This document shows, piece by piece, positions 1 through 64,000 of a DNA stretch of 64,000 nucleotides. How positions within the stretch are numbered: position 1 is the stretch's first letter; every line of letters starts with the position of its first letter. This DNA comes from Streptococcus ictaluri 707-05 (GTDB lineage: Bacteria > Bacillota > Bacilli > Lactobacillales > Streptococcaceae): the NCBI RefSeq assembly GCF_000188015.2, contig NZ_AEUX02000007.1, forward strand, positions 310,001 through 374,000, read 5' to 3'. The position numbers were made by a program, and so were the translations under genes. The notes under the pieces were generated by a model. The model ran no database searches. It was not told the DNA's origin and saw only the letters and a list, made by a program, of their open reading frames with translations.

Positions 1-224
1 ATGATGGCCCTGAAATTTCAGCTGCTGAACTGCCTCATATTTTTGAACGTTTTTACAAGGGAGCAGGAGGACAAACAGGTATTGGACTAGCTATGACCAA
101 AGAAATTTTGGAGCAACATGGAGCGACTATCAGAGCTGAAAGCAAGCCTCATCAAACCACTTTTATTATTGATTTTACTTGCCACAAAATTGCCACAACT
201 TCACCTCAAACTTTCGGAGAATAA
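1..224 (+). CDS. Sensor histidine kinase, C-terminal end (partial)
   Basis: The reading frame enters the window at base 3 and runs 73 codons to a TAA at 222-224. It carries the end of a HATPase_c ATP-binding domain: DGPEIS resembles the G1 box, HIFERFYKG the F box and GGQTGIGLAM the G2 box. These boxes bind ATP-Mg for autophosphorylation of the upstream histidine. The sensor and dimerisation domains lie outside the window, so stimulus and partner regulator cannot be told. No terminator separates it from the next gene, which may be co-transcribed. Confident as a kinase fragment, not as a named kinase. Confidence 0.85.
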   Translation, partial: DGPEISAAELPHIFERFYKGAGGQTGIGLAMTKEILEQHGATIRAESKPHQTTFIIDFTCHKIATTSPQTFGE

Positions 225-298
225 GTTGGAAAAAAAGCCTATACTATAATCAAGATAAGAAAAGCTTATCTAAAAAAAAGAAAAGGCAGGTATCACTA

Positions 299-906
299 AT
301 GAACTATTCTAAAACACTAAAACACTAAAACACCTTTCTATTGCAAGTCTTCTTACCTTTGGAACAGTAACGTGTCTGCAGGCTAGCCCTATTGTTTCAG
401 CTGAGCAAGCGGTTAAAGAACCTGCATCCAGTATCAAAGTCAAATTAGAAGCTGCAGATAAGGAAGCAGAACCAATTTATCAAAAAATGGATAGCATCAA
501 CCAAGAGATTATGGCGCTAAAAGAAGCGACAATAGGTCATCACGAAAAAGAACTCACTCAGCAGCTTGATCACTTATATGATCAACACCAGGCCCTTTTG
601 GAAAAATTCTATGACGCCATTTGTGACGCTTATTGGTCAACAAGTGACGAAGCTAAGGCCCTAGTGGCAGAAACTAACTTGTCTGAAGAAGACAAACAAA
701 GTTTAGTATCATACTTTGATCAAACAGATAAGATTGAAAAAGAGCTTGATAAGCAGTATGAAGCCTTCGACAAAGAAGTGACTGAGCAAAATGCTCAACT
801 TGAAGCCCTCACCAAAGAAGCAGATGCTATTTACCAAAAACATGGTATTTCAAAAGATGCTCTAGAAGTATTTTACATGGGTCAAGACCAGCTTCCAGCA
901 GACTAA
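299..906 (+). pseudogene. Secreted helical protein, off-frame through an 8-bp repeat in the signal peptide
   Basis: An ATG at 299, after a purine-rich AAAAGGCAGG, starts a signal peptide but meets a stop after nine codons. Removing one of three tandem 8-bp units at 311-334 restores one open frame to 906. The restored protein begins MNYSKTLKHLSIASLL, has a hydrophobic core and an AxA-like cleavage site before SAEQAV, and then about 160 residues rich in E, K, Q and D with coiled-coil character. There is no wall anchor, so it would be released or surface-associated. The part from 487 is open but would lack a secretion signal and a good ribosome site. The family is not recognised. It is either a pseudogene or a phase-variable gene caught in the OFF state. 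Confidence 0.75.
311..334 (+). repeat. Tandem 8-bp repeat (3 units) inside a coding start
   Basis: Three successive units, AAAACACT, AAAACACT and AAAACACC, follow codon four of the secreted-protein gene. Because 8 is not a multiple of 3, gain or loss of a unit changes frame. Two units give an open protein, three give an early stop. Confidence 0.9.
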
Positions 907-936
907 TTTCTTAGCGACTCCTTTTTAAGACATCAT

Positions 937-976
937 AAAAAAGCTAGCAACCCTTAAAGGTCTTGCTAGCTTTTTT
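937..976. terminator. Bidirectional intrinsic terminator
   Basis: A-run followed by GCTAGCAA, a 12-base loop and TTGCTAGC with a T-run give a 14-bp stem that works on both strands. It sits between the secreted-protein gene and the convergent XRE gene. Confidence 0.9.
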
Positions 977-997
977 GATTGATTTGCTTTTTCTTGA

Positions 998-1357
998 CTA
1001 GTCCTCTTTGGACTGATGGGATAAGAGGTCTTGTCCAAAATCTAACCACTTATTATAGTTGTTTTCAGAAAGGCGCTCCGAAATCATCATTAAGTCTTTT
1101 TGGGGCAGATGATAATCAACTCCCTTTGACTCAGAGGCTCTTAAATCTTCTTCCATTAGTGCGGTTAGACTGACGTTAAAAATAGCAGCAATATCACTTA
1201 AAAGTCCTGATTTTGGAGTGTATTTTCCTTTTTCCCATTCACTGATTGAGGAAGAGCTTTTGCGTCCCAAGAGCTTCGCAAGTTCTAATTGTTCCATATT
1301 CTTTTGTAATCTAAGATATTTTAAATTAGTTGCAAAAAAGGTTTTCTTTGCGGACAT
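998..1357 (-). CDS. XRE-family HTH transcriptional regulator
   Basis: 119-residue protein with an N-terminal Cro/C1-type helix-turn-helix at about residues 9-65 (LRLQKNMEQLELAKLLG then SSSSISEWEKGKYTPKSG). The C-terminal 50 residues have no recognised sensor domain. The start at 1357 is supported by a ribosome site read as AAAGGAGA on the minus strand. It is transcribed away from a second HTH gene at 1523, and the 165-bp gap between them probably holds both promoters. Its target is unknown; autoregulation and control of the divergent gene are the simplest inference. Confidence 0.85.
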   Translation of the reverse strand: MSAKKTFFATNLKYLRLQKNMEQLELAKLLGRKSSSSISEWEKGKYTPKSGLLSDIAAIFNVSLTALMEEDLRASESKGVDYHLPQKDLMMISERLSENNYNKWLDFGQDLLSHQSKED

Positions 1358-1522
1358 AGCGGTCTCCTTTAGTTATATATAAGCTATCATACCATAAATC
1401 AAATTAAATCAAAAGATTTAGAAAAAAGGTAAAAAGACAAAAAACTTGACTTCATAAAAACCGAAGTTTATAATATGATTAACATGTGGAACTAATATGG
1501 GATAAGTATAGGGGAGAAGAAA

Positions 1523-1744
1523 GTGACCAAGTCAACCTTAAGAGAGATCAGAATTGCCCAAAAGATAACGCAACATCAACTATCAGAAATGACGGGTATT
1601 TCTGTACGCACCATTGCCCGTTATGAAAAAGACATTCAGACTTTTCGGCGAGCCAAATATGAAACCTTAAGAGGAATTGCCCAAGCATTGACGGTATCAG
1701 TCGATGATATTTTTTTAGATGATGGATCGGATTTTATGAAATAG
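1523..1744 (+). CDS. Small XRE-family HTH regulator
   Basis: 73 residues, almost all one helix-turn-helix domain (LREIRIAQKITQHQLSEMTG, then SVRTIARYEKD). It starts with GTG at 1523 behind GGGGAGAAG. This one-domain layout is common for phage-like or toxin-antitoxin-like repressors, but no partner toxin is visible next to it. It diverges from the regulator at 998-1357. Function is limited to DNA binding by family; the regulon is unknown. Confidence 0.85.
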   Translation: MTKSTLREIRIAQKITQHQLSEMTGISVRTIARYEKDIQTFRRAKYETLRGIAQALTVSVDDIFLDDGSDFMK

Positions 1745-1905
1745 AAAATGCAGCAGTTGTGAAAAGCTGCATCTTTTTGGATTTTTAATATACTTAAGTA
1801 TGATTTACTTTAAAATTAATAATAGTTATTTTTGACTGACTTTTTTCTAGGAAGGTTATATAATGTCGCTAGGGTCATTTGACTAAATGAAGAAAAGGAG
1901 TTCAT

Positions 1906-2298
1906 ATGTTAACAGAAGAAATGAAAGAGCTTATCGCTAATCAATTAGCCATTGTGGCAACAGTCGATGAGCATGGCAATCCTAATATTGGTCCTAAACG
2001 ATCTATGAGATTATTAGATGATAAGACCCTTATTTTTAATGAAAATACAGGTGGTCAGACCCAAGCCAATATTGACGCTAATGGTAAAATTGAGGTTGCT
2101 TATATTGACAGAGAGAAATTAAGAGGCTACCGTTTCAGAGGTCGTGCGGAAATCATTCATGATGGACCTGTTTATGAAGAAGCCAAAGCTTGGGCAGAAG
2201 GTAAAATGGGAGTTCCCAAAGCGGCAGGTCTGATTCATATTGAGGACATTTACAGTTTGCACTCTGGTGCTGAAGCTGGTAAGAAAGTTACTCTATAA
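1906..2298 (+). CDS. Pyridoxamine 5'-phosphate oxidase-like flavin-binding protein
   Basis: 130 residues with the split-barrel FMN-binding pattern of the PNPOx-like family: MKELIANQLAIVATVDEHGN at the N terminus, IGPKRSMRLLDDKTLIF, then the GYRFRGRAEII strand. Members bind FMN, F420 or haem and often reduce small molecules; substrate cannot be read here. It is too short and divergent to call a true PdxH. Ribosome site AAGGAG lies just before ATG 1906. Single-gene unit; the next gene begins 170 bp downstream. Confidence 0.8.
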   Translation: MLTEEMKELIANQLAIVATVDEHGNPNIGPKRSMRLLDDKTLIFNENTGGQTQANIDANGKIEVAYIDREKLRGYRFRGRAEIIHDGPVYEEAKAWAEGKMGVPKAAGLIHIEDIYSLHSGAEAGKKVTL

Positions 2299-2467
2299 GA
2301 TAAAAAAGAGTTTTAGTGTGTGCTAGAGCTCTTTTTGAATTATTTTTGACATAAATGACATCATAAATAAATATTTGTAACAAAAATGAAATAAAAGTAT
2401 TGCTTTTTTTCTCGAATGAATTATAATGAAAGAGTAAAAATAAAAAATCATTTAGGAGAATGACATC

Positions 2468-3232
2468 ATGAAGACTCTCAAAAGCACAGGTTTATTAGTA
2501 ACGCTTTCCCTTTTAGTTGGGACAACTTATCCTATTCAAAGCGTTTTAGCTGAAGATATGGCTCCTACAACAAGCCTTCAGGAGAAAAGCCAAGGGAGTG
2601 TGACTGTGGATGCTCAGCTTAGACCTAATAAACCCATCATTGATACCAAAATTAGAACTAGTCAGCCTTTAAAAAAAGCAAATTAAGCAACTGTATTACT
2701 TCTGGATGCCAATGGTAATACCATAAATCAGTACGAATACGGTATGCAGGCAGGTCAATCACAATTTTCAGTCTGGTTTGAGTTAAACTACCAACAAGTT
2801 GGTGATTATAGTATCGCCGTGACCGTAAAAGATGAGACGACGACTTTCTCTGGAGGTTCAGAAGCAGTGCATTTTGATGGTAAAGTGCAAAAACAAACAA
2901 ATTCAGAAAATAAAGAAAGCACAAATCAAACTGAAAACAAGAGCCAATCTTCTCTGACGCCAGAAAATAAAGTATCTCCTTCTACAAATACTACAAATCA
3001 AACAGTTAACAGTGGCAGCAATCAAAATAGAGTTAAGGCCTCTGCCCCATCTCAACAAAAGGTTAGTCAAGCAAAAACAAAGGCAAAGCCAAAAGATGAG
3101 CAAATGCTGTCTGATCGTGATGAAACACAAGTAGAGACGAAAAAATCATTTCCTTGGGGAGTGGTAGGATTACTAGCAGTAGCAGGTCTAGCCTTGTTAG
3201 CCTTACTTGCCAAAGTTTTTCTTCGAAAATAA
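2468..3232 (+). pseudogene. Membrane-anchored surface protein interrupted by an in-frame TAA
   Basis: The frame opens at ATG 2468 with a signal peptide (MKTLKSTGLLVTLSLLVG, cleavage near VLAED), meets TAA at 2684-2686, and stays open in the same frame to 3232. The two halves therefore form one 254-residue protein with a single nonsense codon. The second half has a beta-rich segment (YQQVGDYSIAVTVKDE), a low-complexity N/Q/S/K stretch, and a C-terminal hydrophobic helix (WGVVGLLAVAGLALLALLA) ending in basic residues. I see no LPXTG, so the anchor is probably a membrane helix. CAA to TAA would explain the lesion. Family not recognised. Confidence 0.8.
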
Positions 3233-3262
3233 AAGAATTAGAAAGGTTTATTTGATGGCTTT

Positions 3263-3282
3263 CATGCTATAATGAAACTATG
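3263..3282 (+). promoter_or_regulatory. Extended -10 promoter of rlmB, placing transcription start at the ATG
   Basis: TGCTATAAT (TATAAT at 3268-3273) ends seven bases before ATG 3280. No Shine-Dalgarno sequence lies between, so the mRNA is predicted to be leaderless. Confidence 0.6.
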
Positions 3283-4029
3283 AAAGATAATCAATTAATA
3301 GAAGAAAACAATGATATGGTGTACGGTGTCCATGCCGTCACGGAGAGTTTACTGGCAAATACAGGTAATAAACTCTACATTCAAGATGATTTGCGTGGCA
3401 AAAATGTTGATAAGATAAAGGCTTTGGCGACTGAGAAGAAGGTGTCCATCTCTTGGATGCCAAAGAAATCTTTAACCGAGATGACAGAAGGTGCTGTGCA
3501 TCAAGGTTTTGTCTTACGTGTCTCAGCCTTTGCCTATACCGAATTAGACAATCTCTTAGCCAAAGCTGATGAAGAATCAAACCCTCTGATTTTAATTTTA
3601 GACGGCTTAACAGATCCCCATAATTTTGGTTCTATTTTGAGAACGGCAGACGCTACCAAAGTTTGTGGGGTGATTATCCCTAAACATCGTGCCGTTGGGG
3701 TGACCCCTGTGGTGTCTAAAACATCTACCGGCGCTGTTGAGCATGTGCCAATTGTCCGTGTGACCAACCTCAGTCAAACCTTAGATAAACTGAAAGAAAA
3801 AGGATTTTGGACCTTTGGAACCGATATGAACGGAACGCCTTCTCACAAGTGGAATACCTCAGGGAAGTTAGCCCTTATTATTGGAAACGAAGGAAAAGGC
3901 ATCTCAGCTAATATCAAAAAACAGGTTGATGAAATGATTACTATCCCAATGGATGGACATGTGCAAAGTTTGAATGCATCAGTGGCTGCTGCTGTCTTGA
4001 TGTATGAAGTTTTTCGACATAAACTATAA
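3280..4029 (+). CDS. rlmB: 23S rRNA 2'-O-ribose methyltransferase, TrmH/SpoU family (RlmB)
   Basis: 249 residues, usual length for RlmB, which methylates the 2'-O of G2251 in the 23S rRNA P loop using SAM. An N-terminal substrate-binding part (residues about 12-85, YGVHAVTESLLA) precedes the SPOUT knot domain with its three family motifs: DPHNFGSILRTADA, IGNEGKGIS and SLNASVAAAVLMYE. The conserved arginine and asparagine of these motifs are present. It is followed after three bases by a NYN-domain gene, the usual pairing in Firmicutes. The start has no ribosome site but a -10 box immediately upstream. Confidence 0.95.
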   Translation: MKDNQLIEENNDMVYGVHAVTESLLANTGNKLYIQDDLRGKNVDKIKALATEKKVSISWMPKKSLTEMTEGAVHQGFVLRVSAFAYTELDNLLAKADEESNPLILILDGLTDPHNFGSILRTADATKVCGVIIPKHRAVGVTPVVSKTSTGAVEHVPIVRVTNLSQTLDKLKEKGFWTFGTDMNGTPSHKWNTSGKLALIIGNEGKGISANIKKQVDEMITIPMDGHVQSLNASVAAAVLMYEVFRHKL

Positions 4030-4032
4030 CAG

Positions 4033-4545
4033 ATGAAAAAAAGACTCTTATTGGTTGATGGCTACAATATGATTGCTTTTTGGCAAGAAACCCGTCAATT
4101 ATTTAAAACCAATCGTCTAGATGACGCTAGAGAAGTATTGTTGCGTAAACTTAATAATTACGCGCACTTTGAGAATATTGAGATTACCTGTGTCTTTGAT
4201 GCCCAGTATGTTCCTGGATTGCGTCAGCGCTATGATCACTATAAGATTTCAGTCATTTTCACTGAAGAAGAAGAGACGGCAGATGCCTATATCGAACGAA
4301 GCGCAGCAGAGCTCAACACAGCTCTTCAAATGGTAGAAGTAGCGACCAGTGACCTCAATGAGCAGTGGACCATTTTCTCACAAGGAGCCTTAAGGGTCTC
4401 AGCGCGCGAACTAGAGCAGCGAGTCAATACCGTCAAATCTGATTTAGATAAAATGTCTAAACAGATTGATTTGACCAAGCCCAAACTCAGACCTTGGGAT
4501 GAAGGACAGTTATCTCAATTACAAGAACTTTTAGATGAATTATAG
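4033..4545 (+). CDS. rae1: NYN-domain ribonuclease, YacP/Rae1 family
   Basis: 170 residues beginning KKRLLLVDGYNMIAFW, the NYN (PIN-like) nuclease signature with the metal-binding aspartate of LVDGYN. Further acidic residues lie in VFDAQYVPG and EEEETADAYIE. The B. subtilis homologue Rae1 cleaves mRNA in the ribosomal A site. Here it lies directly downstream of rlmB, forming a small translation/RNA operon. The C-terminal third is helical and charged. Assignment rests on motif and gene order. Confidence 0.85.
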   Translation: MKKRLLLVDGYNMIAFWQETRQLFKTNRLDDAREVLLRKLNNYAHFENIEITCVFDAQYVPGLRQRYDHYKISVIFTEEEETADAYIERSAAELNTALQMVEVATSDLNEQWTIFSQGALRVSARELEQRVNTVKSDLDKMSKQIDLTKPKLRPWDEGQLSQLQELLDEL

Positions 4546-4605
4546 AAGGAACTCCAAGTGAGTTTCTTTTTTTGTCATAAATACAAAACAAAATGTAAAA
4601 TATAA

Positions 4606-4634
4606 TTGACAAAATGACAACTGAGTTGTAAACT
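4606..4634 (+). promoter_or_regulatory. Promoter with an inverted repeat in its spacer (candidate operator)
   Basis: TTGACA at 4606-4611 and TAAACT at 4629-4634 are 17 bases apart. The spacer holds a perfect inverted repeat ACAACT-G-AGTTGT at 4617-4629. Position and symmetry suggest a repressor site. The HTH encoded at 5574 is the obvious but untested candidate. Confidence 0.6.
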
Positions 4635-4713
4635 AAAGCTATCGAAACGATTAGTGCATTTTGGATAAGGTTAGCATAAGCTGGCGCAAGCCAAGTCATA
4701 AGGAGGGCTTAAG

Positions 4714-5388
4714 ATGAAGAAGCAAAATATCGTTAAAAATCAATGGATTGCTATTGGGATCACAGGTCCTATGGCTCTTGTTAGTCTCATTGCGGCCGGT
4801 ACAGCTCAAAATCCCTTTCAACAGAAGATTTGTGGTATAGCTAGTCTTCTATTAGTGATCATTTTGATCTTATTACTTTGGGGACTTAAGTCGGCTAAAA
4901 AAATGCAAGACAAATTAGAGGCTGGATGCACTGAGGATAAGGATGTGCAAAAGCTGTTAAAAACACCTGTCTATGATGAACGTCAGAAACTTCTAGTCTC
5001 AAAAAGCTATCAGTATGGCTTTTGGACTATACTTTTCTTACTTTGGGTTCAGAGTGTATTGGGTCGTTTTTGGTCAGAAACCGTTTCTGCTGAGTTCATG
5101 GCTCTCTTAACTATGTATACAGGGAGCACTGTATCAGCTAATCTTAATGGAGCGTCACCGTTTGTTGATCAACGTTTTGGCCATATTGGAAAGATCATAA
5201 CCCTTCCTACCATCCTATTGGGCCTACTTTCTAGTCTAGGCGCGATTTGGGCAATGACAAAAGCTTCTGGATTAGCTCAAGTCTTTGGACATAGCGGCGC
5301 AGCCAGCATGTTTTGTTTGGGAGTTTCTTTGATAGCTATGGGAGTATCGATTGTCATCGGTCGTCGCCGGTTTAATGAGGAGGAGTAA
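4714..5388 (+). CDS. Multi-pass membrane protein paired with an HTH regulator
   Basis: 224 residues with about six hydrophobic segments: two at residues 12-60, two in the middle around 105-145, and two at the end around 163-215, with an Arg/Glu tail. A cytosolic loop (residues about 66-100, KKMQDKLEAGCTEDKDVQKL) separates the first pair. No catalytic motif is visible and I cannot name a family with confidence. Such membrane proteins are often found beside a short YozG-type HTH gene, as here 185 bp downstream. RBS AAGGAGGG precedes ATG 4714. Function unknown. Confidence 0.75.
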   Translation: MKKQNIVKNQWIAIGITGPMALVSLIAAGTAQNPFQQKICGIASLLLVIILILLLWGLKSAKKMQDKLEAGCTEDKDVQKLLKTPVYDERQKLLVSKSYQYGFWTILFLLWVQSVLGRFWSETVSAEFMALLTMYTGSTVSANLNGASPFVDQRFGHIGKIITLPTILLGLLSSLGAIWAMTKASGLAQVFGHSGAASMFCLGVSLIAMGVSIVIGRRRFNEEE

Positions 5389-5573
5389 TAGGAAGTAGAA
5401 AGCCGTTTTGGTTCCTCATCTTCAAGCACATATTAGGTCCTTTTGTTCTATTTAGGATACACAACATCCTCACAGATACTTATGTTTATCAATGATTTGC
5501 AAAAGATGACGAGAAATCTTTGAATAACAAAGATTCTCTTCTTTAAAAAATAAGACTAGAAAGAGGGGACACC

Positions 5574-5777
5574 GTGAAAAATTTGAAATTAAAGGCTGCG
5601 CGTGCAGGAAAAGATTTATCCCAGCAAGCCTTAGCTGATTTGGTTGGAGTCTCCAGACAGACCATTGCAGCAGTGGAAAAAGGCGATTATAACCCGACTA
5701 TTAACTTATGTATTGCTATCTGTAAAGTGTTAGATAAAACCTTAGACGATTTGTTTTGGCAAGCAGAAGAAGACTAA
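5574..5777 (+). CDS. Small XRE-family HTH regulator (YozG-like)
   Basis: 67 residues that are all one helix-turn-helix domain: LKAARAGKDLSQQALADLVG followed by SRQTIAAVEKGDYNPTINLC, the typical YozG/Cro pattern. It starts with GTG at 5574 after AGAGGGG. It lies downstream of the membrane protein at 4714 in the same direction and probably controls that gene. Possible operator: the inverted repeat at 4617-4629. No ligand domain is present. Confidence 0.85.
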   Translation: MKNLKLKAARAGKDLSQQALADLVGVSRQTIAAVEKGDYNPTINLCIAICKVLDKTLDDLFWQAEED

Positions 5778-5841
5778 GAACATGTCAGCTAAAAGAGCCT
5801 TATAAAAATGCTAAAAAATAAGAAAAAGAGTGTAAAATAAC

Positions 5842-5871
5842 TTGACTTGAACACTCTTTCTTTGGTATGAT
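5842..5871 (+). promoter_or_regulatory. Promoter of rplM-rpsI
   Basis: TTGACT at 5842-5847 and TATGAT at 5866-5871, 18-base spacer, followed by a leader of about 110 bases before ATG 5991. Confidence 0.85.
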
Positions 5872-5877
5872 AGTAGA

Positions 5878-5985
5878 CGGTATTGTTTACCCCATTTGAA
5901 AGGCCCCGGAACCTTCCAAATACCTTTGCGTGGGACGGAACACCCACCAACAACTGTAAACAAATATTACGAATTCGTATAGGAG
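5878..5985 (+). promoter_or_regulatory. Ribosomal protein L13 leader RNA (candidate)
   Basis: The leader between the promoter and rplM contains GGCCCCGGAACCTTCC and GCGTGGGACGGAACACCC, matching the layout I know for the Firmicutes L13 leader, a structured 5' region thought to bind L13 and repress its own operon. It was identified by position and recalled motif, not by a covariance search. Confidence 0.7.
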
Positions 5986-5990
5986 AAATC

Positions 5991-6437
5991 ATGAACAAAA
6001 CAACTTTTATGGCTAAAACTGGCCAAGTTGAACGCAAATGGTACGTTGTTGACGCAACAGATGTACCTCTTGGACGTCTTTCTGCAGTAGTTGCTAGCGT
6101 ACTTCGCGGAAAAAACAAACCAACATTCACACCACATACTGATACAGGTGACTTTGTGATCGTTATCAATGCTGAAAAAGTTAAATTAACTGGTAAAAAA
6201 GCAACTGATAAAGTTTACTACACTCACTCAATGTACCCAGGTGGTTTGAAATCAATCACAGCTGGTGAACTTCGTTCTAAAAATGCTGTTCGTTTGATTG
6301 AAAAATCAGTTAAAGGCATGCTTCCACATAACACTCTTGGACGTGCACAAGGTATGAAATTGAAAGTCTTCGTTGGCGCTGAGCATACACATGCAGCACA
6401 ACAACCAGAAGTACTTGACATCTCAGGACTTATCTAA
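5991..6437 (+). CDS. rplM: 50S ribosomal protein L13
   Basis: 148 residues, the usual length. Core L13 sequence: [55 protein letters not shown]13 is an early assembly protein of the large subunit. The frame is open upstream to 5883, but ATG 5991 has a clean AGGAGAAATC ribosome site and gives the family N terminus, so the upstream codons belong to the leader. It is followed by rpsI with a 20-base gap. Confidence 0.98.
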
Positions 6438-6457
6438 GAGGAAAGGAGCATTATATA

Positions 6458-6850
6458 ATGGCACAAGCACAATATGCAGGTACTGGCCGTCGTAAAAACG
6501 CTGTTGCACGCGTTCGTTTGGTTCCAGGTACTGGTAAAATCACTATCAACAAAAAAGATGTTGAAGAATACATCCCACACGCAGACTTACGTCTTGTTAT
6601 CAACCAACCATTTGCAGTAACATCAACTGAAGGTTCATACGATGTTTTTGTTAACGTTGTTGGTGGTGGATACGGTGGACAATCTGGTGCGATCCGTCAC
6701 GGTATCGCGCGTGCATTGTTACAAGTAGACCCAGACTTCCGCGATTCATTGAAACGCGCTGGACTTCTTACACGTGACGCACGTATGGTTGAACGTAAAA
6801 AACCAGGTCTTAAAAAAGCTCGTAAAGCTAGCCAGTTCTCTAAACGTTAA
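6458..6850 (+). CDS. rpsI: 30S ribosomal protein S9
   Basis: 130 residues with the S9 hallmarks: [18 protein letters not shown] at the N terminus, [19 protein letters not shown] in the middle, and the basic C-terminal tail ending [12 protein letters not shown] that reaches the P-site tRNA. AGAGGAAAGGAG lies before ATG 6458. It is co-transcribed with rplM and ends at a strong terminator 25 bases downstream. Confidence 0.98.
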
Positions 6851-6875
6851 GAACAGCTACATTACAGCATTTACA

Positions 6876-6909
6876 GCACTTCATGGTTCACACCATGGGG
6901 TGTTTTTTT
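6876..6909 (+). terminator. Intrinsic terminator of rplM-rpsI
   Basis: CACTTCATGGT (6877-6887), loop TCAC, ACCATGGGGTG (6892-6902): an 11-bp stem with two G-U pairs, then seven Ts. Confidence 0.9.
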
Positions 6910-6991
6910 GTATAAAATTGTGTCACTCCACCGACCTAATAAATTTTCATATTAATGAAAAAGTGTTTATTGATACCTTAATATGTTATTT

Positions 6992-7953
6992 ACCCGTGGT
7001 GCTAGTTAATCTCAAAATACAATAAAAAGCCCAAAAGGACTATACTGTAAGTGCCTACACAAACAGGAGGTTAGTCCAAATGAGCCACTTACAGTATACA
7101 GCTAAATCCCATCACTTACAATGGAATATGCGTCAATTATCAAAAATTTGTTCTCAGTTTTATCAAGATTATTGTCCGGAAGACTTCAAACACCGTCGTA
7201 ACGTCTGTCTGTCCAAAGTTTCAGACCAATCTCTTCTAGTTTTACTGCTATTACAAGCTGAACTAGGTATTAAATCACAACGTCACTTTTATAGGATTTG
7301 TCAGCTATTTCCCTGCGGTACATTACTAGAAAGAAGTCGCTTTAATAGGCGTGCAAGACAGTTGATTTGGCTGGTTCAAGTGATTCGTCAGGCAATGAAC
7401 ACTCAAATTTCTCCCAATACCATTGTTATTATAGACAGCTTTCCTTTGCCACTTTGTCAATCTATTCGTAACCACAGGGTCAGACTTTTCAATGGGATAG
7501 CTAATATTGGTTACACCGCCTCTAAACATATGTGGTTTTACGGTTTTAAGGTTCACATGCTAGTGACCTTATCAGGCTACATTCTGAATTATGTTGTCAG
7601 CCCAGCCTCTGTTCATGATATTAAGGCAGTTTACGAGTTGCTAGAAAGGTGTGAACAATCCGTCATTTTAGCAGACTTAGGTTACCTTAACCGTGAGCTG
7701 AAAGATGAGTTGAAGCAAAATGGCTATCACCTCTGGACTCCCTTGCGTCAAAATATGGAAGGGGCTAAACAGCATAATCATTGGAAACTAATGGCTATGA
7801 GACGAACCATTGAGACTAGATTTTCAGAACTTTGTTCCCTTTTTGATATGGAACGAACACTGGATAGGGGCATGACAGGGCTGCAATTGAGGATTGAACA
7901 AATCATACTAGCTTACAATTTGAGATATTTTGAAATTAACTAGCACCATGGGT
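6992..7953 (+). mobile_element. IS982-family insertion sequence, copy 1
   Basis: 962-bp element with terminal inverted repeats ACCCGTGGTGCTAGTTAAT (left) and its near-match ending CTAGCACCATGGGT (right). It is flanked by a perfect 7-bp target duplication GTTATTT at 6985-6991 and 7954-7960. It carries one intact transposase gene. It inserted downstream of the rpsI terminator. Confidence 0.95.
7080..7943 (+). CDS. IS982-family DDE transposase (copy 1)
   Basis: 287 residues covering nearly the whole IS. It has the DDE transposase layout of this family: IVIIDSFPLPLCQSIRNHR holds the first aspartate, LADLGYLNRE the second, and RRTIETRFSELCSLFDMER the catalytic glutamate. Its start follows an AGGAGG ribosome site. 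The frame is intact and its protein is identical to copy 2, so both insertions are recent and potentially active. Confidence 0.95.
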   Translation: MSHLQYTAKSHHLQWNMRQLSKICSQFYQDYCPEDFKHRRNVCLSKVSDQSLLVLLLLQAELGIKSQRHFYRICQLFPCGTLLERSRFNRRARQLIWLVQVIRQAMNTQISPNTIVIIDSFPLPLCQSIRNHRVRLFNGIANIGYTASKHMWFYGFKVHMLVTLSGYILNYVVSPASVHDIKAVYELLERCEQSVILADLGYLNRELKDELKQNGYHLWTPLRQNMEGAKQHNHWKLMAMRRTIETRFSELCSLFDMERTLDRGMTGLQLRIEQIILAYNLRYFEIN

Positions 7954-8060
7954 GTTATTTGTATAATGTAATTATATAATTGGGAAATTTTTTCTTTTAT
8001 AATTATTACATATAAAAATTGTTATAAAAGTGAATTATTATTTATTAGGAGTTATAACGA

Positions 8061-8349
8061 TTGTTTAACTTGATAATTGAATTTTTTAGTCAAAAAAATT
8101 AGGAGACAATTTTGTGTTTTTGTTTTAGTATTTTTGATTATTATGCCTTTATTAATTAATTTTGCATTTAAGATTTATATTAATGAATCTTTGTCCGAGT
8201 TGACCATAATTGATAAATTAACTCTCCTTGGTCAATTGTATGCCCCAAAGTTGCGGGTGCAGGTCACTCAAGTAAATATAGAAAATATTGTAATCAAAAC
8301 TGGAAGAAAGTATCACAGGATAGAAATTGAAAATATTCTGGATATTTAA
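8061..8349 (+). pseudogene. Small membrane-anchored hypothetical protein, start uncertain
   Basis: An open frame from TTG 8077 gives 90 residues with one hydrophobic segment (FCVFVLVFLIIMPLLINFAF) and a polar tail. TTG 8077 has no ribosome site. A better site, AGGAG at 8047-8051, points to TTG 8061, whose frame (MFNLIIEFF) would run into the 8077 frame if a run of six Ts near 8081 were one base shorter. So this is either a short gene with a poor start or a frameshifted one. No family recognised. The 8369 gene follows after 19 bases. Confidence 0.45.
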
Positions 8350-8368
8350 TTATTAGAGGAATTTGCCT

Positions 8369-8662
8369 ATGACTAGACGAGAATTATATGAAGATAAGTT
8401 ACAGTTGGATTATATGTCAGAGAGTTATCTCAAATTTGAAGAGGATTTCTACAAATATTCTAATATGAAAGTACCTTTGACATTTTTAACAGATGATATA
8501 TTACTCACCATGGCAAAATCGGAAAGAAATTATTTTAAATTAAATAAAGAGAATGCCAAAGATAATCGTGATTATTACTTTGTCTTTAATGTGGATGCGA
8601 CTGAAGCTAAATGGAAAGTGAGGAAGTATGAGTATGTAGGAGAGAGAAGAATTATGGATTAA
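8369..8662 (+). CDS. Hypothetical protein
   Basis: 97 residues from ATG 8369 behind AGAGGA; a TTG six bases upstream is in frame but overlaps the ribosome site. The protein is hydrophilic, rich in K, E, D, Y and F (YEDKLQLDYMSESYLKFEED and NYFKLNKENAKDNRDYYFVF), with no signal peptide or membrane helix. I do not recognise the family. It lies downstream of a small membrane protein and upstream of the HTH gene that precedes hsdM. The pairing of a membrane peptide and a small acidic protein could suggest an orphan immunity-type module, but nothing proves it. Confidence 0.55.
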   Translation: MTRRELYEDKLQLDYMSESYLKFEEDFYKYSNMKVPLTFLTDDILLTMAKSERNYFKLNKENAKDNRDYYFVFNVDATEAKWKVRKYEYVGERRIMD

Positions 8663-8787
8663 GCAATGCACAAGTCAGAAATGACTTGTTTTTATATATT
8701 TCAATCGAGTACAAATTTTTACTATCCTGATATGACCTCACGATTTCATGATATAATAACACTATATTAAAAGTGAAAGGAGCATCT

Positions 8788-9000
8788 ATGCTACCGATTT
8801 CATATGATAAGTTGTGGAAATTGTTAATTGATCGTAAGATGAATAAATCACAATTAAAAAAAGATGCTGGATTAAGTTCCAACATAATCGCCAAAATGGG
8901 AAAAAATCAACCTGTGTCGCTTGAAACACTTGTTAAAATTTGCCAAACACTATCCGTCAATATTGAGGATATTATCACAATAACAGAGGACAATAAATGA
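8788..9000 (+). CDS. XRE-family HTH regulator of the type I restriction locus
   Basis: 70 residues, one helix-turn-helix: LLIDRKMNKSQLKKDAGLSS then ISVNIED-like helix in SVNIEDIITITEDNK. ATG 8788 is chosen because GAAAGGAG lies seven bases upstream; the in-frame GTG at 8773 is part of that ribosome site. Its TGA overlaps the hsdM start (ATGA at 8997-9000), so it is translationally coupled to hsdM. Small HTH genes at this position are common in streptococcal hsd operons and probably tune expression of the methylase. Confidence 0.85.
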   Translation: MLPISYDKLWKLLIDRKMNKSQLKKDAGLSSNIIAKMGKNQPVSLETLVKICQTLSVNIEDIITITEDNK

Positions 9001-10046
9001 TTACATCAGAAGAAATCAAAAAAACGATTATGGGATGGGGCTAATGAGCTTCGTGGGTCAATGGATGCATCACGCTATAAGGACTACATGCTAGGTTTGA
9101 TGTTTTATAAATTTCTGAGTGATAAAACATTAGAAACTTTTGCCAATAATGCTGGACTAAGTAAAAATGACAATGTACTAGAAGAGTATTCTAAAGCACG
9201 TGAAGAGCTTGGTGATGACATTGAGGATATGATCCTGAAGGATCTAGGCTACTTTGTAAAACCAGAATATCTTTATCAACAATGGATTAAAGATATGGAT
9301 GAAGGTACCTTTGCCGTTCAAAAAGTAGCAGATAGTTTAAATGAATTTGAAAAAATTGCCAACACATCTCTAGATTCAGATGATTTTAAAGGACTTTTTG
9401 CCAGCTCAACATTAGACTTGAGTGATACGGCACTCGGTAGTAATTTAAATGAACGTAGTAAAAATATTGTTGCTCTTATTAGACTTTTTGAAGATTTGGA
9501 TATGGTTTCTCTCCAAAAGGATGATGTTCTTGGAGATGCTTATGAATATCTCATTGGTCAGTTTGCTATGGAGTCTGGTAAAAAAGCTGGAGAATTTTAC
9601 ACACCTCGTCAAGTCAGTGAAGTTATGGCTCAAATTGTCTCAAAAACAAAGGACATGACATCTATTTACGATCCAACGGTTGGATCTGGTTCGCTACTAT
9701 TAACTGTAAAAAAACATTTACCAGTAACAGTACAAAAGAGTCTTGATTATTATGGTCAAGAAAAGAATACAGCAACTTTCAACTTGACTCGAATGAATCC
9801 TCTTCTACATGGCGCACGTCCGGAAAAGATGAAGATCAAAAACGGTGACACTCTGTCACAAGATTGGCCAGAAGATCCAGAACGTCCAAATGAAGGTGTG
9901 CTATTTGATGCGGTGGTTATGAACCCACCCTATTCGGTTAAAAACTGGAATCGTTCAAACTTAAAAGTGAGTGATCCACGGTTTGAAATGGTCGGAACGC
10001 TTCCGCCAGATTCTAAAGGGGATTTTGCTTTTCTTTTACATGGTTT

Positions 10047-11008
10047 ACCCATGGTGCTAGTTAATTTCAAAATATCTCAAATTGTAAGCTAGTATGATTT
10101 GTTCAATCCTCAATTGCAGCCCTGTCATGCCCCTATCCAGTGTTCGTTCCATATCAAAAAGGGAACAAAGTTCTGAAAATCTAGTCTCAATGGTTCGTCT
10201 CATAGCCATTAGTTTCCAATGATTATGCTGTTTAGCCCCTTCCATATTTTGACGCAAGGGAGTCCAGAGGTGATAGCCATTTTGCTTCAACTCATCTTTC
10301 AGCTCACGGTTAAGGTAACCTAAGTCTGCTAAAATGACGGATTGTTCACACCTTTCTAGCAACTCGTAAACTGCCTTAATATCATGAACAGAGGCTGGGC
10401 TGACAACATAATTCAGAATGTAGCCTGATAAGGTCACTAGCATGTGAACCTTAAAACCGTAAAACCACATATGTTTAGAGGCGGTGTAACCAATATTAGC
10501 TATCCCATTGAAAAGTCTGACCCTGTGGTTACGAATAGATTGACAAAGTGGCAAAGGAAAGCTGTCTATAATAACAATGGTATTGGGAGAAATTTGAGTG
10601 TTCATTGCCTGACGAATCACTTGAACCAGCCAAATCAACTGTCTTGCACGCCTATTAAAGCGACTTCTTTCTAGTAATGTACCGCAGGGAAATAGCTGAC
10701 AAATCCTATAAAAGTGACGTTGTGATTTAATACCTAGTTCAGCTTGTAATAGCAGTAAAACTAGAAGAGATTGGTCTGAAACTTTGGACAGACAGACGTT
10801 ACGACGGTGTTTGAAGTCTTCCGGACAATAATCTTGATAAAACTGAGAACAAATTTTTGATAATTGACGCATATTCCATTGTAAGTGATGGGATTTAGCT
10901 GTATACTGTAAGTGGCTCATTTGGACTAACCTCCTGTTTGTGTAGGCACTTACAGTATAGTCCTTTTGGGCTTTTTATTGTATTTTGAGATTAACTAGCA
11001 CCACGGGT
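10047..11008 (-). mobile_element. IS982-family insertion sequence, copy 2 (inside hsdM)
   Basis: 962-bp element in reverse orientation to copy 1, same ends, flanked by a perfect 7-bp duplication ATGGTTT at 10040-10046 and 11009-11015. The intact duplication shows simple insertion without later rearrangement at this site. Confidence 0.95.
10057..10920 (-). CDS. IS982-family DDE transposase (copy 2)
   Basis: 287-residue transposase with the same protein sequence as copy 1, including IVIIDSFPLPLCQSIRNHR, LADLGYLNRE and the glutamate in RRTIETRFSE. Intact and in the opposite orientation to hsdM. The two identical 962-bp copies form an inverted repeat around 7954-10046. Confidence 0.95.
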   Translation of the reverse strand: MSHLQYTAKSHHLQWNMRQLSKICSQFYQDYCPEDFKHRRNVCLSKVSDQSLLVLLLLQAELGIKSQRHFYRICQLFPCGTLLERSRFNRRARQLIWLVQVIRQAMNTQISPNTIVIIDSFPLPLCQSIRNHRVRLFNGIANIGYTASKHMWFYGFKVHMLVTLSGYILNYVVSPASVHDIKAVYELLERCEQSVILADLGYLNRELKDELKQNGYHLWTPLRQNMEGAKQHNHWKLMAMRRTIETRFSELCSLFDMERTLDRGMTGLQLRIEQIILAYNLRYFEIN

Positions 11009-12531
11009 ATGGTTTATATCATTTAAGTCAAAAAGGGACAATGGCCATTGTTTTGCCACACGGAATACTTTTCCGTGGTGGTTCTGAAGGAGCAATTCGT
11101 CAGAAACTACTTGAAAAAAACTTAATAGATACTGTTATTGGTTTACCAGGAAATCTCTTTACGAACACGGGTATCCCAGTTTGTGTTCTTATTTTGAAGA
11201 AAAACAGGGAGTTAAATGATCCTGTTTTAATGATTGATGCTTCTAATCATTTTATCAAAGTTGGTAAGCAAAATGTGCTACAAGATAATGATATCGCTCG
11301 TATAGTCGATACTTATCTTGAGCGTTCTGAAATGGAAGGATTTAGTCACCTTGCAAATCGAAAAGAAATTGTTGCGAATGACTATAATCTAAATATTCCA
11401 CGTTATGTTGAATCAATAGACAAAGAAATACCTCAAGATGTTGAGGCTCATATTAATGGAGGTATTCCAAGACATAATATCAATCAGTTGACAACGTTGA
11501 ATAATCTTGTACCAAATGTTTTAGAGAATGCTATTAGAGACATCAGACCAGGTTATGTTCAACTGACAGTATCTACTGACGATTTGGAAGAAACGATTTT
11601 ATCAGATAAATCATTGACAGAACAATTTTCTAAAATTCAAGACGATACAGAGTCTTATATTGAGAAGTGTTGGAAAGCATTACATGGCCTTAATCCTGAA
11701 TCTGATCTAATAGCTTTCAGAGAATCCATGCTATCCGAAATTAAAGATATTTTAGGACAATTTGATGGTGTCGATACATATGAAGGTTACCAATTGGTAG
11801 CTGATATTTGGAATAATTCTCTGAATCATGATATTGAACTGATCGCTTCAAGTGGTTTCTATGAAACTAGCCGTTTACGTGAACCCAATATGGTACTGAA
11901 AGGTAAAGCGAAGGAGAAAGCTCAAGATGGTTGGATTGGAAAAATTATCCCTAATGCACTAATTGAACATGTCCTTTTTACTGATGTGGTTTCAGAGATT
12001 TCAGACTACCAAGAAAAGGTGTCACAAATTGATAATGACCTCGCTGAGATTGTTGAAAATGCCAAAGTAGAAGATAGCGATGAGTATAATATCCTGTTTG
12101 ACTTATTGAAGCGAGACAAAGAAGGTGAATTACAAGATAACTTTGATAATAAGTTACTGAAAGCAGAGTTAAAAATCGTTGAAAAAGAAAGTGAAAGTTA
12201 CTATTTAATTAATCGTATTCTTTCATACGGAAATGAAAAAACAGCTTTAAACAAAACGATCAAAGAAAAAAGTTCGGAGATAAGAGATGCTATATTTGAA
12301 AAGATTATTACGTTAACCAATGAAGAAGCAGACGCATTACTCTATCAGAAATGGTTTGGGGATCTAACTGAACAACTGATTGCCTTGGCTAAAAAGCCAA
12401 TTAAAGAGGAGTTACAAGTTTTATCTATACTAAATGATCGCTATGGATTGACATTGAATGACTTAGATAAAGAGATTTCGAATTTAGAAAACGAATTTGA
12501 ACTACTTTTTTCTGAACTGGTGGTGAACTAA

Positions 12532-13775
12532 ATGATACAAGAAACTACTAAATCACCTAAAAGACGGTTTCCAGGTTTTTCTGACACTTGGGAACAGTGG
12601 AAGTTGGGGGAACTTATTAATGTAACGTCAGTAAAAAGAATTCTACAATCGGATTGGAGAGATTTTGGAATTAGATTTTTAAGAGCAAGAGATATCGTTG
12701 CTGAGTATAAAGGAGAAAAAACTACGGATAATTTATACATTTCTGAAGAAAAGTATGAAGAGTATTCTAGAATTTCAGGAAAAGTTAAAATTGGTGATTT
12801 ATTAGTCACAGGTGTTGGGTCAATTGGAGTTCCAATGCTTATAAAAAATGATGATCCCGTCTATTTCAAAGATGGAAACATAATCTGGTTTAAAAATGGA
12901 AAAACTATTGATGGAAACTTTTTATATTACTCTTTCATTGGGAATTTAATTCAGAAATATATAAAAAATGTTGCCGGTATAGGTACTGTGGGTACATATA
13001 CTATAGAGAGTGGAAAAAACCACCAATTTCACTTCCAAGCAAGCCAGAACAACAAAAAATCGGACAATTTTTCCAATCTATTGATACCCTCATCACTCTT
13101 CATCAGCGTAAGCTTGATAAATTAAAAAAAGTAAAAGAAGCTTACTTAACAGAGATGTTTCCTCAAGAAGGTGAAGATGTTCCTAAAAGACGTTTCCCAG
13201 GATTTACTGAACCTTGGGAACAGCGGAAATTGGGGGAGTTGTCAGAAATTGTTCGAGGAGCAAGTCCGAGACCGATACAAGATCCAAAATGGTTTGATGT
13301 TAATTCTGAAGTTGGTTGGTTACGAATTTCTGATGTCACTGAACAGAATGGAAGAATATATCACTTGGAGCAGAAAATTTCTGAATTAGGCCAAGAAAAA
13401 ACTCGTGTATTGCGTGAACCACATTTATTGTTGAGTATTGCAGCTACCGTTGGAAAACCAGTTGTGAACTACGTTAAGACGGGAGTAAACGATGGATTCT
13501 TAATTTTTATGAATCCAAAATTTGATAGAGAGTATATGTTTCAGTTGTTAGAAATGTTTAGACCTATGTGGGCAAAATATGGACAACCAGGTAGTCAAGT
13601 AAATTTTAATTCTGATTTAGTCAGAGAACAATCCATTTCTATTCCCTCACTGACTGAGCAGGAAAAACTTGGCCAATTTTTCCAATCCCTAGACAGTCTC
13701 ATCTCTCTTCATCAGCGTAAGCTAGACAAGCTAAAGAAAACGAAAGAAGCATTCCTAGAAGAAATGTTTATATAG
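12532..13775 (+). pseudogene. hsdS: Type I specificity subunit, frameshifted in an A tract
   Basis: The gene starts at ATG 12532 directly after the hsdM stop. The first half holds one target-recognition domain and opens with KRRFPGFSDTWEQWKLGEL. The frame is lost at a run of six As (13014-13019); a seventh A restores KKPPISLPSKPEQQKIGQFF and joins the second half, whose domain opens with KRRFPGFTEPWEQRKLGEL and ends with the helix LHQRKLDKLKKTKEAFLEEM. The restored protein is about 414 residues, normal for HsdS. The present first product keeps only the first recognition domain and lacks the central helix. Confidence 0.9.
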
Positions 13776-13800
13776 ATAACAGACAAAGGAGTATTTGCCT

Positions 13801-16800
13801 ATGAGCAATAAACCTAAAGATGCCTCAGAACAAATTTTTCAAGAAAATTTTGTCAAAGAACTAGTAAAATATAAGTGGGTTGCACCAGAAGAATTAAATG
13901 GCAATGCATATAAAGTTACTGTCGATGACCTGATCAATCATTGGAGACAAGAATTAAATCGGTTGAATGCCTCAAGTCTTGAGGGAGTTCCTCTAACGGA
14001 TGGCGAATTCTCACAGGTCATGGCCAAAGTTAATCAAATTAATAATAGTTATGAAGCTTCTAAACTCCTATCAATGGAACAGTCAAATGGACGCATTGAT
14101 GGTATTTTCAGAGATAATCATCCCGATGTGACACGCAAACAAATCACATTGGATATTTTCAAAAAAGCCCAAGTTGGTGGTGGAGAATCAACCTATAAAA
14201 TAGCTAGAGAAGTTCAGACGGATAATGGGAATCGCTTTGACATTGTGCTTTTAATCAATGGTTTACCTCTCATCAATATTGAACAAAAGCGAACAGATAA
14301 ATCATTAGATGAAGCTATTGGTCAATTTAAACGCTATTATAAAGATGGTGAGTATGTTAATAACTTCATGGCATTTTCGCAAATGATGGTAGTGACAACC
14401 GAAATTGAAACTCGTTACTTTGCGACTCTAAAATCTCTAAAAGATTTTAATCCATCCTTTGTTTTTCATTGGTCAATAAAGCAAGAAGTTGAAAGATCAG
14501 GTAATCTGGGAAAAGCATTCAAGCAACGTATTGTGTCAGATTGGCGAGAAGTTGTCAAAGAATTTTTAATGATCCCAATGGCTCATCAAATGGTAGGTGA
14601 TTATCTAGTTATTGATGAAGCAGAAGATGAAGAGAATCGCAGACACATGTTGATGCGTCCTTATCAAGTGCAAGCTCTACAAGCTATTGAATCGGCAGCT
14701 TTCGGCTATGATAATAAGGATAAAATTCCCCACGGAGGATTTGTCTGGCATACGACAGGTTCGGGTAAGACCATCACAAGCTATAAAACAGCTCTATTCT
14801 TATCACAACGTGCTGGATTTGATAAAGTTATTTTTTTAGTTGACCGAAAAGACTTAGACAAACAGACAATTGATTCTTACACAGCTTACTCTGCTTACGA
14901 GAATGTAACGGTTGATAAGACCCAATATACCTCAAGTTTACGACAGTCCTTAACAAAAAGATCAGGAATTGTTGTGACGACAACATTCAAACTAAACAGC
15001 CTTGTTAAACAATTGAATGAGGCCCAAGATGATAGCTTGAAAAACAAACGATTTGTCTTTATTATTGATGAAGCCCACAGGACTACCATGGGTGAGATGA
15101 TGATTACAATAAGAGGCTACTTTAAACAAAATGGCCTGTTCTTTGGTTTTACAGGTACACCTTTATTTGATGACAATAAAGTTAGAGGAATGATCAATGA
15201 AAAGAGTGAGTTGATCAATACCACTGAGAAATTATTTGGTCCCTTGTTACATCAGTACACTATTGATGAGGCGATTGCTGACGGTAATGTTCTAGGTTTC
15301 CACATTGATTATCTCAATACTGGGGAATTTGCCTCTTACGAACAGTTACGGGAAAAACTGCTAGAGTTGAGACTGAATGATAAAGAAGAACATCAATCTA
15401 AAAAAGAGCTTGAACGCTCTATTCAGGCTTTATCAGATTTGGAAATTGAAAAAGAGGCTCATAAGACCAATCTAATTACATACCAAGACCAAACACATAT
15501 CCCTAGAGTAGTAACGGAAATTCTTGATAATTGGTATGAACAATCTCAGGGTGCTCAGTTTAATGCTATGCTAACAGTGGCATATAAGGAACGAGTCATT
15601 CAGTATTATAGGGAATTTAAAAAGCAAATTTCTGAAAGGGAAGATCATCAAAATGTTCCTAATGTTGCAATGACTTTCAGCTTTGGAAATGAGAATGACC
15701 TTGAGAATGTTTCAAGAGATATTGAAGAAGAAATGTTCGCAGACTATGAACAAATAACTGGTGTACACATTATTCCAGGTGATAATAAAAAGGGAGAGAA
15801 GTTCTATTTTGAAGATCTAACGGAACGAGTAAAAAGAGGAGGAAGCGGTCGTAATCCTAAAAATATTGATCTTGTCATTGTTGCCGATCAATTATTAACA
15901 GGATTTGATGCCAAACGTTTAAATACTCTATATGTGGATCGTAAATTAGAATTACAAGGACTGATACAAGCTTACTCCAGAACAAATAGAGTATTTGGTA
16001 AAGATAAAGAATTTGGTAGTATCATTAATTTCCAATGGCCAAAAATGACAGAAGAATATGTTTCTCAAGCACTGAAACTTTATGGAAGTGGCGGAAAAAA
16101 TAGTCGAGTAACTGTTGAAAAGTATAGTTTAGCGGTTGAAGCTTTTGCTTCCAAAGTTAAAACGTTACGAGAAACGATGAAAGATCCATCAAAAGATTGG
16201 ATTCTAATCAAAGATAACGAAGAAGCTAAAACAGAATACCGCAAAGTCTTTGTTGACGCTAATAGCCAGCTGAATAAAGTGAGTCAGTATTATGAGTTTG
16301 AGTGGGATGATGATCGATTTGGTATAGATGAACATTTATGGATGATGTACTACGGTGCTTATAAAAACTTGAAAGGTGATAATGAAGATGGTGGGGGTGA
16401 TGATGAAGTTATCCTTCCACTCTTTAGTCGTACGAAATTACAAAGTACGCAAGTTATTGACGCGCAACATATCCTAAATCTAATTGGCTCAAATCTTTTT
16501 ATCGTTAACGGTACTAAGCAACTGGACGCAGAAACCTTGAGACTTGTTTATGAGCAGATTCAAGAACTTAGTAATATGGGTCAAAATGACCAAGCTGAAC
16601 TCTTGAAGAAATTTGTGGATGAAGAAGTTGCAGATGGAAATTTCTCTTCTGATCGAGACTTCACAACAGCTTTTACAGAGTGGAAAGAGGATATTCGTAA
16701 TTCAGTTATTACAGAATTCGCAAGTGAGTGGGGAGTCAATCCTGCCTTACTGATTTCTTCAGTTGATGAATATTCAGCCAAAAATCCAGATTATATCCCA

Positions 16801-16935
16801 TTTGGTGATGAAATCAGTAAAACTCTAGATCCACAAATGGCTACTAATGAATTTAAAGGTAAAAAATTACTTTTGAATATGAAACTAAAAGCCATTTTAC
16901 CGAAGTGGATGAATGAAGTGAAGAAAAAGTATTAA
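13801..16935 (+). CDS. hsdR: Type I restriction endonuclease subunit R
   Basis: 1044 residues, full length. The N-terminal PD-(D/E)xK-type nuclease is seen as RFDIVLLINGLPLINIEQKR (glutamate and lysine near residues 160-162). The translocase follows: Walker A in HTTGSGKTITS (about 317-326), DEAH in IIDEAHR (about 421) and FGFTGTPL (about 450), then the second RecA fold (ADQLLTGFDAKRLN) and a helical C-terminal part. ATG 13801 has AAAGGAG upstream; the TTG at 13795 is rejected. R subunits need HsdM and HsdS for DNA binding, so this intact protein is probably idle while those are broken. Confidence 0.95.
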   Translation: MSNKPKDASEQIFQENFVKELVKYKWVAPEELNGNAYKVTVDDLINHWRQELNRLNASSLEGVPLTDGEFSQVMAKVNQINNSYEASKLLSMEQSNGRIDGIFRDNHPDVTRKQITLDIFKKAQVGGGESTYKIAREVQTDNGNRFDIVLLINGLPLINIEQKRTDKSLDEAIGQFKRYYKDGEYVNNFMAFSQMMVVTTEIETRYFATLKSLKDFNPSFVFHWSIKQEVERSGNLGKAFKQRIVSDWREVVKEFLMIPMAHQMVGDYLVIDEAEDEENRRHMLMRPYQVQALQAIESAAFGYDNKDKIPHGGFVWHTTGSGKTITSYKTALFLSQRAGFDKVIFLVDRKDLDKQTIDSYTAYSAYENVTVDKTQYTSSLRQSLTKRSGIVVTTTFKLNSLVKQLNEAQDDSLKNKRFVFIIDEAHRTTMGEMMITIRGYFKQNGLFFGFTGTPLFDDNKVRGMINEKSELINTTEKLFGPLLHQYTIDEAIADGNVLGFHIDYLNTGEFASYEQLREKLLELRLNDKEEHQSKKELERSIQALSDLEIEKEAHKTNLITYQDQTHIPRVVTEILDNWYEQSQGAQFNAMLTVAYKERVIQYYREFKKQISEREDHQNVPNVAMTFSFGNENDLENVSRDIEEEMFADYEQITGVHIIPGDNKKGEKFYFEDLTERVKRGGSGRNPKNIDLVIVADQLLTGFDAKRLNTLYVDRKLELQGLIQAYSRTNRVFGKDKEFGSIINFQWPKMTEEYVSQALKLYGSGGKNSRVTVEKYSLAVEAFASKVKTLRETMKDPSKDWILIKDNEEAKTEYRKVFVDANSQLNKVSQYYEFEWDDDRFGIDEHLWMMYYGAYKNLKGDNEDGGGDDEVILPLFSRTKLQSTQVIDAQHILNLIGSNLFIVNGTKQLDAETLRLVYEQIQELSNMGQNDQAELLKKFVDEEVADGNFSSDRDFTTAFTEWKEDIRNSVITEFASEWGVNPALLISSVDEYSAKNPDYIPFGDEISKTLDPQMATNEFKGKKLLLNMKLKAILPKWMNEVKKKY

Positions 16936-17067
16936 GGGATTTATTGTGTTTAGTATGTTATTAAAATTAAAACGACTCTAAAATAAAACGATATATTAAA
17001 ATCAATTTCATATTAAACTCAAGAAATTGGTTCTAGATAGTAAGGGGATATCTTTGCCTACGTTGCA

Positions 17068-17715
17068 TTGCAGATGACGGCTATGGCTTTACTTGACTAT
17101 AGTTTAGACCAGCCTGATCATGGTATTAATTGCCTTAGTAAGTCTAAGATTTTACAAGAATGTTTGCTGGCCCTGGGGATTCCTGCAAGGAGAATGCACT
17201 TGATGCCTTTTGGTCCCTATGATTTGGATTGTCATGTTGTGGTAGAACTTTTCGATGATCAGCTCCAAAAGTGGATCATGTTAGATCCTACAAGCGACAC
17301 GTATTGTGTGAATGAACAAGGTCTACCGCTTGATTTATTAGAGATGCGAGAGGCTTTTGAGAAAGGCCAAGAGGTGACTATCTTAGTCAATGGCCGTCCT
17401 CTTAAGAAAAGCGACCAAAGAATGCTTAAGTCCTACTATGCTAAGAATCTTTTTTACCTTAAGGCAGATTGTCATCAAACGGTTGACTTTGATGGAGAAA
17501 TGGTTGATTTTAGGCCAAGCCATTTTGACATCACTTCTTATCGTCGTGCTAATTTAAAATATCGTTATCAAACCTTAAAAAATATGCCAGAAGTTGAAGT
17601 CAAGCTATTAGAGGAGGCAAAGAAAGCCATGGAAACTTTTGTTTCTGATGATAGCAAAAACGTTAGGGTTGCTTGCTTAAAAAAAGGCCAGCCAATGTTA
17701 GCAGTGGGATACTAA
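17068..17715 (+). pseudogene. Transglutaminase-like protein, 5'-truncated
   Basis: The frame is open from 17044, but the first possible starts (TTG 17068, ATG 17074) have no ribosome site, and the sequence begins inside a domain. The transglutaminase-like triad is recognisable: cysteine in HGINCLSKSKILQE, histidine in DLDCHVVVELFD, aspartate in IMLDPTSD. Such folds act as cysteine proteases or transglutaminases. The downstream 100 residues are charged and not recognised. Missing N terminus and lack of a promoter suggest a remnant left when the restriction locus was acquired. Confidence 0.65.
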
Positions 17716-17862
17716 AACCGTAAAATATGTTCCATTTTTCTGTTTTTACAATAAAAATAATTAACAAATAAATGCATTCTTGGTTAAAAAATTAAAATAA
17801 CACTTGATAAAATATATAATTTTGCCATAATTTAGTTATATTTTTTAGAAAGGAGATAAGAT

Positions 17863-17952
17863 ATGTCTCGTGTATGGCTAAAATTAGCAGAATATATCTT
17901 GATTATTCCTTTTATCATTGGTTCTTTGATTTACCATTATGTTAATAAATAA
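17863..17952 (+). CDS. 29-residue membrane peptide
   Basis: ATG 17863 follows a strong AAAGGAGATAAG ribosome site. The peptide is one hydrophobic helix (LAEYILIIPFIIGSLIYHYV) with a short basic start MSRVWLK and a lysine end. A terminator follows ten bases after the stop, so it forms a complete transcription unit. Single-helix peptides of this size can be type I toxins or membrane-complex subunits. I do not recognise this one, and I see no antisense RNA promoter of the usual type. Confidence 0.6.
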   Translation: MSRVWLKLAEYILIIPFIIGSLIYHYVNK

Positions 17953-17961
17953 AGCTATTTT

Positions 17962-17991
17962 GAGAGAGTGTTAAACCGCTCTCTCTTTTTT
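17962..17991 (+). terminator. Intrinsic terminator
   Basis: GAGAGAGTG, seven-base loop, CGCTCTCTC and a T-run directly downstream of the 29-residue peptide. Confidence 0.85.
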
Positions 17992-18057
17992 GTATCTTGG
18001 AAGGTCTTCAAATAAAAGTTTTCCTATAATGAATTACCTCTATGGAAAGGTTTTCAA

Positions 18058-18086
18058 TTGCATTTGTTAACAGTCTGATTTATAAT
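18058..18086 (+). promoter_or_regulatory. Promoter of the repeat-protein gene
   Basis: TTGCAT at 18058-18063 and TATAAT at 18081-18086, 17-base spacer. The leader to ATG 18218 is about 125 bases and contains a 5-codon ORF (ATG GAG-type start near 18140) of unknown meaning. Confidence 0.55.
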
Positions 18087-18217
18087 AAAGTCAAATTGTG
18101 AGATAATTTAACAATTCTTAGCTGAAAAAAGAGATTGTTATGAGAGAAACGACATGATAAGAATTGGCTTATAGTTTATATTAGTTTTAAAAATTATCAT
18201 TAAAGGAGGGGAAACCT

Positions 18218-18805
18218 ATGGTATTCTCTAAATCGAAATGCATTTGTTTAATGTCAGCTGCTACCTTGGTAGCAGGATTAACTTTTTCTCTGTCTCCAAC
18301 CATTTTGGCCGATACGACCTGTGCTGCAAATCAGTTATCCTATGATTTATTAGACAATCAAGTTCCTGGGAAAGGGGCACAGAACGAAGATCCAAGCCTG
18401 GATCCGCTAGACAATCAAGTTCCCGGAAAAGATGCGCAGAATGAAGACCCAAGTCTGAATCCACTAGATAATCAAGTTCCTAGGAAAGGAGCGCAGAATG
18501 AAGACCCGAGTTTAGATCTGCTAGACAATCAAGTTCCCGGAAAAGATGCACAAAATGAAGACCCGAGTTTAGATCTGCTAGACAATCAAGTTCCCGGAAA
18601 AGATGCACAAAATGAAGACCCAAGTCTGGATCCACTAGACAATCAAGTTCCTGGGAAGGATGCACAGAATGAAGACCCAAGTCTGAATCCACTAGACAAT
18701 AAAGTTCCTGGGAAAGGGGCACAGAATGAAGACCCGAGTTTAGATTCCCTAGACAATCAGGTTCCTGGAAAAGGAGCACAAAACGAAGACCCAAGTCAAA
18801 GATAA
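18218..18805 (+). CDS. Secreted protein with eight 19-residue repeats
   Basis: 195 residues. The N terminus MVFSKSKCICLMSAATLVAG is a signal peptide with cleavage near ILADT. After a short linker come eight copies of a 19-residue unit, LDNQVPGKGAQNEDPSLDP, varying at the G/D before AQNEDP and at the last two residues. Units are acidic, proline-rich and predicted unstructured. The protein ends at QR after the last unit with no LPXTG or membrane helix, so it is either freely secreted or has lost its anchor. AAAGGAGGGG precedes the ATG. Repeat surface proteins often bind host ligands; the ligand here is unknown. Confidence 0.8.
   Translation: MVFSKSKCICLMSAATLVAGLTFSLSPTILADTTCAANQLSYDLLDNQVPGKGAQNEDPSLDPLDNQVPGKDAQNEDPSLNPLDNQVPRKGAQNEDPSLDLLDNQVPGKDAQNEDPSLDLLDNQVPGKDAQNEDPSLDPLDNQVPGKDAQNEDPSLNPLDNKVPGKGAQNEDPSLDSLDNQVPGKGAQNEDPSQR
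18350..18802 (+). repeat. Tandem 57-bp coding repeat, eight units
   Basis: Period of 57 bases shown by the recurring AGACAATCAAGTTCC motif (first at 18352, next at 18409, and so on); the last unit starts at 18749. Length in multiples of 3 keeps frame when copy number changes. Confidence 0.95.
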
Positions 18806-18857
18806 ATGCTTTTGAGCAGTCAGGTTTATTTTGACGGGCTTATAATATTCATACTTA

Positions 18858-18906
18858 AAAAGTCACTTTAGCACAATGTTTTTAAACAAAGGTTAAAGTG
18901 ACTTTT
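18858..18906. terminator. Intrinsic terminator between convergent genes
   Basis: Perfect 13-bp stem AAAAGTCACTTTA / TAAAGTGACTTTT at 18858-18870 and 18894-18906, between the repeat-protein gene and the convergent wall-protein gene. Confidence 0.8.
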
Positions 18907-18933
18907 AGTATGGAAAGGTGAAGGCTATCAGCC

Positions 18934-20781
18934 TTATCGTTTTTTACTGTTTAATGAGAGGGTTGTTCTTGAAAGGCGGGTTGCTAGGGCAGATATGATG
19001 GATAATCCCAATAAATTCCAAACCAGGTTTGCTTTCTTCTCGTTAGTTTGAGGTAGTTGTGCCTGATACGCTTTTGGTTGGTACCCTTTAGCCATAAGGG
19101 TTTGTGTTGTTTTTTGGATACTTGGTGATAATTGAGTCGACTTGTTTTGTGTTTTGGATTCGAGGTCTACTTCAGGTGCTTTAAGCTCAGGAGCCTCAGC
19201 TTTTGATTTTTTGGCTTTAGAAGTTTCAACTATAGGAGCTTCAATTTTCGGTCTATCAACTTCAGGAGTATCTACCATAGGCGTTTTTACTTCGGGCATA
19301 TCACCCTTAGGAGCCATTGCTTTGAGATTAGTTAACTTTTGAGTAGCCAGCTCAAGTGACTCTTTCAACTCTGTCAAAAGTTGAGCTGTTTGTGCTTTGC
19401 GTTCATGAGCAACGGAGAGGGGCATAGCTTTATCCGTTGGAACGGTAGCCTGTAGTTTTATTTGTAGGGCTTTTAATTGGTCAAGTTTAGCATGTAGCTC
19501 AGTGCTCTTAGCTTCAGCGGCTTTTAGTTCAGCTTGTCTTTTTGATAATGTTTCTTTTGCCTCCGTTAATTTAGCTTTAGCAGCTTCAAAACGAGAACGC
19601 ATACCTGAGTTATCACTGAAGTCACCTTGATAAGGATTGTCAATTTTAGCTTTGTCAAATGATGCCTCAGAAAGAATTTGACTGTCACTTACTTGAAGAA
19701 TATGTACGGTTACGACATTCCCAATTCGAGAAAGGCTTGTTCCAAGATAAGCGCCTGAAATTCCTGTGCCAACTAAAGATTCGGTATGTGCCCAATTTGA
19801 ATCATGATCATTATTCATCATATGTTCGATAGATTGAAGAATTCGTTCTTTAAGATCTTTCAACGTGAACATATCAGTATCAGAATTTTTTGCCATACCC
19901 GCATCTTCATAGATGTTTTTACCTGGGCTTGTTTGTAAACCATTTGAACTTGCGGCATTGTTAATGTCATCATAATCATGACCTTTTTCGAAGGAATTAA
20001 AATTATCTTTTCGATATCCGTCAGCTACATTTTTAGCGAACTTAGTGGCCCCGTTAGTGACAAAGACATTTCCAGCATTTAGCTTGGCACCTGCTTTTCG
20101 AGCTTGGTTACGAATTTGGTTGACAATTGATGCTGTATAATTTGATAAGTCGATTAAATCGTCATCTGAAAGTTTATTAGGATCTACAGAACGAGAGTCA
20201 CCAGCATTTTCTTTGAGTTCAAAAGTATTACTTGGTCCAAACATTTGAAGATCTGTAAAATAGTCAGTATCTCCTTTAGTAGCTAGAGCTTTTGCATAAT
20301 CATCATCTAATTCCACCCTACTTGCTTCTTTCGGGTGACTAACTTTTGCAAGTTCAGCCTCGGCAGATGCATAAACTTGCTATGCTGTATCAAACGCTTC
20401 CTGTGCAAGTGCAAGTTCATCTCTTTCAGCAGTAAGGTTATCAGTGCTAGTAGATATCTCTTTTTCTAGCTTTGTTATTTCAGAACTTACTTCAGCTTTT
20501 TTGGCGTCAAGTTCTTTAGGGTTTGTTTCAGCACCTGTTTGCTCAGATTTTTCAACCGCTTTTTGGGCTTCTGATACTTGTGTTTGTAAGTCTTTGATAA
20601 GTGCTTCTTGAGCTTGAATGTCTTCATCAAGATTACTTTGATGACTTTTTGTGCTTAAAAGGGTTGGGGTGTTGGTGCTAATGCTTGTATCGGCTTGAAT
20701 GGTGTTTGCGCTTACATAAACGCTTGTTAAAATGGCGGTGCTTGCCAAAAGGTACTGGCTGCTTTTTCTTATCATTCTCAT
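18934..20781 (-). pseudogene. SEC10/PgrA-type cell-wall protein with an internal amber codon
   Basis: The minus-strand frame from ATG 20781 to 18934 is open except for one TAG at 20380-20382, giving 615 residues if read through. It has a signal peptide (MRMIRKSSQYLLASTAILTS), a coiled coil of residues about 50-150, then a SEC10/PgrA-like globular part (NAGNVFVTNGATKFAKNVAD and YLGTSLSRIGNVVTVHI), a second coiled coil, a Pro/Glu/Val wall-spanning stretch and a sorting signal LPQTNEKK with hydrophobic helix and basic tail. LPQTN departs from LPXTG. The family is known from surface exclusion in conjugation. The amber cuts it after the first coiled coil. Confidence 0.85.
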
Positions 20782-20926
20782 AACTCTCCTTTAATGAGCT
20801 TTATAGCTTAATTACTGCTATTTTAACAAAAATGCGATACTTATTCAATACAATTTGTAATACAAATAAAAATATATACAAACCGGCAAAAACATCTTAC
20901 TATTAAGGGTGGAATAGGAGACAAAA

Positions 20927-21103
20927 ATGGCATTTCAACTAAAATCTGATAAAAAAGAATCGGAAACAAAAACAATTCGTTTTCCACTTGAATTAATAGC
21001 ATCCATTGAAAAAGTAATTGTTAATAAAGAGGTTACTTTCTCAAGTTTTGTGATACAAGCTTGTCAGTATGCATTGGAAAATATGGACAAAGACCCTAAA
21101 TAA
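20927..21103 (+). CDS. Small ribbon-helix-helix-like DNA-binding protein
   Basis: 58 residues from ATG 20927 behind ATAGGAG. The sequence KTIRFPLELIASIEKVI then TFSSFVIQACQYALENM fits a ribbon-helix-helix (CopG/Arc) fold: a short basic strand followed by two helices. The short charged N terminus (MAFQLKSDKKESETK) may be a DNA-contacting arm. It lies alone, divergent from the wall-protein gene. By family it would act as a dimeric repressor; targets are unknown. Confidence 0.65.
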   Translation: MAFQLKSDKKESETKTIRFPLELIASIEKVIVNKEVTFSSFVIQACQYALENMDKDPK

Positions 21104-21251
21104 GGTTTTTGAGAGACGAGTCATTCAAAAAAAGTTCGAGCTTTTGTTAGGATTTTTTATTTTTATCGTAAGAAGAAGGAAGGCATTTGGATGTTTGCAC
21201 AAATAATTTTGTGATTTCGTCAATTACCAAATAGTCCTTATTTTTATAAGA

Positions 21252-21265
21252 TGTAAGCGTAAACA
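21252..21265 (+). promoter_or_regulatory. Candidate cre (CcpA) site before the permease
   Basis: TGTAAGCGTAAACA differs at one position from the cre consensus TGNAANCGNTNNCA and lies 21 bases before the permease start. Confidence 0.5.
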
Positions 21266-21286
21266 AAAATATAAGGAGATTAATAA

Positions 21287-22572
21287 ATGAATACGATAGA
21301 AATTCCCTGGTTTGCGGCTATCTTTGGTTTATTGTTGGCTATTTTTTTAATTTTAAAAAACTCAATCCTGTTTATTCCCTATTTTTAGGGGCAATTGTAG
21401 GAAGTTTGATTGGTGGCGTATCACTGGCAGATACAGTAACCATTTTGATTACAGGGACACAAAGTATCATGGGAACGGCTGTTCGTGTCTTGGCGGCTGG
21501 TTTATTAGCGGGTGTCATGATGGAATCAGGAGCTGCTGAGTCGATTGCCCATGCCATTGTGACTAAATTAGGTGAGAAAAAGGCTATTTTATCCTTGGCC
21601 TTGTCAACTATGATTATCACATCCGTTGGTGTGTTTATTCCTGTAGCGGTACTAATTGTAGCACCGGTAGCCCTATCTGTTGGTAAGCAAACGGGAATTG
21701 GTAAGCTTGCTTTACTAACTGCTCTATCTGGAGGCGGAAAGGCAGGGAATATTATCTCTCCTAATCCAAATACAATTGCTGCGGCAGAAGGTTTTCATTT
21801 AAATCTCAGTGATGTGATGTTAGCCGGTTTTATCCCTGCTATTTTTGGCCTTTTGACGGCAGTCTTGGTGGCAAATCTGATTAAGCATAAGGGCATTCCA
21901 GTTTTAGAGAAAGATATTGATCTTGTTGAAGAGAAAAGCTTGATGCCTTTGAAGAAGGCTTTGGTAGCACCTTTGTTAGCTATTTTCTTGCTCTTGCTCA
22001 ATCCTATTGGTAATCTGTTGCAGTTAGGCTTTATTCAGGATTTGAAAATTGATGCCCTTTATATTTTACCTTTAGCTTCGGTTATTGGAACTTTAGCTAT
22101 GGGGCATGGTAGGAAATTAAAAGATTATGCTTCGGCAGGGTTGAAGCGTGTAACGGATACGGTTTTGATTTTAATCGGAGCAGGTGCTATTGCAGGATTG
22201 ATTTCTTCATCTGATTTGTCTGCTCAGGTAGTGCATTTAATTGATACCATTGGTATTTCAGGAAGCTTTTTAGCTCCTATTTCAGGGGTACTGATGGGAC
22301 TGGCGGTAGGTTCTACTTCAACGGCAGTCATTTTAGCCACAGGATCCTTTGGACATGCTATTTTAGATACAGGTGTTGCACCTTTATCAGCAGCTGTTAT
22401 GGTTCATACGGGAGCTACTGTTATTGATGGGGTTCCTCAAGGTAATTATTTCCATATCACTGCGGATAGCATGAAAATGTCCATTAAAGAACGCTTACAA
22501 GTCATGCCTTTTGAAATCTGTGTCGGTGGTGTTATGACGATTGTAGCGATTATACTGTCAAGCTTTGGTTAG
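21287..22572 (+). pseudogene. GntP/GlxP-type gluconate/glycerate permease, frameshifted
   Basis: ATG 21287, behind ATAAGGAG, begins a membrane protein (MNTIEIPWFAAIFGLLLA) that loses frame at a run of six As (21355-21360). Seven As would give ILKKLNPVYSLFLGAIVG and join the long open frame to 22572. About twelve hydrophobic segments and the pattern GAIAGLISSSD and GLAVGSTSTAVILATGS are typical of GntP-family organic-acid:H+ symporters. The gene ends just before a glycerate kinase, so glycerate is the likely substrate. The frame from 21406 alone would miss the first helices. Confidence 0.85.
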
Positions 22573-22585
22573 GAGGAGAGACGAA

Positions 22586-23709
22586 ATGCCTAAAAAATTT
22601 GTACTAGCACCAGATTCTTTCAAAGAAAGCATGTCTGCCAAAGAAGTCTGCCACCACATGTCACTTGGAATTAAAAAAGTCATGCAAGATGCCGAGATTG
22701 TTCAGGTACCAATGGCTGACGGAGGTGAAGGTACTGTTGATGCCACAGGCGGACAAAAAATTCCTGTTCAAGTATCAGGTCCCTTTCCCGAAGAGAAGAT
22801 TTATACCTATTTTGGTTTACTAGGAGACGGTCAAACGGCTGTCATTGAAATGGCTAAAGCTAATGGTATTGGCTTGCTATCTAAAGAAAAGCGAAATCCT
22901 CTCAAGACATCCACTTTTGGGACTGGCCAACTTATCTTAGCGGCTCTAGATTATGGGGTTAAGAAAATCATCATTGGAATAGGGGGCAGCGTCACAAATG
23001 ATGGCGGTGCTGGTATGGCAGCGGCATTGGGTGCCCGCTTCCTTGACGCTTCTCATGAAGTGATTCCTTTTGGTGGTGGCTATTTATCAGAATTGGCCCA
23101 TATTGATGTCTCAAACCTTTACAGTCGTTTAGAAGATGCATTGCTTCAGATATGACCAATCCTTTGACAGGTCCAACAGGGGCTTCAAGAGTCTTTGGTC
23201 CCCAAAAAGGAGCCGATCCAGAGATGGTTGAGCAACTAGATGATAACTTGAAGCATTATGCAGCTCTTATTAGACAAGACTTGGGAGTTGATATTGAACT
23301 GATTCCAGGAGCAGGAGCTGCTGGTGGTTTAGGAGCGGGACTACTAGCCTTTACCAATGCTTCTTTAAGACCAGGAATTGATATTGTTATTGATGTGACA
23401 GGACTAGAAGAACATATTAAAGCAGCTGATTATGTCTTTACCGGAGAAGGTGGCATGGATTTCCAAACCAAATTTGGAAAGGCTCCTTATGGCATCTCTA
23501 AGTTAGCCCAAAAGCACCAGAAACCTGTCTTTGCTTGTGCAGGCTACATTGGTGAAAAAGTTGACGTTTTATACGATGAAGGAATGACTGCTATTTTCGG
23601 AATTCTGTCTAAAACAGGAAGCCTGGAAGAAGCGCTTAAACAGGGCAAAGAAAATATTGAGAGAACCGCAGAGAATATTGCGCGTGTCTTATTAGTGGCC
23701 AACCAATAA
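22586..23709 (+). pseudogene. garK: Glycerate kinase, frameshifted
   Basis: ATG 22586 follows AGGAGGAG. Family sequence is clear: KFVLAPDSFKESMSAKEV, PMADGGEGTVDATGG, GIGGSVTNDGGAGMAAALG in the first half, and FGPQKGADPEMVEQLDDNL, GAGAAGGLGAGLLAF, YVFTGEGGMDFQTKFGKAPYG in the second. The enzyme phosphorylates D-glycerate. The frame breaks near 23145 before ASDMTNPLTGPTGA; comparison from memory with E. coli GarK suggests a deletion of about 10 bases there and four missing residues after DGGEGTV. The kinase is very likely dead. Confidence 0.9.
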
Positions 23710-23870
23710 TTCACTTCGGTATCCCTCCGTTTCATAAGAAGTGACAATGGGGTTCTAAATCCATCAAGCCTAAAAAGCATGCTATAATAAAGAATAGTTA
23801 GTAAAAACTAGGGTTGAGTTGTGAAGAGCAAGGTAAAGAGATGATTTAGGGTTAGAAAATAGAGGGTATC

Positions 23871-24897
23871 ATGCAAAGTTTAGACCAGTCACAAGCACAG
23901 ATTATTGTGGATCGTTTGATGGAAGATATTCCCTACAATATCAATATCATGGATCGTTTTGGGAAAATCATTGCAAGTGGTGATAAGAAAAGAATCAGAC
24001 AGCAGCATTATGCAGCTGAACAAGCTATCAAAACAAAAGATAGGATTGATGTCTTTAAAGATTCTAGATATGCTAAAAAAGGAACCAATGAGCCCATCGT
24101 TTACAAAGGTGAGCTACTTGGTGTGGTTGGCATTAGTGGAGAACCAAATGAGGTTGGTCCCTTCACTAAAATTGTGAGTTCAATCGTTTATTTGCTAGTT
24201 CAGGAGATGCAGGATTATCGTTATCTCCAAAAAATGAAAAATCAAAAGAACTGTTTTTTGAATCAGCTCTTAGACTACAATAGTTCGGAAAATTACAGTG
24301 ATAGCTTAGTTAGTCAAGGTTTAGTTTTTTATCAATTAAATTTATTGGTAGACAATAGATGTGTCTTAAGTCAGAACAAAGACCTGATTCGAGACTTAGC
24401 CGGTGACTGTGCTCTATTTCATTACAAAGACTTTTATTTCTTTTTGAGCGACACCATCACTCCGCATCAATTGGAGGAGCAATGGCGTCTTCGCCAGAAG
24501 ACTTCTTTAGTGATTATCAGTCAAGCCAAATCTTCTATTTAAAGAAGCTGTAGAAGAAGCCAGTCTTGCTTGGTCGGTGGCGGATTTCTTTAAACTAGGC
24601 GACCAGCTCTTTCAGGCCCAGGAGATTCCTTATTTGTTTGTTTTTGATTTAGCGGAGCGTGTGGATGATGATATTTTAAGTAAGGTAGATGCGATCTATT
24701 CCGATTACTATGAAACCTTAATCGTTTTTGCTAAGGAAAATAGTAATTATTTGAGGACTTCTCAAAAGCTACATATCCATCGAAATACCCTTAGTTATCG
24801 GTTAAATCGCATAAAAGAAGAGACAGGATTAGATCCCTGTCTGTGGTACCAACTAACTCGATTACTTTACTATTTTAGTTTGTCTTATTTAAAATAG
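23871..24897 (+). pseudogene. cdaR: CdaR-type sugar-diacid/glycerate regulator, frameshifted
   Basis: The first part (23871-24542) is the CdaR N-terminal sensor domain: AQIIVDRLMEDIPYNINIMD and GKIIASGDKKRIRQQHYAAE. The frame breaks near 24540 (AKSSI stop); shifting resumes KEAVEEASLAWSVADFFKLG and runs to the C-terminal PucR-type helix-turn-helix LRTSQKLHIHRNTLSYRLNR. The family activates organic-acid genes on binding glycerate or diacids, which fits the adjacent permease and kinase. The break separates sensor from DNA-binding domain, so regulation is lost. Confidence 0.85.
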
Positions 24898-24939
24898 TTA
24901 TTTCTTACGAGGAAGAAATAAACAGTTTCTAATCGTCTA

Positions 24940-24973
24940 AACAAGTTTAGCCAAATGCTAGGCTTGTTTTTGT
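24940..24973 (+). terminator. Intrinsic terminator after cdaR
   Basis: AACAAGTTTAGC / GCTAGGCTTGTT, 12-bp stem with two G-U pairs, followed by a T-rich tail. Confidence 0.85.
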
Positions 24974-25076
24974 TTGTCAGTAAAAAGTTTTGATATATTA
25001 AGAATAGATTCGAAAGGTTGTTCGCAAATCTACCATTTCTTCTCTATATAATGTGGAAAGAAGTTGGTTTCAAAAA

Positions 25077-25090
25077 AGTAAGCGCTTACT
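25077..25090 (+). promoter_or_regulatory. Candidate cre (CcpA) site of the PTS operon
   Basis: AGTAAGCGCTTACT is a palindrome that matches the cre core (AANCGNTNNC) with end-base differences, 32 bases before the regulator start. Confidence 0.6.
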
Positions 25091-25121
25091 ATAAAATAAA
25101 TATAGAAGCCTGAAGGGAGAT

Positions 25122-27031
25122 ATGATGAATATTAGACAACGTAATGTCTTAATCCAACTTTTAGGCTTGAATGATTATGTTAGCGGTCAAGCTCTAGCCG
25201 GTCAGTATAAGGTTTCAAGTAAAACCATTTATGCTGATTTAAAGAGATTAGAAACTCTCTTAGAGAGGGAAGGTTTACAGTTAGTGCGCCTACCTAGGCA
25301 TGGTATCAAAATAGAAGGGACTTATTTTCAAAAAGAGAAATTAAAAAATCAGCTGACTGACTGGAAAGATACCACAAATAATAAGGACTTCCAAGAACGT
25401 GAAAAAGATTATCTAAGAAAACTTTTTTTAGAAACTCAAGCCCTCGTGGTGGCAGACCTTTCAGAAGATTTTTATTTGAGCGAAACTTCTGTTAGACGAG
25501 ATCTGGATAAACTCGAGAAAACGATACTCACTCACGGTATTCGATTAATGAGAGCAAATGGTAGCCTCATGCTTGAAGGGGAAGAAACAGAGCTACGTAA
25601 TTACCTTAGGTATGTCTTGCTTGAAGGCTCACAAAACGCTAAGTCAAAACAAAATGAGCTTACATTTTTAAGTACTTTCTTTCTGGATGAGAAGGTTGAG
25701 TTGCTTTTACTATTCCAGATAATCATTTAATTTATTTGTTAGTGGATCTTTTAATTGCTAAGTCGCGAATTAGTTTAGGTTATGGTTTAAAAAAGGCAAA
25801 AGGAGGTATAGAAGAAGATATTCGAAGATTTGAAGTCTACCTTTTTGCAGGGGATTTGCTAAGTCGAAGTTTAGGAATCCCTTTGGAAGAAGTTTCTGAT
25901 CAAGAAATCACTCAGCTAGCCTTTACTATTTTATCGATTGGTTACACCAAAGAGAATCATACAGGCAGTCAGTTTGAGCGTCTTGCTATTCAGTTAATTG
26001 ACAAGGTCAGTGACCTATCTGAGATTGATTTTAATAATGATTCTTATCTTCAAGATATGATTGCCAATCACATGCGTCCCATGCTTTATCGTTTGAAAAA
26101 TGACATTAAAATTGAAAACCAGACCACAGAAGAAATCAAAAAGCGCTATTCCATCTTATTCAATATGGTGTGGTTAGCTTCTAAAATTGTTTCAGATCAG
26201 TACGACTTACAATTTTCGGATGCAGAGATTGCTTTTTTGACCATTTACTTTGAAATTGCAGTGGAAAAATTGGAAAAACCTTTAGTGATTTATGTGGTTT
26301 GTCCTCATGGTTTAGCCACATCAGAATTGATTATGAACACCTTGCGTCAAATGCTCTCACCTTTTGATCATCTCAAGAAAATTGAGTTATCAGAAGTCAC
26401 TGAAGCACAAGTGGCTAAAGCGGATATCTTAATTAGTTCAGTTGTCCTAGAAGCTGTTAATCAAAACTATATTTTAGTTAGCCCCCTCTTAACGCGACAA
26501 GAAACCGAGAAAATTCAAATGGCTTACCAAGAGTTAAGAGACGGTAATCGTAAAATGTTATCACTGATTAATGATAAGCATCACCTTAACCACTCAGTGA
26601 TTCGAAGTCTAGTGGATGACAATCTTTATTTACGTCAACAACTATTAGATAAAGAAGCAGCTATTTCTTTTTTGGTAGAGCAAGGTAGCACTGTTAATAA
26701 TGCTAGCCCTAGATACTTAGCATCAATCATAGCACGAGAGGCTATGGGAAGTACCAGTGTTTGTACAGGAGTAGCTTTGCCACATGCCGCCCCCGAACAC
26801 GTCAGTCAATCTCAATTGATGTTGATGAGCTTAGAAGAACCTATCTTATGGGGGACAAATTGGGTTAGCCTAATTATCCTGATTGCAATCAAAGAAGGTG
26901 AAGAAGAAAGGTACAAAGATGCTTTGATTTATCTTTATTCCAAAATTGATGATAGGGATTTTATTGATACTTTGGCAAAGATGGAGGATGAGGATTTATT
27001 TATGAAAACATTATTTGAAAAGGAGACATGA
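25122..27031 (+). pseudogene. PRD-containing PTS-controlled activator (MtlR/BglG class), frameshifted
   Basis: ATG 25122 behind GAAGGGAG. N-terminal winged HTHs (SGQALAGQYKVSSKTIYADL and LSEDFYLSETSVRRDLDKLE) are followed by a break near 25712: one missing base or equivalent in CTTTTACTATTCC separates them from PDNHLIYLLVDLLIAKSR. The second frame (25736-27031) holds the PRDs, an EIIB-like domain (VCPHGLATSELI) and an EIIA-like domain (GVALPHAAPEHV). The family activates PTS operons by phosphorylation state. The lesion uncouples DNA binding from sensing, so the downstream operon may be mis-regulated or silent. Confidence 0.88.
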
Positions 27032-27032
27032 T

Positions 27033-27491
27033 ATGGATGAAGAGTTGGTTTTTCTTCAAGTTGAGAAAAACAAAGATCAAACAGAAGTCTTAAGAACCTT
27101 AGCAAAAGCACTTTTTGATAAAGGTTTTGTGAAAGAAGGATTTAGCCAAGCCGTCATTGAAAGAGAAAAGAGTTTTCCAACAGGACTTCAGTTTGAAGGT
27201 TATGGCATAGCTATTCCACATACAGATAGTTATTATGTTAACCAAACACAATTGGCAGTGATGACCTTGAAAGAGCCGGTTTACTTTACTCAAATGGCGA
27301 CGCAAGAGGAAAAAGGAGCTGTTCGTATTGTGATTATGTTGGCAATTAAGGAGGCCCATGGGCAACTTGATATGTTACAAAAACTAATTGGCTTATGCCA
27401 AGATTCTGACTTGGTGCAAGAAATGTTGTCCTTTCAACAAGATGATAGTCAGAAATTGTTAACCTTATTGCAGAAGCATCATATTATTTAG
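27033..27491 (+). CDS. PTS galactitol-type EIIA component
   Basis: 152 residues from ATG 27033, chosen because AAAAGGAGA lies just upstream and an in-frame TTG at 27015 overlaps that site and the previous gene. It is a PTS_EIIA type 2 domain with the phospho-histidine in GYGIAIPHTDSYY. It receives phosphate from HPr and passes it to EIIB (28838). Length and the separate A, C and B genes fit the galactitol/fructose-like families. The upstream regulator stop is one base away, so the genes are coupled. Confidence 0.9.
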   Translation: MDEELVFLQVEKNKDQTEVLRTLAKALFDKGFVKEGFSQAVIEREKSFPTGLQFEGYGIAIPHTDSYYVNQTQLAVMTLKEPVYFTQMATQEEKGAVRIVIMLAIKEAHGQLDMLQKLIGLCQDSDLVQEMLSFQQDDSQKLLTLLQKHHII

Positions 27492-27500
27492 GAGGTTGTT

Positions 27501-28838
27501 ATGTTTGACATACTGCAAAGTTTTATTGATTTAGGAGCAATCGTTGTTCTACCTGTCTTAATTTTTATTTTCGGACTCTTACTTGGAACACCTGCCAGAA
27601 AGGCTTTCAATGCGGGCTTAATCGTTGGGATTGGATTTGTTGGTTTAAATCTAGTTGTGGAGTTATTGTCTGGTAGTTTGGGTAAAGCGGCTCAAGCTAT
27701 GGTGGAACGTTTTGGACTTCAGCTGACTACTCTTGATGTTGGGTGGCCTGCAGCAGCAGCCATTTCATATGGAACCTTGTTAGGCAGTCTGGCAATTCCT
27801 CTTGGGATTGGAATCAATATTCTATTATTGTTTATAGGATGGACAAAAACCTTAATGGTTGACATGTGGAATTTCTGGCATGCCGCTTTTGTGGCGTCAC
27901 TAGTATATGCGGTAACCCATAGTTTTGCGCTTGGTTTGTACGCTATGGTGACCTATCAAGTGATGATTTATCTTTTAGCAGATATTATTGCACCAGCTAT
28001 CAAACGCTTCTATGGATTTCCTAACATTACTTTCCCACACGGTACTTCAGCTCCAGGATTTTTAGTGGCTATTCCTTTGAACTGGCTCTTTGATAGAATT
28101 CCGGGATTTAATAAGATTGAGGCTGATCCAGAAACCATTCAGAAAAAATTCGGTATTTTCGGTGAAAGCACAGTAATGGGGTTGATGATAGGAATCGTTA
28201 TTGGCTTGCTAGCAGGATATGATATGCAAGGAACCCTTCAGCTAGGAGTCAAAACGGCAGCTGTAATGCTTTTGATGCCTCGTATGGTTTCAGTCTTAAT
28301 GGAAGGTTTGGCACCTATTTCAGAGGCTGCTAATAACTTTGTTCAAAAACGCTTCCCAGGTCGTGAAGTCAATATCGGCATGGATTCAGCTTTATCTGTC
28401 GGCCATCCAGCTGTTTTATCAAGTTCCCTTTTGTTAGTTCCGATTACCATATTATTAGCAGTAGTCCTACCAGGAAATACAACATTACCGTTTGGAGACT
28501 TGGCAACCATACCGTCTGTGGTGTGTTTGATGGCAGCAGTTTTCAGAGGAAATATCATTCGAACTGTAGTCGGTGGTTCCCTCTATATGGTGTCTATTTT
28601 GTACATTACGTCTTGGGCAGCTCCGCTAGTAACTTCAGCTGCTAAAGCAGCCAAATTTAATTTAGAAGGGCATTCTCGTATCACAGCTATGGCAGAAGGT
28701 GGACTTTGGCCAACAGGACTATTTATTGCCGCTGCTAATTATTGGCCATGGGTATTTATTTCTCTGATTTTAATCATTTCTCTAGCAGGGCTTTATATGG
28801 TTAATCATTCTAAAACAAATAAAAGTGAGGTAAACTAA
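27501..28838 (+). CDS. PTS galactitol-type EIIC permease
   Basis: 445 residues with about ten membrane helices and the GatC pattern: RKAFNAGLIVGIGFVGLNL near the N terminus, SYGTLLGSLAIPLGIGINI and RFYGFPNITFPHGTSAPGF. EIIC forms the sugar channel. RBS AGGAGG precedes the ATG, nine bases after EIIA. It overlaps the EIIB start by one base. The substrate is probably a hexitol or pentitol-like sugar alcohol, inferred from the GatC family and the aldolase downstream. Confidence 0.9.
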   Translation: MFDILQSFIDLGAIVVLPVLIFIFGLLLGTPARKAFNAGLIVGIGFVGLNLVVELLSGSLGKAAQAMVERFGLQLTTLDVGWPAAAAISYGTLLGSLAIPLGIGINILLLFIGWTKTLMVDMWNFWHAAFVASLVYAVTHSFALGLYAMVTYQVMIYLLADIIAPAIKRFYGFPNITFPHGTSAPGFLVAIPLNWLFDRIPGFNKIEADPETIQKKFGIFGESTVMGLMIGIVIGLLAGYDMQGTLQLGVKTAAVMLLMPRMVSVLMEGLAPISEAANNFVQKRFPGREVNIGMDSALSVGHPAVLSSSLLLVPITILLAVVLPGNTTLPFGDLATIPSVVCLMAAVFRGNIIRTVVGGSLYMVSILYITSWAAPLVTSAAKAAKFNLEGHSRITAMAEGGLWPTGLFIAAANYWPWVFISLILIISLAGLYMVNHSKTNKSEVN

Positions 28839-29122
28839 TGAAAAAATTACTAGTAATGTGTGGCTCTGGAATTGCAACGTCAACAGTAGTGATGGGGAAA
28901 GTAAAGACTTGGCTACAAGAAAATGGCTACCAAGATCAGGTTCAACTTTATCAATCAAAGATTGCTGAGGAAATCAATCATATTGATGATTATGACATTG
29001 TTATTTCAACAACTGTCGTCCCTGACCAAGTCAAAGACAAGGTTATTATGGGATTGCCTTTATTAACTGGAATAGGAACAGAGCCCTTATGGGCAGAGGT
29101 TAAAAAAGAAATCGAGGCCTAA
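28838..29122 (+). CDS. PTS galactitol-type EIIB component
   Basis: 94 residues beginning MKKLLVMCGSGIATSTVVMG. The cysteine in CGSGIATS is the phospho-acceptor of the lactose/galactitol EIIB fold. It transfers phosphate from EIIA to the incoming sugar bound by EIIC. Its start overlaps the EIIC stop (TAATG), and the aldolase starts two bases after its stop, so the operon is tightly packed. Confidence 0.9.
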   Translation: MKKLLVMCGSGIATSTVVMGKVKTWLQENGYQDQVQLYQSKIAEEINHIDDYDIVISTTVVPDQVKDKVIMGLPLLTGIGTEPLWAEVKKEIEA

Positions 29123-29124
29123 CC

Positions 29125-29967
29125 ATGCGAGTGAGTATGTCAGCCCTTCTTAAGGCGGCGCAAAAAGGGCATTATGCTATTCCCGCCATGAATTTTATTG
29201 ATTTTAATAGTGCTAAAGCCTACGTTGAAGCAAGTGAAGAAAAAGATTTGCCACTCATATTGGCGTTTGCCCAGTCTCATAGTGACTGGCTTAGCCTAGA
29301 AGAGGCGGCAGCAATCGGACGATACTTTCAAGAAAAAGCAAAAACACCAATTGTGCTTCATTTAGATCACGGACAAGATAGTGCTTTTATTAAAAAAGCT
29401 ATTTCACTAGGTTTTAATTCGGTTATGATTGATGCTTCTTTGGATAGTTTTGATAAAAATGTTAGAAAAACCAAAGAAGTGGTAGCTTATGCTCAGTCTC
29501 ATCAAGTAGCTGTTGAAGCTGAGATTGGCTTTGTGGTAGCTAATGAAAATTTAGAAAATCACAAGAAAATAGAGTCGATTTATACTGAGGTATCGGTAGC
29601 AAAAGCTTTTTTTCAAGAAACCCAAGTTGATTCTTTAGCGGTATCTATTGGAACAGCTCACGGGATTTATAAAGGAAGGCCTCACCTTAATTTTCAACGT
29701 TTGCATGAAATAGCACAAGAACTTCCAATTCCACTAGTCTTACATGGAGGTTCCTCATCAGGAAATCAGAATTTAAAACGATGTTCCCAAGAAGGGATAG
29801 CTAAGATTAACATCTTTTCTGACGTCATGGCAGCAGCCTATCAAAAAAGTCGTGATTCTGCCGCTTATGATTACCCTAGCCTTAATCGAGCTATGATAGA
29901 AGCTATGAAATCAGTGCTCATACATTATTATGAGGTCTTTGGAACGAAAAAGGAGCTGAGTTTATGA
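29125..29967 (+). CDS. Class II ketose-bisphosphate aldolase (GatY/KbaY-like)
   Basis: 280 residues of the class II FBP/TBP aldolase family: zinc ligands in VLHLDHGQD and in the distal GTAHGIY and LHGGSSSG; NFIDFNSAKAYVEASEEK at the N terminus. It probably cleaves a ketose 1-phosphate or 1,6-bisphosphate made from the PTS product to DHAP and an aldehyde. It is distinct from the housekeeping fba at 59728. ATG 29137 is an alternative start; neither has a strong ribosome site, consistent with coupling to EIIB. Its stop overlaps the next start. Confidence 0.88.
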   Translation: MRVSMSALLKAAQKGHYAIPAMNFIDFNSAKAYVEASEEKDLPLILAFAQSHSDWLSLEEAAAIGRYFQEKAKTPIVLHLDHGQDSAFIKKAISLGFNSVMIDASLDSFDKNVRKTKEVVAYAQSHQVAVEAEIGFVVANENLENHKKIESIYTEVSVAKAFFQETQVDSLAVSIGTAHGIYKGRPHLNFQRLHEIAQELPIPLVLHGGSSSGNQNLKRCSQEGIAKINIFSDVMAAAYQKSRDSAAYDYPSLNRAMIEAMKSVLIHYYEVFGTKKELSL

Positions 29968-30686
29968 CAAAAAAATGTTGCCCAAACTTTTTTATCTTTA
30001 ATCCTAAGTCCTACTTATATGGGGAAGCATTACTTGAATTAGCAGAGCTAGCAGATAGCTTAGTGGAGGAAACAATCAGCATTTTTGTGACAGGACCCTA
30101 TGTTAGCTTACCTGCTATGAAAGCGAGAACGAAACAGATTATAGTAACAGCTCAACATTTAGATGGCATAGAGCCTGGAGCAGGCATGGGCAAAGTACTA
30201 CCCGCTTCTTTGGTGGATGCGGGGGTTGATGCCGTTTTCTTAAATCATGCTGAGAAGCCATTGACACTTGCAGAGTTAGTAGAAGCCTTAAAAGCAACTA
30301 AAAGGTATGGGTTACTTTCCATTGTATGTGCTAATTCAGTTGAGGAAGCACGTGCCATTGTATGTGCTAATTCAGTTGAGGAAGCACGTGCCATTGCTAT
30401 GCTTAACCCGGATATCATTTTGTGTGAACCAACAGAACTCATTGGTACAGGAAAAAGAAGCGATTTATCCTATATAAAAGAAACTAACCAAGCCATAAAA
30501 AGTGTTAATCCAGATATTCTTATCATGCAAGCGGCAGGTATTAGTAGTGCAGAGGATGTTTACATAACCTTAAAAGCAGGTGCGGATGGTACAGGCTGCA
30601 CTAGCGGCATAGTCAAAGCACCATCTCCAAAAGCAATACTAGAAGAAATGGTTGCCGCCCTAAAGCAAGCAGTAAAGGAGAGGTAG
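29964..30686 (+). CDS. Triosephosphate isomerase-like protein (archaeal-type) with an internal duplication
   Basis: 240 residues. The glutamate motif LCEPTELIGTGKRS and the end GADGTGCTSGIVKA match the shorter, archaeal-type TIM subgroup rather than the housekeeping bacterial TIM. It would interconvert triose phosphates from the aldolase. A perfect 36-bp tandem repeat at 30321-30392 duplicates IVCANSVEEARA, adding 12 residues in the barrel before the active-site strand. The frame survives, but folding may be affected. ATGA overlap (29964-29967) couples it to the aldolase. Confidence 0.8.
   Translation: MTKKCCPNFFIFNPKSYLYGEALLELAELADSLVEETISIFVTGPYVSLPAMKARTKQIIVTAQHLDGIEPGAGMGKVLPASLVDAGVDAVFLNHAEKPLTLAELVEALKATKRYGLLSIVCANSVEEARAIVCANSVEEARAIAMLNPDIILCEPTELIGTGKRSDLSYIKETNQAIKSVNPDILIMQAAGISSAEDVYITLKAGADGTGCTSGIVKAPSPKAILEEMVAALKQAVKER
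30321..30392 (+). repeat. Perfect 36-bp tandem duplication in the TIM-like gene
   Basis: Unit starting ATTGTATGTGCTAATTCAGT occurs at 30321-30356 and again at 30357-30392 without a mismatch. In-frame gain of 12 codons. Confidence 0.95.
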
Positions 30687-31204
30687 ATGGTCATTTTTCA
30701 AAAAAACATCCTATAAAAACAGTAGCTGCTAGAGATAGCTACCATGATATAACAACATTAGTAGCAGAATCTATTAAAGAAAGTGGTATTCAAACAGGAA
30801 TCTGCCTTATTCATAGCCCACATACCACCTGTTCCATTTTTTATGAAGAATACACGCATGATGATTACAATGGGGATGATTACCTCTCGCTTGACTTATC
30901 AAAGAAACTTGAGAAAATGATTGAGCCACACCTTTCCAAAGATAGTTACTACTATCCTGGTCCCAAACACTATGAAGCAGTAGAAGCTTGGCCTCATCCA
31001 GAGCAATGGTTACCAAATGGTGATAAGAAAGCTTTGTGGAATGGCGATGCACATCTAAAAGTAATCTTAATCAGTTCTAGTCAAACTGTTCCAATAAGTA
31101 AGGGTAAACTTTCGTTTGGCAAAACAGGATATCTCTATTTTGTTGATTTCGATAGAACTAGAGAAAGGGAACGCTTTTTTCAACTAACGATAATGGGAGA
31201 ATAG
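30687..31204 (+). pseudogene. YjbQ/UPF0047-family protein, frameshifted at its start
   Basis: ATG 30687 has a strong AAAGGAGAGG site but stops after MVIFQKNIL. One missing base near 30711 would join this to KTVAARDSYHDITTLVAES in the other frame, which then runs open to 31204. The body carries the family pattern LIHSPHTTCSIFYEEYTHDD, WNGDAHLKVILISSSQTVPI and GKLSFGKTGYLYFVDFDRTR, with conserved histidines and aspartates. Members have weak thiamine-phosphate synthase activity in vitro; the true role is unclear. Its place at the end of a PTS-aldolase operon suggests a metabolic repair or sugar-phosphate role. Confidence 0.82.
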
Positions 31205-31215
31205 CTGCTCAACTT

Positions 31216-31246
31216 AAAGCAAGTACCAATTTGGTGCTTGCTTTTT
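31216..31246 (+). terminator. Terminator of the PTS operon
   Basis: AAGCAAGTACC / GGTGCTTGCTT stem with one G-U pair, then a T-run. Confidence 0.85.
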
Positions 31247-31262
31247 ACAAAATAAAAATTTT

Positions 31263-32426
31263 CGCAAGTTGTCAAGTCAAGTGCAACCAGTTCATAGATA
31301 ACTAGAGTTCCAGATGTTAAGCTGTTCGGGATAGCTCAAACAGGAATTTTGAGGATTGATATTGAAGAAGTCGTCTTGGGCGCTCATTGATGGCAGTAAT
31401 ATAATTGTCAAGTTCTTCAGAGGTTAGTGGATTAAGTGAGACTCCTTTAGGGACATATTCTCTGAGGAGGCCATTGAAGTTCTCGTTTGTTCCTCTCTCA
31501 TGTGAAGAATAGAGATGTGCAAAGTAAACTTCAACAGCTTCTAAGTTTGAGAGTAAACTAAACTCAGAACCATTATCCGCTGTGATGGATGCAATAGGAT
31601 ACTGACTGATGAGATGCGTGACAGCACGGTTAATGGTTTGGGACTGCTTGTCTTCTAGCTTAACTCCTAGTGCATAGCGTGTCTGGCGCTCTACCAAAGT
31701 CAACATAACAGCTTCACCTTTGGTTTTCTTGCCGAGAACCAAATCAATCTCCCAATGCCCAAATTCAGAACGATCATTAATATATTCTGGACGTTCTTCG
31801 ATAGATTTACCTAAAGTCTTCTTATTCGTCTTCATGACTTTCTTAGAACGTTTTCTGATACTAACCATCTTAGGCAAATCGATTGGTTTAATAGCTAATA
31901 CCCCCTCTTTGATATAACGATAAATCGTTTTGGTAGAGGGGACGACTTCTTCAGGATGGTTCACTTTGTAAGTCTGAACAAAACTATCCACACTATGGAG
32001 ACGAATGTTAGCCGTCAAGGCAGATTCTAATTGTTCAATGAACCTAGCGGAGCAGTCATTCAACTTGAGATAAGAACTCTTTTGACGATTGGTTTCATAG
32101 ACACGTTGCCCACTATCAGCGAAATAGGCGTTGAAGAAGGTTTGTTTTCCATTCTTATCCTTTACCTGTTCTACTGAACCACGTTTTATTTCTCGGCAGA
32201 TTGTAGAACGGTGACGACCCAAGAGTCGAGCAATCTCAGCGGGTTTCTTTCCCATTTTAAGATAAGCAGCAATTTCACCCCGTTCTGTGGCTGAAAGATG
32301 AGAATAGGATGATTTTCTGGTAGAATTAATGTTGGACATGTTCATCTGCTTTCCATACTGAATTGGGGAATTCTAGTATATCAGACGAACATGTCTTTTT
32401 TGTTGCACTTCATTTTACAACGCGGG
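31263..32426 (-). mobile_element. IS30-family insertion sequence (IS1239-like), copy 1
   Basis: 1164-bp element with imperfect inverted ends CGCAAGTTGTCAAGTCAAG (left) and CAACGCGGG (right, read on plus). The 13-mer AAATAAAAATTTT lies on both sides (31250-31262 and 32427-32439), which looks like a long target duplication. The right end is 25 bases from the rrn -35 box. Confidence 0.9.
31317..32345 (-). CDS. IS30-family transposase (copy 1)
   Basis: 342 residues. N-terminal HTH of the IS30 type (LSATERGEIAAYLKMGKKPA, then RLLGRHRSTICREIKRG), followed by the DDE core: GHWEIDLVLGKK (first Asp), SITADNGSEF (second Asp) and SSHERGTNENFNGLLREY (Glu). Reading frame intact to SRTA. This copy appears functional and is read away from the rrn operon. 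Confidence 0.95.
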   Translation of the reverse strand: MNMSNINSTRKSSYSHLSATERGEIAAYLKMGKKPAEIARLLGRHRSTICREIKRGSVEQVKDKNGKQTFFNAYFADSGQRVYETNRQKSSYLKLNDCSARFIEQLESALTANIRLHSVDSFVQTYKVNHPEEVVPSTKTIYRYIKEGVLAIKPIDLPKMVSIRKRSKKVMKTNKKTLGKSIEERPEYINDRSEFGHWEIDLVLGKKTKGEAVMLTLVERQTRYALGVKLEDKQSQTINRAVTHLISQYPIASITADNGSEFSLLSNLEAVEVYFAHLYSSHERGTNENFNGLLREYVPKGVSLNPLTSEELDNYITAINERPRRLLQYQSSKFLFELSRTA

Positions 32427-32451
32427 AAATAAAAATTTTTTTAAAAAATGG

Positions 32452-32480
32452 TTGACAGAGACAAGTTGATCTAGTATACT
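32452..32480 (+). promoter_or_regulatory. rrn promoter
   Basis: TTGACA at 32452-32457 and TATACT at 32475-32480, exact 17-base spacer. The bases just upstream (32427-32449) are almost pure A/T, like an UP element, and include one copy of the 13-bp IS30 target duplication. Confidence 0.9.
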
Positions 32481-32706
32481 AATAAAGTTGTCAGATGAGA
32501 GGACGCGTCAGTGAAAGAAACTGAAAAAAAGTAGTTGACAAGTTTTCTTAGATTTGATAGAATAAAGAAGTTGTCTCGCAAGAGATAAAGACCTTTGAGA
32601 ACTGAATAAGACGAACCAAACGTGAGGGTGATATGGAGACATATTACCCGTCAAAAAACGAGAAATAAATCTGTCAGCGACAGAAAAGAACGAGTAAGTT
32701 CAAACT

Positions 32707-34261
<1,555 letters not shown>

Positions 34262-34306
34262 AAATGGAATACGTTTATCGTCTTATTTAGTTTTGAGAGG
34301 TCTTGT

Positions 34307-34379
34307 GGGGCCTTAGCTCAGCTGGGAGAGCGCCTGCTTTGCACGCAGGAGGTCAGCGGTTCGATCCCGCTAGGCTCCA
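34307..34379 (+). tRNA. tRNA-Ala (anticodon UGC)
   Basis: Acceptor stem GGGGCCT pairs with AGGCTCC and contains the G3-U70 pair that marks tRNA-Ala. The anticodon loop CTTTGCACG reads UGC. No encoded CCA. It lies in the 16S-23S spacer. Confidence 0.97.
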
Positions 34380-34651
34380 TTAAAACAGGATACTAACAGA
34401 CGGTTCGCTTGCGAAAACTTCTGTAGAAAATTAGGAAACTGACAAAGTGTGTTTACACACAAGGAAGTTTATCTATTTTCCTAAGAAGTTAGTCTGGAGT
34501 TCAACTCAAGTTTCTGTTTTATCTATAGTCCATTGAAAATTGAATATCTATATCAAATTCCACGATCAGAAATGATTGTAGAAAAGTAACAAGAAATAAA
34601 CCGAAAACGCTGTAAGTATTTAATGAGTTTAGGTCGCAAGACCAAAAATAA

Positions 34652-37553
<2,902 letters not shown>

Positions 37554-37643
37554 AACCGAAGTCAATATTGACAGCGAGGCGGTTTCTTGATAGAATATAG
37601 ATATTCAATTTTGAGTGGACTACACAAGTAGTGCCCAAAAGAG

Positions 37644-37759
37644 TTAAGTGACGATAGCCTAGGAGATACACCTGTACCCATGCCGAACACAGCAGTTAAG
37701 CCCTAGAACGCCTGAAGTAGTTGGGGGTTGCCCCCTGTTAGATACGGTAGTCGCTTAGC
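37644..37759 (+). rRNA. 5S ribosomal RNA
   Basis: 116 bases; TAAGTGACGATAGCC at the 5' end pairs with the 3' end TAGTCGCTTAGC, and the loop CCATGCCGAACACAG is typical. Confidence 0.95.
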
Positions 37760-37764
37760 CTTAA

Positions 37765-37838
37765 TCCGCCATAGCTCAGTTGGTAGTAGCGCATGACTGT
37801 TAATCATGATGTCGTAGGTTCGAGTCCTACTGGCGGAG
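37765..37838 (+). tRNA. tRNA-Asn (anticodon GUU)
   Basis: Acceptor stem TCCGCCA pairs with TGGCGGA; anticodon stem CATGA/TCATG encloses CTGTTAA with anticodon GUU. Five bases after 5S, part of the rrn transcript. Confidence 0.97.
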
Positions 37839-37876
37839 TAAGTTGAGTGAAAAAACTTCTACTTATTCGTTATTAG

Positions 37877-37894
37877 TGATAAAATAGTTCTATG
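37877..37894 (+). promoter_or_regulatory. Extended -10 promoter of truA, leaderless start
   Basis: TGATAAAAT (TAAAAT at 37880-37885) ends six bases before ATG 37892 and no ribosome site is present. Transcription is predicted to begin at or next to the A of the start codon. Confidence 0.55.
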
Positions 37895-38641
37895 TTTAGA
37901 TATAAAGCAATTATTTCTTATGATGGGACCTTATTTTCAGGTTTTCAGAGACAGAGTGCAGCTCGTACAGTTCAAGAAGAGATTGAAAAAACACTATTAA
38001 AACTTAATAGTGGCGTTCCTGTACAAATTCATGGTGCTGGACGAACTGATGCCAGTGTTCATGCTTACGGTCAGGTTATTCATTTTGATCTTGAAGCACA
38101 GTGTGATATTGAGAAGTTGCGATTTGCTCTTGATACGCAGACACCAGATGATATTGATGTGGTTGGCTTAGAAGAAGTGGCAAATGATTTTCATTCACGT
38201 TACAATAAGCACTCCAAAACCTATGAGTTTATTGTTGATATTGGTCGTCCTAAGAATCCTATGATGCGAAACTATGCGACACACTATCCATATGCTTTGG
38301 ATATTAGTCGGATTGAAGATGCTATAAAGGACCTTGTTGGGACTCATGATTTTACTGGTTTTACAGCTGCAGGGACTTCCGTTGATAATAAGGTACGAAC
38401 AATTACTCATGCCAGTGTTTGTCACGAACCATCAAAGCAGTTTTTGATTTTTACTTTTTCGGGGAATGGTTTCCTTTATAAGCAAGTGAGGAACATGGTA
38501 GGTACCTTATTAAAAATTGGGAACGGACGGATGCCAATTGAACAAGTTAAGTTGATTTTGACAAGTAAAAATAGGCAGTTAGCGGGTCCTACGGCTGCAG
38601 GAAATGGATTATACTTAAAGGAGATTCAGTATGAACAATAA
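37892..38641 (+). CDS. truA: tRNA pseudouridine synthase A (positions 38-40)
   Basis: 249 residues, full length. The catalytic aspartate sits in [16 protein letters not shown]. Other TruA marks are [12 protein letters not shown] near the N terminus and [17 protein letters not shown] near the C terminus. It modifies uridines in the anticodon arm of tRNAs. It begins 54 bases after tRNA-Asn and overlaps the next gene by 11 bases, which suggests one transcript with the pyridoxal-salvage genes. Confidence 0.97.
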
Positions 38642-39366
38642 GTACCTATTAGCCATTTCAGGCAATGATATTTTTTCTGGTGGTGGCTTGTCTGCTGACT
38701 TAGCCACTTTCTCAGCTAATCATTTTCATGGATTTGTGGCGGTGACTTGTTTGACAGCTGTCTCTGAGAATGGCTTTGAGATTTTTGAGACTGGTCCGAA
38801 GGTTTTTTCCTTACAGCTGAAAAGTCTTGGAGAAGTACCGTTTGTGGGGATTAAAATCGGATTATTACCGTCGGCAGATAGCATTAAAGAGGTACGTGAT
38901 TTTCTTAATAATCAAGTATCTATTCCATGTGTACTTGATCCTGTTTTGGTTTGTAAAGAGAAGCACGATCACGCTGTTTCCTTATGCGACCATTGTGACA
39001 CCTAATCTTGTGGAAGCTGAGATATTATCACAAATAGCTATTAGAAGTTTAGAGGATATGCGACAGGCAGCTAAAAAAATCTATGACTTAGGTGCCAAAA
39101 CGGTGGTCATAAAAGGGGGAAATCGTTTTAGTCAGGATAAGGCCTTTGATCTTTTTTATGATGGACAGGCATTTCACTTATTTGATTATCCGATTTTACC
39201 TCAAAATAATATTGGTGCAGGTTGTACCTTTGCGTCAAGTATTGCTAGTCATTTGGTCAATGGCCATTCTATTTTGGAAGCCATTAAACTAGCTAAGGAT
39301 TTTGTTTATCAAGCTATTTTACATTCAGATCACTACGGAGTAAAACAACATTATGAAGAAAACTAA
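38631..39366 (+). pseudogene. pdxK: PdxK/ThiD-family kinase, broken by a small deletion
   Basis: Starts inside the truA end (ATG 38631, ribosome site AAGGAG). First part: YLLAISGNDIFSGGGLSADL and VGIKIGLLPSADSIKEV, the ribokinase-like ThiD/PdxK fold. The frame fails near 38970 after KEKHDHAVSL; the other frame resumes with FPYATIVTPNLVEAEILSQI and includes the C-terminal motif NNIGAGCTFASSIASHL. A helix normally lying between VS and FPYA seems missing, so a deletion of roughly 20 bases or more is likely. It would have phosphorylated a B6 vitamer or HMP supplied by the ECF transporter next door. Confidence 0.85.
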
Positions 39367-39814
39367 CTTACAGCAATTAAGCTTAATGGCTATTATGACA
39401 GCACTCACGCTTGTTTTAGGTTTATTTGTTAAACTACCTACTCCAACTGGAGTAACCACTTTATTAGATGTAGGTATTTATTTTACAACTTTTTATTTTG
39501 GTGGTCGTCAGGCTTTTGTCGTCGGTGGCTTATCTGCATTTTTATTCGACTTGATTAGCGGTTACCCACAATGGATGTTGATTAGTCTTGTAGCACATGG
39601 CGGACAAGGTTATCTAGCAGGATTCAGTGGTAAATCGCGCTTCTTGATGCTAGTTTTAGCTACTTTGTTTATGGTAACAGTCTATTTTTTGTCATCTTCT
39701 ATCATGTATGGAGTAGGGACTGCCTTGGCTGAAGTACTAACAAATACTATGCAAAATCTGGTTGGAATGCTTGGTGCTTATTTGTTAGTTAAGGGTTTAA
39801 AACATTTGAGATGA
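39353..39814 (+). CDS. ECF transporter S-component, vitamin type (PdxU2-like)
   Basis: 153 residues with five to six membrane helices. [20 protein letters not shown] at the N terminus and [20 protein letters not shown] resemble S-components of energy-coupling-factor transporters. It would bind the vitamin and use the shared EcfA/EcfT module encoded elsewhere. The adjacent B6/HMP kinase suggests pyridoxine or a thiamine precursor; PdxU2 is the closest named group I know. It overlaps the kinase end by 14 bases and the next gene by four. Confidence 0.8.
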
Positions 39815-39822
39815 GGCGTCAT

Positions 39823-40398
39823 ATGGACTTAATGGCATTAAAAGAACAAACACAGGCTATCATTAGTGATATTTTGGATCGTTCAGCTATTCAAAAAAAT
39901 CAGTTATTTGTTTTGGGGCTATCCTCTAGTGAGGTGGCTGGTGGACTTATTGGAAAAAACTCCAATTTAGAAGTGGGCGAAGCCATTGTTAGTGTGCTTT
40001 TGGAAGAGCTAAAATCCAGAGGGATTCATCTTGCTGTTCAGGGTTGTGAGCATATTAATCGCGCATTGGTTGTTGAGGAAAAAGTAGCACTGGATAAAAA
40101 TCTTGAAATTGTCAATGTGTTGCCAACACTTCATGCAGGAGGAAGTGGCCAATTGGCTGCCTTTAAATTAATGGAAAATCCTGTTGAAGTGGAAGAAGTT
40201 GTTGCTCATGCAGGGATAGACATTGGGGATACTGCTATTGGAATGCACATAAAGAGAGTTCAAGTTCCTCTTATTCCGCTTCAAAGAGAGCTTGGCGGTG
40301 CTCATGTGACAGCTTTGGCTAGTCGTCCTAAGTTAATTGGTGGTGCCAGAGCAACTTACAAAGAAGACATCATTCGAAAAAATGGAACCATTGGCTGA
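39823..40398 (+). CDS. TIGR01440/UPF0340 family protein (YwlG-like)
   Basis: 191 residues from ATG 39823, preferred over ATG 39811 because GAGG lies six bases upstream. Conserved family stretches: [54 protein letters not shown] and [19 protein letters not shown]. The biochemical role of the family is unknown. It is co-transcribed with truA and the vitamin genes and ends in a terminator overlapping its stop codon. Confidence 0.85.
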
Positions 40399-40416
40399 TT
40401 TACCCAATGGTTCTTT
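40385..40416. terminator. Terminator between TIGR01440 gene and mscS
   Basis: Perfect 10-bp stem GAACCATTGG / CCAATGGTTC at 40385-40394 and 40403-40412 with T-run; it overlaps the stop codon of the upstream gene. Confidence 0.85.
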
Positions 40417-40424
40417 TATGTTAT

Positions 40425-41264
40425 TTATTTAATGTGTGGCATAGCTGGAGCCGTTGGAAGATCAATACCAGATTTTATCAAGGCTTTCTGATAGAAGGCG
40501 TAGAAGGTGTGGTAAATCATAAATTGCTGACCATTTTCTGTGAAAATAGTAATACGAAAAATAAATTGACCATTTGGGTTGGTTTGTGGTCCAAGGATGT
40601 TTGGTTTTCCAACAATTTGTGGGAAGTTAGGGAGTTCTTGTTCATTGACGGCTTCAATAATTTCGGTAACTTGACTAAGGTCAGTAGTGGAATATAAAGG
40701 AATTTCAATTAAAGCACGCATATTGCCCCGAGATTTGTTGCTTACGACGGTAATACTGCGGTTTGGGATAAAGTGCAGTGTTCCATCAAAACCACGAATT
40801 TGGGTAGTCCGAATGCCAACACTAGAAATATTACCTTCAATATCGGAAATAGCAACGGTATCACCGACTTCAAATTGATTTTCAAAAAGAATGAAAAAAC
40901 CATTGACAACGTCAGACAAAAATCCTTGTGCTCCTAGCCCGATGGCAACCCCTGCTATTCCAGCTCCGGCTAAAAGACTGGATACCGGAATGCCAAGTAA
41001 GCTTAGAATCCAATAAATTAATAAAAAATATAAGACATAATTGAGAATATTGTTCATTAATTTGGAAAGGGTTTTTTTCCTGGCTTCTGTTTGGCGAGAA
41101 TAAGAAAAGGATTTTGTAATGGCCTTTTCAAATAAATAGGTAACAAGTTGCTTGAACAGGACAAAGAAAATCAAAAGCAGCAGTAAAGATCCAATTTTTG
41201 TCAATAAAGCCACTGCTAATTCTTCAAAATGCAGTTGGTTGAGGTAGTTAGTTATAATTGTCAT
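40425..41264 (-). CDS. mscS: Small-conductance mechanosensitive channel, MscS family
   Basis: 279 residues starting at ATG 41264 (ribosome site read GAAAGG); the frame extends to 41339 but without a better start. Three N-terminal membrane helices, the pore helix signature GAGIAGVAIGLGAQGFLSD (TM3), and the beta domain GFFILFENQFEVGDTVAISD. These channels open on hypo-osmotic shock to release solutes. It is transcribed toward the TIGR01440 gene and shares its terminator. Confidence 0.93.
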   Translation of the reverse strand: MTIITNYLNQLHFEELAVALLTKIGSLLLLLIFFVLFKQLVTYLFEKAITKSFSYSRQTEARKKTLSKLMNNILNYVLYFLLIYWILSLLGIPVSSLLAGAGIAGVAIGLGAQGFLSDVVNGFFILFENQFEVGDTVAISDIEGNISSVGIRTTQIRGFDGTLHFIPNRSITVVSNKSRGNMRALIEIPLYSTTDLSQVTEIIEAVNEQELPNFPQIVGKPNILGPQTNPNGQFIFRITIFTENGQQFMIYHTFYAFYQKALIKSGIDLPTAPAMPHIK

Positions 41265-41524
41265 AAAAAACCTTTCTATCTTTGTTAGTTTATCAAAAAA
41301 GCACTTAAAATGAAACCAGTTAGTCAGCACTTTTCTCAATGCTATTACTTAATAGGGAAGAGAGTTGACTTTCATCTAAAGTGGATTGTGAAAGAATAAG
41401 CTGTGTGTGAATCTTGGAAATTTTCAGTAATATTTTTTTATTAATACAAATATTTTTTTATAATTAAAATGCTATTAAAATTAAAATAAGTATGCTATAT
41501 TGATTTCCAATAGGACCTATTATT

Positions 41525-41534
41525 GTTTGCAAAC
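41525..41534. promoter_or_regulatory. Palindrome upstream of the amylase gene (candidate MalR/LacI-type operator)
   Basis: GTTTGCAAAC is a perfect 10-bp palindrome of the LacI/GalR operator type, 69 bases before the amylase start. The gap 41265-41602 also holds TATATT-like -10 boxes near 41494 and an AGGAGG at 41536-41541 that has no start codon nearby. Confidence 0.45.
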
Positions 41535-41570
41535 AGGAGGGAAAGAAAGCTAAATTTTTTTACGTAATTA

Positions 41571-41584
41571 TGTAAACGCTTGCA
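41571..41584 (+). promoter_or_regulatory. cre (CcpA) site of the amylase gene
   Basis: TGTAAACGCTTGCA fits the cre consensus TGNAANCGNTNNCA at every fixed position, 19 bases before ATG 41603, downstream of the likely promoter: a roadblock-type catabolite repression site. Confidence 0.8.
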
Positions 41585-41602
41585 AAAAGAACAGAGATTT
41601 CT

Positions 41603-43012
41603 ATGGTGACACATCTCATAACTCAAGTTTTAACAGAATTATCGGTTTTAGGCCTAACAGTTAGTTTAGCGACTTCAGCTTCTTTTTTAAATACTAATCA
41701 GGTTCAAGCAGATACTCATGATAAAGTATCAAGTGCTTTAGAAATGAAAGATGGCGCTATCTTACATGCTTGGTGTTGGTCCTTTAATACCATCAAGGCT
41801 AATTTACCAGCTATTAAGGAAGCTGGCTACACAAGTATTCAAACGTCTCCTATAAATAAGGTCATTGAAGGAAATGGCAGTAATAAGAGTTTAAAAAATT
41901 GGTATTTTCATTATCAACCTACCGATTACAGTATTGGGAATTATCAACTTGGGACAGAAGAAGAATTTAAAGCTATGGCTAAGGAGGCAGACAAGTATGG
42001 AATCAACATCATTGTAGATGCTGTTTTAAATCATACTACTTCTGATATCAATGCTGTAAGTGCAGAAATTAAAGCCATTCCTAATTGGACACATGGAAGT
42101 ACTGAAATTAAAGATTTTAATGATCGTTTTCAATTAACTCAACGAGCTTTACTGGGGCTATATGATTGGAATACTCAAGATAAGGCTGTTCAAGAATACC
42201 TCCATAATTATTTTAAACGGGCTGTAGCAGCAGGTGCAGATGGTTTTAGATATGATGCTGCCAAACATATTGAGTTACCTGGAGAATACAATAGCAATTT
42301 TTGGACAGTTATCTTAAACAATGGTGCAAAATTTCAATATGGAGAAATTCTTCAAGGAGGAGCTTCTTGTGAAAATGAATATGGTAAGTTAATGAGTGTA
42401 ACGGCTTCTAATTATGGAAGATTTCTACGACAAGTCATTAGTCAAGGTTATGTAAAAGACGCTGACTTAATTGATTTTCAAGTAGATGGCGTCTCAGAAG
42501 ATAATTTAGTGACATGGGTTGAATCACATGATACTTATGCGAATAAGGAAGAAGAGTCAACTAAGTTAAATGATCAAGATATCAAACTCGGTTGGGGTAT
42601 CGTAGCCTCTCGTAAAGAGGGAGCACCTTTATTCTTTTCACGCCCTCGTGGAGGTGGCGGGGGAAATGATGCTCAGTTCCCCGAAAAAAGCCAGCTTGGA
42701 GATGCAGGGAGTGATCTTTACAAAGACCCTACTATTGTAGCTATCAATCAGTTTCGTAATAGGATGAATGGACAAGAAGAATATATTAGAAATGCTGGTA
42801 CAGACCAAGGATTAGTAATGGTTGAGAGAGGTCAAAAAGGAGCTGTTATAACCAATTTAACGATAGATAATAAACCGATTTCTTCAGAGACTACCCTTAG
42901 AGATGGGGAATATAAGGATGTTTTATCAGGACAGGTGTATAAAGTTTCCAATAAACAGATAAAAGGTGAGATCGCTAAGAGATCAGTTGCTATTCTTTAC
43001 CCAGCTAGTTAA
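41603..43012 (+). CDS. Secreted alpha-amylase, GH13 family
   Basis: 469 residues. A signal peptide (VLGLTVSLATSASFLNTN, cleavage near VQADT) has an unusual N-region, MVTHLITQVLTELS, without lysine or arginine. The GH13 barrel motifs are complete: VDAVLNH (region I), GFRYDAAKH with the nucleophile Asp (II), YGEILQGG with the acid/base Glu (III) and WVESHDTY (IV). A C-terminal beta domain follows. It should cut alpha-1,4-glucans such as starch or glycogen outside the cell. The weak ribosome site and odd N-region leave the exact start uncertain. Confidence 0.92.
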   Translation: MVTHLITQVLTELSVLGLTVSLATSASFLNTNQVQADTHDKVSSALEMKDGAILHAWCWSFNTIKANLPAIKEAGYTSIQTSPINKVIEGNGSNKSLKNWYFHYQPTDYSIGNYQLGTEEEFKAMAKEADKYGINIIVDAVLNHTTSDINAVSAEIKAIPNWTHGSTEIKDFNDRFQLTQRALLGLYDWNTQDKAVQEYLHNYFKRAVAAGADGFRYDAAKHIELPGEYNSNFWTVILNNGAKFQYGEILQGGASCENEYGKLMSVTASNYGRFLRQVISQGYVKDADLIDFQVDGVSEDNLVTWVESHDTYANKEEESTKLNDQDIKLGWGIVASRKEGAPLFFSRPRGGGGGNDAQFPEKSQLGDAGSDLYKDPTIVAINQFRNRMNGQEEYIRNAGTDQGLVMVERGQKGAVITNLTIDNKPISSETTLRDGEYKDVLSGQVYKVSNKQIKGEIAKRSVAILYPAS

Positions 43013-43033
43013 AAGAAGATTTCTTCATTCAAC

Positions 43034-43065
43034 AAATGCGCTCTTTTATAGTAGGGCGCATTTTT
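43034..43065 (+). terminator. Terminator of the amylase gene
   Basis: AAATGCGC / GCGCATTT stem with a 14-base loop and T-run. Confidence 0.85.
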
Positions 43066-43175
43066 GGTGAGAAGCGACTAGCAATAGCTTCTTTTCACGC
43101 ATAAAAAACTTTAAAAACGCTTTAAAATATGTTAAAATGAACTGTATCTAAATTATTTTAAGGAGAAATGACTTA

Positions 43176-44459
43176 ATGTCTACATCATTTGAGAACAAAG
43201 CTACAAATCGTGGCGTGATTACATTTACAATTGGTCAAGATAAAATCAAACCAGCTCTTGATCAAGCATTTAATAAAATTAAGAAAGACTTGAACGTACC
43301 AGGTTTCCGTAAAGGTCACATGCCACGTCCAGTATTCAACCAAAAATTTGGTGAAGAAGTCCTTTACGAAGATGCTTTGAACATTGTCTTGCCAGAAGCT
43401 TATGAAGCTGCTGTTTCAGAACTTGGTTTAGACGTGGTTGCACAACCAAAAATTGATGTTGTTTCAATGGAAAAAGGTCAAGAGTGGACTCTTACTGCTG
43501 AAGTGGTTACAAAACCAGAAGTGAAACTTGGTGATTACAAAGACCTTTCTGTAGAAGTAGAAGCTTCAAAAGAAGTTTCTGATGACGAAATCGATGCAAA
43601 AATCGAAACAGAACGTAAAAACCTTGCAGAACTAGTAGTGAAAGAAGAAGCTGCAGTTGAAGGTGACACAGTTGTTATTGACTTTGTTGGTTCTGTTGAT
43701 GGTGTTGAATTTGACGGTGGTAAAGGTGACAACTTCTCACTTGAGCTTGGTTCAGGACAATTCATTCCAGGTTTTGAAGAGCAATTGGTTGGTTCAAAAG
43801 CTGGTGACACAGTAGAAGTTAATGTTACTTTCCCAGAAGCTTACCAAGCTGAAGATCTTGCTGGTAAAGATGCTAAATTCGTGACAACAGTTCATGAAGT
43901 TAAAGCTAAAGAAGTTCCTGCTCTTGATGATGAGCTTGCTAAAGACATCGATGAGGAAGTTGAAACTCTTGATGAATTAAAAGCTAAATACCGTAAAGAA
44001 CTTGAAGCAGCTAAAGAAATGGCTTACGAAGATGCTGTTGAAAGTGCAGCTATCGAATTGGCTGTTGAAAATGCTGAAATCGTTGAATTGCCAGAAGAAA
44101 TGGTTCACGATGAAGTGCATCGCTCAATGAATGAATTTATGGGCAACATGCAACGTCAAGGAATCTCGCCTGAAATGTACTTCCAATTGACTGGTACAAC
44201 TCAAGAAGATTTACATAACCAATATTCAGCTGAAGCTGACAAACGTGTTAAAACCAACCTTGTTATTGAAGCAATTGCAAAAGCAGAAGGTTTTGAAGCT
44301 AGCGACGAAGAAATTGAAAAAGAAATCAATGATCTTGCAACTGAGTACAACATGCCAGTTGAACAAGTTCGCTCACTTCTTTCAGCTGATATGTTGAAAC
44401 ACGATATTGCTATGAAAAAAGCAGTTGAAGTAATCACAAGTTCAGCAAAAGTTAAGTAA
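43176..44459 (+). CDS. tig: Trigger factor (ribosome-associated chaperone, peptidyl-prolyl isomerase)
   Basis: 427 residues, full length. N-terminal ribosome-binding domain with the signature [16 protein letters not shown] (about residues 46-61), an FKBP-type isomerase domain near 150-245 ([20 protein letters not shown] and [14 protein letters not shown]), and a helical C-terminal chaperone domain. It binds nascent chains at ribosomal protein L23. Codon use is highly biased as in abundant proteins. In related streptococci rpoE follows directly; here 7.5 kb of island DNA lies between. Confidence 0.98.
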
Positions 44460-44489
44460 TGATTTGACTTCGGTCATTGACATAATGAA

Positions 44490-44525
44490 TAGAACTTAGA
44501 CCTTTTCTAGGTTCTATTTTTATTT
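44490..44525 (+). terminator. Terminator of tig
   Basis: TAGAACTTAG / CTAGGTTCTA 10-bp stem with one G-U pair and a T-rich tail. Confidence 0.88.
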
Positions 44526-44602
44526 TTAGAAAAAGTCTGAAAATAAAGGGTCAAAGGCTTGATGTAAGTGGTAAGAGTTTTTAGAATAGAAAATAATTTA
44601 AG

Positions 44603-44629
44603 GAGAACAGAGAAATCTGTTCTCTTTTT
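44603..44629 (+). terminator. Perfect hairpin with T-run at the island edge
   Basis: GAGAACAGA-GAAA-TCTGTTCTC followed by TTTTT: a 9-bp stem with a GNRA-type tetraloop. It lies in the non-coding stretch between tig and the first island gene. I found no clear attachment-site repeat here. Confidence 0.85.
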
Positions 44630-44663
44630 GTTCGCTTAAATTTCAAAGAAAGGTGAAGTGAAC

Positions 44664-44777
44664 ATGGAAGGTATTGAAATTATTTTAGATATTGAAACTC
44701 TTGAAATTTTTCAAATCATTGATCACGGTAATTCTACAGCTGATGAAGAAGTGCATGAACAATTAACTTTATTTTAA
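44664..44777 (+). CDS. 37-residue acidic peptide, first gene of the island
   Basis: ATG 44664 behind AAAGGTGAAG. The peptide (MEGIEIILDIETLEIFQIID, ending EQLTLF) is acidic and amphipathic, with no membrane helix. It ends 35 bases before the next island gene and is read in the same direction. Small genes at this place occur before replication genes in streptococcal islands, but I cannot assign a role. Confidence 0.5.
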   Translation: MEGIEIILDIETLEIFQIIDHGNSTADEEVHEQLTLF

Positions 44778-44812
44778 ATATATTAATTTCATTATCTTAG
44801 AGGATGCTGCTT

Positions 44813-45355
44813 ATGAAAAAGAATAGTTTATATGAACAGTTAATTAATAGTGAGCCGATGGGATTTATTGATCCTCTGACTGATTTAGGTGAATTTGATA
44901 TTTTTCAAATGAAGTTTAAAAAACCAGTTAGACATTTAAAAAATAAGTATTCAGGGAAACCATACTCTCTGCATTGGCAAAACAAGATAGAGGATATGAG
45001 GTCTCTATTTATCAAGTATCAAGAAAGCTTAAGAGAAGATGTAAAAGAAGAAATCGTTATTAGTAGTAGGGCCAGGAATCATGAAAATAAGGAATATTTA
45101 AATGAAATTGTAACCACCTACTTAAAACTAGGTTTTAAATTTCCTGAAATTGAAAAACGAGTATCTTTATCAGTAAAACGATTACGAAACCACTGGAACA
45201 GAAGAGACTACATTTCCAGTCATAAATTAGTAATTTATCATAAAGATGATTTAAAAGTTGGCCATTATGAAACTAGAGAAAATTTACCGAGAAATTTAGG
45301 AGTTCAATATAAATGCTTGATAGTTCAGGAAATGAAAGAGGATTTTTACAAATAA
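44813..45355 (+). CDS. Island hypothetical protein with a putative HTH
   Basis: 180 residues from ATG 44813, preferred over ATG 44804 because AGAGG lies nine bases upstream. N-terminal half: NSLYEQLINSEPMGFIDPLT. The C-terminal half has a likely helix-turn-helix, TYLKLGFKFPEIEKRVSLSV then KRLRNHWNRRD, in a basic context. Its stop is followed at once by the replication gene start (one base apart). The order of a small HTH protein before a primase-type Rep is usual in chromosomal islands. Probable role: replication control or initiation, inferred from context. Confidence 0.6.
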   Translation: MKKNSLYEQLINSEPMGFIDPLTDLGEFDIFQMKFKKPVRHLKNKYSGKPYSLHWQNKIEDMRSLFIKYQESLREDVKEEIVISSRARNHENKEYLNEIVTTYLKLGFKFPEIEKRVSLSVKRLRNHWNRRDYISSHKLVIYHKDDLKVGHYETRENLPRNLGVQYKCLIVQEMKEDFYK

Positions 45356-45356
45356 A

Positions 45357-46686
45357 ATGAATGCAATTAAACAACAGATTGAATCCTTAATTGAAGACTT
45401 AGAAAACTATAGCCAATCGCTTGCTGATTTGTCAAAAGGACAGTATGATTTGTTGAATCAGACGTGGCCACTCAGAAGATAATCTAAGACAGATTAATAC
45501 ATTCTACATTGATTTTGATATTACTTCTTCAGCTGAAGAAATGACTTCTGGAGATATTTTAACGGCAGCCATTGATTTAGGATTTATGCCAACATTGATT
45601 TTAAAATCGGACAAGGGCTATCAAGCTTATTTCGGATTGGATAGACAAGCATATGTGACGACGCATTCAGAATTCAGAGTTGTAAAGGTGGCCAAGGCTA
45701 TCTCGCAAAACTTGAGAAATTATTTTGCACAAACATTGCCAGTAGATATGACGTGCAACCATTTTGGTATTGCACGTATGCCACGAACGGACAATATAGA
45801 GTTTTTCCATGCTGATTATACTTATTCATTTCAGGAGTGGCTAGATTGGTCAATGAAGCAGTCTGCTTTACCTTTTCCTAGCAATAAACCTAATTTAACG
45901 GTTATTTCGGGATCTGAAGGTATCAGACAGATAGATGAACCTTGGTACCAGCTTTTGATGAGAGAGGCAGGTATTAGAGGAGAAAAGGCTCTGATGGGAA
46001 GAAACAATGTGTTATTTACTTTAGCACTGGCCAACTTTTCATCTGGTGTCTCTCAGGGGGATTGTGAGAGCATTTTAGCTGATTTTAATGGACAATTAGC
46101 CGAACCACTCTCCTCAGCCGAATTTTCAAAGATTATTTTTTCAGCTTACTCGGGTAGATATGAGGCAGCAAGTCGAGATTACATTAAACTACTATGTAAA
46201 GCATGGGTTAATGAGAATCTAAAAGCCTCAGAGTTATTTACAAATCAAAAGTGGCATAAATTCAAAAAGAAACGTGCTGATCGCAAGCATAGCCATCTTC
46301 ATGAGTGGAAAGCTGATGTTATGACTTATTTGGAAGGTTATTTTCAAACAGAAGATCCATTTATTCAAACAACAAAAAAAGCTATCAGAGAAGAATTAAA
46401 TATTCCTGAGAGATCATTAGATAAAGTATTAAAAGCACTAAAAGCTGATCGCAAAATTTTCTTTGTGGTTAAATCTGGACGAGGAGGAGGAATCAGACTA
46501 GCTTCCGTTAAAGCAATTGTTCTTTCTCTTATTCAGATAAAAAAAGAGCACCAGGAGGCTTATTTTGCTAATATTGCTGCTTTCTTTGAAGAAAGTATAG
46601 GATTCACTAAAAGGGTGATAGAAGGGGTTAAAAATGGGCTTAAACAAGAAAGACAGTTATCTCTATTTGAGGCTGACATTGGGTAG
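45357..46686 (+). pseudogene. Primase/replication initiator of the island, frameshifted and shortened
   Basis: ATG 45357 opens a frame (MNAIKQQIESLIEDLENYSQ) that stops at 45480. The other frame picks up RRGHSEDNLRQINTFYIDFD and runs to 46686. The body looks like the primase-type replication proteins of plasmids and islands: INTFYIDFDIT, then PTLILKSDKGYQAYFGLDR and the C-terminal domain NNVLFTLALANFSSGVS, and a winged-helix-like end. The N-terminal domain is much shorter than I expect, so a larger deletion plus frameshift near 45465 is likely. Replication of the island is probably lost. Confidence 0.7.
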
Positions 46687-46789
46687 TTGATAAAACCCGC
46701 AAACTGCCATTACATTATATCTATGATACGAGTAAAGAGATTAGTATTGTACTACTAAAGAACTAATAATGAAAAAAGGAGTCTTGAAA

Positions 46790-46993
46790 ATGAAATATAT
46801 TATTTTTAGTTTTGAATCAGGAGATTATTTAAGTGATGAAAATGGACATTTAATCGTTTTTGAAAGTCAAGGATTAGCATGCCAATATTTACAACGTCAT
46901 TGTCATATTGTTATGCCAGTTTCAAAAACAAAGAAGTTTACTAATTATCCACCATACTATGCAGCACCTTATCGTTTTCATCAAGTAAGTTAG
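46790..46993 (+). CDS. Island hypothetical protein, 67 residues
   Basis: ATG 46790 is preferred because AAAAAAGGAG at 46772-46781 serves it; the in-frame ATG 46769 is upstream of that site. The protein MKYIIFSFESGDYLSDENGH ends in an aromatic, proline-rich tail (NYPPYYAAPYRFHQ). No signal or membrane helix. Nine bases separate it from the next start at 47003, so the two are probably co-transcribed. Family not recognised. Confidence 0.55.
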   Translation: MKYIIFSFESGDYLSDENGHLIVFESQGLACQYLQRHCHIVMPVSKTKKFTNYPPYYAAPYRFHQVS

Positions 46994-47018
46994 GAGAAGA
47001 ATATGGAAAAACAATATT

Positions 47019-47980
47019 ACCCGTGGTACTAGTTAATCTCAAAATACAATAAAAAGCCCAAAAGGACTATACTGTAAGTGCCTACACAAACAGGAGGTTA
47101 GTCCAAATGAGCCACTTACAGTATACAGCTAAATCCCATCACTTACAATGGAATATGCGTCAATTATCAAAAATTTGTTCTCAGTTTTATCAGGATTATT
47201 GTCCGGAAGACTTCAAACACCGTCGTAACGTCTGTCTGTCCAAAGTTTCAGACCAATCTCTTCTAGTTTTACTGCTATTACAAGCTGAACTAGGTATTAA
47301 ATCACAACGTCACTTTTATAGGATTTGTCAGCTATTTCCCTGCGGTACATTACTAGAAAGAAGTCGCTTTAATAGGCGTGCAAGACAGTTGATTTGGCTG
47401 GTTCAAGTGATTCGTCAGGCAATGAACACTCAAATTTCTCCCAATACCATTGTTATTATAGACAGCTTTCCTTTGCCACTTTGTCAATCTATTCGTAACC
47501 ACAGGGTCAGACTTTTCAATGGGATAGCTAATATTGGTTACACCGCCTCTAAACATATGTGGTTTTACGGTTTTAAGGTTCACATGCTAGTGACCTTATC
47601 AGGCTACATCCTGAATTATGTTGTCAGCCCAGCCTCTGTTCATGATATTAAGGCAGTTTACGAGTTGCTAGAAAGGTGTGAACAATCCGTCATTTTAGCA
47701 GACTTAGGTTACCTTAACCGTGAGCTGAAAGATGAGTTGAAGCAAAATGGCTATCACCTCTGGACTCCCTTGCGTCAAAATATGGAAGGGGCTAAACAGC
47801 ATAATCATTGGAAACTAATGGCTATGAGACGAACCATTGAGACTAGATTTTCAGAACTTTGTTCCCTTTTTGATATGGAACGAACACTGGCTAGGGGCAT
47901 GACAGGGCTGCAATTGAGGATTGAACAAATCATACTAGCTTACAATTTGAGATATTTTGAAATTAACTAGCACCATGGGT
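47019..47980 (+). mobile_element. IS982-family insertion sequence, copy 3
   Basis: 962-bp element with the same ends as copies 1 and 2 and a 6-bp duplication AATATT at 47013-47018 and 47981-47986. It differs from the other two by a few bases, including GGTACTAG instead of GGTGCTAG in the left end, so it is an older or separate arrival. Confidence 0.93.
47107..47970 (+). CDS. IS982-family DDE transposase (copy 3)
   Basis: 287 residues, intact. It differs from copies 1 and 2 by one residue near the C terminus (ERTLARGMTG instead of ERTLDRGMTG) and silent changes. Catalytic motifs are conserved. Confidence 0.95.
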   Translation: MSHLQYTAKSHHLQWNMRQLSKICSQFYQDYCPEDFKHRRNVCLSKVSDQSLLVLLLLQAELGIKSQRHFYRICQLFPCGTLLERSRFNRRARQLIWLVQVIRQAMNTQISPNTIVIIDSFPLPLCQSIRNHRVRLFNGIANIGYTASKHMWFYGFKVHMLVTLSGYILNYVVSPASVHDIKAVYELLERCEQSVILADLGYLNRELKDELKQNGYHLWTPLRQNMEGAKQHNHWKLMAMRRTIETRFSELCSLFDMERTLARGMTGLQLRIEQIILAYNLRYFEIN

Positions 47981-48378
47981 AATATTATATTATTAGAGGG
48001 TTTTACTTGACGGGGTTTGGACAAGAACCTAGAGTAAATTATTTTAAAATAGATTCTGATCATCCAGAATTTGACTTAGTACAAGCAGGTGATGTCTGCT
48101 TAACTTTTTATCAAGATAACTCAGTAATAACCAGTCTACCTGCGCTTATTAGAGTAGATGGAGTAATTACTAATGATAAGCAGGTTCAAGATTTTTTAAA
48201 AACAGAAAAAGTAGAGCATATTCCCTTTATGCCAATCGTGCAGATCTATCCATCTTTTGATCCCTTAATGTTTAGTAAGTTGATGTCGACATGTAATAAA
48301 ATGACTGAAGAAGTGAGGAAACAGTCAGAATTTCATTTTGTTCAGAGTAGTATTTTTGATTTTATTGAGGAGTAAAAT

Positions 48379-48789
48379 ATGAGACGTACAGGAATTATTT
48401 TAGGCATAGGAGGCTTACTAATTATACTTGGTTTAGGAGTCTATTTTAGTATAGGACATAATTATGAAAATCAGTTGACGCAGGATGATTACTCTAATGT
48501 TCTTGATTTAAAAACTTATAACATTGTTTGTTATAAGAAAGGGTGTCCATTTTGCGAAAGTAGTCAGACAGCTATTTTGAAGGCAAAGAAAAAAAGTCCA
48601 ATCACAACATTTTTTGTTGATGTGGACTCAAAAGAAGGTCAAAAAGTTGTTAAAAAATATAGTATAGAAAAGGCATATTCTATTATTGTTGTCCGGGAAA
48701 ATTTTGCTAAAGTTTATCGATATGCATATAAAGAAAATGGTAAGATTGGTCCCAACACAGATGTTATTAATCAATCTTTTAGAAAGTAA
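48379..48789 (+). CDS. Membrane-anchored thioredoxin-like protein
   Basis: 136 residues. One N-terminal helix (GIILGIGGLLIILGLGVYF) anchors a thioredoxin-like domain outside or at the membrane: the redox motif is CPFC in VCYKKGCPFCESSQTAIL, followed by ITTFFVDVDSKEGQKVVKKY and a cis-Pro region replaced by YSIIVVRE. Such proteins reduce or form disulfides in exported proteins and occur in conjugative and bacteriocin loci. Here it sits in the island between two hypothetical genes, so it may serve an island-encoded surface product. Confidence 0.75.
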   Translation: MRRTGIILGIGGLLIILGLGVYFSIGHNYENQLTQDDYSNVLDLKTYNIVCYKKGCPFCESSQTAILKAKKKSPITTFFVDVDSKEGQKVVKKYSIEKAYSIIVVRENFAKVYRYAYKENGKIGPNTDVINQSFRK

Positions 48790-48801
48790 AATGGTGTAAT
48801 C

Positions 48802-49155
48802 ATGGAAATATTAGAATTAGATCCTAAGTTTTTTGTAAACTCAGGTAAAACAGCGCCTTATAAGGTGACAGAAATTATTGGTAAAGATTATCCAGATGAT
48901 TTTTTAACACCAGGCGAGGAAAAAAGTTTCCTTATTTTAAACAAAGAAAAAGCATGGATTGTTCACTCAGATTCATTGGTATCCGTAGCTGAGGAGTTAG
49001 AAAGTTATTTAGGTTTGTCTGTTGATGATTTCATTATGATTTCGCTTGGGACAAAATATCATAAAAGATTTTGTTTTAGTGATAATTACGAGATTTGGGA
49101 AAAATATTTTGTGAAATTAAGAGAAGCATATTATTCTGACCAGTCCTCAAAATAG
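48802..49155 (+). CDS. Island hypothetical protein, 117 residues
   Basis: Starts at ATG 48802, twelve bases after the thioredoxin-like gene, probably same transcript. Sequence MEILELDPKFFVNSGKTAPY is soluble and acidic with a C-terminal helix (WEKYFVKLREAYYSD). No motif recognised; size and charge would suit an immunity or adaptor protein, but this is a guess. Its last 25 bases overlap the convergent gene at 49131. Confidence 0.6.
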   Translation: MEILELDPKFFVNSGKTAPYKVTEIIGKDYPDDFLTPGEEKSFLILNKEKAWIVHSDSLVSVAEELESYLGLSVDDFIMISLGTKYHKRFCFSDNYEIWEKYFVKLREAYYSDQSSK

Positions 49156-50051
49156 AGATTTCCTAACAATTTGTGATCAGACTTATCTGTTTTGTAAATT
49201 CTAATTTTTGAATTAGATGTCACAAAAAACCTTCCCCAAACATAAAGATGAAAAGGAACTCCGGTCTGATAATACTTCAATAGTTTTCGATGTTGTTGAG
49301 AAGTATCTGTTAAAACATCGACCGCAATAAAAACTGCTGGATTTTCAAAATAAACATTTTCAAGTTGGCATTTTTGATCAAGCTCTAATAATAGTAATTC
49401 TTTTCCATCTTTGGTCTTAACCTTTTTGGAAAAGGCTTTACCGTGATAAACTTTTAGGTCCAATGATAGCTTATAGTTTCCGTATCGTAACTCTTGAAAG
49501 AAAGTTTTAAGCGGTGCTACTGTACCGTTAAAATTAACGATATCATTTGGATGAGAATGGAACTGATTGACAGTTGATGATAATTTTGAAAGCTGGGTAG
49601 GTCGTTGTTTAACTACTGGAGACTCAAAATCAGATTGATATGTTCGCCTGGTTTTTCCACTTGAAGAGGTTTGTTGAAGATTCCCAACGTCTTCATAAGA
49701 TGTTGGATTACTCGTAGATAAATTGATAATAATGTCTTTAGAAGGTTTATAAGTTTGTTCTGCTTGCTGTTTAGTAGAATGTTTTGAAACTTTAGTTATT
49801 TTAGAAATATTTGGACACAAGTTGCTATGTTTGTCATCATATCCACTACGATATTTAAAGTAAGGAGGAACTTTCCACTTATCAGGAGTATTCCTTACAT
49901 TAACTAAAGTTACAGGAACTGGACAGTTTTGATCACATCTGAATTCATCTGAATCTAGTGGCTGAGAGTGGAAATAAGCATAGGCTTTTTCAGGCGAAAT
50001 ATCATCTTTAAAATGTTTTGAGAAAGCATGGTCGTGCTTCATCTGTATCAC
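49131..50051 (-). CDS. Hypothetical protein with putative zinc-binding N terminus
   Basis: 306 residues on the minus strand. The N-terminal part has CDQNCPVPVTLVNVRN followed about 30 residues on by DDKHSNLCPN: a CxxxC and HxxxC pattern that could bind zinc, similar in outline to CoiA-like domains. A low-complexity linker (S, T, Q) lies at about residues 85-150, and a beta-rich C-terminal domain follows (KLSLDLKVYHGKAFSKKVKT, FIAVDVLTDTSQQHRKLLKY). It stands alone and convergent to the other cargo genes with an A/T-rich upstream region. Role unknown; accessory genes of this layout are often defence or conjugation related. Confidence 0.6.
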   Translation of the reverse strand: MIQMKHDHAFSKHFKDDISPEKAYAYFHSQPLDSDEFRCDQNCPVPVTLVNVRNTPDKWKVPPYFKYRSGYDDKHSNLCPNISKITKVSKHSTKQQAEQTYKPSKDIIINLSTSNPTSYEDVGNLQQTSSSGKTRRTYQSDFESPVVKQRPTQLSKLSSTVNQFHSHPNDIVNFNGTVAPLKTFFQELRYGNYKLSLDLKVYHGKAFSKKVKTKDGKELLLLELDQKCQLENVYFENPAVFIAVDVLTDTSQQHRKLLKYYQTGVPFHLYVWGRFFVTSNSKIRIYKTDKSDHKLLGNLYFEDWSE

Positions 50052-50187
50052 CTCTTATCTTAATTACTTTTATTTTACCACTTACATATATAATAAAGAA
50101 AGCGTATTTTACTATGATAGAAAAAATAGAAAACAAGTATCAGTTTACCCAGTAGCTAAATAATTGTTTAACATCGCATTACATAAG

Positions 50188-50217
50188 GCCTTCCGACTTT
50201 TCGGAAGGCTTTTTTTT
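50188..50217. terminator. Strong terminator between island cargo and integrase
   Basis: GCCTTCCGA-CTTT-TCGGAAGGC 9-bp perfect stem with eight Ts. Confidence 0.88.
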
Positions 50218-50218
50218 G

Positions 50219-50242
50219 TTTTGGTACCCATTTTGGTACCCA
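50219..50242. repeat. Tandem 12-bp repeat next to the integrase stop
   Basis: TTTTGGTACCCA occurs twice in tandem. On the minus strand it would extend the integrase as MGTKMGTK, a known C-terminal ending of related integrases. So it may be former coding sequence, or an attachment/arm site. Confidence 0.6.
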
Positions 50243-50246
50243 TATT

Positions 50247-50564
50247 CTAAAAGCCAATGTAGGATGCGAATTTATCTGCTACTTTATTTTTAGCTTTTTG
50301 TGTGACATGGGTATAGATATCCATAGTAGTTTGTATGTTTTCGTGACCTAATCTTTCTTGGACCTCTTTTATTGTTGCTCCAGCTTCAAACAGTAGGGAG
50401 CAGTGGGTGTGTCTGAATCCGTGTGGAGTTATCCTTTTGAAGTCTGGATGCTTTCTCCAAATACGATTTAGCATGTTGTTGACATTAACGATACTTTTTG
50501 GATTGCCATCTTCATTTTTAAAAAGTAAGTCTTTTGTGCTATATTTTTGCCATTGTTTCAAAAT
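50247..50564 (-). pseudogene. int: Phage-type tyrosine integrase, C-terminal remnant
   Basis: About 105 codons remain: LKQWQKYSTKDLLFKNEDGN, then the catalytic HxxR region TPHGFRHTHCSLLFEAGATI and the late motif ERLGHENIQTTMDIYTHVTQ with the nucleophile Tyr. The N-terminal two thirds, including arm-binding and core-binding domains and the first catalytic Arg, are missing at the IS30 junction (50565). The apparent start MSFLLHFILQR is encoded by the IS end. The island therefore cannot excise with its own integrase. Confidence 0.88.
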
Positions 50565-51728
50565 CCCGCGTTGTAAAATGAAGTGCAACAAAAAAGACAT
50601 GTTCGTCTGATATACTAGAATTCCCCAATTCAGTATGGAAAGCAGATGAACATGTCCAACATTAATTTTACCAGAAAATCATCCTATTCTCATCTTTCAG
50701 CCACAGAACGGGGTGAAATTGCTGCTTATCTTAAAATGGGAAAGAAACCCGCTGAGATTGCTCGACTCTTGGGTCGTCACCGTTCTACAATCTGCCGAGA
50801 AATAAAACGTGGTTCAGTAGAACAGGTAAAGGATAAGAATGGAAAACAAACCTTCTTCAACGCCTATTTCGCTGATAGTGGGCAACGTGTCTATGAAACC
50901 AATCGTCAAAAGAGTTCTTATCTCAAGTTGAATGACTGCTCCGCTAGGTTCATTGAACAATTAGAATCTGCCTTGACGGCTAACATTCGTCTCCATAGTG
51001 TGGATAGTTTTGTTCAGACTTACAAAGTGAACCATCCTGAAGAAGTCGTCCCCTCTACCAAAACGATTTATCATTATATCAAAGAGGGGGTATTAGCTAT
51101 TAAACCAATCGATTTGCCTAAGATGGTTAGTATCAGAAAACGTTCTAAGAAAGTCATGAAGACGAATAAGAAGACTTTAGGTAAATCTATCGAAGAACGT
51201 CCAGAATATATTAATGATCGTTCTGAATTTGGGCATTGGGAGATTGATTTGGTTCTCGGCAAGAAAACCAAAGGTGAAGCTGTTATGTTGACTTTGGTAG
51301 AGCGCCAGACACGCTATGCACTAGGAGTTAAGCTAGAAGACAAGCAGTCCCAAACCATTAACCGAGCTGTCACGCATCTCATCAGTCAGTATCCTATTGC
51401 ATCCATCACAGCGGATAATGGTTCTGAGTTTAGTTTACTCTCAAACTTAGAAGCTGTTGAAGTTTACTTTGCACATCCCTATTCTTCACATGAGAGAGGA
51501 AAAAACGAGAACTTCAATGGCCTCCTCAGAGAATATGTCCCTAAAGGAGTCTCACTTAATCCACTAACCTCTGAAGAACTTGACAATTATATTACTGCCA
51601 TCAATGAGCGCCCAAGACGACTTCTTCAATATTAATCCTCAAAATTCCTGTTTGAGCTATCCCGAACAGCTTAACATCTGGAACTCTAGTTATCTATGAA
51701 CTGGTTGCACTTGACTTGACAACTTGCG
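50565..51728 (+). mobile_element. IS30-family insertion sequence (IS1239-like), copy 2
   Basis: 1164 bp, same ends as copy 1 in the opposite orientation. The flanks, TTCAAAAT before and TAGGCTTATT after, share no direct repeat, and the integrase stops exactly at its left end. This fits an adjacent deletion by the IS that removed the rest of the integrase and one island end. Confidence 0.9.
50646..51674 (+). pseudogene. IS30-family transposase (copy 2) with a premature stop
   Basis: Identical in layout to copy 1, but CAA at codon 330 has become TAA (51633-51635), which removes the last 13 residues (QSSKFLFELSRTA). It also has K instead of T in the ERGTNEN motif near the catalytic glutamate, and P for L in the AHPYSSHERG segment. 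The DDE residues remain, so residual activity cannot be excluded. Confidence 0.85.
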
Positions 51729-51764
51729 TAGGCTTATTTGTCGTGTCTTTTTCTTAAAAAAAGC

Positions 51765-51793
51765 TTGTTATTCCATTTGTAGTGTGCTATAAT
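51765..51793 (+). promoter_or_regulatory. Promoter of a structured RNA upstream of rpoE
   Basis: TTGTTA at 51765-51770 and TATAAT at 51788-51793, spacer 17. No open reading frame of note follows before the terminator at 51907-51939. Confidence 0.7.
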
Positions 51794-51799
51794 TGTACA

Positions 51800-51939
51800 A
51801 AAAAAGCGCAGTGGCGGTAACCACTACGCTTTACCGAGTAAGACCTTTTTCAACGCCCCTTACTCAGTCTTTATCATAAGATACAGGATAACTCCGAATC
51901 TGTCAAGACTGAGCAAAGGAAAATTTGTTCAGTCTTTTT
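51800..51939 (+). ncRNA. Candidate small RNA (possible Fst-type antitoxin RNA)
   Basis: Non-coding 140-base unit with its own promoter. Hairpin one: GCGCAGTGG-CGGTAA-CCACTACGC. Hairpin two: GAGTAAG ... CTTACTC with a C-rich loop. Terminator: GACTGAGCAAA / TTTGTTCAGTC plus T-run. The first hairpin resembles from memory the Fst antitoxin RNAs of Gram-positive type I systems. I found no matching toxin ORF on the opposite strand, so it may be an orphan or a different regulator. Inverted copies of TTACCGAGT flank it. Confidence 0.5.
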
Positions 51940-52022
51940 AAAAAAAGAAACTCGGTAAGTTCTCCTTAATAGAAATTTGACAATTCTAAAAAATTTTTCC
52001 ACTTACCGGCTTGATAAAAGCT

Positions 52023-52051
52023 TTGACGAAATGTCTTTTTTAGCGTAGAAT
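52023..52051 (+). promoter_or_regulatory. Promoter of rpoE
   Basis: TTGACG at 52023-52028 and TAGAAT at 52046-52051, spacer 17. Confidence 0.7.
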
Positions 52052-52082
52052 AGTAAGGAATGATAAAATAAGGAGAACTGCC

Positions 52083-52646
52083 TTGAAATTAGACGTATTT
52101 GCAGGACAAGAAAAAAGCGAACTTTCCATGATTGAAGTAGCGCGTGCTATTTTAGAAGAGCGTGGTCGTGATAAAGAGATGTATTTCAGTGATTTAGTAA
52201 ATGACATCCAAAATTATCTTGGAAAATCTGATGCAGACATTCGTCATGCCTTGCCATTTTTCTACACAGATTTGAATACGGATGGCTCTTTTATTCCACT
52301 TGGAGAGAACAAATGGGGACTTCGTTCTTGGTATGCGATTGACGAAATCGATGAAGAAATCATCACTTTAGAAGATGAAGAAGATGGGGCACCAAAACGT
52401 AAGAAAAAACGTGTTAATGCCTTTATGGATGGTGATGAAGACGCTATTGATTATAGTGATGACGATCCAGAAGATGAAGATTTTGCAGAAGAATCTCCTG
52501 AGATTGAATACGATGAAGAAGATCCAGAAGATGAAAAATCAGAAGTGGAATCTTATGACTCGGAATTAAATGAAATTATCCCAGAAGATGATTTTGAAGA
52601 AGTTGATCTTAACGAAGAAGAAGACGAAGAAGAAGACGAAGAGTAG
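52083..52646 (+). CDS. rpoE: RNA polymerase delta subunit
   Basis: 187 residues from TTG 52083 with AAGGAG upstream. N-terminal HARE-HTH-like domain (residues about 10-90: [20 protein letters not shown] and [15 protein letters not shown]) followed by a very acidic disordered tail of almost only D and E. Delta increases polymerase recycling and promoter selectivity in Firmicutes. The monotone GAA/GAT tail is normal for the gene. It should follow tig directly in relatives. Confidence 0.95.
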
Positions 52647-52672
52647 AGAGATGCTTTTCTAATTCTTTGGAT

Positions 52673-52701
52673 TTGACAAACTGCCTATTATAGTTTATAT
52701 T
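52673..52701 (+). promoter_or_regulatory. pyrG promoter
   Basis: TTGACA at 52673-52678 and TATATT at 52696-52701, 17-base spacer. The predicted transcript starts within CGGGCACC, that is with GGGC at 52709. Confidence 0.85.
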
Positions 52702-52708
52702 ATTATTC

Positions 52709-52768
52709 GGGCACCTCTTTAAGAGGTCGAGTAAAGCTCCCTAGTTAATAGGGGGCTATTTTTGTTTT
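52709..52768 (+). promoter_or_regulatory. CTP-responsive attenuator of pyrG
   Basis: The leader begins GGGC and contains a terminator AGCTCCCTA-GTTAA-TAGGGGGCT (52735-52757) with T-run. In B. subtilis and Lactococcus low CTP causes extra Gs to be added at the GGGC start, and the G run pairs with the pyrimidine side of this hairpin, preventing termination. Start sequence, CUCCCU stem and position match that mechanism. Confidence 0.85.
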
Positions 52769-52854
52769 TTCAAAAGAAGTTTCGTTTTAGTCGAACGCTT
52801 GTTTTCTATCTCAGGAAATTACCCCAAAGCGTACAGACTAGAATCAAAAAATAA

Positions 52855-54507
<1,653 letters not shown>

Positions 54508-54572
54508 AAAGTGTCCACCTTGTCTGTTAGTTAAAAAGGAATTTATCCTATAAATACTGAAAGAGGTCTAGC

Positions 54573-56330
54573 ATGGTTTCACTATTTTTACCCTTACTGG
54601 AAAGAGTAGGATTAATTATTTTGCTGGCTAATCTATTAATGATTAGCCCTTTTTATAAAGGATTGATGTATGAAAGGTCCTCTACTAAGGTAAGTTGGAT
54701 TTTGATTCTAACCTTTAGTATTTTTGCTATTATTAGTAATTTTACAGGCGTCTTGGTTGGTCAAGAGTTAGGGCTTGATAGCGGGGGGCTGCTCAATCTT
54801 TCTGCTCACACCTCTATTGCCAATACAAGGACGTTAACTATTGGCATGTCAGGTCTGATTGGAGGTCCCTTTGTTGGCTTCTTTGTTGGTTTAATCTCGG
54901 GCTTGGTTAGATGGCTACAAGGAGGAAGTGCTCCTTATACCTATTTCATTTCTTCCTTATTAATTGGTCTCTTGTCTGGATTAGTTGGGAAATTGAGTTT
55001 AAAAAATAACCGTTACCCTCAGGTTTGGCAGGGAAGTCTTTGCGGTGCTTTGATGGAAATTGTTCAAATGCTTTGCATTTTATGCTTCATTCCTAATAAA
55101 GCACAGGCTTGGTCTTTGATCCAATTGATTGCTTTACCAATGGTATTTGTAAATGCCTTGGGAACAGGGATTTTTCTCTCTATTATTTTAGGAACCCTTA
55201 GGCAGGAAGAGAGTACAAAAGCCATTCAGACCCATGATGTTCTTGAATTAGCCAATACAACCCTACCCTTTTTTAGACAAGGTTTGACAGAGGAATCGGC
55301 TCAAAAGGCCGCTCTTGAAATCAAAAAATTCATGCGCGTGTCCGCAGTCAGTGTTACCAATCGTCACTCTATTTTAGCCCATGTGGGGGCAGCAAGCGAT
55401 CACCATATCCCAACTAAAGAAATCATTACAGATCTTTCCAAGCAGGTGATTGAAAGTGGGGAGATTCATGTGGTGAGACAGAAGTCTCAGATCGGATGCA
55501 GTCATCCAGATTGTCCATTGGAAGCTGCTATTGTGGTGCCATTATTTGTCAGAAAAAAAGTAGTGGGTAGCTTCAAATTGTACTTTACGGATGCTGAGAG
55601 TTTGACCTATGTGGAAGAGCAACTGGCTAGTGGGTTAGGTAATATCTTTTCATCTTAGCTGGAGTTGGGTCAGATGGCATTAGAGCAAGGCTTGTTGAAA
55701 GATGCCGAAATTAAGTCTTTGCAAGCGCAAGTCAATCCGCATTTTCTCTTTAATGCCATTAATACCATTTCGGCTTTGATGCGGTTTGATAGTGAAAAAG
55801 CTAGGCATTTGCTCTTGCAACTTGGTCATTATTTTAGAGCTAATATTAATAGTACCCGTCAAAATCTGGTTTCGATAGAGACCGAACTAAATCACCTAGA
55901 AGCCTATTTGACGATTGAGCAAGCGCGTTTTCCTAATCGTTACGATATTATGATTACTATTCCAGAAGATCTTAAAAGTGCCACTATCCCTCCTTTTTTG
56001 ATTCAAATATTAGTTGAAAATGCCTTAAAGCATGCTTTTGTAGGCCGAAAATCTAATAACAAGGTCTGGGTTGAGGCTCAAAGAAAAAGAGATAAACAAC
56101 TCGAATTAGTGGTAAGAGATAACGGTCAAGGTATTGAGCTACACAAATTGAAGTCTTTGGGCAAGGAAGTTGTGGCCTCCCAAGAAGGGACTGGCTCAGC
56201 TTTAGAAAACTTGAATAAGCGCTTAATCAGCCTTTACGGAGATAAAGCTTTCTTTGATATTAAGTCTAGTCAGGAAGGTTCTTGTTTTACCTTGATTATT
56301 CCTTTACAGCAATTGGAGGAGGAAAAATGA
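54573..56330 (+). pseudogene. lytS: LytS-type sensor histidine kinase with internal amber
   Basis: The frame from ATG 54573 is open to 56330 except for TAG at 55656-55658. N-terminal part: about six membrane helices of the 5TM-5TMR_LYT type (FLPLLERVGLIILLANLLMI, GMSGLIGGPFVGFFVGLISG), a GAF-like domain, then the stop. The second half is the kinase: SLQAQVNPHFLFNAINTISA (phospho-His box of the LytS/YehU type), PFLIQILVENALKHAFVG and DNGQGIELHKL. CAG to TAG would explain FSS-stop-LELGQ. Sensor and kinase are separated, so signalling is lost unless read through. Confidence 0.9.
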
Positions 56331-57052
56331 AAGTCGTAATTATAGATGATGAACCCCTAGCAAGAATGGAATTAGCCTTTTTGTTAGAGCAAACCCAACA
56401 GGTCGAAAGTATTTTTCAGGGAGAATCAATCGAAGATGCCCTACAATTAATCCTTACACAGCAACCAGACCTCTTGTTTTTAGATATTCATCTAACTGAT
56501 GAGAGTGGATTGGATTTGGCGAAAACCGTGAGTTCTGTTTCCAACCCACCTTTGATTATCTTTGCGACAGCTTATGATAATCATGCTGTTGAGGCCTTTG
56601 AAGTCAATGCCCTTGATTACATTTTAAAGCCATTTGAGGGTTCTCGTATTCAAAAGGCAATTGAAAAAGCACAGCTGGCTTTGACTAATAAACAATCCTC
56701 ATCTTCTAAGGAATCGCTGCAGCAAAAGGAACGTTTAACCATTGAAGTAGACGAGCGCATTTATTTGCTGCCCTTTTCTGAAATTGTTTATTGTGAGGTG
56801 CAGGGAAAAGAAACCACTGTTTATACGGCTAAAAAGCAGTATACCAGTCACATTAGCCTAGGGGCTATTGAAAAACAATTGAAGGCAAGTCGCTTTCTTA
56901 AGGTCCACCGTAGTTATTTGATTAATTTAGATGAAATCAAAGAGATTCAGCCTTGGTTTAATCAGACCTATCAAGTCACCATGTCAAATGGAGGCAAGGT
57001 TCCTGTTAGTCGTTCTTATCTGAAGCAGTTTAAAGAGCAAGTGGGACTCTAA
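56327..57052 (+). CDS. lytR: LytR/LytT-type response regulator (LytTR DNA-binding)
   Basis: 241 residues from ATG 56327, which overlaps the lytS stop (ATGA); ribosome site GGAGGAGG. N-terminal receiver domain with phospho-acceptor Asp in DLLFLDIHLTDESGL and the late LDYILKPFEG. C-terminal LytTR domain: YLLPFSEIVYCEVQGKETTV and FLKVHRSYLINLDEIKEIQP. In streptococci and staphylococci it activates lrgAB in response to membrane potential or carbon state. The gene is intact although its kinase is broken. Confidence 0.93.
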   Translation: MKVVIIDDEPLARMELAFLLEQTQQVESIFQGESIEDALQLILTQQPDLLFLDIHLTDESGLDLAKTVSSVSNPPLIIFATAYDNHAVEAFEVNALDYILKPFEGSRIQKAIEKAQLALTNKQSSSSKESLQQKERLTIEVDERIYLLPFSEIVYCEVQGKETTVYTAKKQYTSHISLGAIEKQLKASRFLKVHRSYLINLDEIKEIQPWFNQTYQVTMSNGGKVPVSRSYLKQFKEQVGL

Positions 57053-57110
57053 AAATGTATCTTGAGACAAGATAAATGCATTTGGCGCTAGCATGAGAAC
57101 GTTTTAGTCC

Positions 57111-57136
57111 AAAAAGAGCTTTTTAAGCTCTTTTTT
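57111..57136 (+). terminator. Terminator between lytR and lrgA
   Basis: AAAAAGAGCTT / AAGCTCTTTTTT stem with a T-run. Confidence 0.85.
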
Positions 57137-57180
57137 CGTTATACTAAAACCATCAAAAGACATAGAAAAGGAGACTACCT

Positions 57181-57630
57181 ATGAAAAAGAATTACTCTGT
57201 TATTTATCAAAGCGTTGTTATTGGCTCTATTGTGATGATCTCAAAAATCATTGAACTCTTATCTCCTATCAAAATGCCAGCATCTGTTATTGGCCTTGTT
57301 CTCTTGTTTATGGCATTATCGACTAATCTATTGAAATTGGAACAGGTTGAAAAAATCGGCGATGCTCTGGTCAACAACATTGGGTTATTCTTTGTACCGG
57401 CTGGTATTTCAGTTATCAATTCTTTTGGTCTATTGAAAGCTCACTTTTTCCTAACCATTGCCTTAATTGTCATTTCAACCTTATTACTATTAGTAGGTAC
57501 AGGATGGATGACACAACTATTGATGCAAGTAGAAACTAAACCTATTACTGAAACAGGTCACAAGTTAGTCACTAAACAAGCCTTTCAAGGTAAAGGTTCC
57601 ATCGTTCAAGGAAAATTATTAGCTAAATAA
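57181..57630 (+). CDS. lrgA: LrgA/CidA holin-like membrane protein
   Basis: 149 residues with four membrane helices, family pattern IIELLSPIKMPASVIGLVLLF and NNIGLFFVPAGISVINSFGL. LrgA with LrgB modulates murein hydrolase activity, autolysis and pyruvate uptake in relatives. AAAGGAGAC precedes ATG 57181. Intact, in the expected place behind lytSR. Confidence 0.9.
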   Translation: MKKNYSVIYQSVVIGSIVMISKIIELLSPIKMPASVIGLVLLFMALSTNLLKLEQVEKIGDALVNNIGLFFVPAGISVINSFGLLKAHFFLTIALIVISTLLLLVGTGWMTQLLMQVETKPITETGHKLVTKQAFQGKGSIVQGKLLAK

Positions 57631-57663
57631 GCTTAAGAGGAGGAAGATATCAGGGCAGACTAT

Positions 57664-58350
57664 ATGACGATTTTAAAAGTATCCCCTATATTTGGTGTCC
57701 TCTTATCCATTGGAACTTTCTTCATTGGGCAGGTCCTATTTAAAAAAACCAAAGGTTTCTTTCTTTTTGCTCCTCTTTTTGTCGCAATGATTTTAGGGAT
57801 TGCAACCTTGAGCGCTACAGGTATTAGCTTTGCTGACTATAACAAAGGAGGACAAATCATCAGTTTCTTTTTGGAACCTGCCACTATTTGTTTTGCCATT
57901 CCCTTGTATCGTAAACGCCAAGTCCTAAAAGATTATTGGCTTCAAATTATTGGAGGGCATTACCTTAGGAAGTATTGTGGCAGTTTATGGGATTTACATG
58001 GTGTCTGCCTTATTTAATCTTGGTAAAGTAGTTATGGCCTCTATGCTTCCACAACAGCTATTGCCATGCTAACTTCTCTAGCAATGGGAGGTTCAGCAGA
58101 GTTAACCTCTCTAGCTTGTATTTTAAATGGTGTTGTCATCTATGCCTTAGCGAAACCATTGATTAATCTCTTTAAAATCACAGATCCTATCGCTAGAGGA
58201 TTAGCTCTTGGAACCGCAGGTCATGCCTTAGGTGTTTCTGCGGCAAAAGACTTTGGACAAGTAGAAGAGTCAATGGGGTCTATCGCACTAGTTGTTGTCG
58301 GAGTTATCGTGACAGTAGTGGTACCGATTATGGGAAATATTCTTCTTTAG
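57664..58350 (+). pseudogene. lrgB: LrgB membrane protein with two frame lesions
   Basis: ATG 57664 reads [20 protein letters not shown] and is normal to QIIGG near 57957, where an extra G in GGAGGGCATT shifts the frame. The true continuation [20 protein letters not shown] lies one frame over. A second break near 58045 (about 8-10 bases lost) returns to [20 protein letters not shown] and runs to 58350 with [20 protein letters not shown]. Two independent lesions make recovery unlikely. LrgB normally works with LrgA. Confidence 0.88.
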
Positions 58351-58403
58351 GTCACCTTTCTCATTGATAAAATGACTAAATAACCATTGATAAAAAACGA
58401 TTC

Positions 58404-58459
58404 AACCCTCTAAAAGGAATCTATTTGAGTAATAGAGCTTTCCTTTTTGAGGGTTTTCT
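58404..58459 (+). terminator. Terminator after lrgAB
   Basis: Sixteen-base stem AACCCTCTAAAAGGAA / TTCCTTTTTGAGGGTT with one mismatch, then TTCTT. Confidence 0.8.
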
Positions 58460-58474
58460 TGTAAAATATTTGAT

Positions 58475-59401
58475 ATGAAAACAATTCGAATCTCAAAGTA
58501 TTTATTTTTATTATTGCTCTTATTGACTTTAGCTAGTGTTGGAGCTAGTTTCCATTTTTTCCGGGTTGCTCAAGTTCGTGAAGAAAAATCTTTTATTAAT
58601 AATAAAAAAAGAAGCACTGATAATCCCCTTTATCCTTCTGAAAAAGCCTTTGATCAATTGCCTAAAGAAAATCGTTACATGACGAATAGAGGTTTCAAAC
58701 AAAAAGCTTGGTATCTTCCTGCTGCTAAGCAGAGCAACAAAACAGCGATTGTTGTCCATGGTTTTACCAATGATAAAGAAGACATGAAGCCATACGCCAT
58801 GCTCTTTCATGAGCTAGGTTATAATGTCTTGATGCCAGATAATGAGGCTCACGGAGAAAGTCAAGGTAATCTTATTGGTTATGGTTGGAATGATCGTCTA
58901 AATGTTAAGAAGTGGTCGCAGTTATTAGTGTCAGAAAATAAAGACAGTCAGATAACACTATTTGGTGTCTCAATGGGGGCAGCCACTGTCATAATGGCAA
59001 GTGGTGAAAAGTTACCTGAACAAGTGATTAACATTATTGAAGATTGTGGTTATTCCAGTGTTTGGGATGAACTCAAATTTCAGGCGAAGGATATGTATAA
59101 TTTACCAGCCTTTCCTTTATTATATGAAGTATCTGCTCTCTCAAAGATTCGTGCTGGCTTTAGTTATGGAGAAGCAAGTGCTGTTAAGCAATTGGCAAAA
59201 AATAAACGTCCTATCTTATTTATCCATGGGGGAAATGATAAATTTGTACCGACAGAGATGATTTATGATAATTATAGAGCTAGTAAAGGTCCCAAAGAAA
59301 AGCTAATTGTTAAGGAGGCAAAACATGCCAAATCTTATGAAACCAATCCTAAACAATACCAGGAAAAAATAGCTCGATTTTTAGAAAAATATAGTCAATA
59401 A
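58475..59401 (+). CDS. Membrane-anchored alpha/beta hydrolase
   Basis: 308 residues. N-terminal helix (YLFLLLLLLTLASVGASF) then an alpha/beta-hydrolase fold with HGFTND near the oxyanion site, the nucleophile elbow GVSMGAA, aspartate in HGGNDKFVP and histidine in EAKHAKSYE. The family includes esterases, thioesterases and cell-envelope lipases; the substrate is unknown. TAAAAT at 58462-58467 lies eight bases before ATG 58475 and no ribosome site is seen, so this mRNA may be leaderless. Confidence 0.85.
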   Translation: MKTIRISKYLFLLLLLLTLASVGASFHFFRVAQVREEKSFINNKKRSTDNPLYPSEKAFDQLPKENRYMTNRGFKQKAWYLPAAKQSNKTAIVVHGFTNDKEDMKPYAMLFHELGYNVLMPDNEAHGESQGNLIGYGWNDRLNVKKWSQLLVSENKDSQITLFGVSMGAATVIMASGEKLPEQVINIIEDCGYSSVWDELKFQAKDMYNLPAFPLLYEVSALSKIRAGFSYGEASAVKQLAKNKRPILFIHGGNDKFVPTEMIYDNYRASKGPKEKLIVKEAKHAKSYETNPKQYQEKIARFLEKYSQ

Positions 59402-59404
59402 GTA

Positions 59405-59433
59405 TTGACAGATTTACTCATTGTTGCTATAAT
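59405..59433 (+). promoter_or_regulatory. Promoter of tRNA-Leu
   Basis: TTGACA at 59405-59410 and TATAAT at 59428-59433, perfect boxes with a 17-base spacer. Confidence 0.9.
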
Positions 59434-59454
59434 ATTTTATATTGCTAATGAGTA

Positions 59455-59540
59455 GCGGGGATGGCGGAATTGGCAGACGCGCAGGACTAAGGATCCTGTG
59501 ACCGCTTTAGGTCGTGAGGGTTCAAGTCCCTCTCTCCGCA
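59455..59540 (+). tRNA. tRNA-Leu (anticodon AAG)
   Basis: 86 bases with a long variable arm (type II). Acceptor stem GCGGGGA pairs with TCTCCGC; anticodon stem CAGGA/TCCTG encloses CTAAGGA, anticodon AAG. No encoded CCA. Own promoter and terminator. Confidence 0.95.
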
Positions 59541-59546
59541 TAAGAT

Positions 59547-59575
59547 GAGACAAGCTGAGCTTTGTCTCTTTTTTT
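59547..59575 (+). terminator. Terminator after tRNA-Leu
   Basis: GAGACAAGC-TGA-GCTTTGTCTC stem with a T-run. Confidence 0.88.
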
Positions 59576-59727
59576 GTTTTTCAAAGCCACATTATTTGAC
59601 CAATTGAGAAGAATATGACTTAAGAAAACGCTTTAAGCTGTGAAGTGCTGGAAATTTAATGAAAATTGTGCTAAAATGAACAATGTAAACGGGGGTTGAC
59701 CCCGAAAAATAAGAGGAGGCCTTACAA

Positions 59728-60609
59728 ATGGCAATCGTTTCAGCAGAAAAATTTGTACAAGCAGCTCGTGAAAACGGCTACGCTGTTGGTGGATTTAACA
59801 CTAACAACTTAGAATGGACTCAAGCTATCTTGCGTGCAGCAGAAGCTAAAAAAGCTCCAGTTCTTATCCAAACATCAATGGGTGCTGCGAAATACATGGG
59901 TGGTTATAAAGTATGTCAATCGCTTATTTCTAACCTTGTAGAATCAATGGGGATTACTGTTCCTGTAGCTATTCACCTTGACCACGGTCATTATGAAGAT
60001 GCTCTAGAATGTATCGAAGTTGGCTACTCTTCAATCATGTTTGACGGTTCTCACCTTCCGGTTGAAGAAAACCTTGCTAAAACTAAAGAAGTTGTTGAAA
60101 TTGCACATGCTAAAGGTGTTTCAGTTGAAGCTGAAGTTGGTACAATCGGTGGTGAAGAAGATGGTATCATCGGTAAAGGTGAATTAGCACCAATCGACGA
60201 CGCTATTGCTATGGTTGAAACTGGAATCGACTTCTTGGCTGCTGGTATCGGTAACATCCACGGTCCATACCCAGAAAACTGGGAAGGTCTTGCTCTTGAC
60301 CACTTAGAAAAATTAGCAGCAGCTGTACCTGGTTTCCCAATCGTATTGCACGGTGGTTCAGGTATTCCTGATGACCAAATTAAAGCAGCTATCAAACTTG
60401 GTGTTGCTAAAATCAACGTTAACACTGAAAGTCAAATTGCATTTACAGAAGCAACTCGTGAATTTGCTCGTAACTACGAAGCAAATAAAGCTGAATACAC
60501 AGCTAAAAAATTGTTTGACCCACGTAAATTCTTGGCTCCAGGTATGAAAGCTGTTCAAGCAGCTGTTGAAGAACGTATCGACGTATTTGGTTCTGCAAAC
60601 AAAGCTTAA
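59728..60609 (+). CDS. fba: Fructose-1,6-bisphosphate aldolase, class II
   Basis: 293 residues, the housekeeping glycolytic enzyme. Metal ligands and active-site motifs: VAIHLDHGHYEDAL, EAEVGTIGGEEDG, GNIHGPYPENW and VLHGGSGIPDD. Codon use is strongly biased as in abundant proteins. AGAGGAGG precedes ATG 59728; a small hairpin GGGGTTGACCCC (59693-59704) is in the leader. A terminator follows. Intact and distinct from the PTS-linked aldolase at 29125. Confidence 0.98.
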   Translation: MAIVSAEKFVQAARENGYAVGGFNTNNLEWTQAILRAAEAKKAPVLIQTSMGAAKYMGGYKVCQSLISNLVESMGITVPVAIHLDHGHYEDALECIEVGYSSIMFDGSHLPVEENLAKTKEVVEIAHAKGVSVEAEVGTIGGEEDGIIGKGELAPIDDAIAMVETGIDFLAAGIGNIHGPYPENWEGLALDHLEKLAAAVPGFPIVLHGGSGIPDDQIKAAIKLGVAKINVNTESQIAFTEATREFARNYEANKAEYTAKKLFDPRKFLAPGMKAVQAAVEERIDVFGSANKA

Positions 60610-60630
60610 TATCATTATGATATTATAAAG

Positions 60631-60657
60631 ACTCGCTTATTGAAGCGGGTTTTTTTC
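60631..60657 (+). terminator. Terminator of fba
   Basis: ACTCGCTT-ATTG-AAGCGGGT stem with eight Ts. Confidence 0.88.
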
Positions 60658-60836
60658 TATATCAAAAGCTAAGTGTGATTTTATGGCCACTAATAATTAT
60701 TACTAACTAGAGAAGAGTTTTGATTGACTCCTCTAAAAAAAGTCTGCTAAAAACCTATAAAACCGCGGATGAGATGTTTTTAATTAGCTTGTTTTAAGAT
60801 ATGAAAAAATAAAACTGGAATAAAAATTCAAAAAAC

Positions 60837-60865
60837 TTGACTTTTGAATAAATATACAATATGAT
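60837..60865 (+). promoter_or_regulatory. argG promoter with an overlapping ARG box
   Basis: TTGACT at 60837-60842 and TATGAT at 60860-60865, spacer 17. Inside the spacer, TGAATAAATATACA (60845-60858) closely matches the ArgR operator (TGAATAAAAATTCA type). ArgR with arginine would block polymerase. Confidence 0.8.
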
Positions 60866-60896
60866 ATAAACTAATTAATTGAAAGTGAGAGTCATT

Positions 60897-62096
60897 ATGG
60901 TAAAAGAAACATTAATATTAGCTTATTCAGGTGGTCTAGATACGTCAGTTGCTATCGCTCGCTTAAAAGAAGATTATCAGGTAATAGCTGTCTGTATGGA
61001 TGTCGGTGAGGGTAAAGATTTAGATTTTATTCATGACAAAGCCTTACGAGTGGGAGCAAGTGATTCTTATGTTATTGATATCAAAGAAGAATTTGCGACG
61101 GATTATGTTTTACCAGCTCTTCAAGCACATGCTTTTTACGAACAAAAATACCCGCTAGTCTCAGCTCTAAGTCGTCCTGTTATTGCTAAGAAATTAGTGG
61201 AAATAGCTCACGAGAAGGGGGCATCTTATATTGCTCATGGCTGTACAGGAAAAGGAAATGACCAAGTTCGTTTTGAAGTTGCCATCGCAGCACTAGATCC
61301 AGATATTAAAGTCATTGCCCCTGTTAGAGAGTGGTAGTGGTCTAGGGAAGACGAAATCGCTTATGCTATTGCCAATAATGTTCCGGTACCTGCTGATCTT
61401 GATAGTCCCTACTCTGTTGATCAGAATTTGTGGGGTCGTGCTAATGAATGTGGGGTTTTAGAAAATCCGTGGCATCAAGCGCCTGAAGAAGCGTATGATA
61501 TTACGGTTTCACCTGAGGAAACGCCTAATAAGGCAGAATACCTTGATATTCATTTTGAAAAAGGTGTCCCTGTAGCTCTCAATGGCGAAGCCATGGCTTT
61601 GTCTGATTTGATTTTGACGGTCAATAAAATAGCAGGAGCCCACGGTGTTGGTCGAATTGACCATGTCGAAAATCGTTTAGTGGGTATTAAGTCTCGTGAA
61701 ATTTACGAGTGCCCAGGAGCTGTAACCCTATTAGCAGCTCATAAAGATATTGAAGATTTGACGCTGGTTAGGGAATTATCACACTTTAAACCAATCATTG
61801 AAAATGAATTGTCACAGCTAATATACAATGGTTTATGGTTTAACCCGGCTACCCAAGCTCTAATGGCTTATATCAAAGCAACACAGGAACAGGTTAACGG
61901 TATTACTAAAGTAAAATTATACAAGGGACAAGCTCAAGTGGTAGCACGTCGATCTGATAATTCTCTTTATGACGAAAAGTTAGCGACTTACACAGCGGCG
62001 GACAGCTTTGATCAGGAGGCGGCAATTGGTTTTATCAAACTCTGGGGCTTACCAACACAAGTCAATGCTCAAGTTAATAAAACACAGCTACAGTAG
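60897..62096 (+). pseudogene. argG: Argininosuccinate synthase with an internal amber
   Basis: ATG 60897 gives the family N terminus [20 protein letters not shown] (ATP pyrophosphatase loop SGGLDTS). The frame is open for 399 codons to 62096 except TAG at 61335-61337 in PVREW-stop-WSREDE, where relatives have K or Q. The rest is normal: [40 protein letters not shown]. The enzyme joins citrulline and aspartate. The truncated product ends before the citrulline site, so arginine synthesis from citrulline is probably lost although argH is intact. Confidence 0.93.
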
Positions 62097-62111
62097 CAAA
62101 GGGTGATAATG

Positions 62112-63509
62112 ATGACTAATAAAAATCATAAACTTTGGGGCGGTCGTTTTGAATCGGGTTTAGAAGGCTGGGTCGAAGACTTTGGTGCTTCGATTCATTT
62201 TGATCAACGCCTAGCTCCTTATGACATAAAAGGCTCTATAGCGCATGTGACAATGCTAGGAGAAACAGGTATTATCCCTTTAGCGGATGCTAAAGAGATT
62301 CAAGAGGGGTTGGAAGAGCTTTTAAAGGATTGGGAAAAAGGAGACTTGGTTTTTACCAGTGATAACGAAGATATTCATATGAATATTGAGAGTTTATTGA
62401 CGCAAAAAATTGGACCAGTTGCAGGAAAACTTCACACAGCCAGATCACGCAATGACCAAGTAGCTACTGATATGCACCTATATGTCAAGGATAGTCTTCA
62501 TCAGTTATTAACAAAATTAAGGAATCTTCAGCAGGTTTTGCTAAAAATCGCTGAGAGAGAAGTTGAGACGATCATGCCTGGCTACACTCATTTACAGCAT
62601 GCCCAACCCATCTCATTTGGTCACCATCTGCTAGCCTACTTTCAAATGTTTAGCCGGGATTATAAGCGATTTGAGTTTAACTTAGAGCAGGCAGACCAGT
62701 CCCCCTTAGGAGCAGCAGCTTTGGCTGGAGCTACCTTTCCCATTAATCGTCACATGACGGCAGATTTAATGGGATTTGCTAGCTGTTACAGCAATTCCTT
62801 AGATGCTGTTAGTGATCGTGATTTTATAATTGAATTATTATCCAATGCTAGTCTCCTAATGATGCACATGAGTCGCTTTTGTGAAGAACTCATTCATTGG
62901 TCTTCACATGAGTATCAATTCATCCGCTTATCAGATGCCTTTTCAACGGGCTCATCGATCATGCCTCAAAAGAAAAACCCTGATTTAGCTGAATTGATTC
63001 GTGGGAAAACAGGTCGTGTCTATGGGAATCTCTTTGCCTTATTAACAGTCATGAAATCCTTGCCCTTAGCTTATAATAAAGACTTACAAGAAGATAAGGA
63101 AGGGGTCTTTGATACCGTTGATACCATTATGGTGTCAATGGATGTCTTAGCAGGCATGCTTGAGAGCATGACTGTTAATCGTGAGAAAATGCTAGCTGGA
63201 ACACAAAAGGATTTTTCTAATGCTACAGAATTAGCTGACTATCTAGCTAGTAAAGGCATTCCTTTTAGAGAAGCCCATGAGATGGTAGGCAAGCTCATTT
63301 TAAAAGCCGTTCAAGAAGATTACTACTTGCAAGATATTCCTTTTAGTCTTTATCAGCAAGTTAGTCCATTGATTGAAAAAGATATCTACCAATGCCTGGA
63401 TTCAAAAAGGGCTGTAGAACGGCGTCAATCCTATGGAGGAACAGGTTTTTTAGAAGTCAAAAAACAAATTGAGCTAGCCAAAGAGGCACTGGCTCAATCA
63501 GAAAAGTAA
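62112..63509 (+). CDS. argH: Argininosuccinate lyase
   Basis: 465 residues. Start at ATG 62112 is preferred; ATG 62109 and GTG 62103 are also in frame behind AAAGGG. Fumarase/aspartase superfamily motif [20 protein letters not shown] with the catalytic serine loop, plus [17 protein letters not shown] and [17 protein letters not shown]. It cleaves argininosuccinate to arginine and fumarate. It is 15 bases after argG, one operon under the ARG box. Confidence 0.95.
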
Positions 63510-63578
63510 TCGAATAACTCTTAGGACGTTAAAAAGATAAATAGTAGGGTGACAAATAGGTTGGAAATCAAAAAGAGT

Positions 63579-64000
63579 CCCGCGTTGTAAAATGAAGTGC
63601 AACAAAAAAGACATGTTCGTCTGATATACTAGAATTCCCCAATTCAGTATGGAAAGCAGATGAACATGTCCAACATTAATTCTACCAGAAAATCATCCTA
63701 TTCTCATCTTTCAGCCACAGAACGGGGTGAAATTGCTGCTTATCTTAAAATGGGAAAGAAACCCGCTGAGATTGCTCGACTCTTGGGTCGTCACCGTTCT
63801 ACAATCTGCCGAGAAATAAAACGTGGTTCAGTAGAACAGGTAAAGGATAAGAATGGAAAACAAACCTTCTTCAACGCCTATTTTGCTGATAGTGGGCAAC
63901 GTGTCTATGAAACCAATCGTCAAAAGAGTTCTTATCTCAAGTTGAATGACTGCTCCGCTAGGTTCATTGAACAATTAGAATCTGCCTTGACGGCTAACAT
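63579..64000 (+). mobile_element. IS30-family insertion sequence (IS1239-like), copy 3, partial
   Basis: Begins with the end CCCGCGTTGTAAAATGAAG and matches copy 2 base for base over most of its length; the right end is outside the window. It lies 69 bases after argH in the same orientation as copy 2. Confidence 0.92.
63660..64000 (+). CDS. IS30-family transposase (copy 3), partial
   Basis: Starts at ATG 63660 and runs off the window after 113 complete codons. The HTH region (LSATERGEIAAYLKMGKKPA, GRHRSTICREIKRG) is identical to copy 1, including the STRKSS start where copy 2 has FTRKSS. Catalytic part not visible. Confidence 0.92.
   Translation, partial: MNMSNINSTRKSSYSHLSATERGEIAAYLKMGKKPAEIARLLGRHRSTICREIKRGSVEQVKDKNGKQTFFNAYFADSGQRVYETNRQKSSYLKLNDCSARFIEQLESALTAN

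Follow-up and report, generated by a model that had tools for sequence, protein, structure and literature searches.

The galactitol/tagatose PTS pathway (GatABC, GatD and GatYZ) shares with the operon described here an EIIC-GAT permease, the IIB and IIA components and an aldolase of the class II superfamily. The other parts of the operon have relatives elsewhere. Archaeal-type triosephosphate isomerases (TIMs; PRK04302/NF003302; 1hg3, 2h6r) are the closest relatives in the PDB of the operon's TIM homologue, and the catalytic Lys, His and Glu are common to both. A TIM-family protein of Brucella (Q2YIQ6), which is said to take a sugar phosphate larger than a triose, is annotated as an L-erythrulose-1-phosphate isomerase for erythritol use (PMC12542623); the operon TIM is instead accompanied by an aldolase and a YjbQ protein, and its sequence matches part of PDB entry 11ef, which bears that enzyme name, at an E value of 2.5e-5.

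The UPF0047/YjbQ family (TIGR00149, “secondary thiamine-phosphate synthase”) has nine solved members whose fold is common to the operon protein (VIA-align Z 15.7–18.8). The titles of these structures class the proteins as of unknown function, save one that names a putative thiamin phosphate synthase. Finally, DXR-II/DRL of Brucella (3upl, 3upy) is related to the DRL proteins encoded at loci resembling this one, although the operon of Streptococcus ictaluri itself is without DRL.

The operon of Streptococcus ictaluri 707-05

The window is a stretch of 64,000 nucleotides (positions 310,001 to 374,000 of contig NZ_AEUX02000007.1), and the operon occupies 25122–31204 on its forward strand. An initial annotation, made from the letters alone, had named the genes, and profile matches confirmed their content, order and places. 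A PRD/Mga-type regulator comes first, in an N-terminal piece (25122–25730; HTH_11/Mga, PF08279 and PF05043) and a C-terminal piece (25736–27031; PRD and EIIA_2, PF00874 and PF00359). It is followed by a PTS IIA of the galactitol/fructose type (27033–27491; PF00359, 113 bits), a IIC of the EIIC-GAT family (27501–28838; PF03611, 290 bits), a IIB (28838–29122; PF02302), a class II (DHAP) aldolase, hereafter ALD (29125–29967; PF01116, 274 bits; TIGR00167 above its cut-off), the archaeal-type TIM homologue (29964–30686; PF00121; NF003302, 175.7 bits against a cut-off of 132) and a long UPF0047/YjbQ protein (about 30687–30690 to 31204; PF01894, 84.7 against 27; TIGR00149, 69 against 67.75). The overlapping starts were likewise borne out: IIC and IIB have base 28838 in common, and ALD and TIM have 29964–29967.

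Three of these genes are damaged in this strain. The regulator and YjbQ had been called broken, and frame matches of relatives' genes attribute both breaks to frameshifts. The one-piece regulator of a related locus (L032) aligns across two frames, and the C-terminal piece shares 55% identity with the undivided regulators at L032–L034; S. uberis (L044) likewise has its regulator split over two ORFs. A relative's YjbQ aligns from 30695 in one frame only, with the likely start outside that frame, which places the break near the start of the gene. The TIM, which had been taken as whole, turned out to be altered as well. A 36-bp tandem duplication (30314–30349 and 30350–30385), also seen in the alignment, inserts 12 residues that are absent in 12 other aligned TIMs, and an Ala stands where all 85 relatives have a conserved Arg or Lys. 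Relatives with one-piece genes include Streptococcus pseudoporcinus (L045) and Enterococcus mundtii (L112).

The doubt first raised about the classic galactitol/tagatose pathway was justified. IIC, IIB, IIA and the aldolase all score below the cut-offs of the galactitol/tagatose models; the galactitol-specific IIC model (TIGR00827) gives 445.7 bits against 542.2, and the tagatose-bisphosphate aldolase model (TIGR01858) gives ALD 206 bits against 443.55. Neither a galactitol-1-phosphate dehydrogenase nor a tagatose-6-phosphate kinase gene was found within 25122–31204, whereas TIM and YjbQ are added. The sub-threshold scores and the missing genes together rule out this pathway, and an unusual sugar phosphate, as originally supposed, is likely to be the substrate. 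A chimeric origin of the operon was also considered, as IIC is 93% and IIA 53% identical to the S. uberis proteins; the same contrast recurs against three other genomes, and on these alignments it looks like differing constraint.

The ALD-TIM-YjbQ module in other genomes

ALD, TIM and YjbQ form a real conserved module in many bacteria, of which the S. ictaluri operon is a decayed copy. The three genes are adjacent on one strand at 66 of 80 named loci, in two gene orders and in organisms as far apart as Streptococcus, Vibrio and a spirochaete MAG. Of 147 Streptococcus genomes, the same 12 carry all three, which is more than chance would give; among 256 genomes of the order, YjbQ is present in 34/34 genomes with the TIM, and ALD in 32. 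Presence at a locus was judged by ORF picking within the fetched stretch (the TIM of L058 was read separately), and the named and unnamed collections of loci overlap, with L070/L178, L072/L126, L082/L127 and L042/L116, for example, being the same places. The p-values computed on such counts treat the genomes as independent.

The operon had been suggested to yield triose phosphates needing a dedicated isomerase. On such a reading, cleavage of a sugar phosphate would give DHAP plus either an aldehyde or GAP, the TIM would be a plain triosephosphate isomerase, and YjbQ would be auxiliary. The catalytic Lys, His and Glu are indeed invariant in 85/85 relatives and present in the window copy, NF003302 is matched above its cut-off, and TIM and ALD occur together at 69 of the 80 named loci. 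Yet in incomplete trios it is mostly the aldolase that is missing, while TIM and YjbQ stay together (7 loci versus 2). At those seven, namely L058, L072 (genome G251), L082 (G306) and L144–L147, the fetched stretch holds TIM-YjbQ but not this aldolase, which was not found anywhere in G251 or G306 at an E value of 1e-70. Conversely, the ALD family stands without a neighbouring TIM or YjbQ at three loci (L129, L132 and L133). That TIM stays with YjbQ when the aldolase is lost speaks against a role limited to clearing up the aldolase's triose phosphates; TIM probably acts before the cleavage. Moreover, a canonical TIM is present in all seven genomes tested. Most operon-TIM relatives carry NPKSY and, in loop 3, mostly P-G-R-G-M-G, as opposed to the NFKTY and PGSHTG of archaeal-type 1hg3, and the operon TIM usually comes with YjbQ. 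We thus rejected a dedicated glycolytic TIM, given the canonical enzyme and the persistence of TIM-YjbQ without ALD, and the broader reading is very unlikely.

A point against the argument from TIM-YjbQ is that TIM lacks YjbQ at 9/80 named loci (eight lone TIMs and L116). The lone TIMs of Trichococcus and Sedimentibacter were considered as the main TIM of their hosts, a role that we discarded because a canonical TIM was also present in the three such genomes tested. At five Enterococcus loci, a gene that we call “TIM2” matches nothing in Pfam or NCBIfam and is only weakly similar to TIM by profile comparison (probability 61).

The long YjbQ proteins of relatives are about 173 residues in length, some 35 residues longer than the solved UPF0047/YjbQ members, and are located in sugar operons. 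When the S. uberis homologue was modelled with AlphaFold (pLDDT 96.4), its Z scores reached 18.8, to 1vmj; only family members rose above background, and all remaining comparisons had Z < 5, values that speak neither for nor against a wider kinship. Gat genes with YjbQ, RPE and HxlB, without TIM or ALD, occur at three loci, and TIM-YjbQ-HxlB-RPE at three. YjbQ and TIM therefore also serve other sugars. A union of YjbQ with TIM, aldolase and PTS was not found in the literature, as judged from titles and the openings of abstracts.

A candidate cleavage of a deoxy-sugar phosphate

In the reading that we prefer, to which we assign a probability of roughly 40%, the trio would split a five-carbon deoxy-sugar phosphate, DXP, into DHAP and acetaldehyde. 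We infer every substrate and reaction, as well as the direction of DRL discussed below, from gene neighbourhoods. In the Gat version found in S. ictaluri, the PTS would import and phosphorylate the free deoxy-ketose. The long YjbQ would then move the carbonyl from C2 to C3, and the TIM homologue would carry it onward from C3 to C4, next to the CH2-O-phosphate, in the same shift that TIM performs on DHAP/GAP. ALD would cut the resulting 5-deoxy-ketopentose 1-phosphate into DHAP, which would enter glycolysis, and acetaldehyde, which would be reduced to ethanol. The DHAP shunt of 5-deoxyribose ends in a similar way, with the cleavage of a 5-deoxypentulose 1-phosphate to DHAP and acetaldehyde; the aldolase family and the entry route differ. 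We count in favour of the proposal that it needs three steps and the module supplies three enzymes. Against it count G251, whose Gat-TIM-YjbQ arrangement lacks this aldolase and would need another, the TIMs without YjbQ, and the loci where YjbQ and TIM serve other sugars. No report of a trio member's activity on these compounds was found in the literature searched.

The aldolases are consistent with such a cut. The metal-site and DHAP-site motifs HLDHG, GTAHG and LHGG are kept in 74–75 of 75 aligned sequences. KbaY has a DPR motif, the Arg of which we take to be its distal-phosphate site; this Arg is found in 0/67 trio-adjacent ALDs and in only 3/75 aligned aldolases, all of them away from the trio at Tetragenococcus loci. 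Its absence next to the trio suggests that the aldehyde product is probably unphosphorylated. Class II aldolases with 4-epimerase activity have been reported (PMC5434028), and it is possible that ALD acts in this manner.

Could the module instead serve a tetrose? The PTS would then deliver erythrulose 1-phosphate, TIM would convert it to erythrulose 4-phosphate, and YjbQ, in place of RpiB, would make erythrose 4-phosphate for the pentose phosphate pathway. The annotation of the Brucella homologue points this way. So do L116, where the TIM occurs with RpiB, TKT, TAL and, by eye, DhaKLM, and L058, with Dak1, an FGGY kinase and an AP_endonuc_2 protein; a tetrose PTS is termed unreported in a passage of PMC12780249. 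This route, however, gives no clear job to the aldolase, which is beside both TIM and YjbQ at 68/80 named loci. Nor is ALD a simple replacement for a missing transaldolase: TAL_FSA was detected in 35/46 genomes with module genes, both ALD-less ones included, versus 33/44 others, an uninformative distribution that led us to drop the idea of a bypass. We regard the tetrose route as distinctly unlikely.

Small mutarotases are known in sugar operons, and the partners of YjbQ vary (ALD and TIM, RPE and HxlB, or TIM without ALD). Both facts would suit a long YjbQ that is no isomerase but assists with furanose phosphates, as a mutarotase or in some other way, with TIM and ALD performing the chemistry. 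On the other hand, L058 has two YjbQ copies, as does L079/L096, and the C2-to-C3 shift of DXP would be left without an enzyme. Such a helper is to us the least probable of the readings considered.

DRL and the supply of the module

In relatives, the trio is accompanied either by a Gat-type PTS without DRL or by a Gut-type PTS with DRL. Among the 66 tight trios, 20 have Gut genes, and at 18 of these DRL lay within the fetched stretch; it was present there at none of 33 with Gat genes only. This indicates that the polyol-type PTS brings a redox step with it. One locus (L065) holds Gat genes, trio, Gut genes and DRL in a single cluster. Residues G121, K191, K193, T229, H250 and R320 (Brucella numbering) have been named for DXR-II (PMC3847144); all six, the diagnostic residues that could be placed, are kept in the DRLs of Gut-type relatives, in 26/26 trio-associated sequences (not de-duplicated). 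Activity between DXP and MEP was reported for 11 members of the DXR-II family other than these DRLs (PMC3847144).

Unlike Brucella DXR-II, these DRLs have a PTS as neighbour, together with either the trio or a PDH-like complex, and often belong to genomes where IspF was not found. Of 19 genomes with DRL at loci of this kind, 13 yielded no IspF, and DRL there is thus hardly for isoprenoids; the other six, both Anaerococcus included, do have IspF. A context scan of 309 genomes, searched for DRL itself, extended this picture. Of 16 Gut-DRL places fetched, 13 have the E1-alpha and E1-beta genes for a complex of the pyruvate/acetoin-dehydrogenase type, and the trio is also present in only one of these. 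Across all 148 loci, the E1 pair occurs at 14/56 with DRL versus 0/92 without, and E1-alpha directly adjoins DRL in 11/15. The closest PDB entry to the E1-alpha tested is a pyruvate dehydrogenase E1, and the complex may therefore act on pyruvate. This weakens the DXP reading, as do IspF in those six genomes and two other findings: of 12 DRLs that adjoin the E1/E2 complex but no trio, just five keep H250, and outside the trio loci some DRLs (L183, L186 and L193) have Gat genes and a transaldolase-like gene as neighbours.

In the Gut version of the proposed pathway, the PTS would import the matching polyol, 2-C-methyl-D-erythritol, and a DXR-II-type DRL running in reverse would turn the polyol phosphate (MEP) into DXP. 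An acetyl-transferring complex behind Gut-DRL fits a methyl ketone, and the bond concerned, C2–C3, is the same as that in the trio scheme. We tentatively propose, at somewhat less than even odds, that a Gut-type 2-C-methylerythritol PTS, by way of reverse DXR-II, and a Gat-type 1-deoxyxylulose PTS converge on DXP, followed by C2–C3 cleavage. A PDH/acetoin-dehydrogenase-like complex would release acetyl-CoA and GAP; in fermenters, YjbQ, the TIM-like isomerase and the class II aldolase would release acetaldehyde and DHAP. The complex is a poor fit to the tetrose route.

Nor does the complex find a place in an ordinary C5 route, in which YjbQ and TIM would turn a pentulose 5-phosphate into the 1-phosphate, cleavage would yield DHAP and glycolaldehyde, and DRL would oxidise a pentitol phosphate. 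The DXR-II marks on DRL are equally unexplained by it, and simpler routes from pentulose 5-phosphates are known. Some neighbours do favour this reading: some Gut-type trios have RPE, RpiB and TKT nearby; L066 has an AraD-like protein, as do L080 and L104 by similarity; L144 has a XylB-like kinase and a GutQ-like SIS isomerase; and L058 has an L-ribulose-5-P 3-epimerase. A Gat-type PTS has also been reported for D-arabitol (PMC6685057). On balance, we consider it unlikely.

If the route through DXP is correct, the long YjbQ would represent a new isomerase of ketose phosphates, giving one UPF0047/YjbQ branch its first physiological reaction and the archaeal-type TIM branch a second substrate. 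DXR-II would here be catabolic rather than biosynthetic and would have a role in bacteria that lack the MEP pathway, two of which, both Firmicutes, were reported in 2013 in a survey (PMC3847144). The route would also name sugars that bacteria can obtain from plant and microbial isoprenoid metabolism. Consumption of methylerythritol phosphate pathway intermediates was undescribed in the literature searched, the searches not being aimed at such catabolism. Whatever the substrate, a conserved trio with two feeding systems puts the question within reach of a few purified enzymes.

The window operon and its condition

The window comes from a Streptococcus whose genome measures 2.23 Mb and is assembled into 8 contigs. 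Its operon (25122–31204) encodes a PRD-type regulator (in two pieces), IIA, IIC and IIB of a PTS, a class II aldolase (ALD), an archaeal-type triosephosphate isomerase homologue (TIM) and a UPF0047/YjbQ protein; an IS30 copy and an rRNA operon lie downstream. The gene content, order and overlaps reported in the initial annotation were confirmed on the window sequence, as was its description of the regulator and YjbQ as broken. The TIM gene carries a 36-bp tandem duplication that adds 12 residues relative to 12 of 12 other TIMs aligned, and the protein has alanine at a position occupied by arginine or lysine in 85 of 85 aligned relatives. Because of these damaged genes, the window's operon is probably non-functional, and relatives have to serve as the guide to its biology.

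Elsewhere in the window (22565–23709, 23871–24897 and 60879–62096), the genes for glycerate kinase and argininosuccinate synthase are in two pieces each, and that for a CdaR-like regulator looks split, its first piece matching CdaR and its second piece having no match. Together with the split operon regulator and YjbQ, they suggest that the genome is decaying or that the assembly contains base errors. The broken kinase and the CdaR-like regulator form, with a GntP-like transporter, a glycerate-use cluster immediately upstream of the operon (21406–24897). IS982 (7080–7943, 10057–10920 and 47107–47970) and IS30 (31317–32345, 50646–51635 and 63660–64000, the last extending past the window end) each occur at three places; one copy of each was identified, and the others were recognized by equal or near-equal starts. 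In S. uberis CAIM 1894 (locus L044, 4167–6166), the PRD regulator likewise comprises two ORFs, and the rest of the operon is whole.

Conservation of the ALD-TIM-YjbQ trio

ALD, TIM and the long YjbQ constitute a real module. Among 147 Streptococcus genomes, TIM (at least 46% identity), ALD (E ≤ 1e-70) and long YjbQ (E < 1e-87) were found in the identical 12 genomes; two weaker YjbQ matches, one of them partial, occurred elsewhere. Across 256 genomes of the order, TIM was present in 34, YjbQ in 37 and ALD in 35; all 34 genomes with TIM also had YjbQ, and 32 had the complete trio. In a wider draw from the phylum, long YjbQ was detected in 12 of 398 genomes.

A scan of named genomes yielded 138 matches; the best 80 loci entered the analysis, gene presence being judged within the retrieved stretch. 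All three genes were found in 68 of these 80, tightly packed on one strand in 66. The remainder had TIM and YjbQ without ALD (3), TIM alone (8), or TIM and ALD (1); the ALD of this last locus is an ALD-like paralogue lying several genes off. Carriers of the trio include Enterococcus, Tetragenococcus (where the order is altered to TIM-YjbQ-ALD), Halolactibacillus, Thermoanaerobacterium, Gilliamella, Vibrio and one Brevinema MAG.

PTS types, DRL and the E1/E2 complex

Among the 66 tight trios from these best 80 of 138 loci, 33 had a Gat-type PTS only, 20 had a Gut-type PTS (three of them with Gat genes as well) and 13 had neither within the stretch. A DXR-II-like oxidoreductase (DRL, PF21135) lay within the stretch at 18 of the 20 Gut loci versus none of the 33 Gat-only loci, and at L065 both sets of PTS genes lie with the trio and DRL in a single cluster. 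Most simply, the two PTSs would supply the trio with the same compound, the polyol-type PTS requiring one prior oxidation. Twelve Gat operons consist of PTS, regulator and trio alone in their gene run (L053, L069, L079 with a second YjbQ, L099–L101, L103, L109, L112, L115, L119 and L123), other Gat operons holding extra genes; in the twelve, the PTS product must therefore be within reach of the trio and housekeeping enzymes. The trio-associated IICs fall mostly in three clades separate from a dehydrogenase-associated clade; two IICs from operons with both trio and dehydrogenase lie inside the latter.

An excerpt of PMC3847144 gives residues that distinguish DXR-II, which converts DXP to MEP, from the DLO families; four DLO members did not complement. 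The six of these residues that were placed through alignment with the Brucella DRL (3upl/3upy) are present in 26 of 26 trio-associated DRLs (not de-duplicated). Of the 19 genomes carrying DRL at such loci, 13 gave no match for IspF, a MEP-pathway marker, genome completeness being unstated; the six with IspF include both Anaerococcus.

Scanning 309 genomes of the phylum located DRL at 33 places in 29 genomes. Two places (L141 and L143) have Gut genes and a complete trio; in the other 31, which were retrieved, DRL was called in 29, of which 16 had Gut genes nearby. Thirteen of these 16 encode both E1 subunits (alpha and beta) of a pyruvate/acetoin-dehydrogenase-type complex (the family being profile-confirmed at three loci and similarity-based at the rest), and a fourteenth has E1-alpha at a contig end. 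Over 148 loci compared, some places being counted in two collections, both E1 subunits occurred at 14 of 56 loci with DRL versus 0 of 92 without; E1-alpha directly adjoins DRL in 11 of 15. Thus, Gut-DRL is followed by the trio or by the E1 complex, and rarely by both (two loci, representing one place in two collections). Clusters of Gut-type PTS, DXR-II-like DRL and E1/E2(/E3) are found in diverse Bacillota (L178, L180–L182, L184, L188–L192, L194, L195 and L200). At L195, Gat IIB-IIC-IIA lies behind the cluster.

A candidate pathway and the incomplete trios

The trio, the link between TIM and YjbQ, the rule that ties DRL to Gut rather than Gat loci and the E1/E2 alternative are computed results; the explanation that we favor for them, with a probability of about 0.4, is a pathway through DXP. 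From known TPP chemistry, an acetyl-transferring TPP complex would suit a methyl ketone with an adjacent hydroxyl, such as DXP, and would cut between C2 and C3 to give acetyl-CoA and GAP. The trio could break the same bond without oxidation: YjbQ would shift the ketone from C2 to C3, TIM would shift it from C3 to C4, beside the CH2-O-phosphate, and a retro-aldol cleavage by ALD would release DHAP and acetaldehyde. The catalytic Lys, His and Glu of TIM are kept in 85 of 85 aligned sequences, and its loop 3 is unlike that of archaeal TIMs. ALD retains the metal and DHAP motifs; none of 67 trio-adjacent ALDs has arginine at the R-position of the KbaY DPR motif, a residue that we take to hold the distal phosphate. 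Long YjbQ has the YjbQ fold in a predicted model (pLDDT 96.4), and its residues invariant in 50 sequences (His46, His58, His96, His124, Glu54, Glu55 and Asp59) would suit a putative metal-dependent isomerase. An ordinary pentulose substrate, yielding glycolaldehyde in place of acetaldehyde, is unlikely; pentulose-phosphate genes among the neighbors speak for it.

In incomplete trios, TIM mostly retains YjbQ. Seven loci (L058, L072 in genome G251, L082 in G306, and L144–L147) have this pair and no ALD within the retrieved stretch, and G271, which holds a full Gat-trio (L136), has a second pair with a truncated TIM (L137, 4564–5668). Two loci (L116 and L043) combine TIM with an ALD-like protein (36–37% identical) and lack YjbQ. 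Trio-family ALD occurs without TIM or YjbQ at L129, L132 and L133, adjoining a fructose-type IIABC at the first two, which were the two checked. YjbQ without TIM was found in G331 and at L124, L130 and L131, where Gat IIABC and YjbQ accompany an RPE-like epimerase and HxlB (6-phospho-3-hexuloisomerase, above cut-off in two of the three) and no aldolase. The latter three loci, and the three with TIM-YjbQ-HxlB-RPE (L145–L147; fructose-type IIBC near L145, the one checked), represent other pathways with long YjbQ. YjbQ is itself likely to be a sugar-phosphate enzyme, given that isomerases, epimerases and aldolases of sugar phosphates accompany it; that it serves as a helper is very unlikely.

The interpretation in the initial annotation is supported in part: the unusual sugar phosphate that it proposed is likely, and its dedicated triosephosphate isomerase is distinctly improbable, fitting the incomplete loci worse than any other alternative. 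A canonical TIM is also present in 7 of 7 genomes tested. A tetrose route is quite unlikely; L116 and L058 speak for it, as does a Brucella TIM homologue named L-erythrulose-1-phosphate isomerase in an excerpt of PMC12542623. An excerpt of PMC12780249 describes PTSs for tetroses as unreported.

Near the trio in five Enterococcus loci (L046, L049, L056, L059 and L064) lies a short, weakly TIM-like protein of ~224 residues lacking the catalytic Lys, immediately before DRL in three; the one tested had no Pfam or NCBIfam match. Lone archaeal-type TIMs occur in Trichococcus and Sedimentibacter (L074, L075, L076, L078, L085, L086, L087 and L089), with a canonical TIM elsewhere in 3 of 3 lone-TIM genomes tested. 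In Murdochiella (L058, 8604–11199), TIM lies between two long YjbQ genes in a non-PTS version; upstream of them are Dak1, FGGY-kinase and L-ribulose-5-P-3-epimerase-like genes, together with an ABC transporter recognized by eye.
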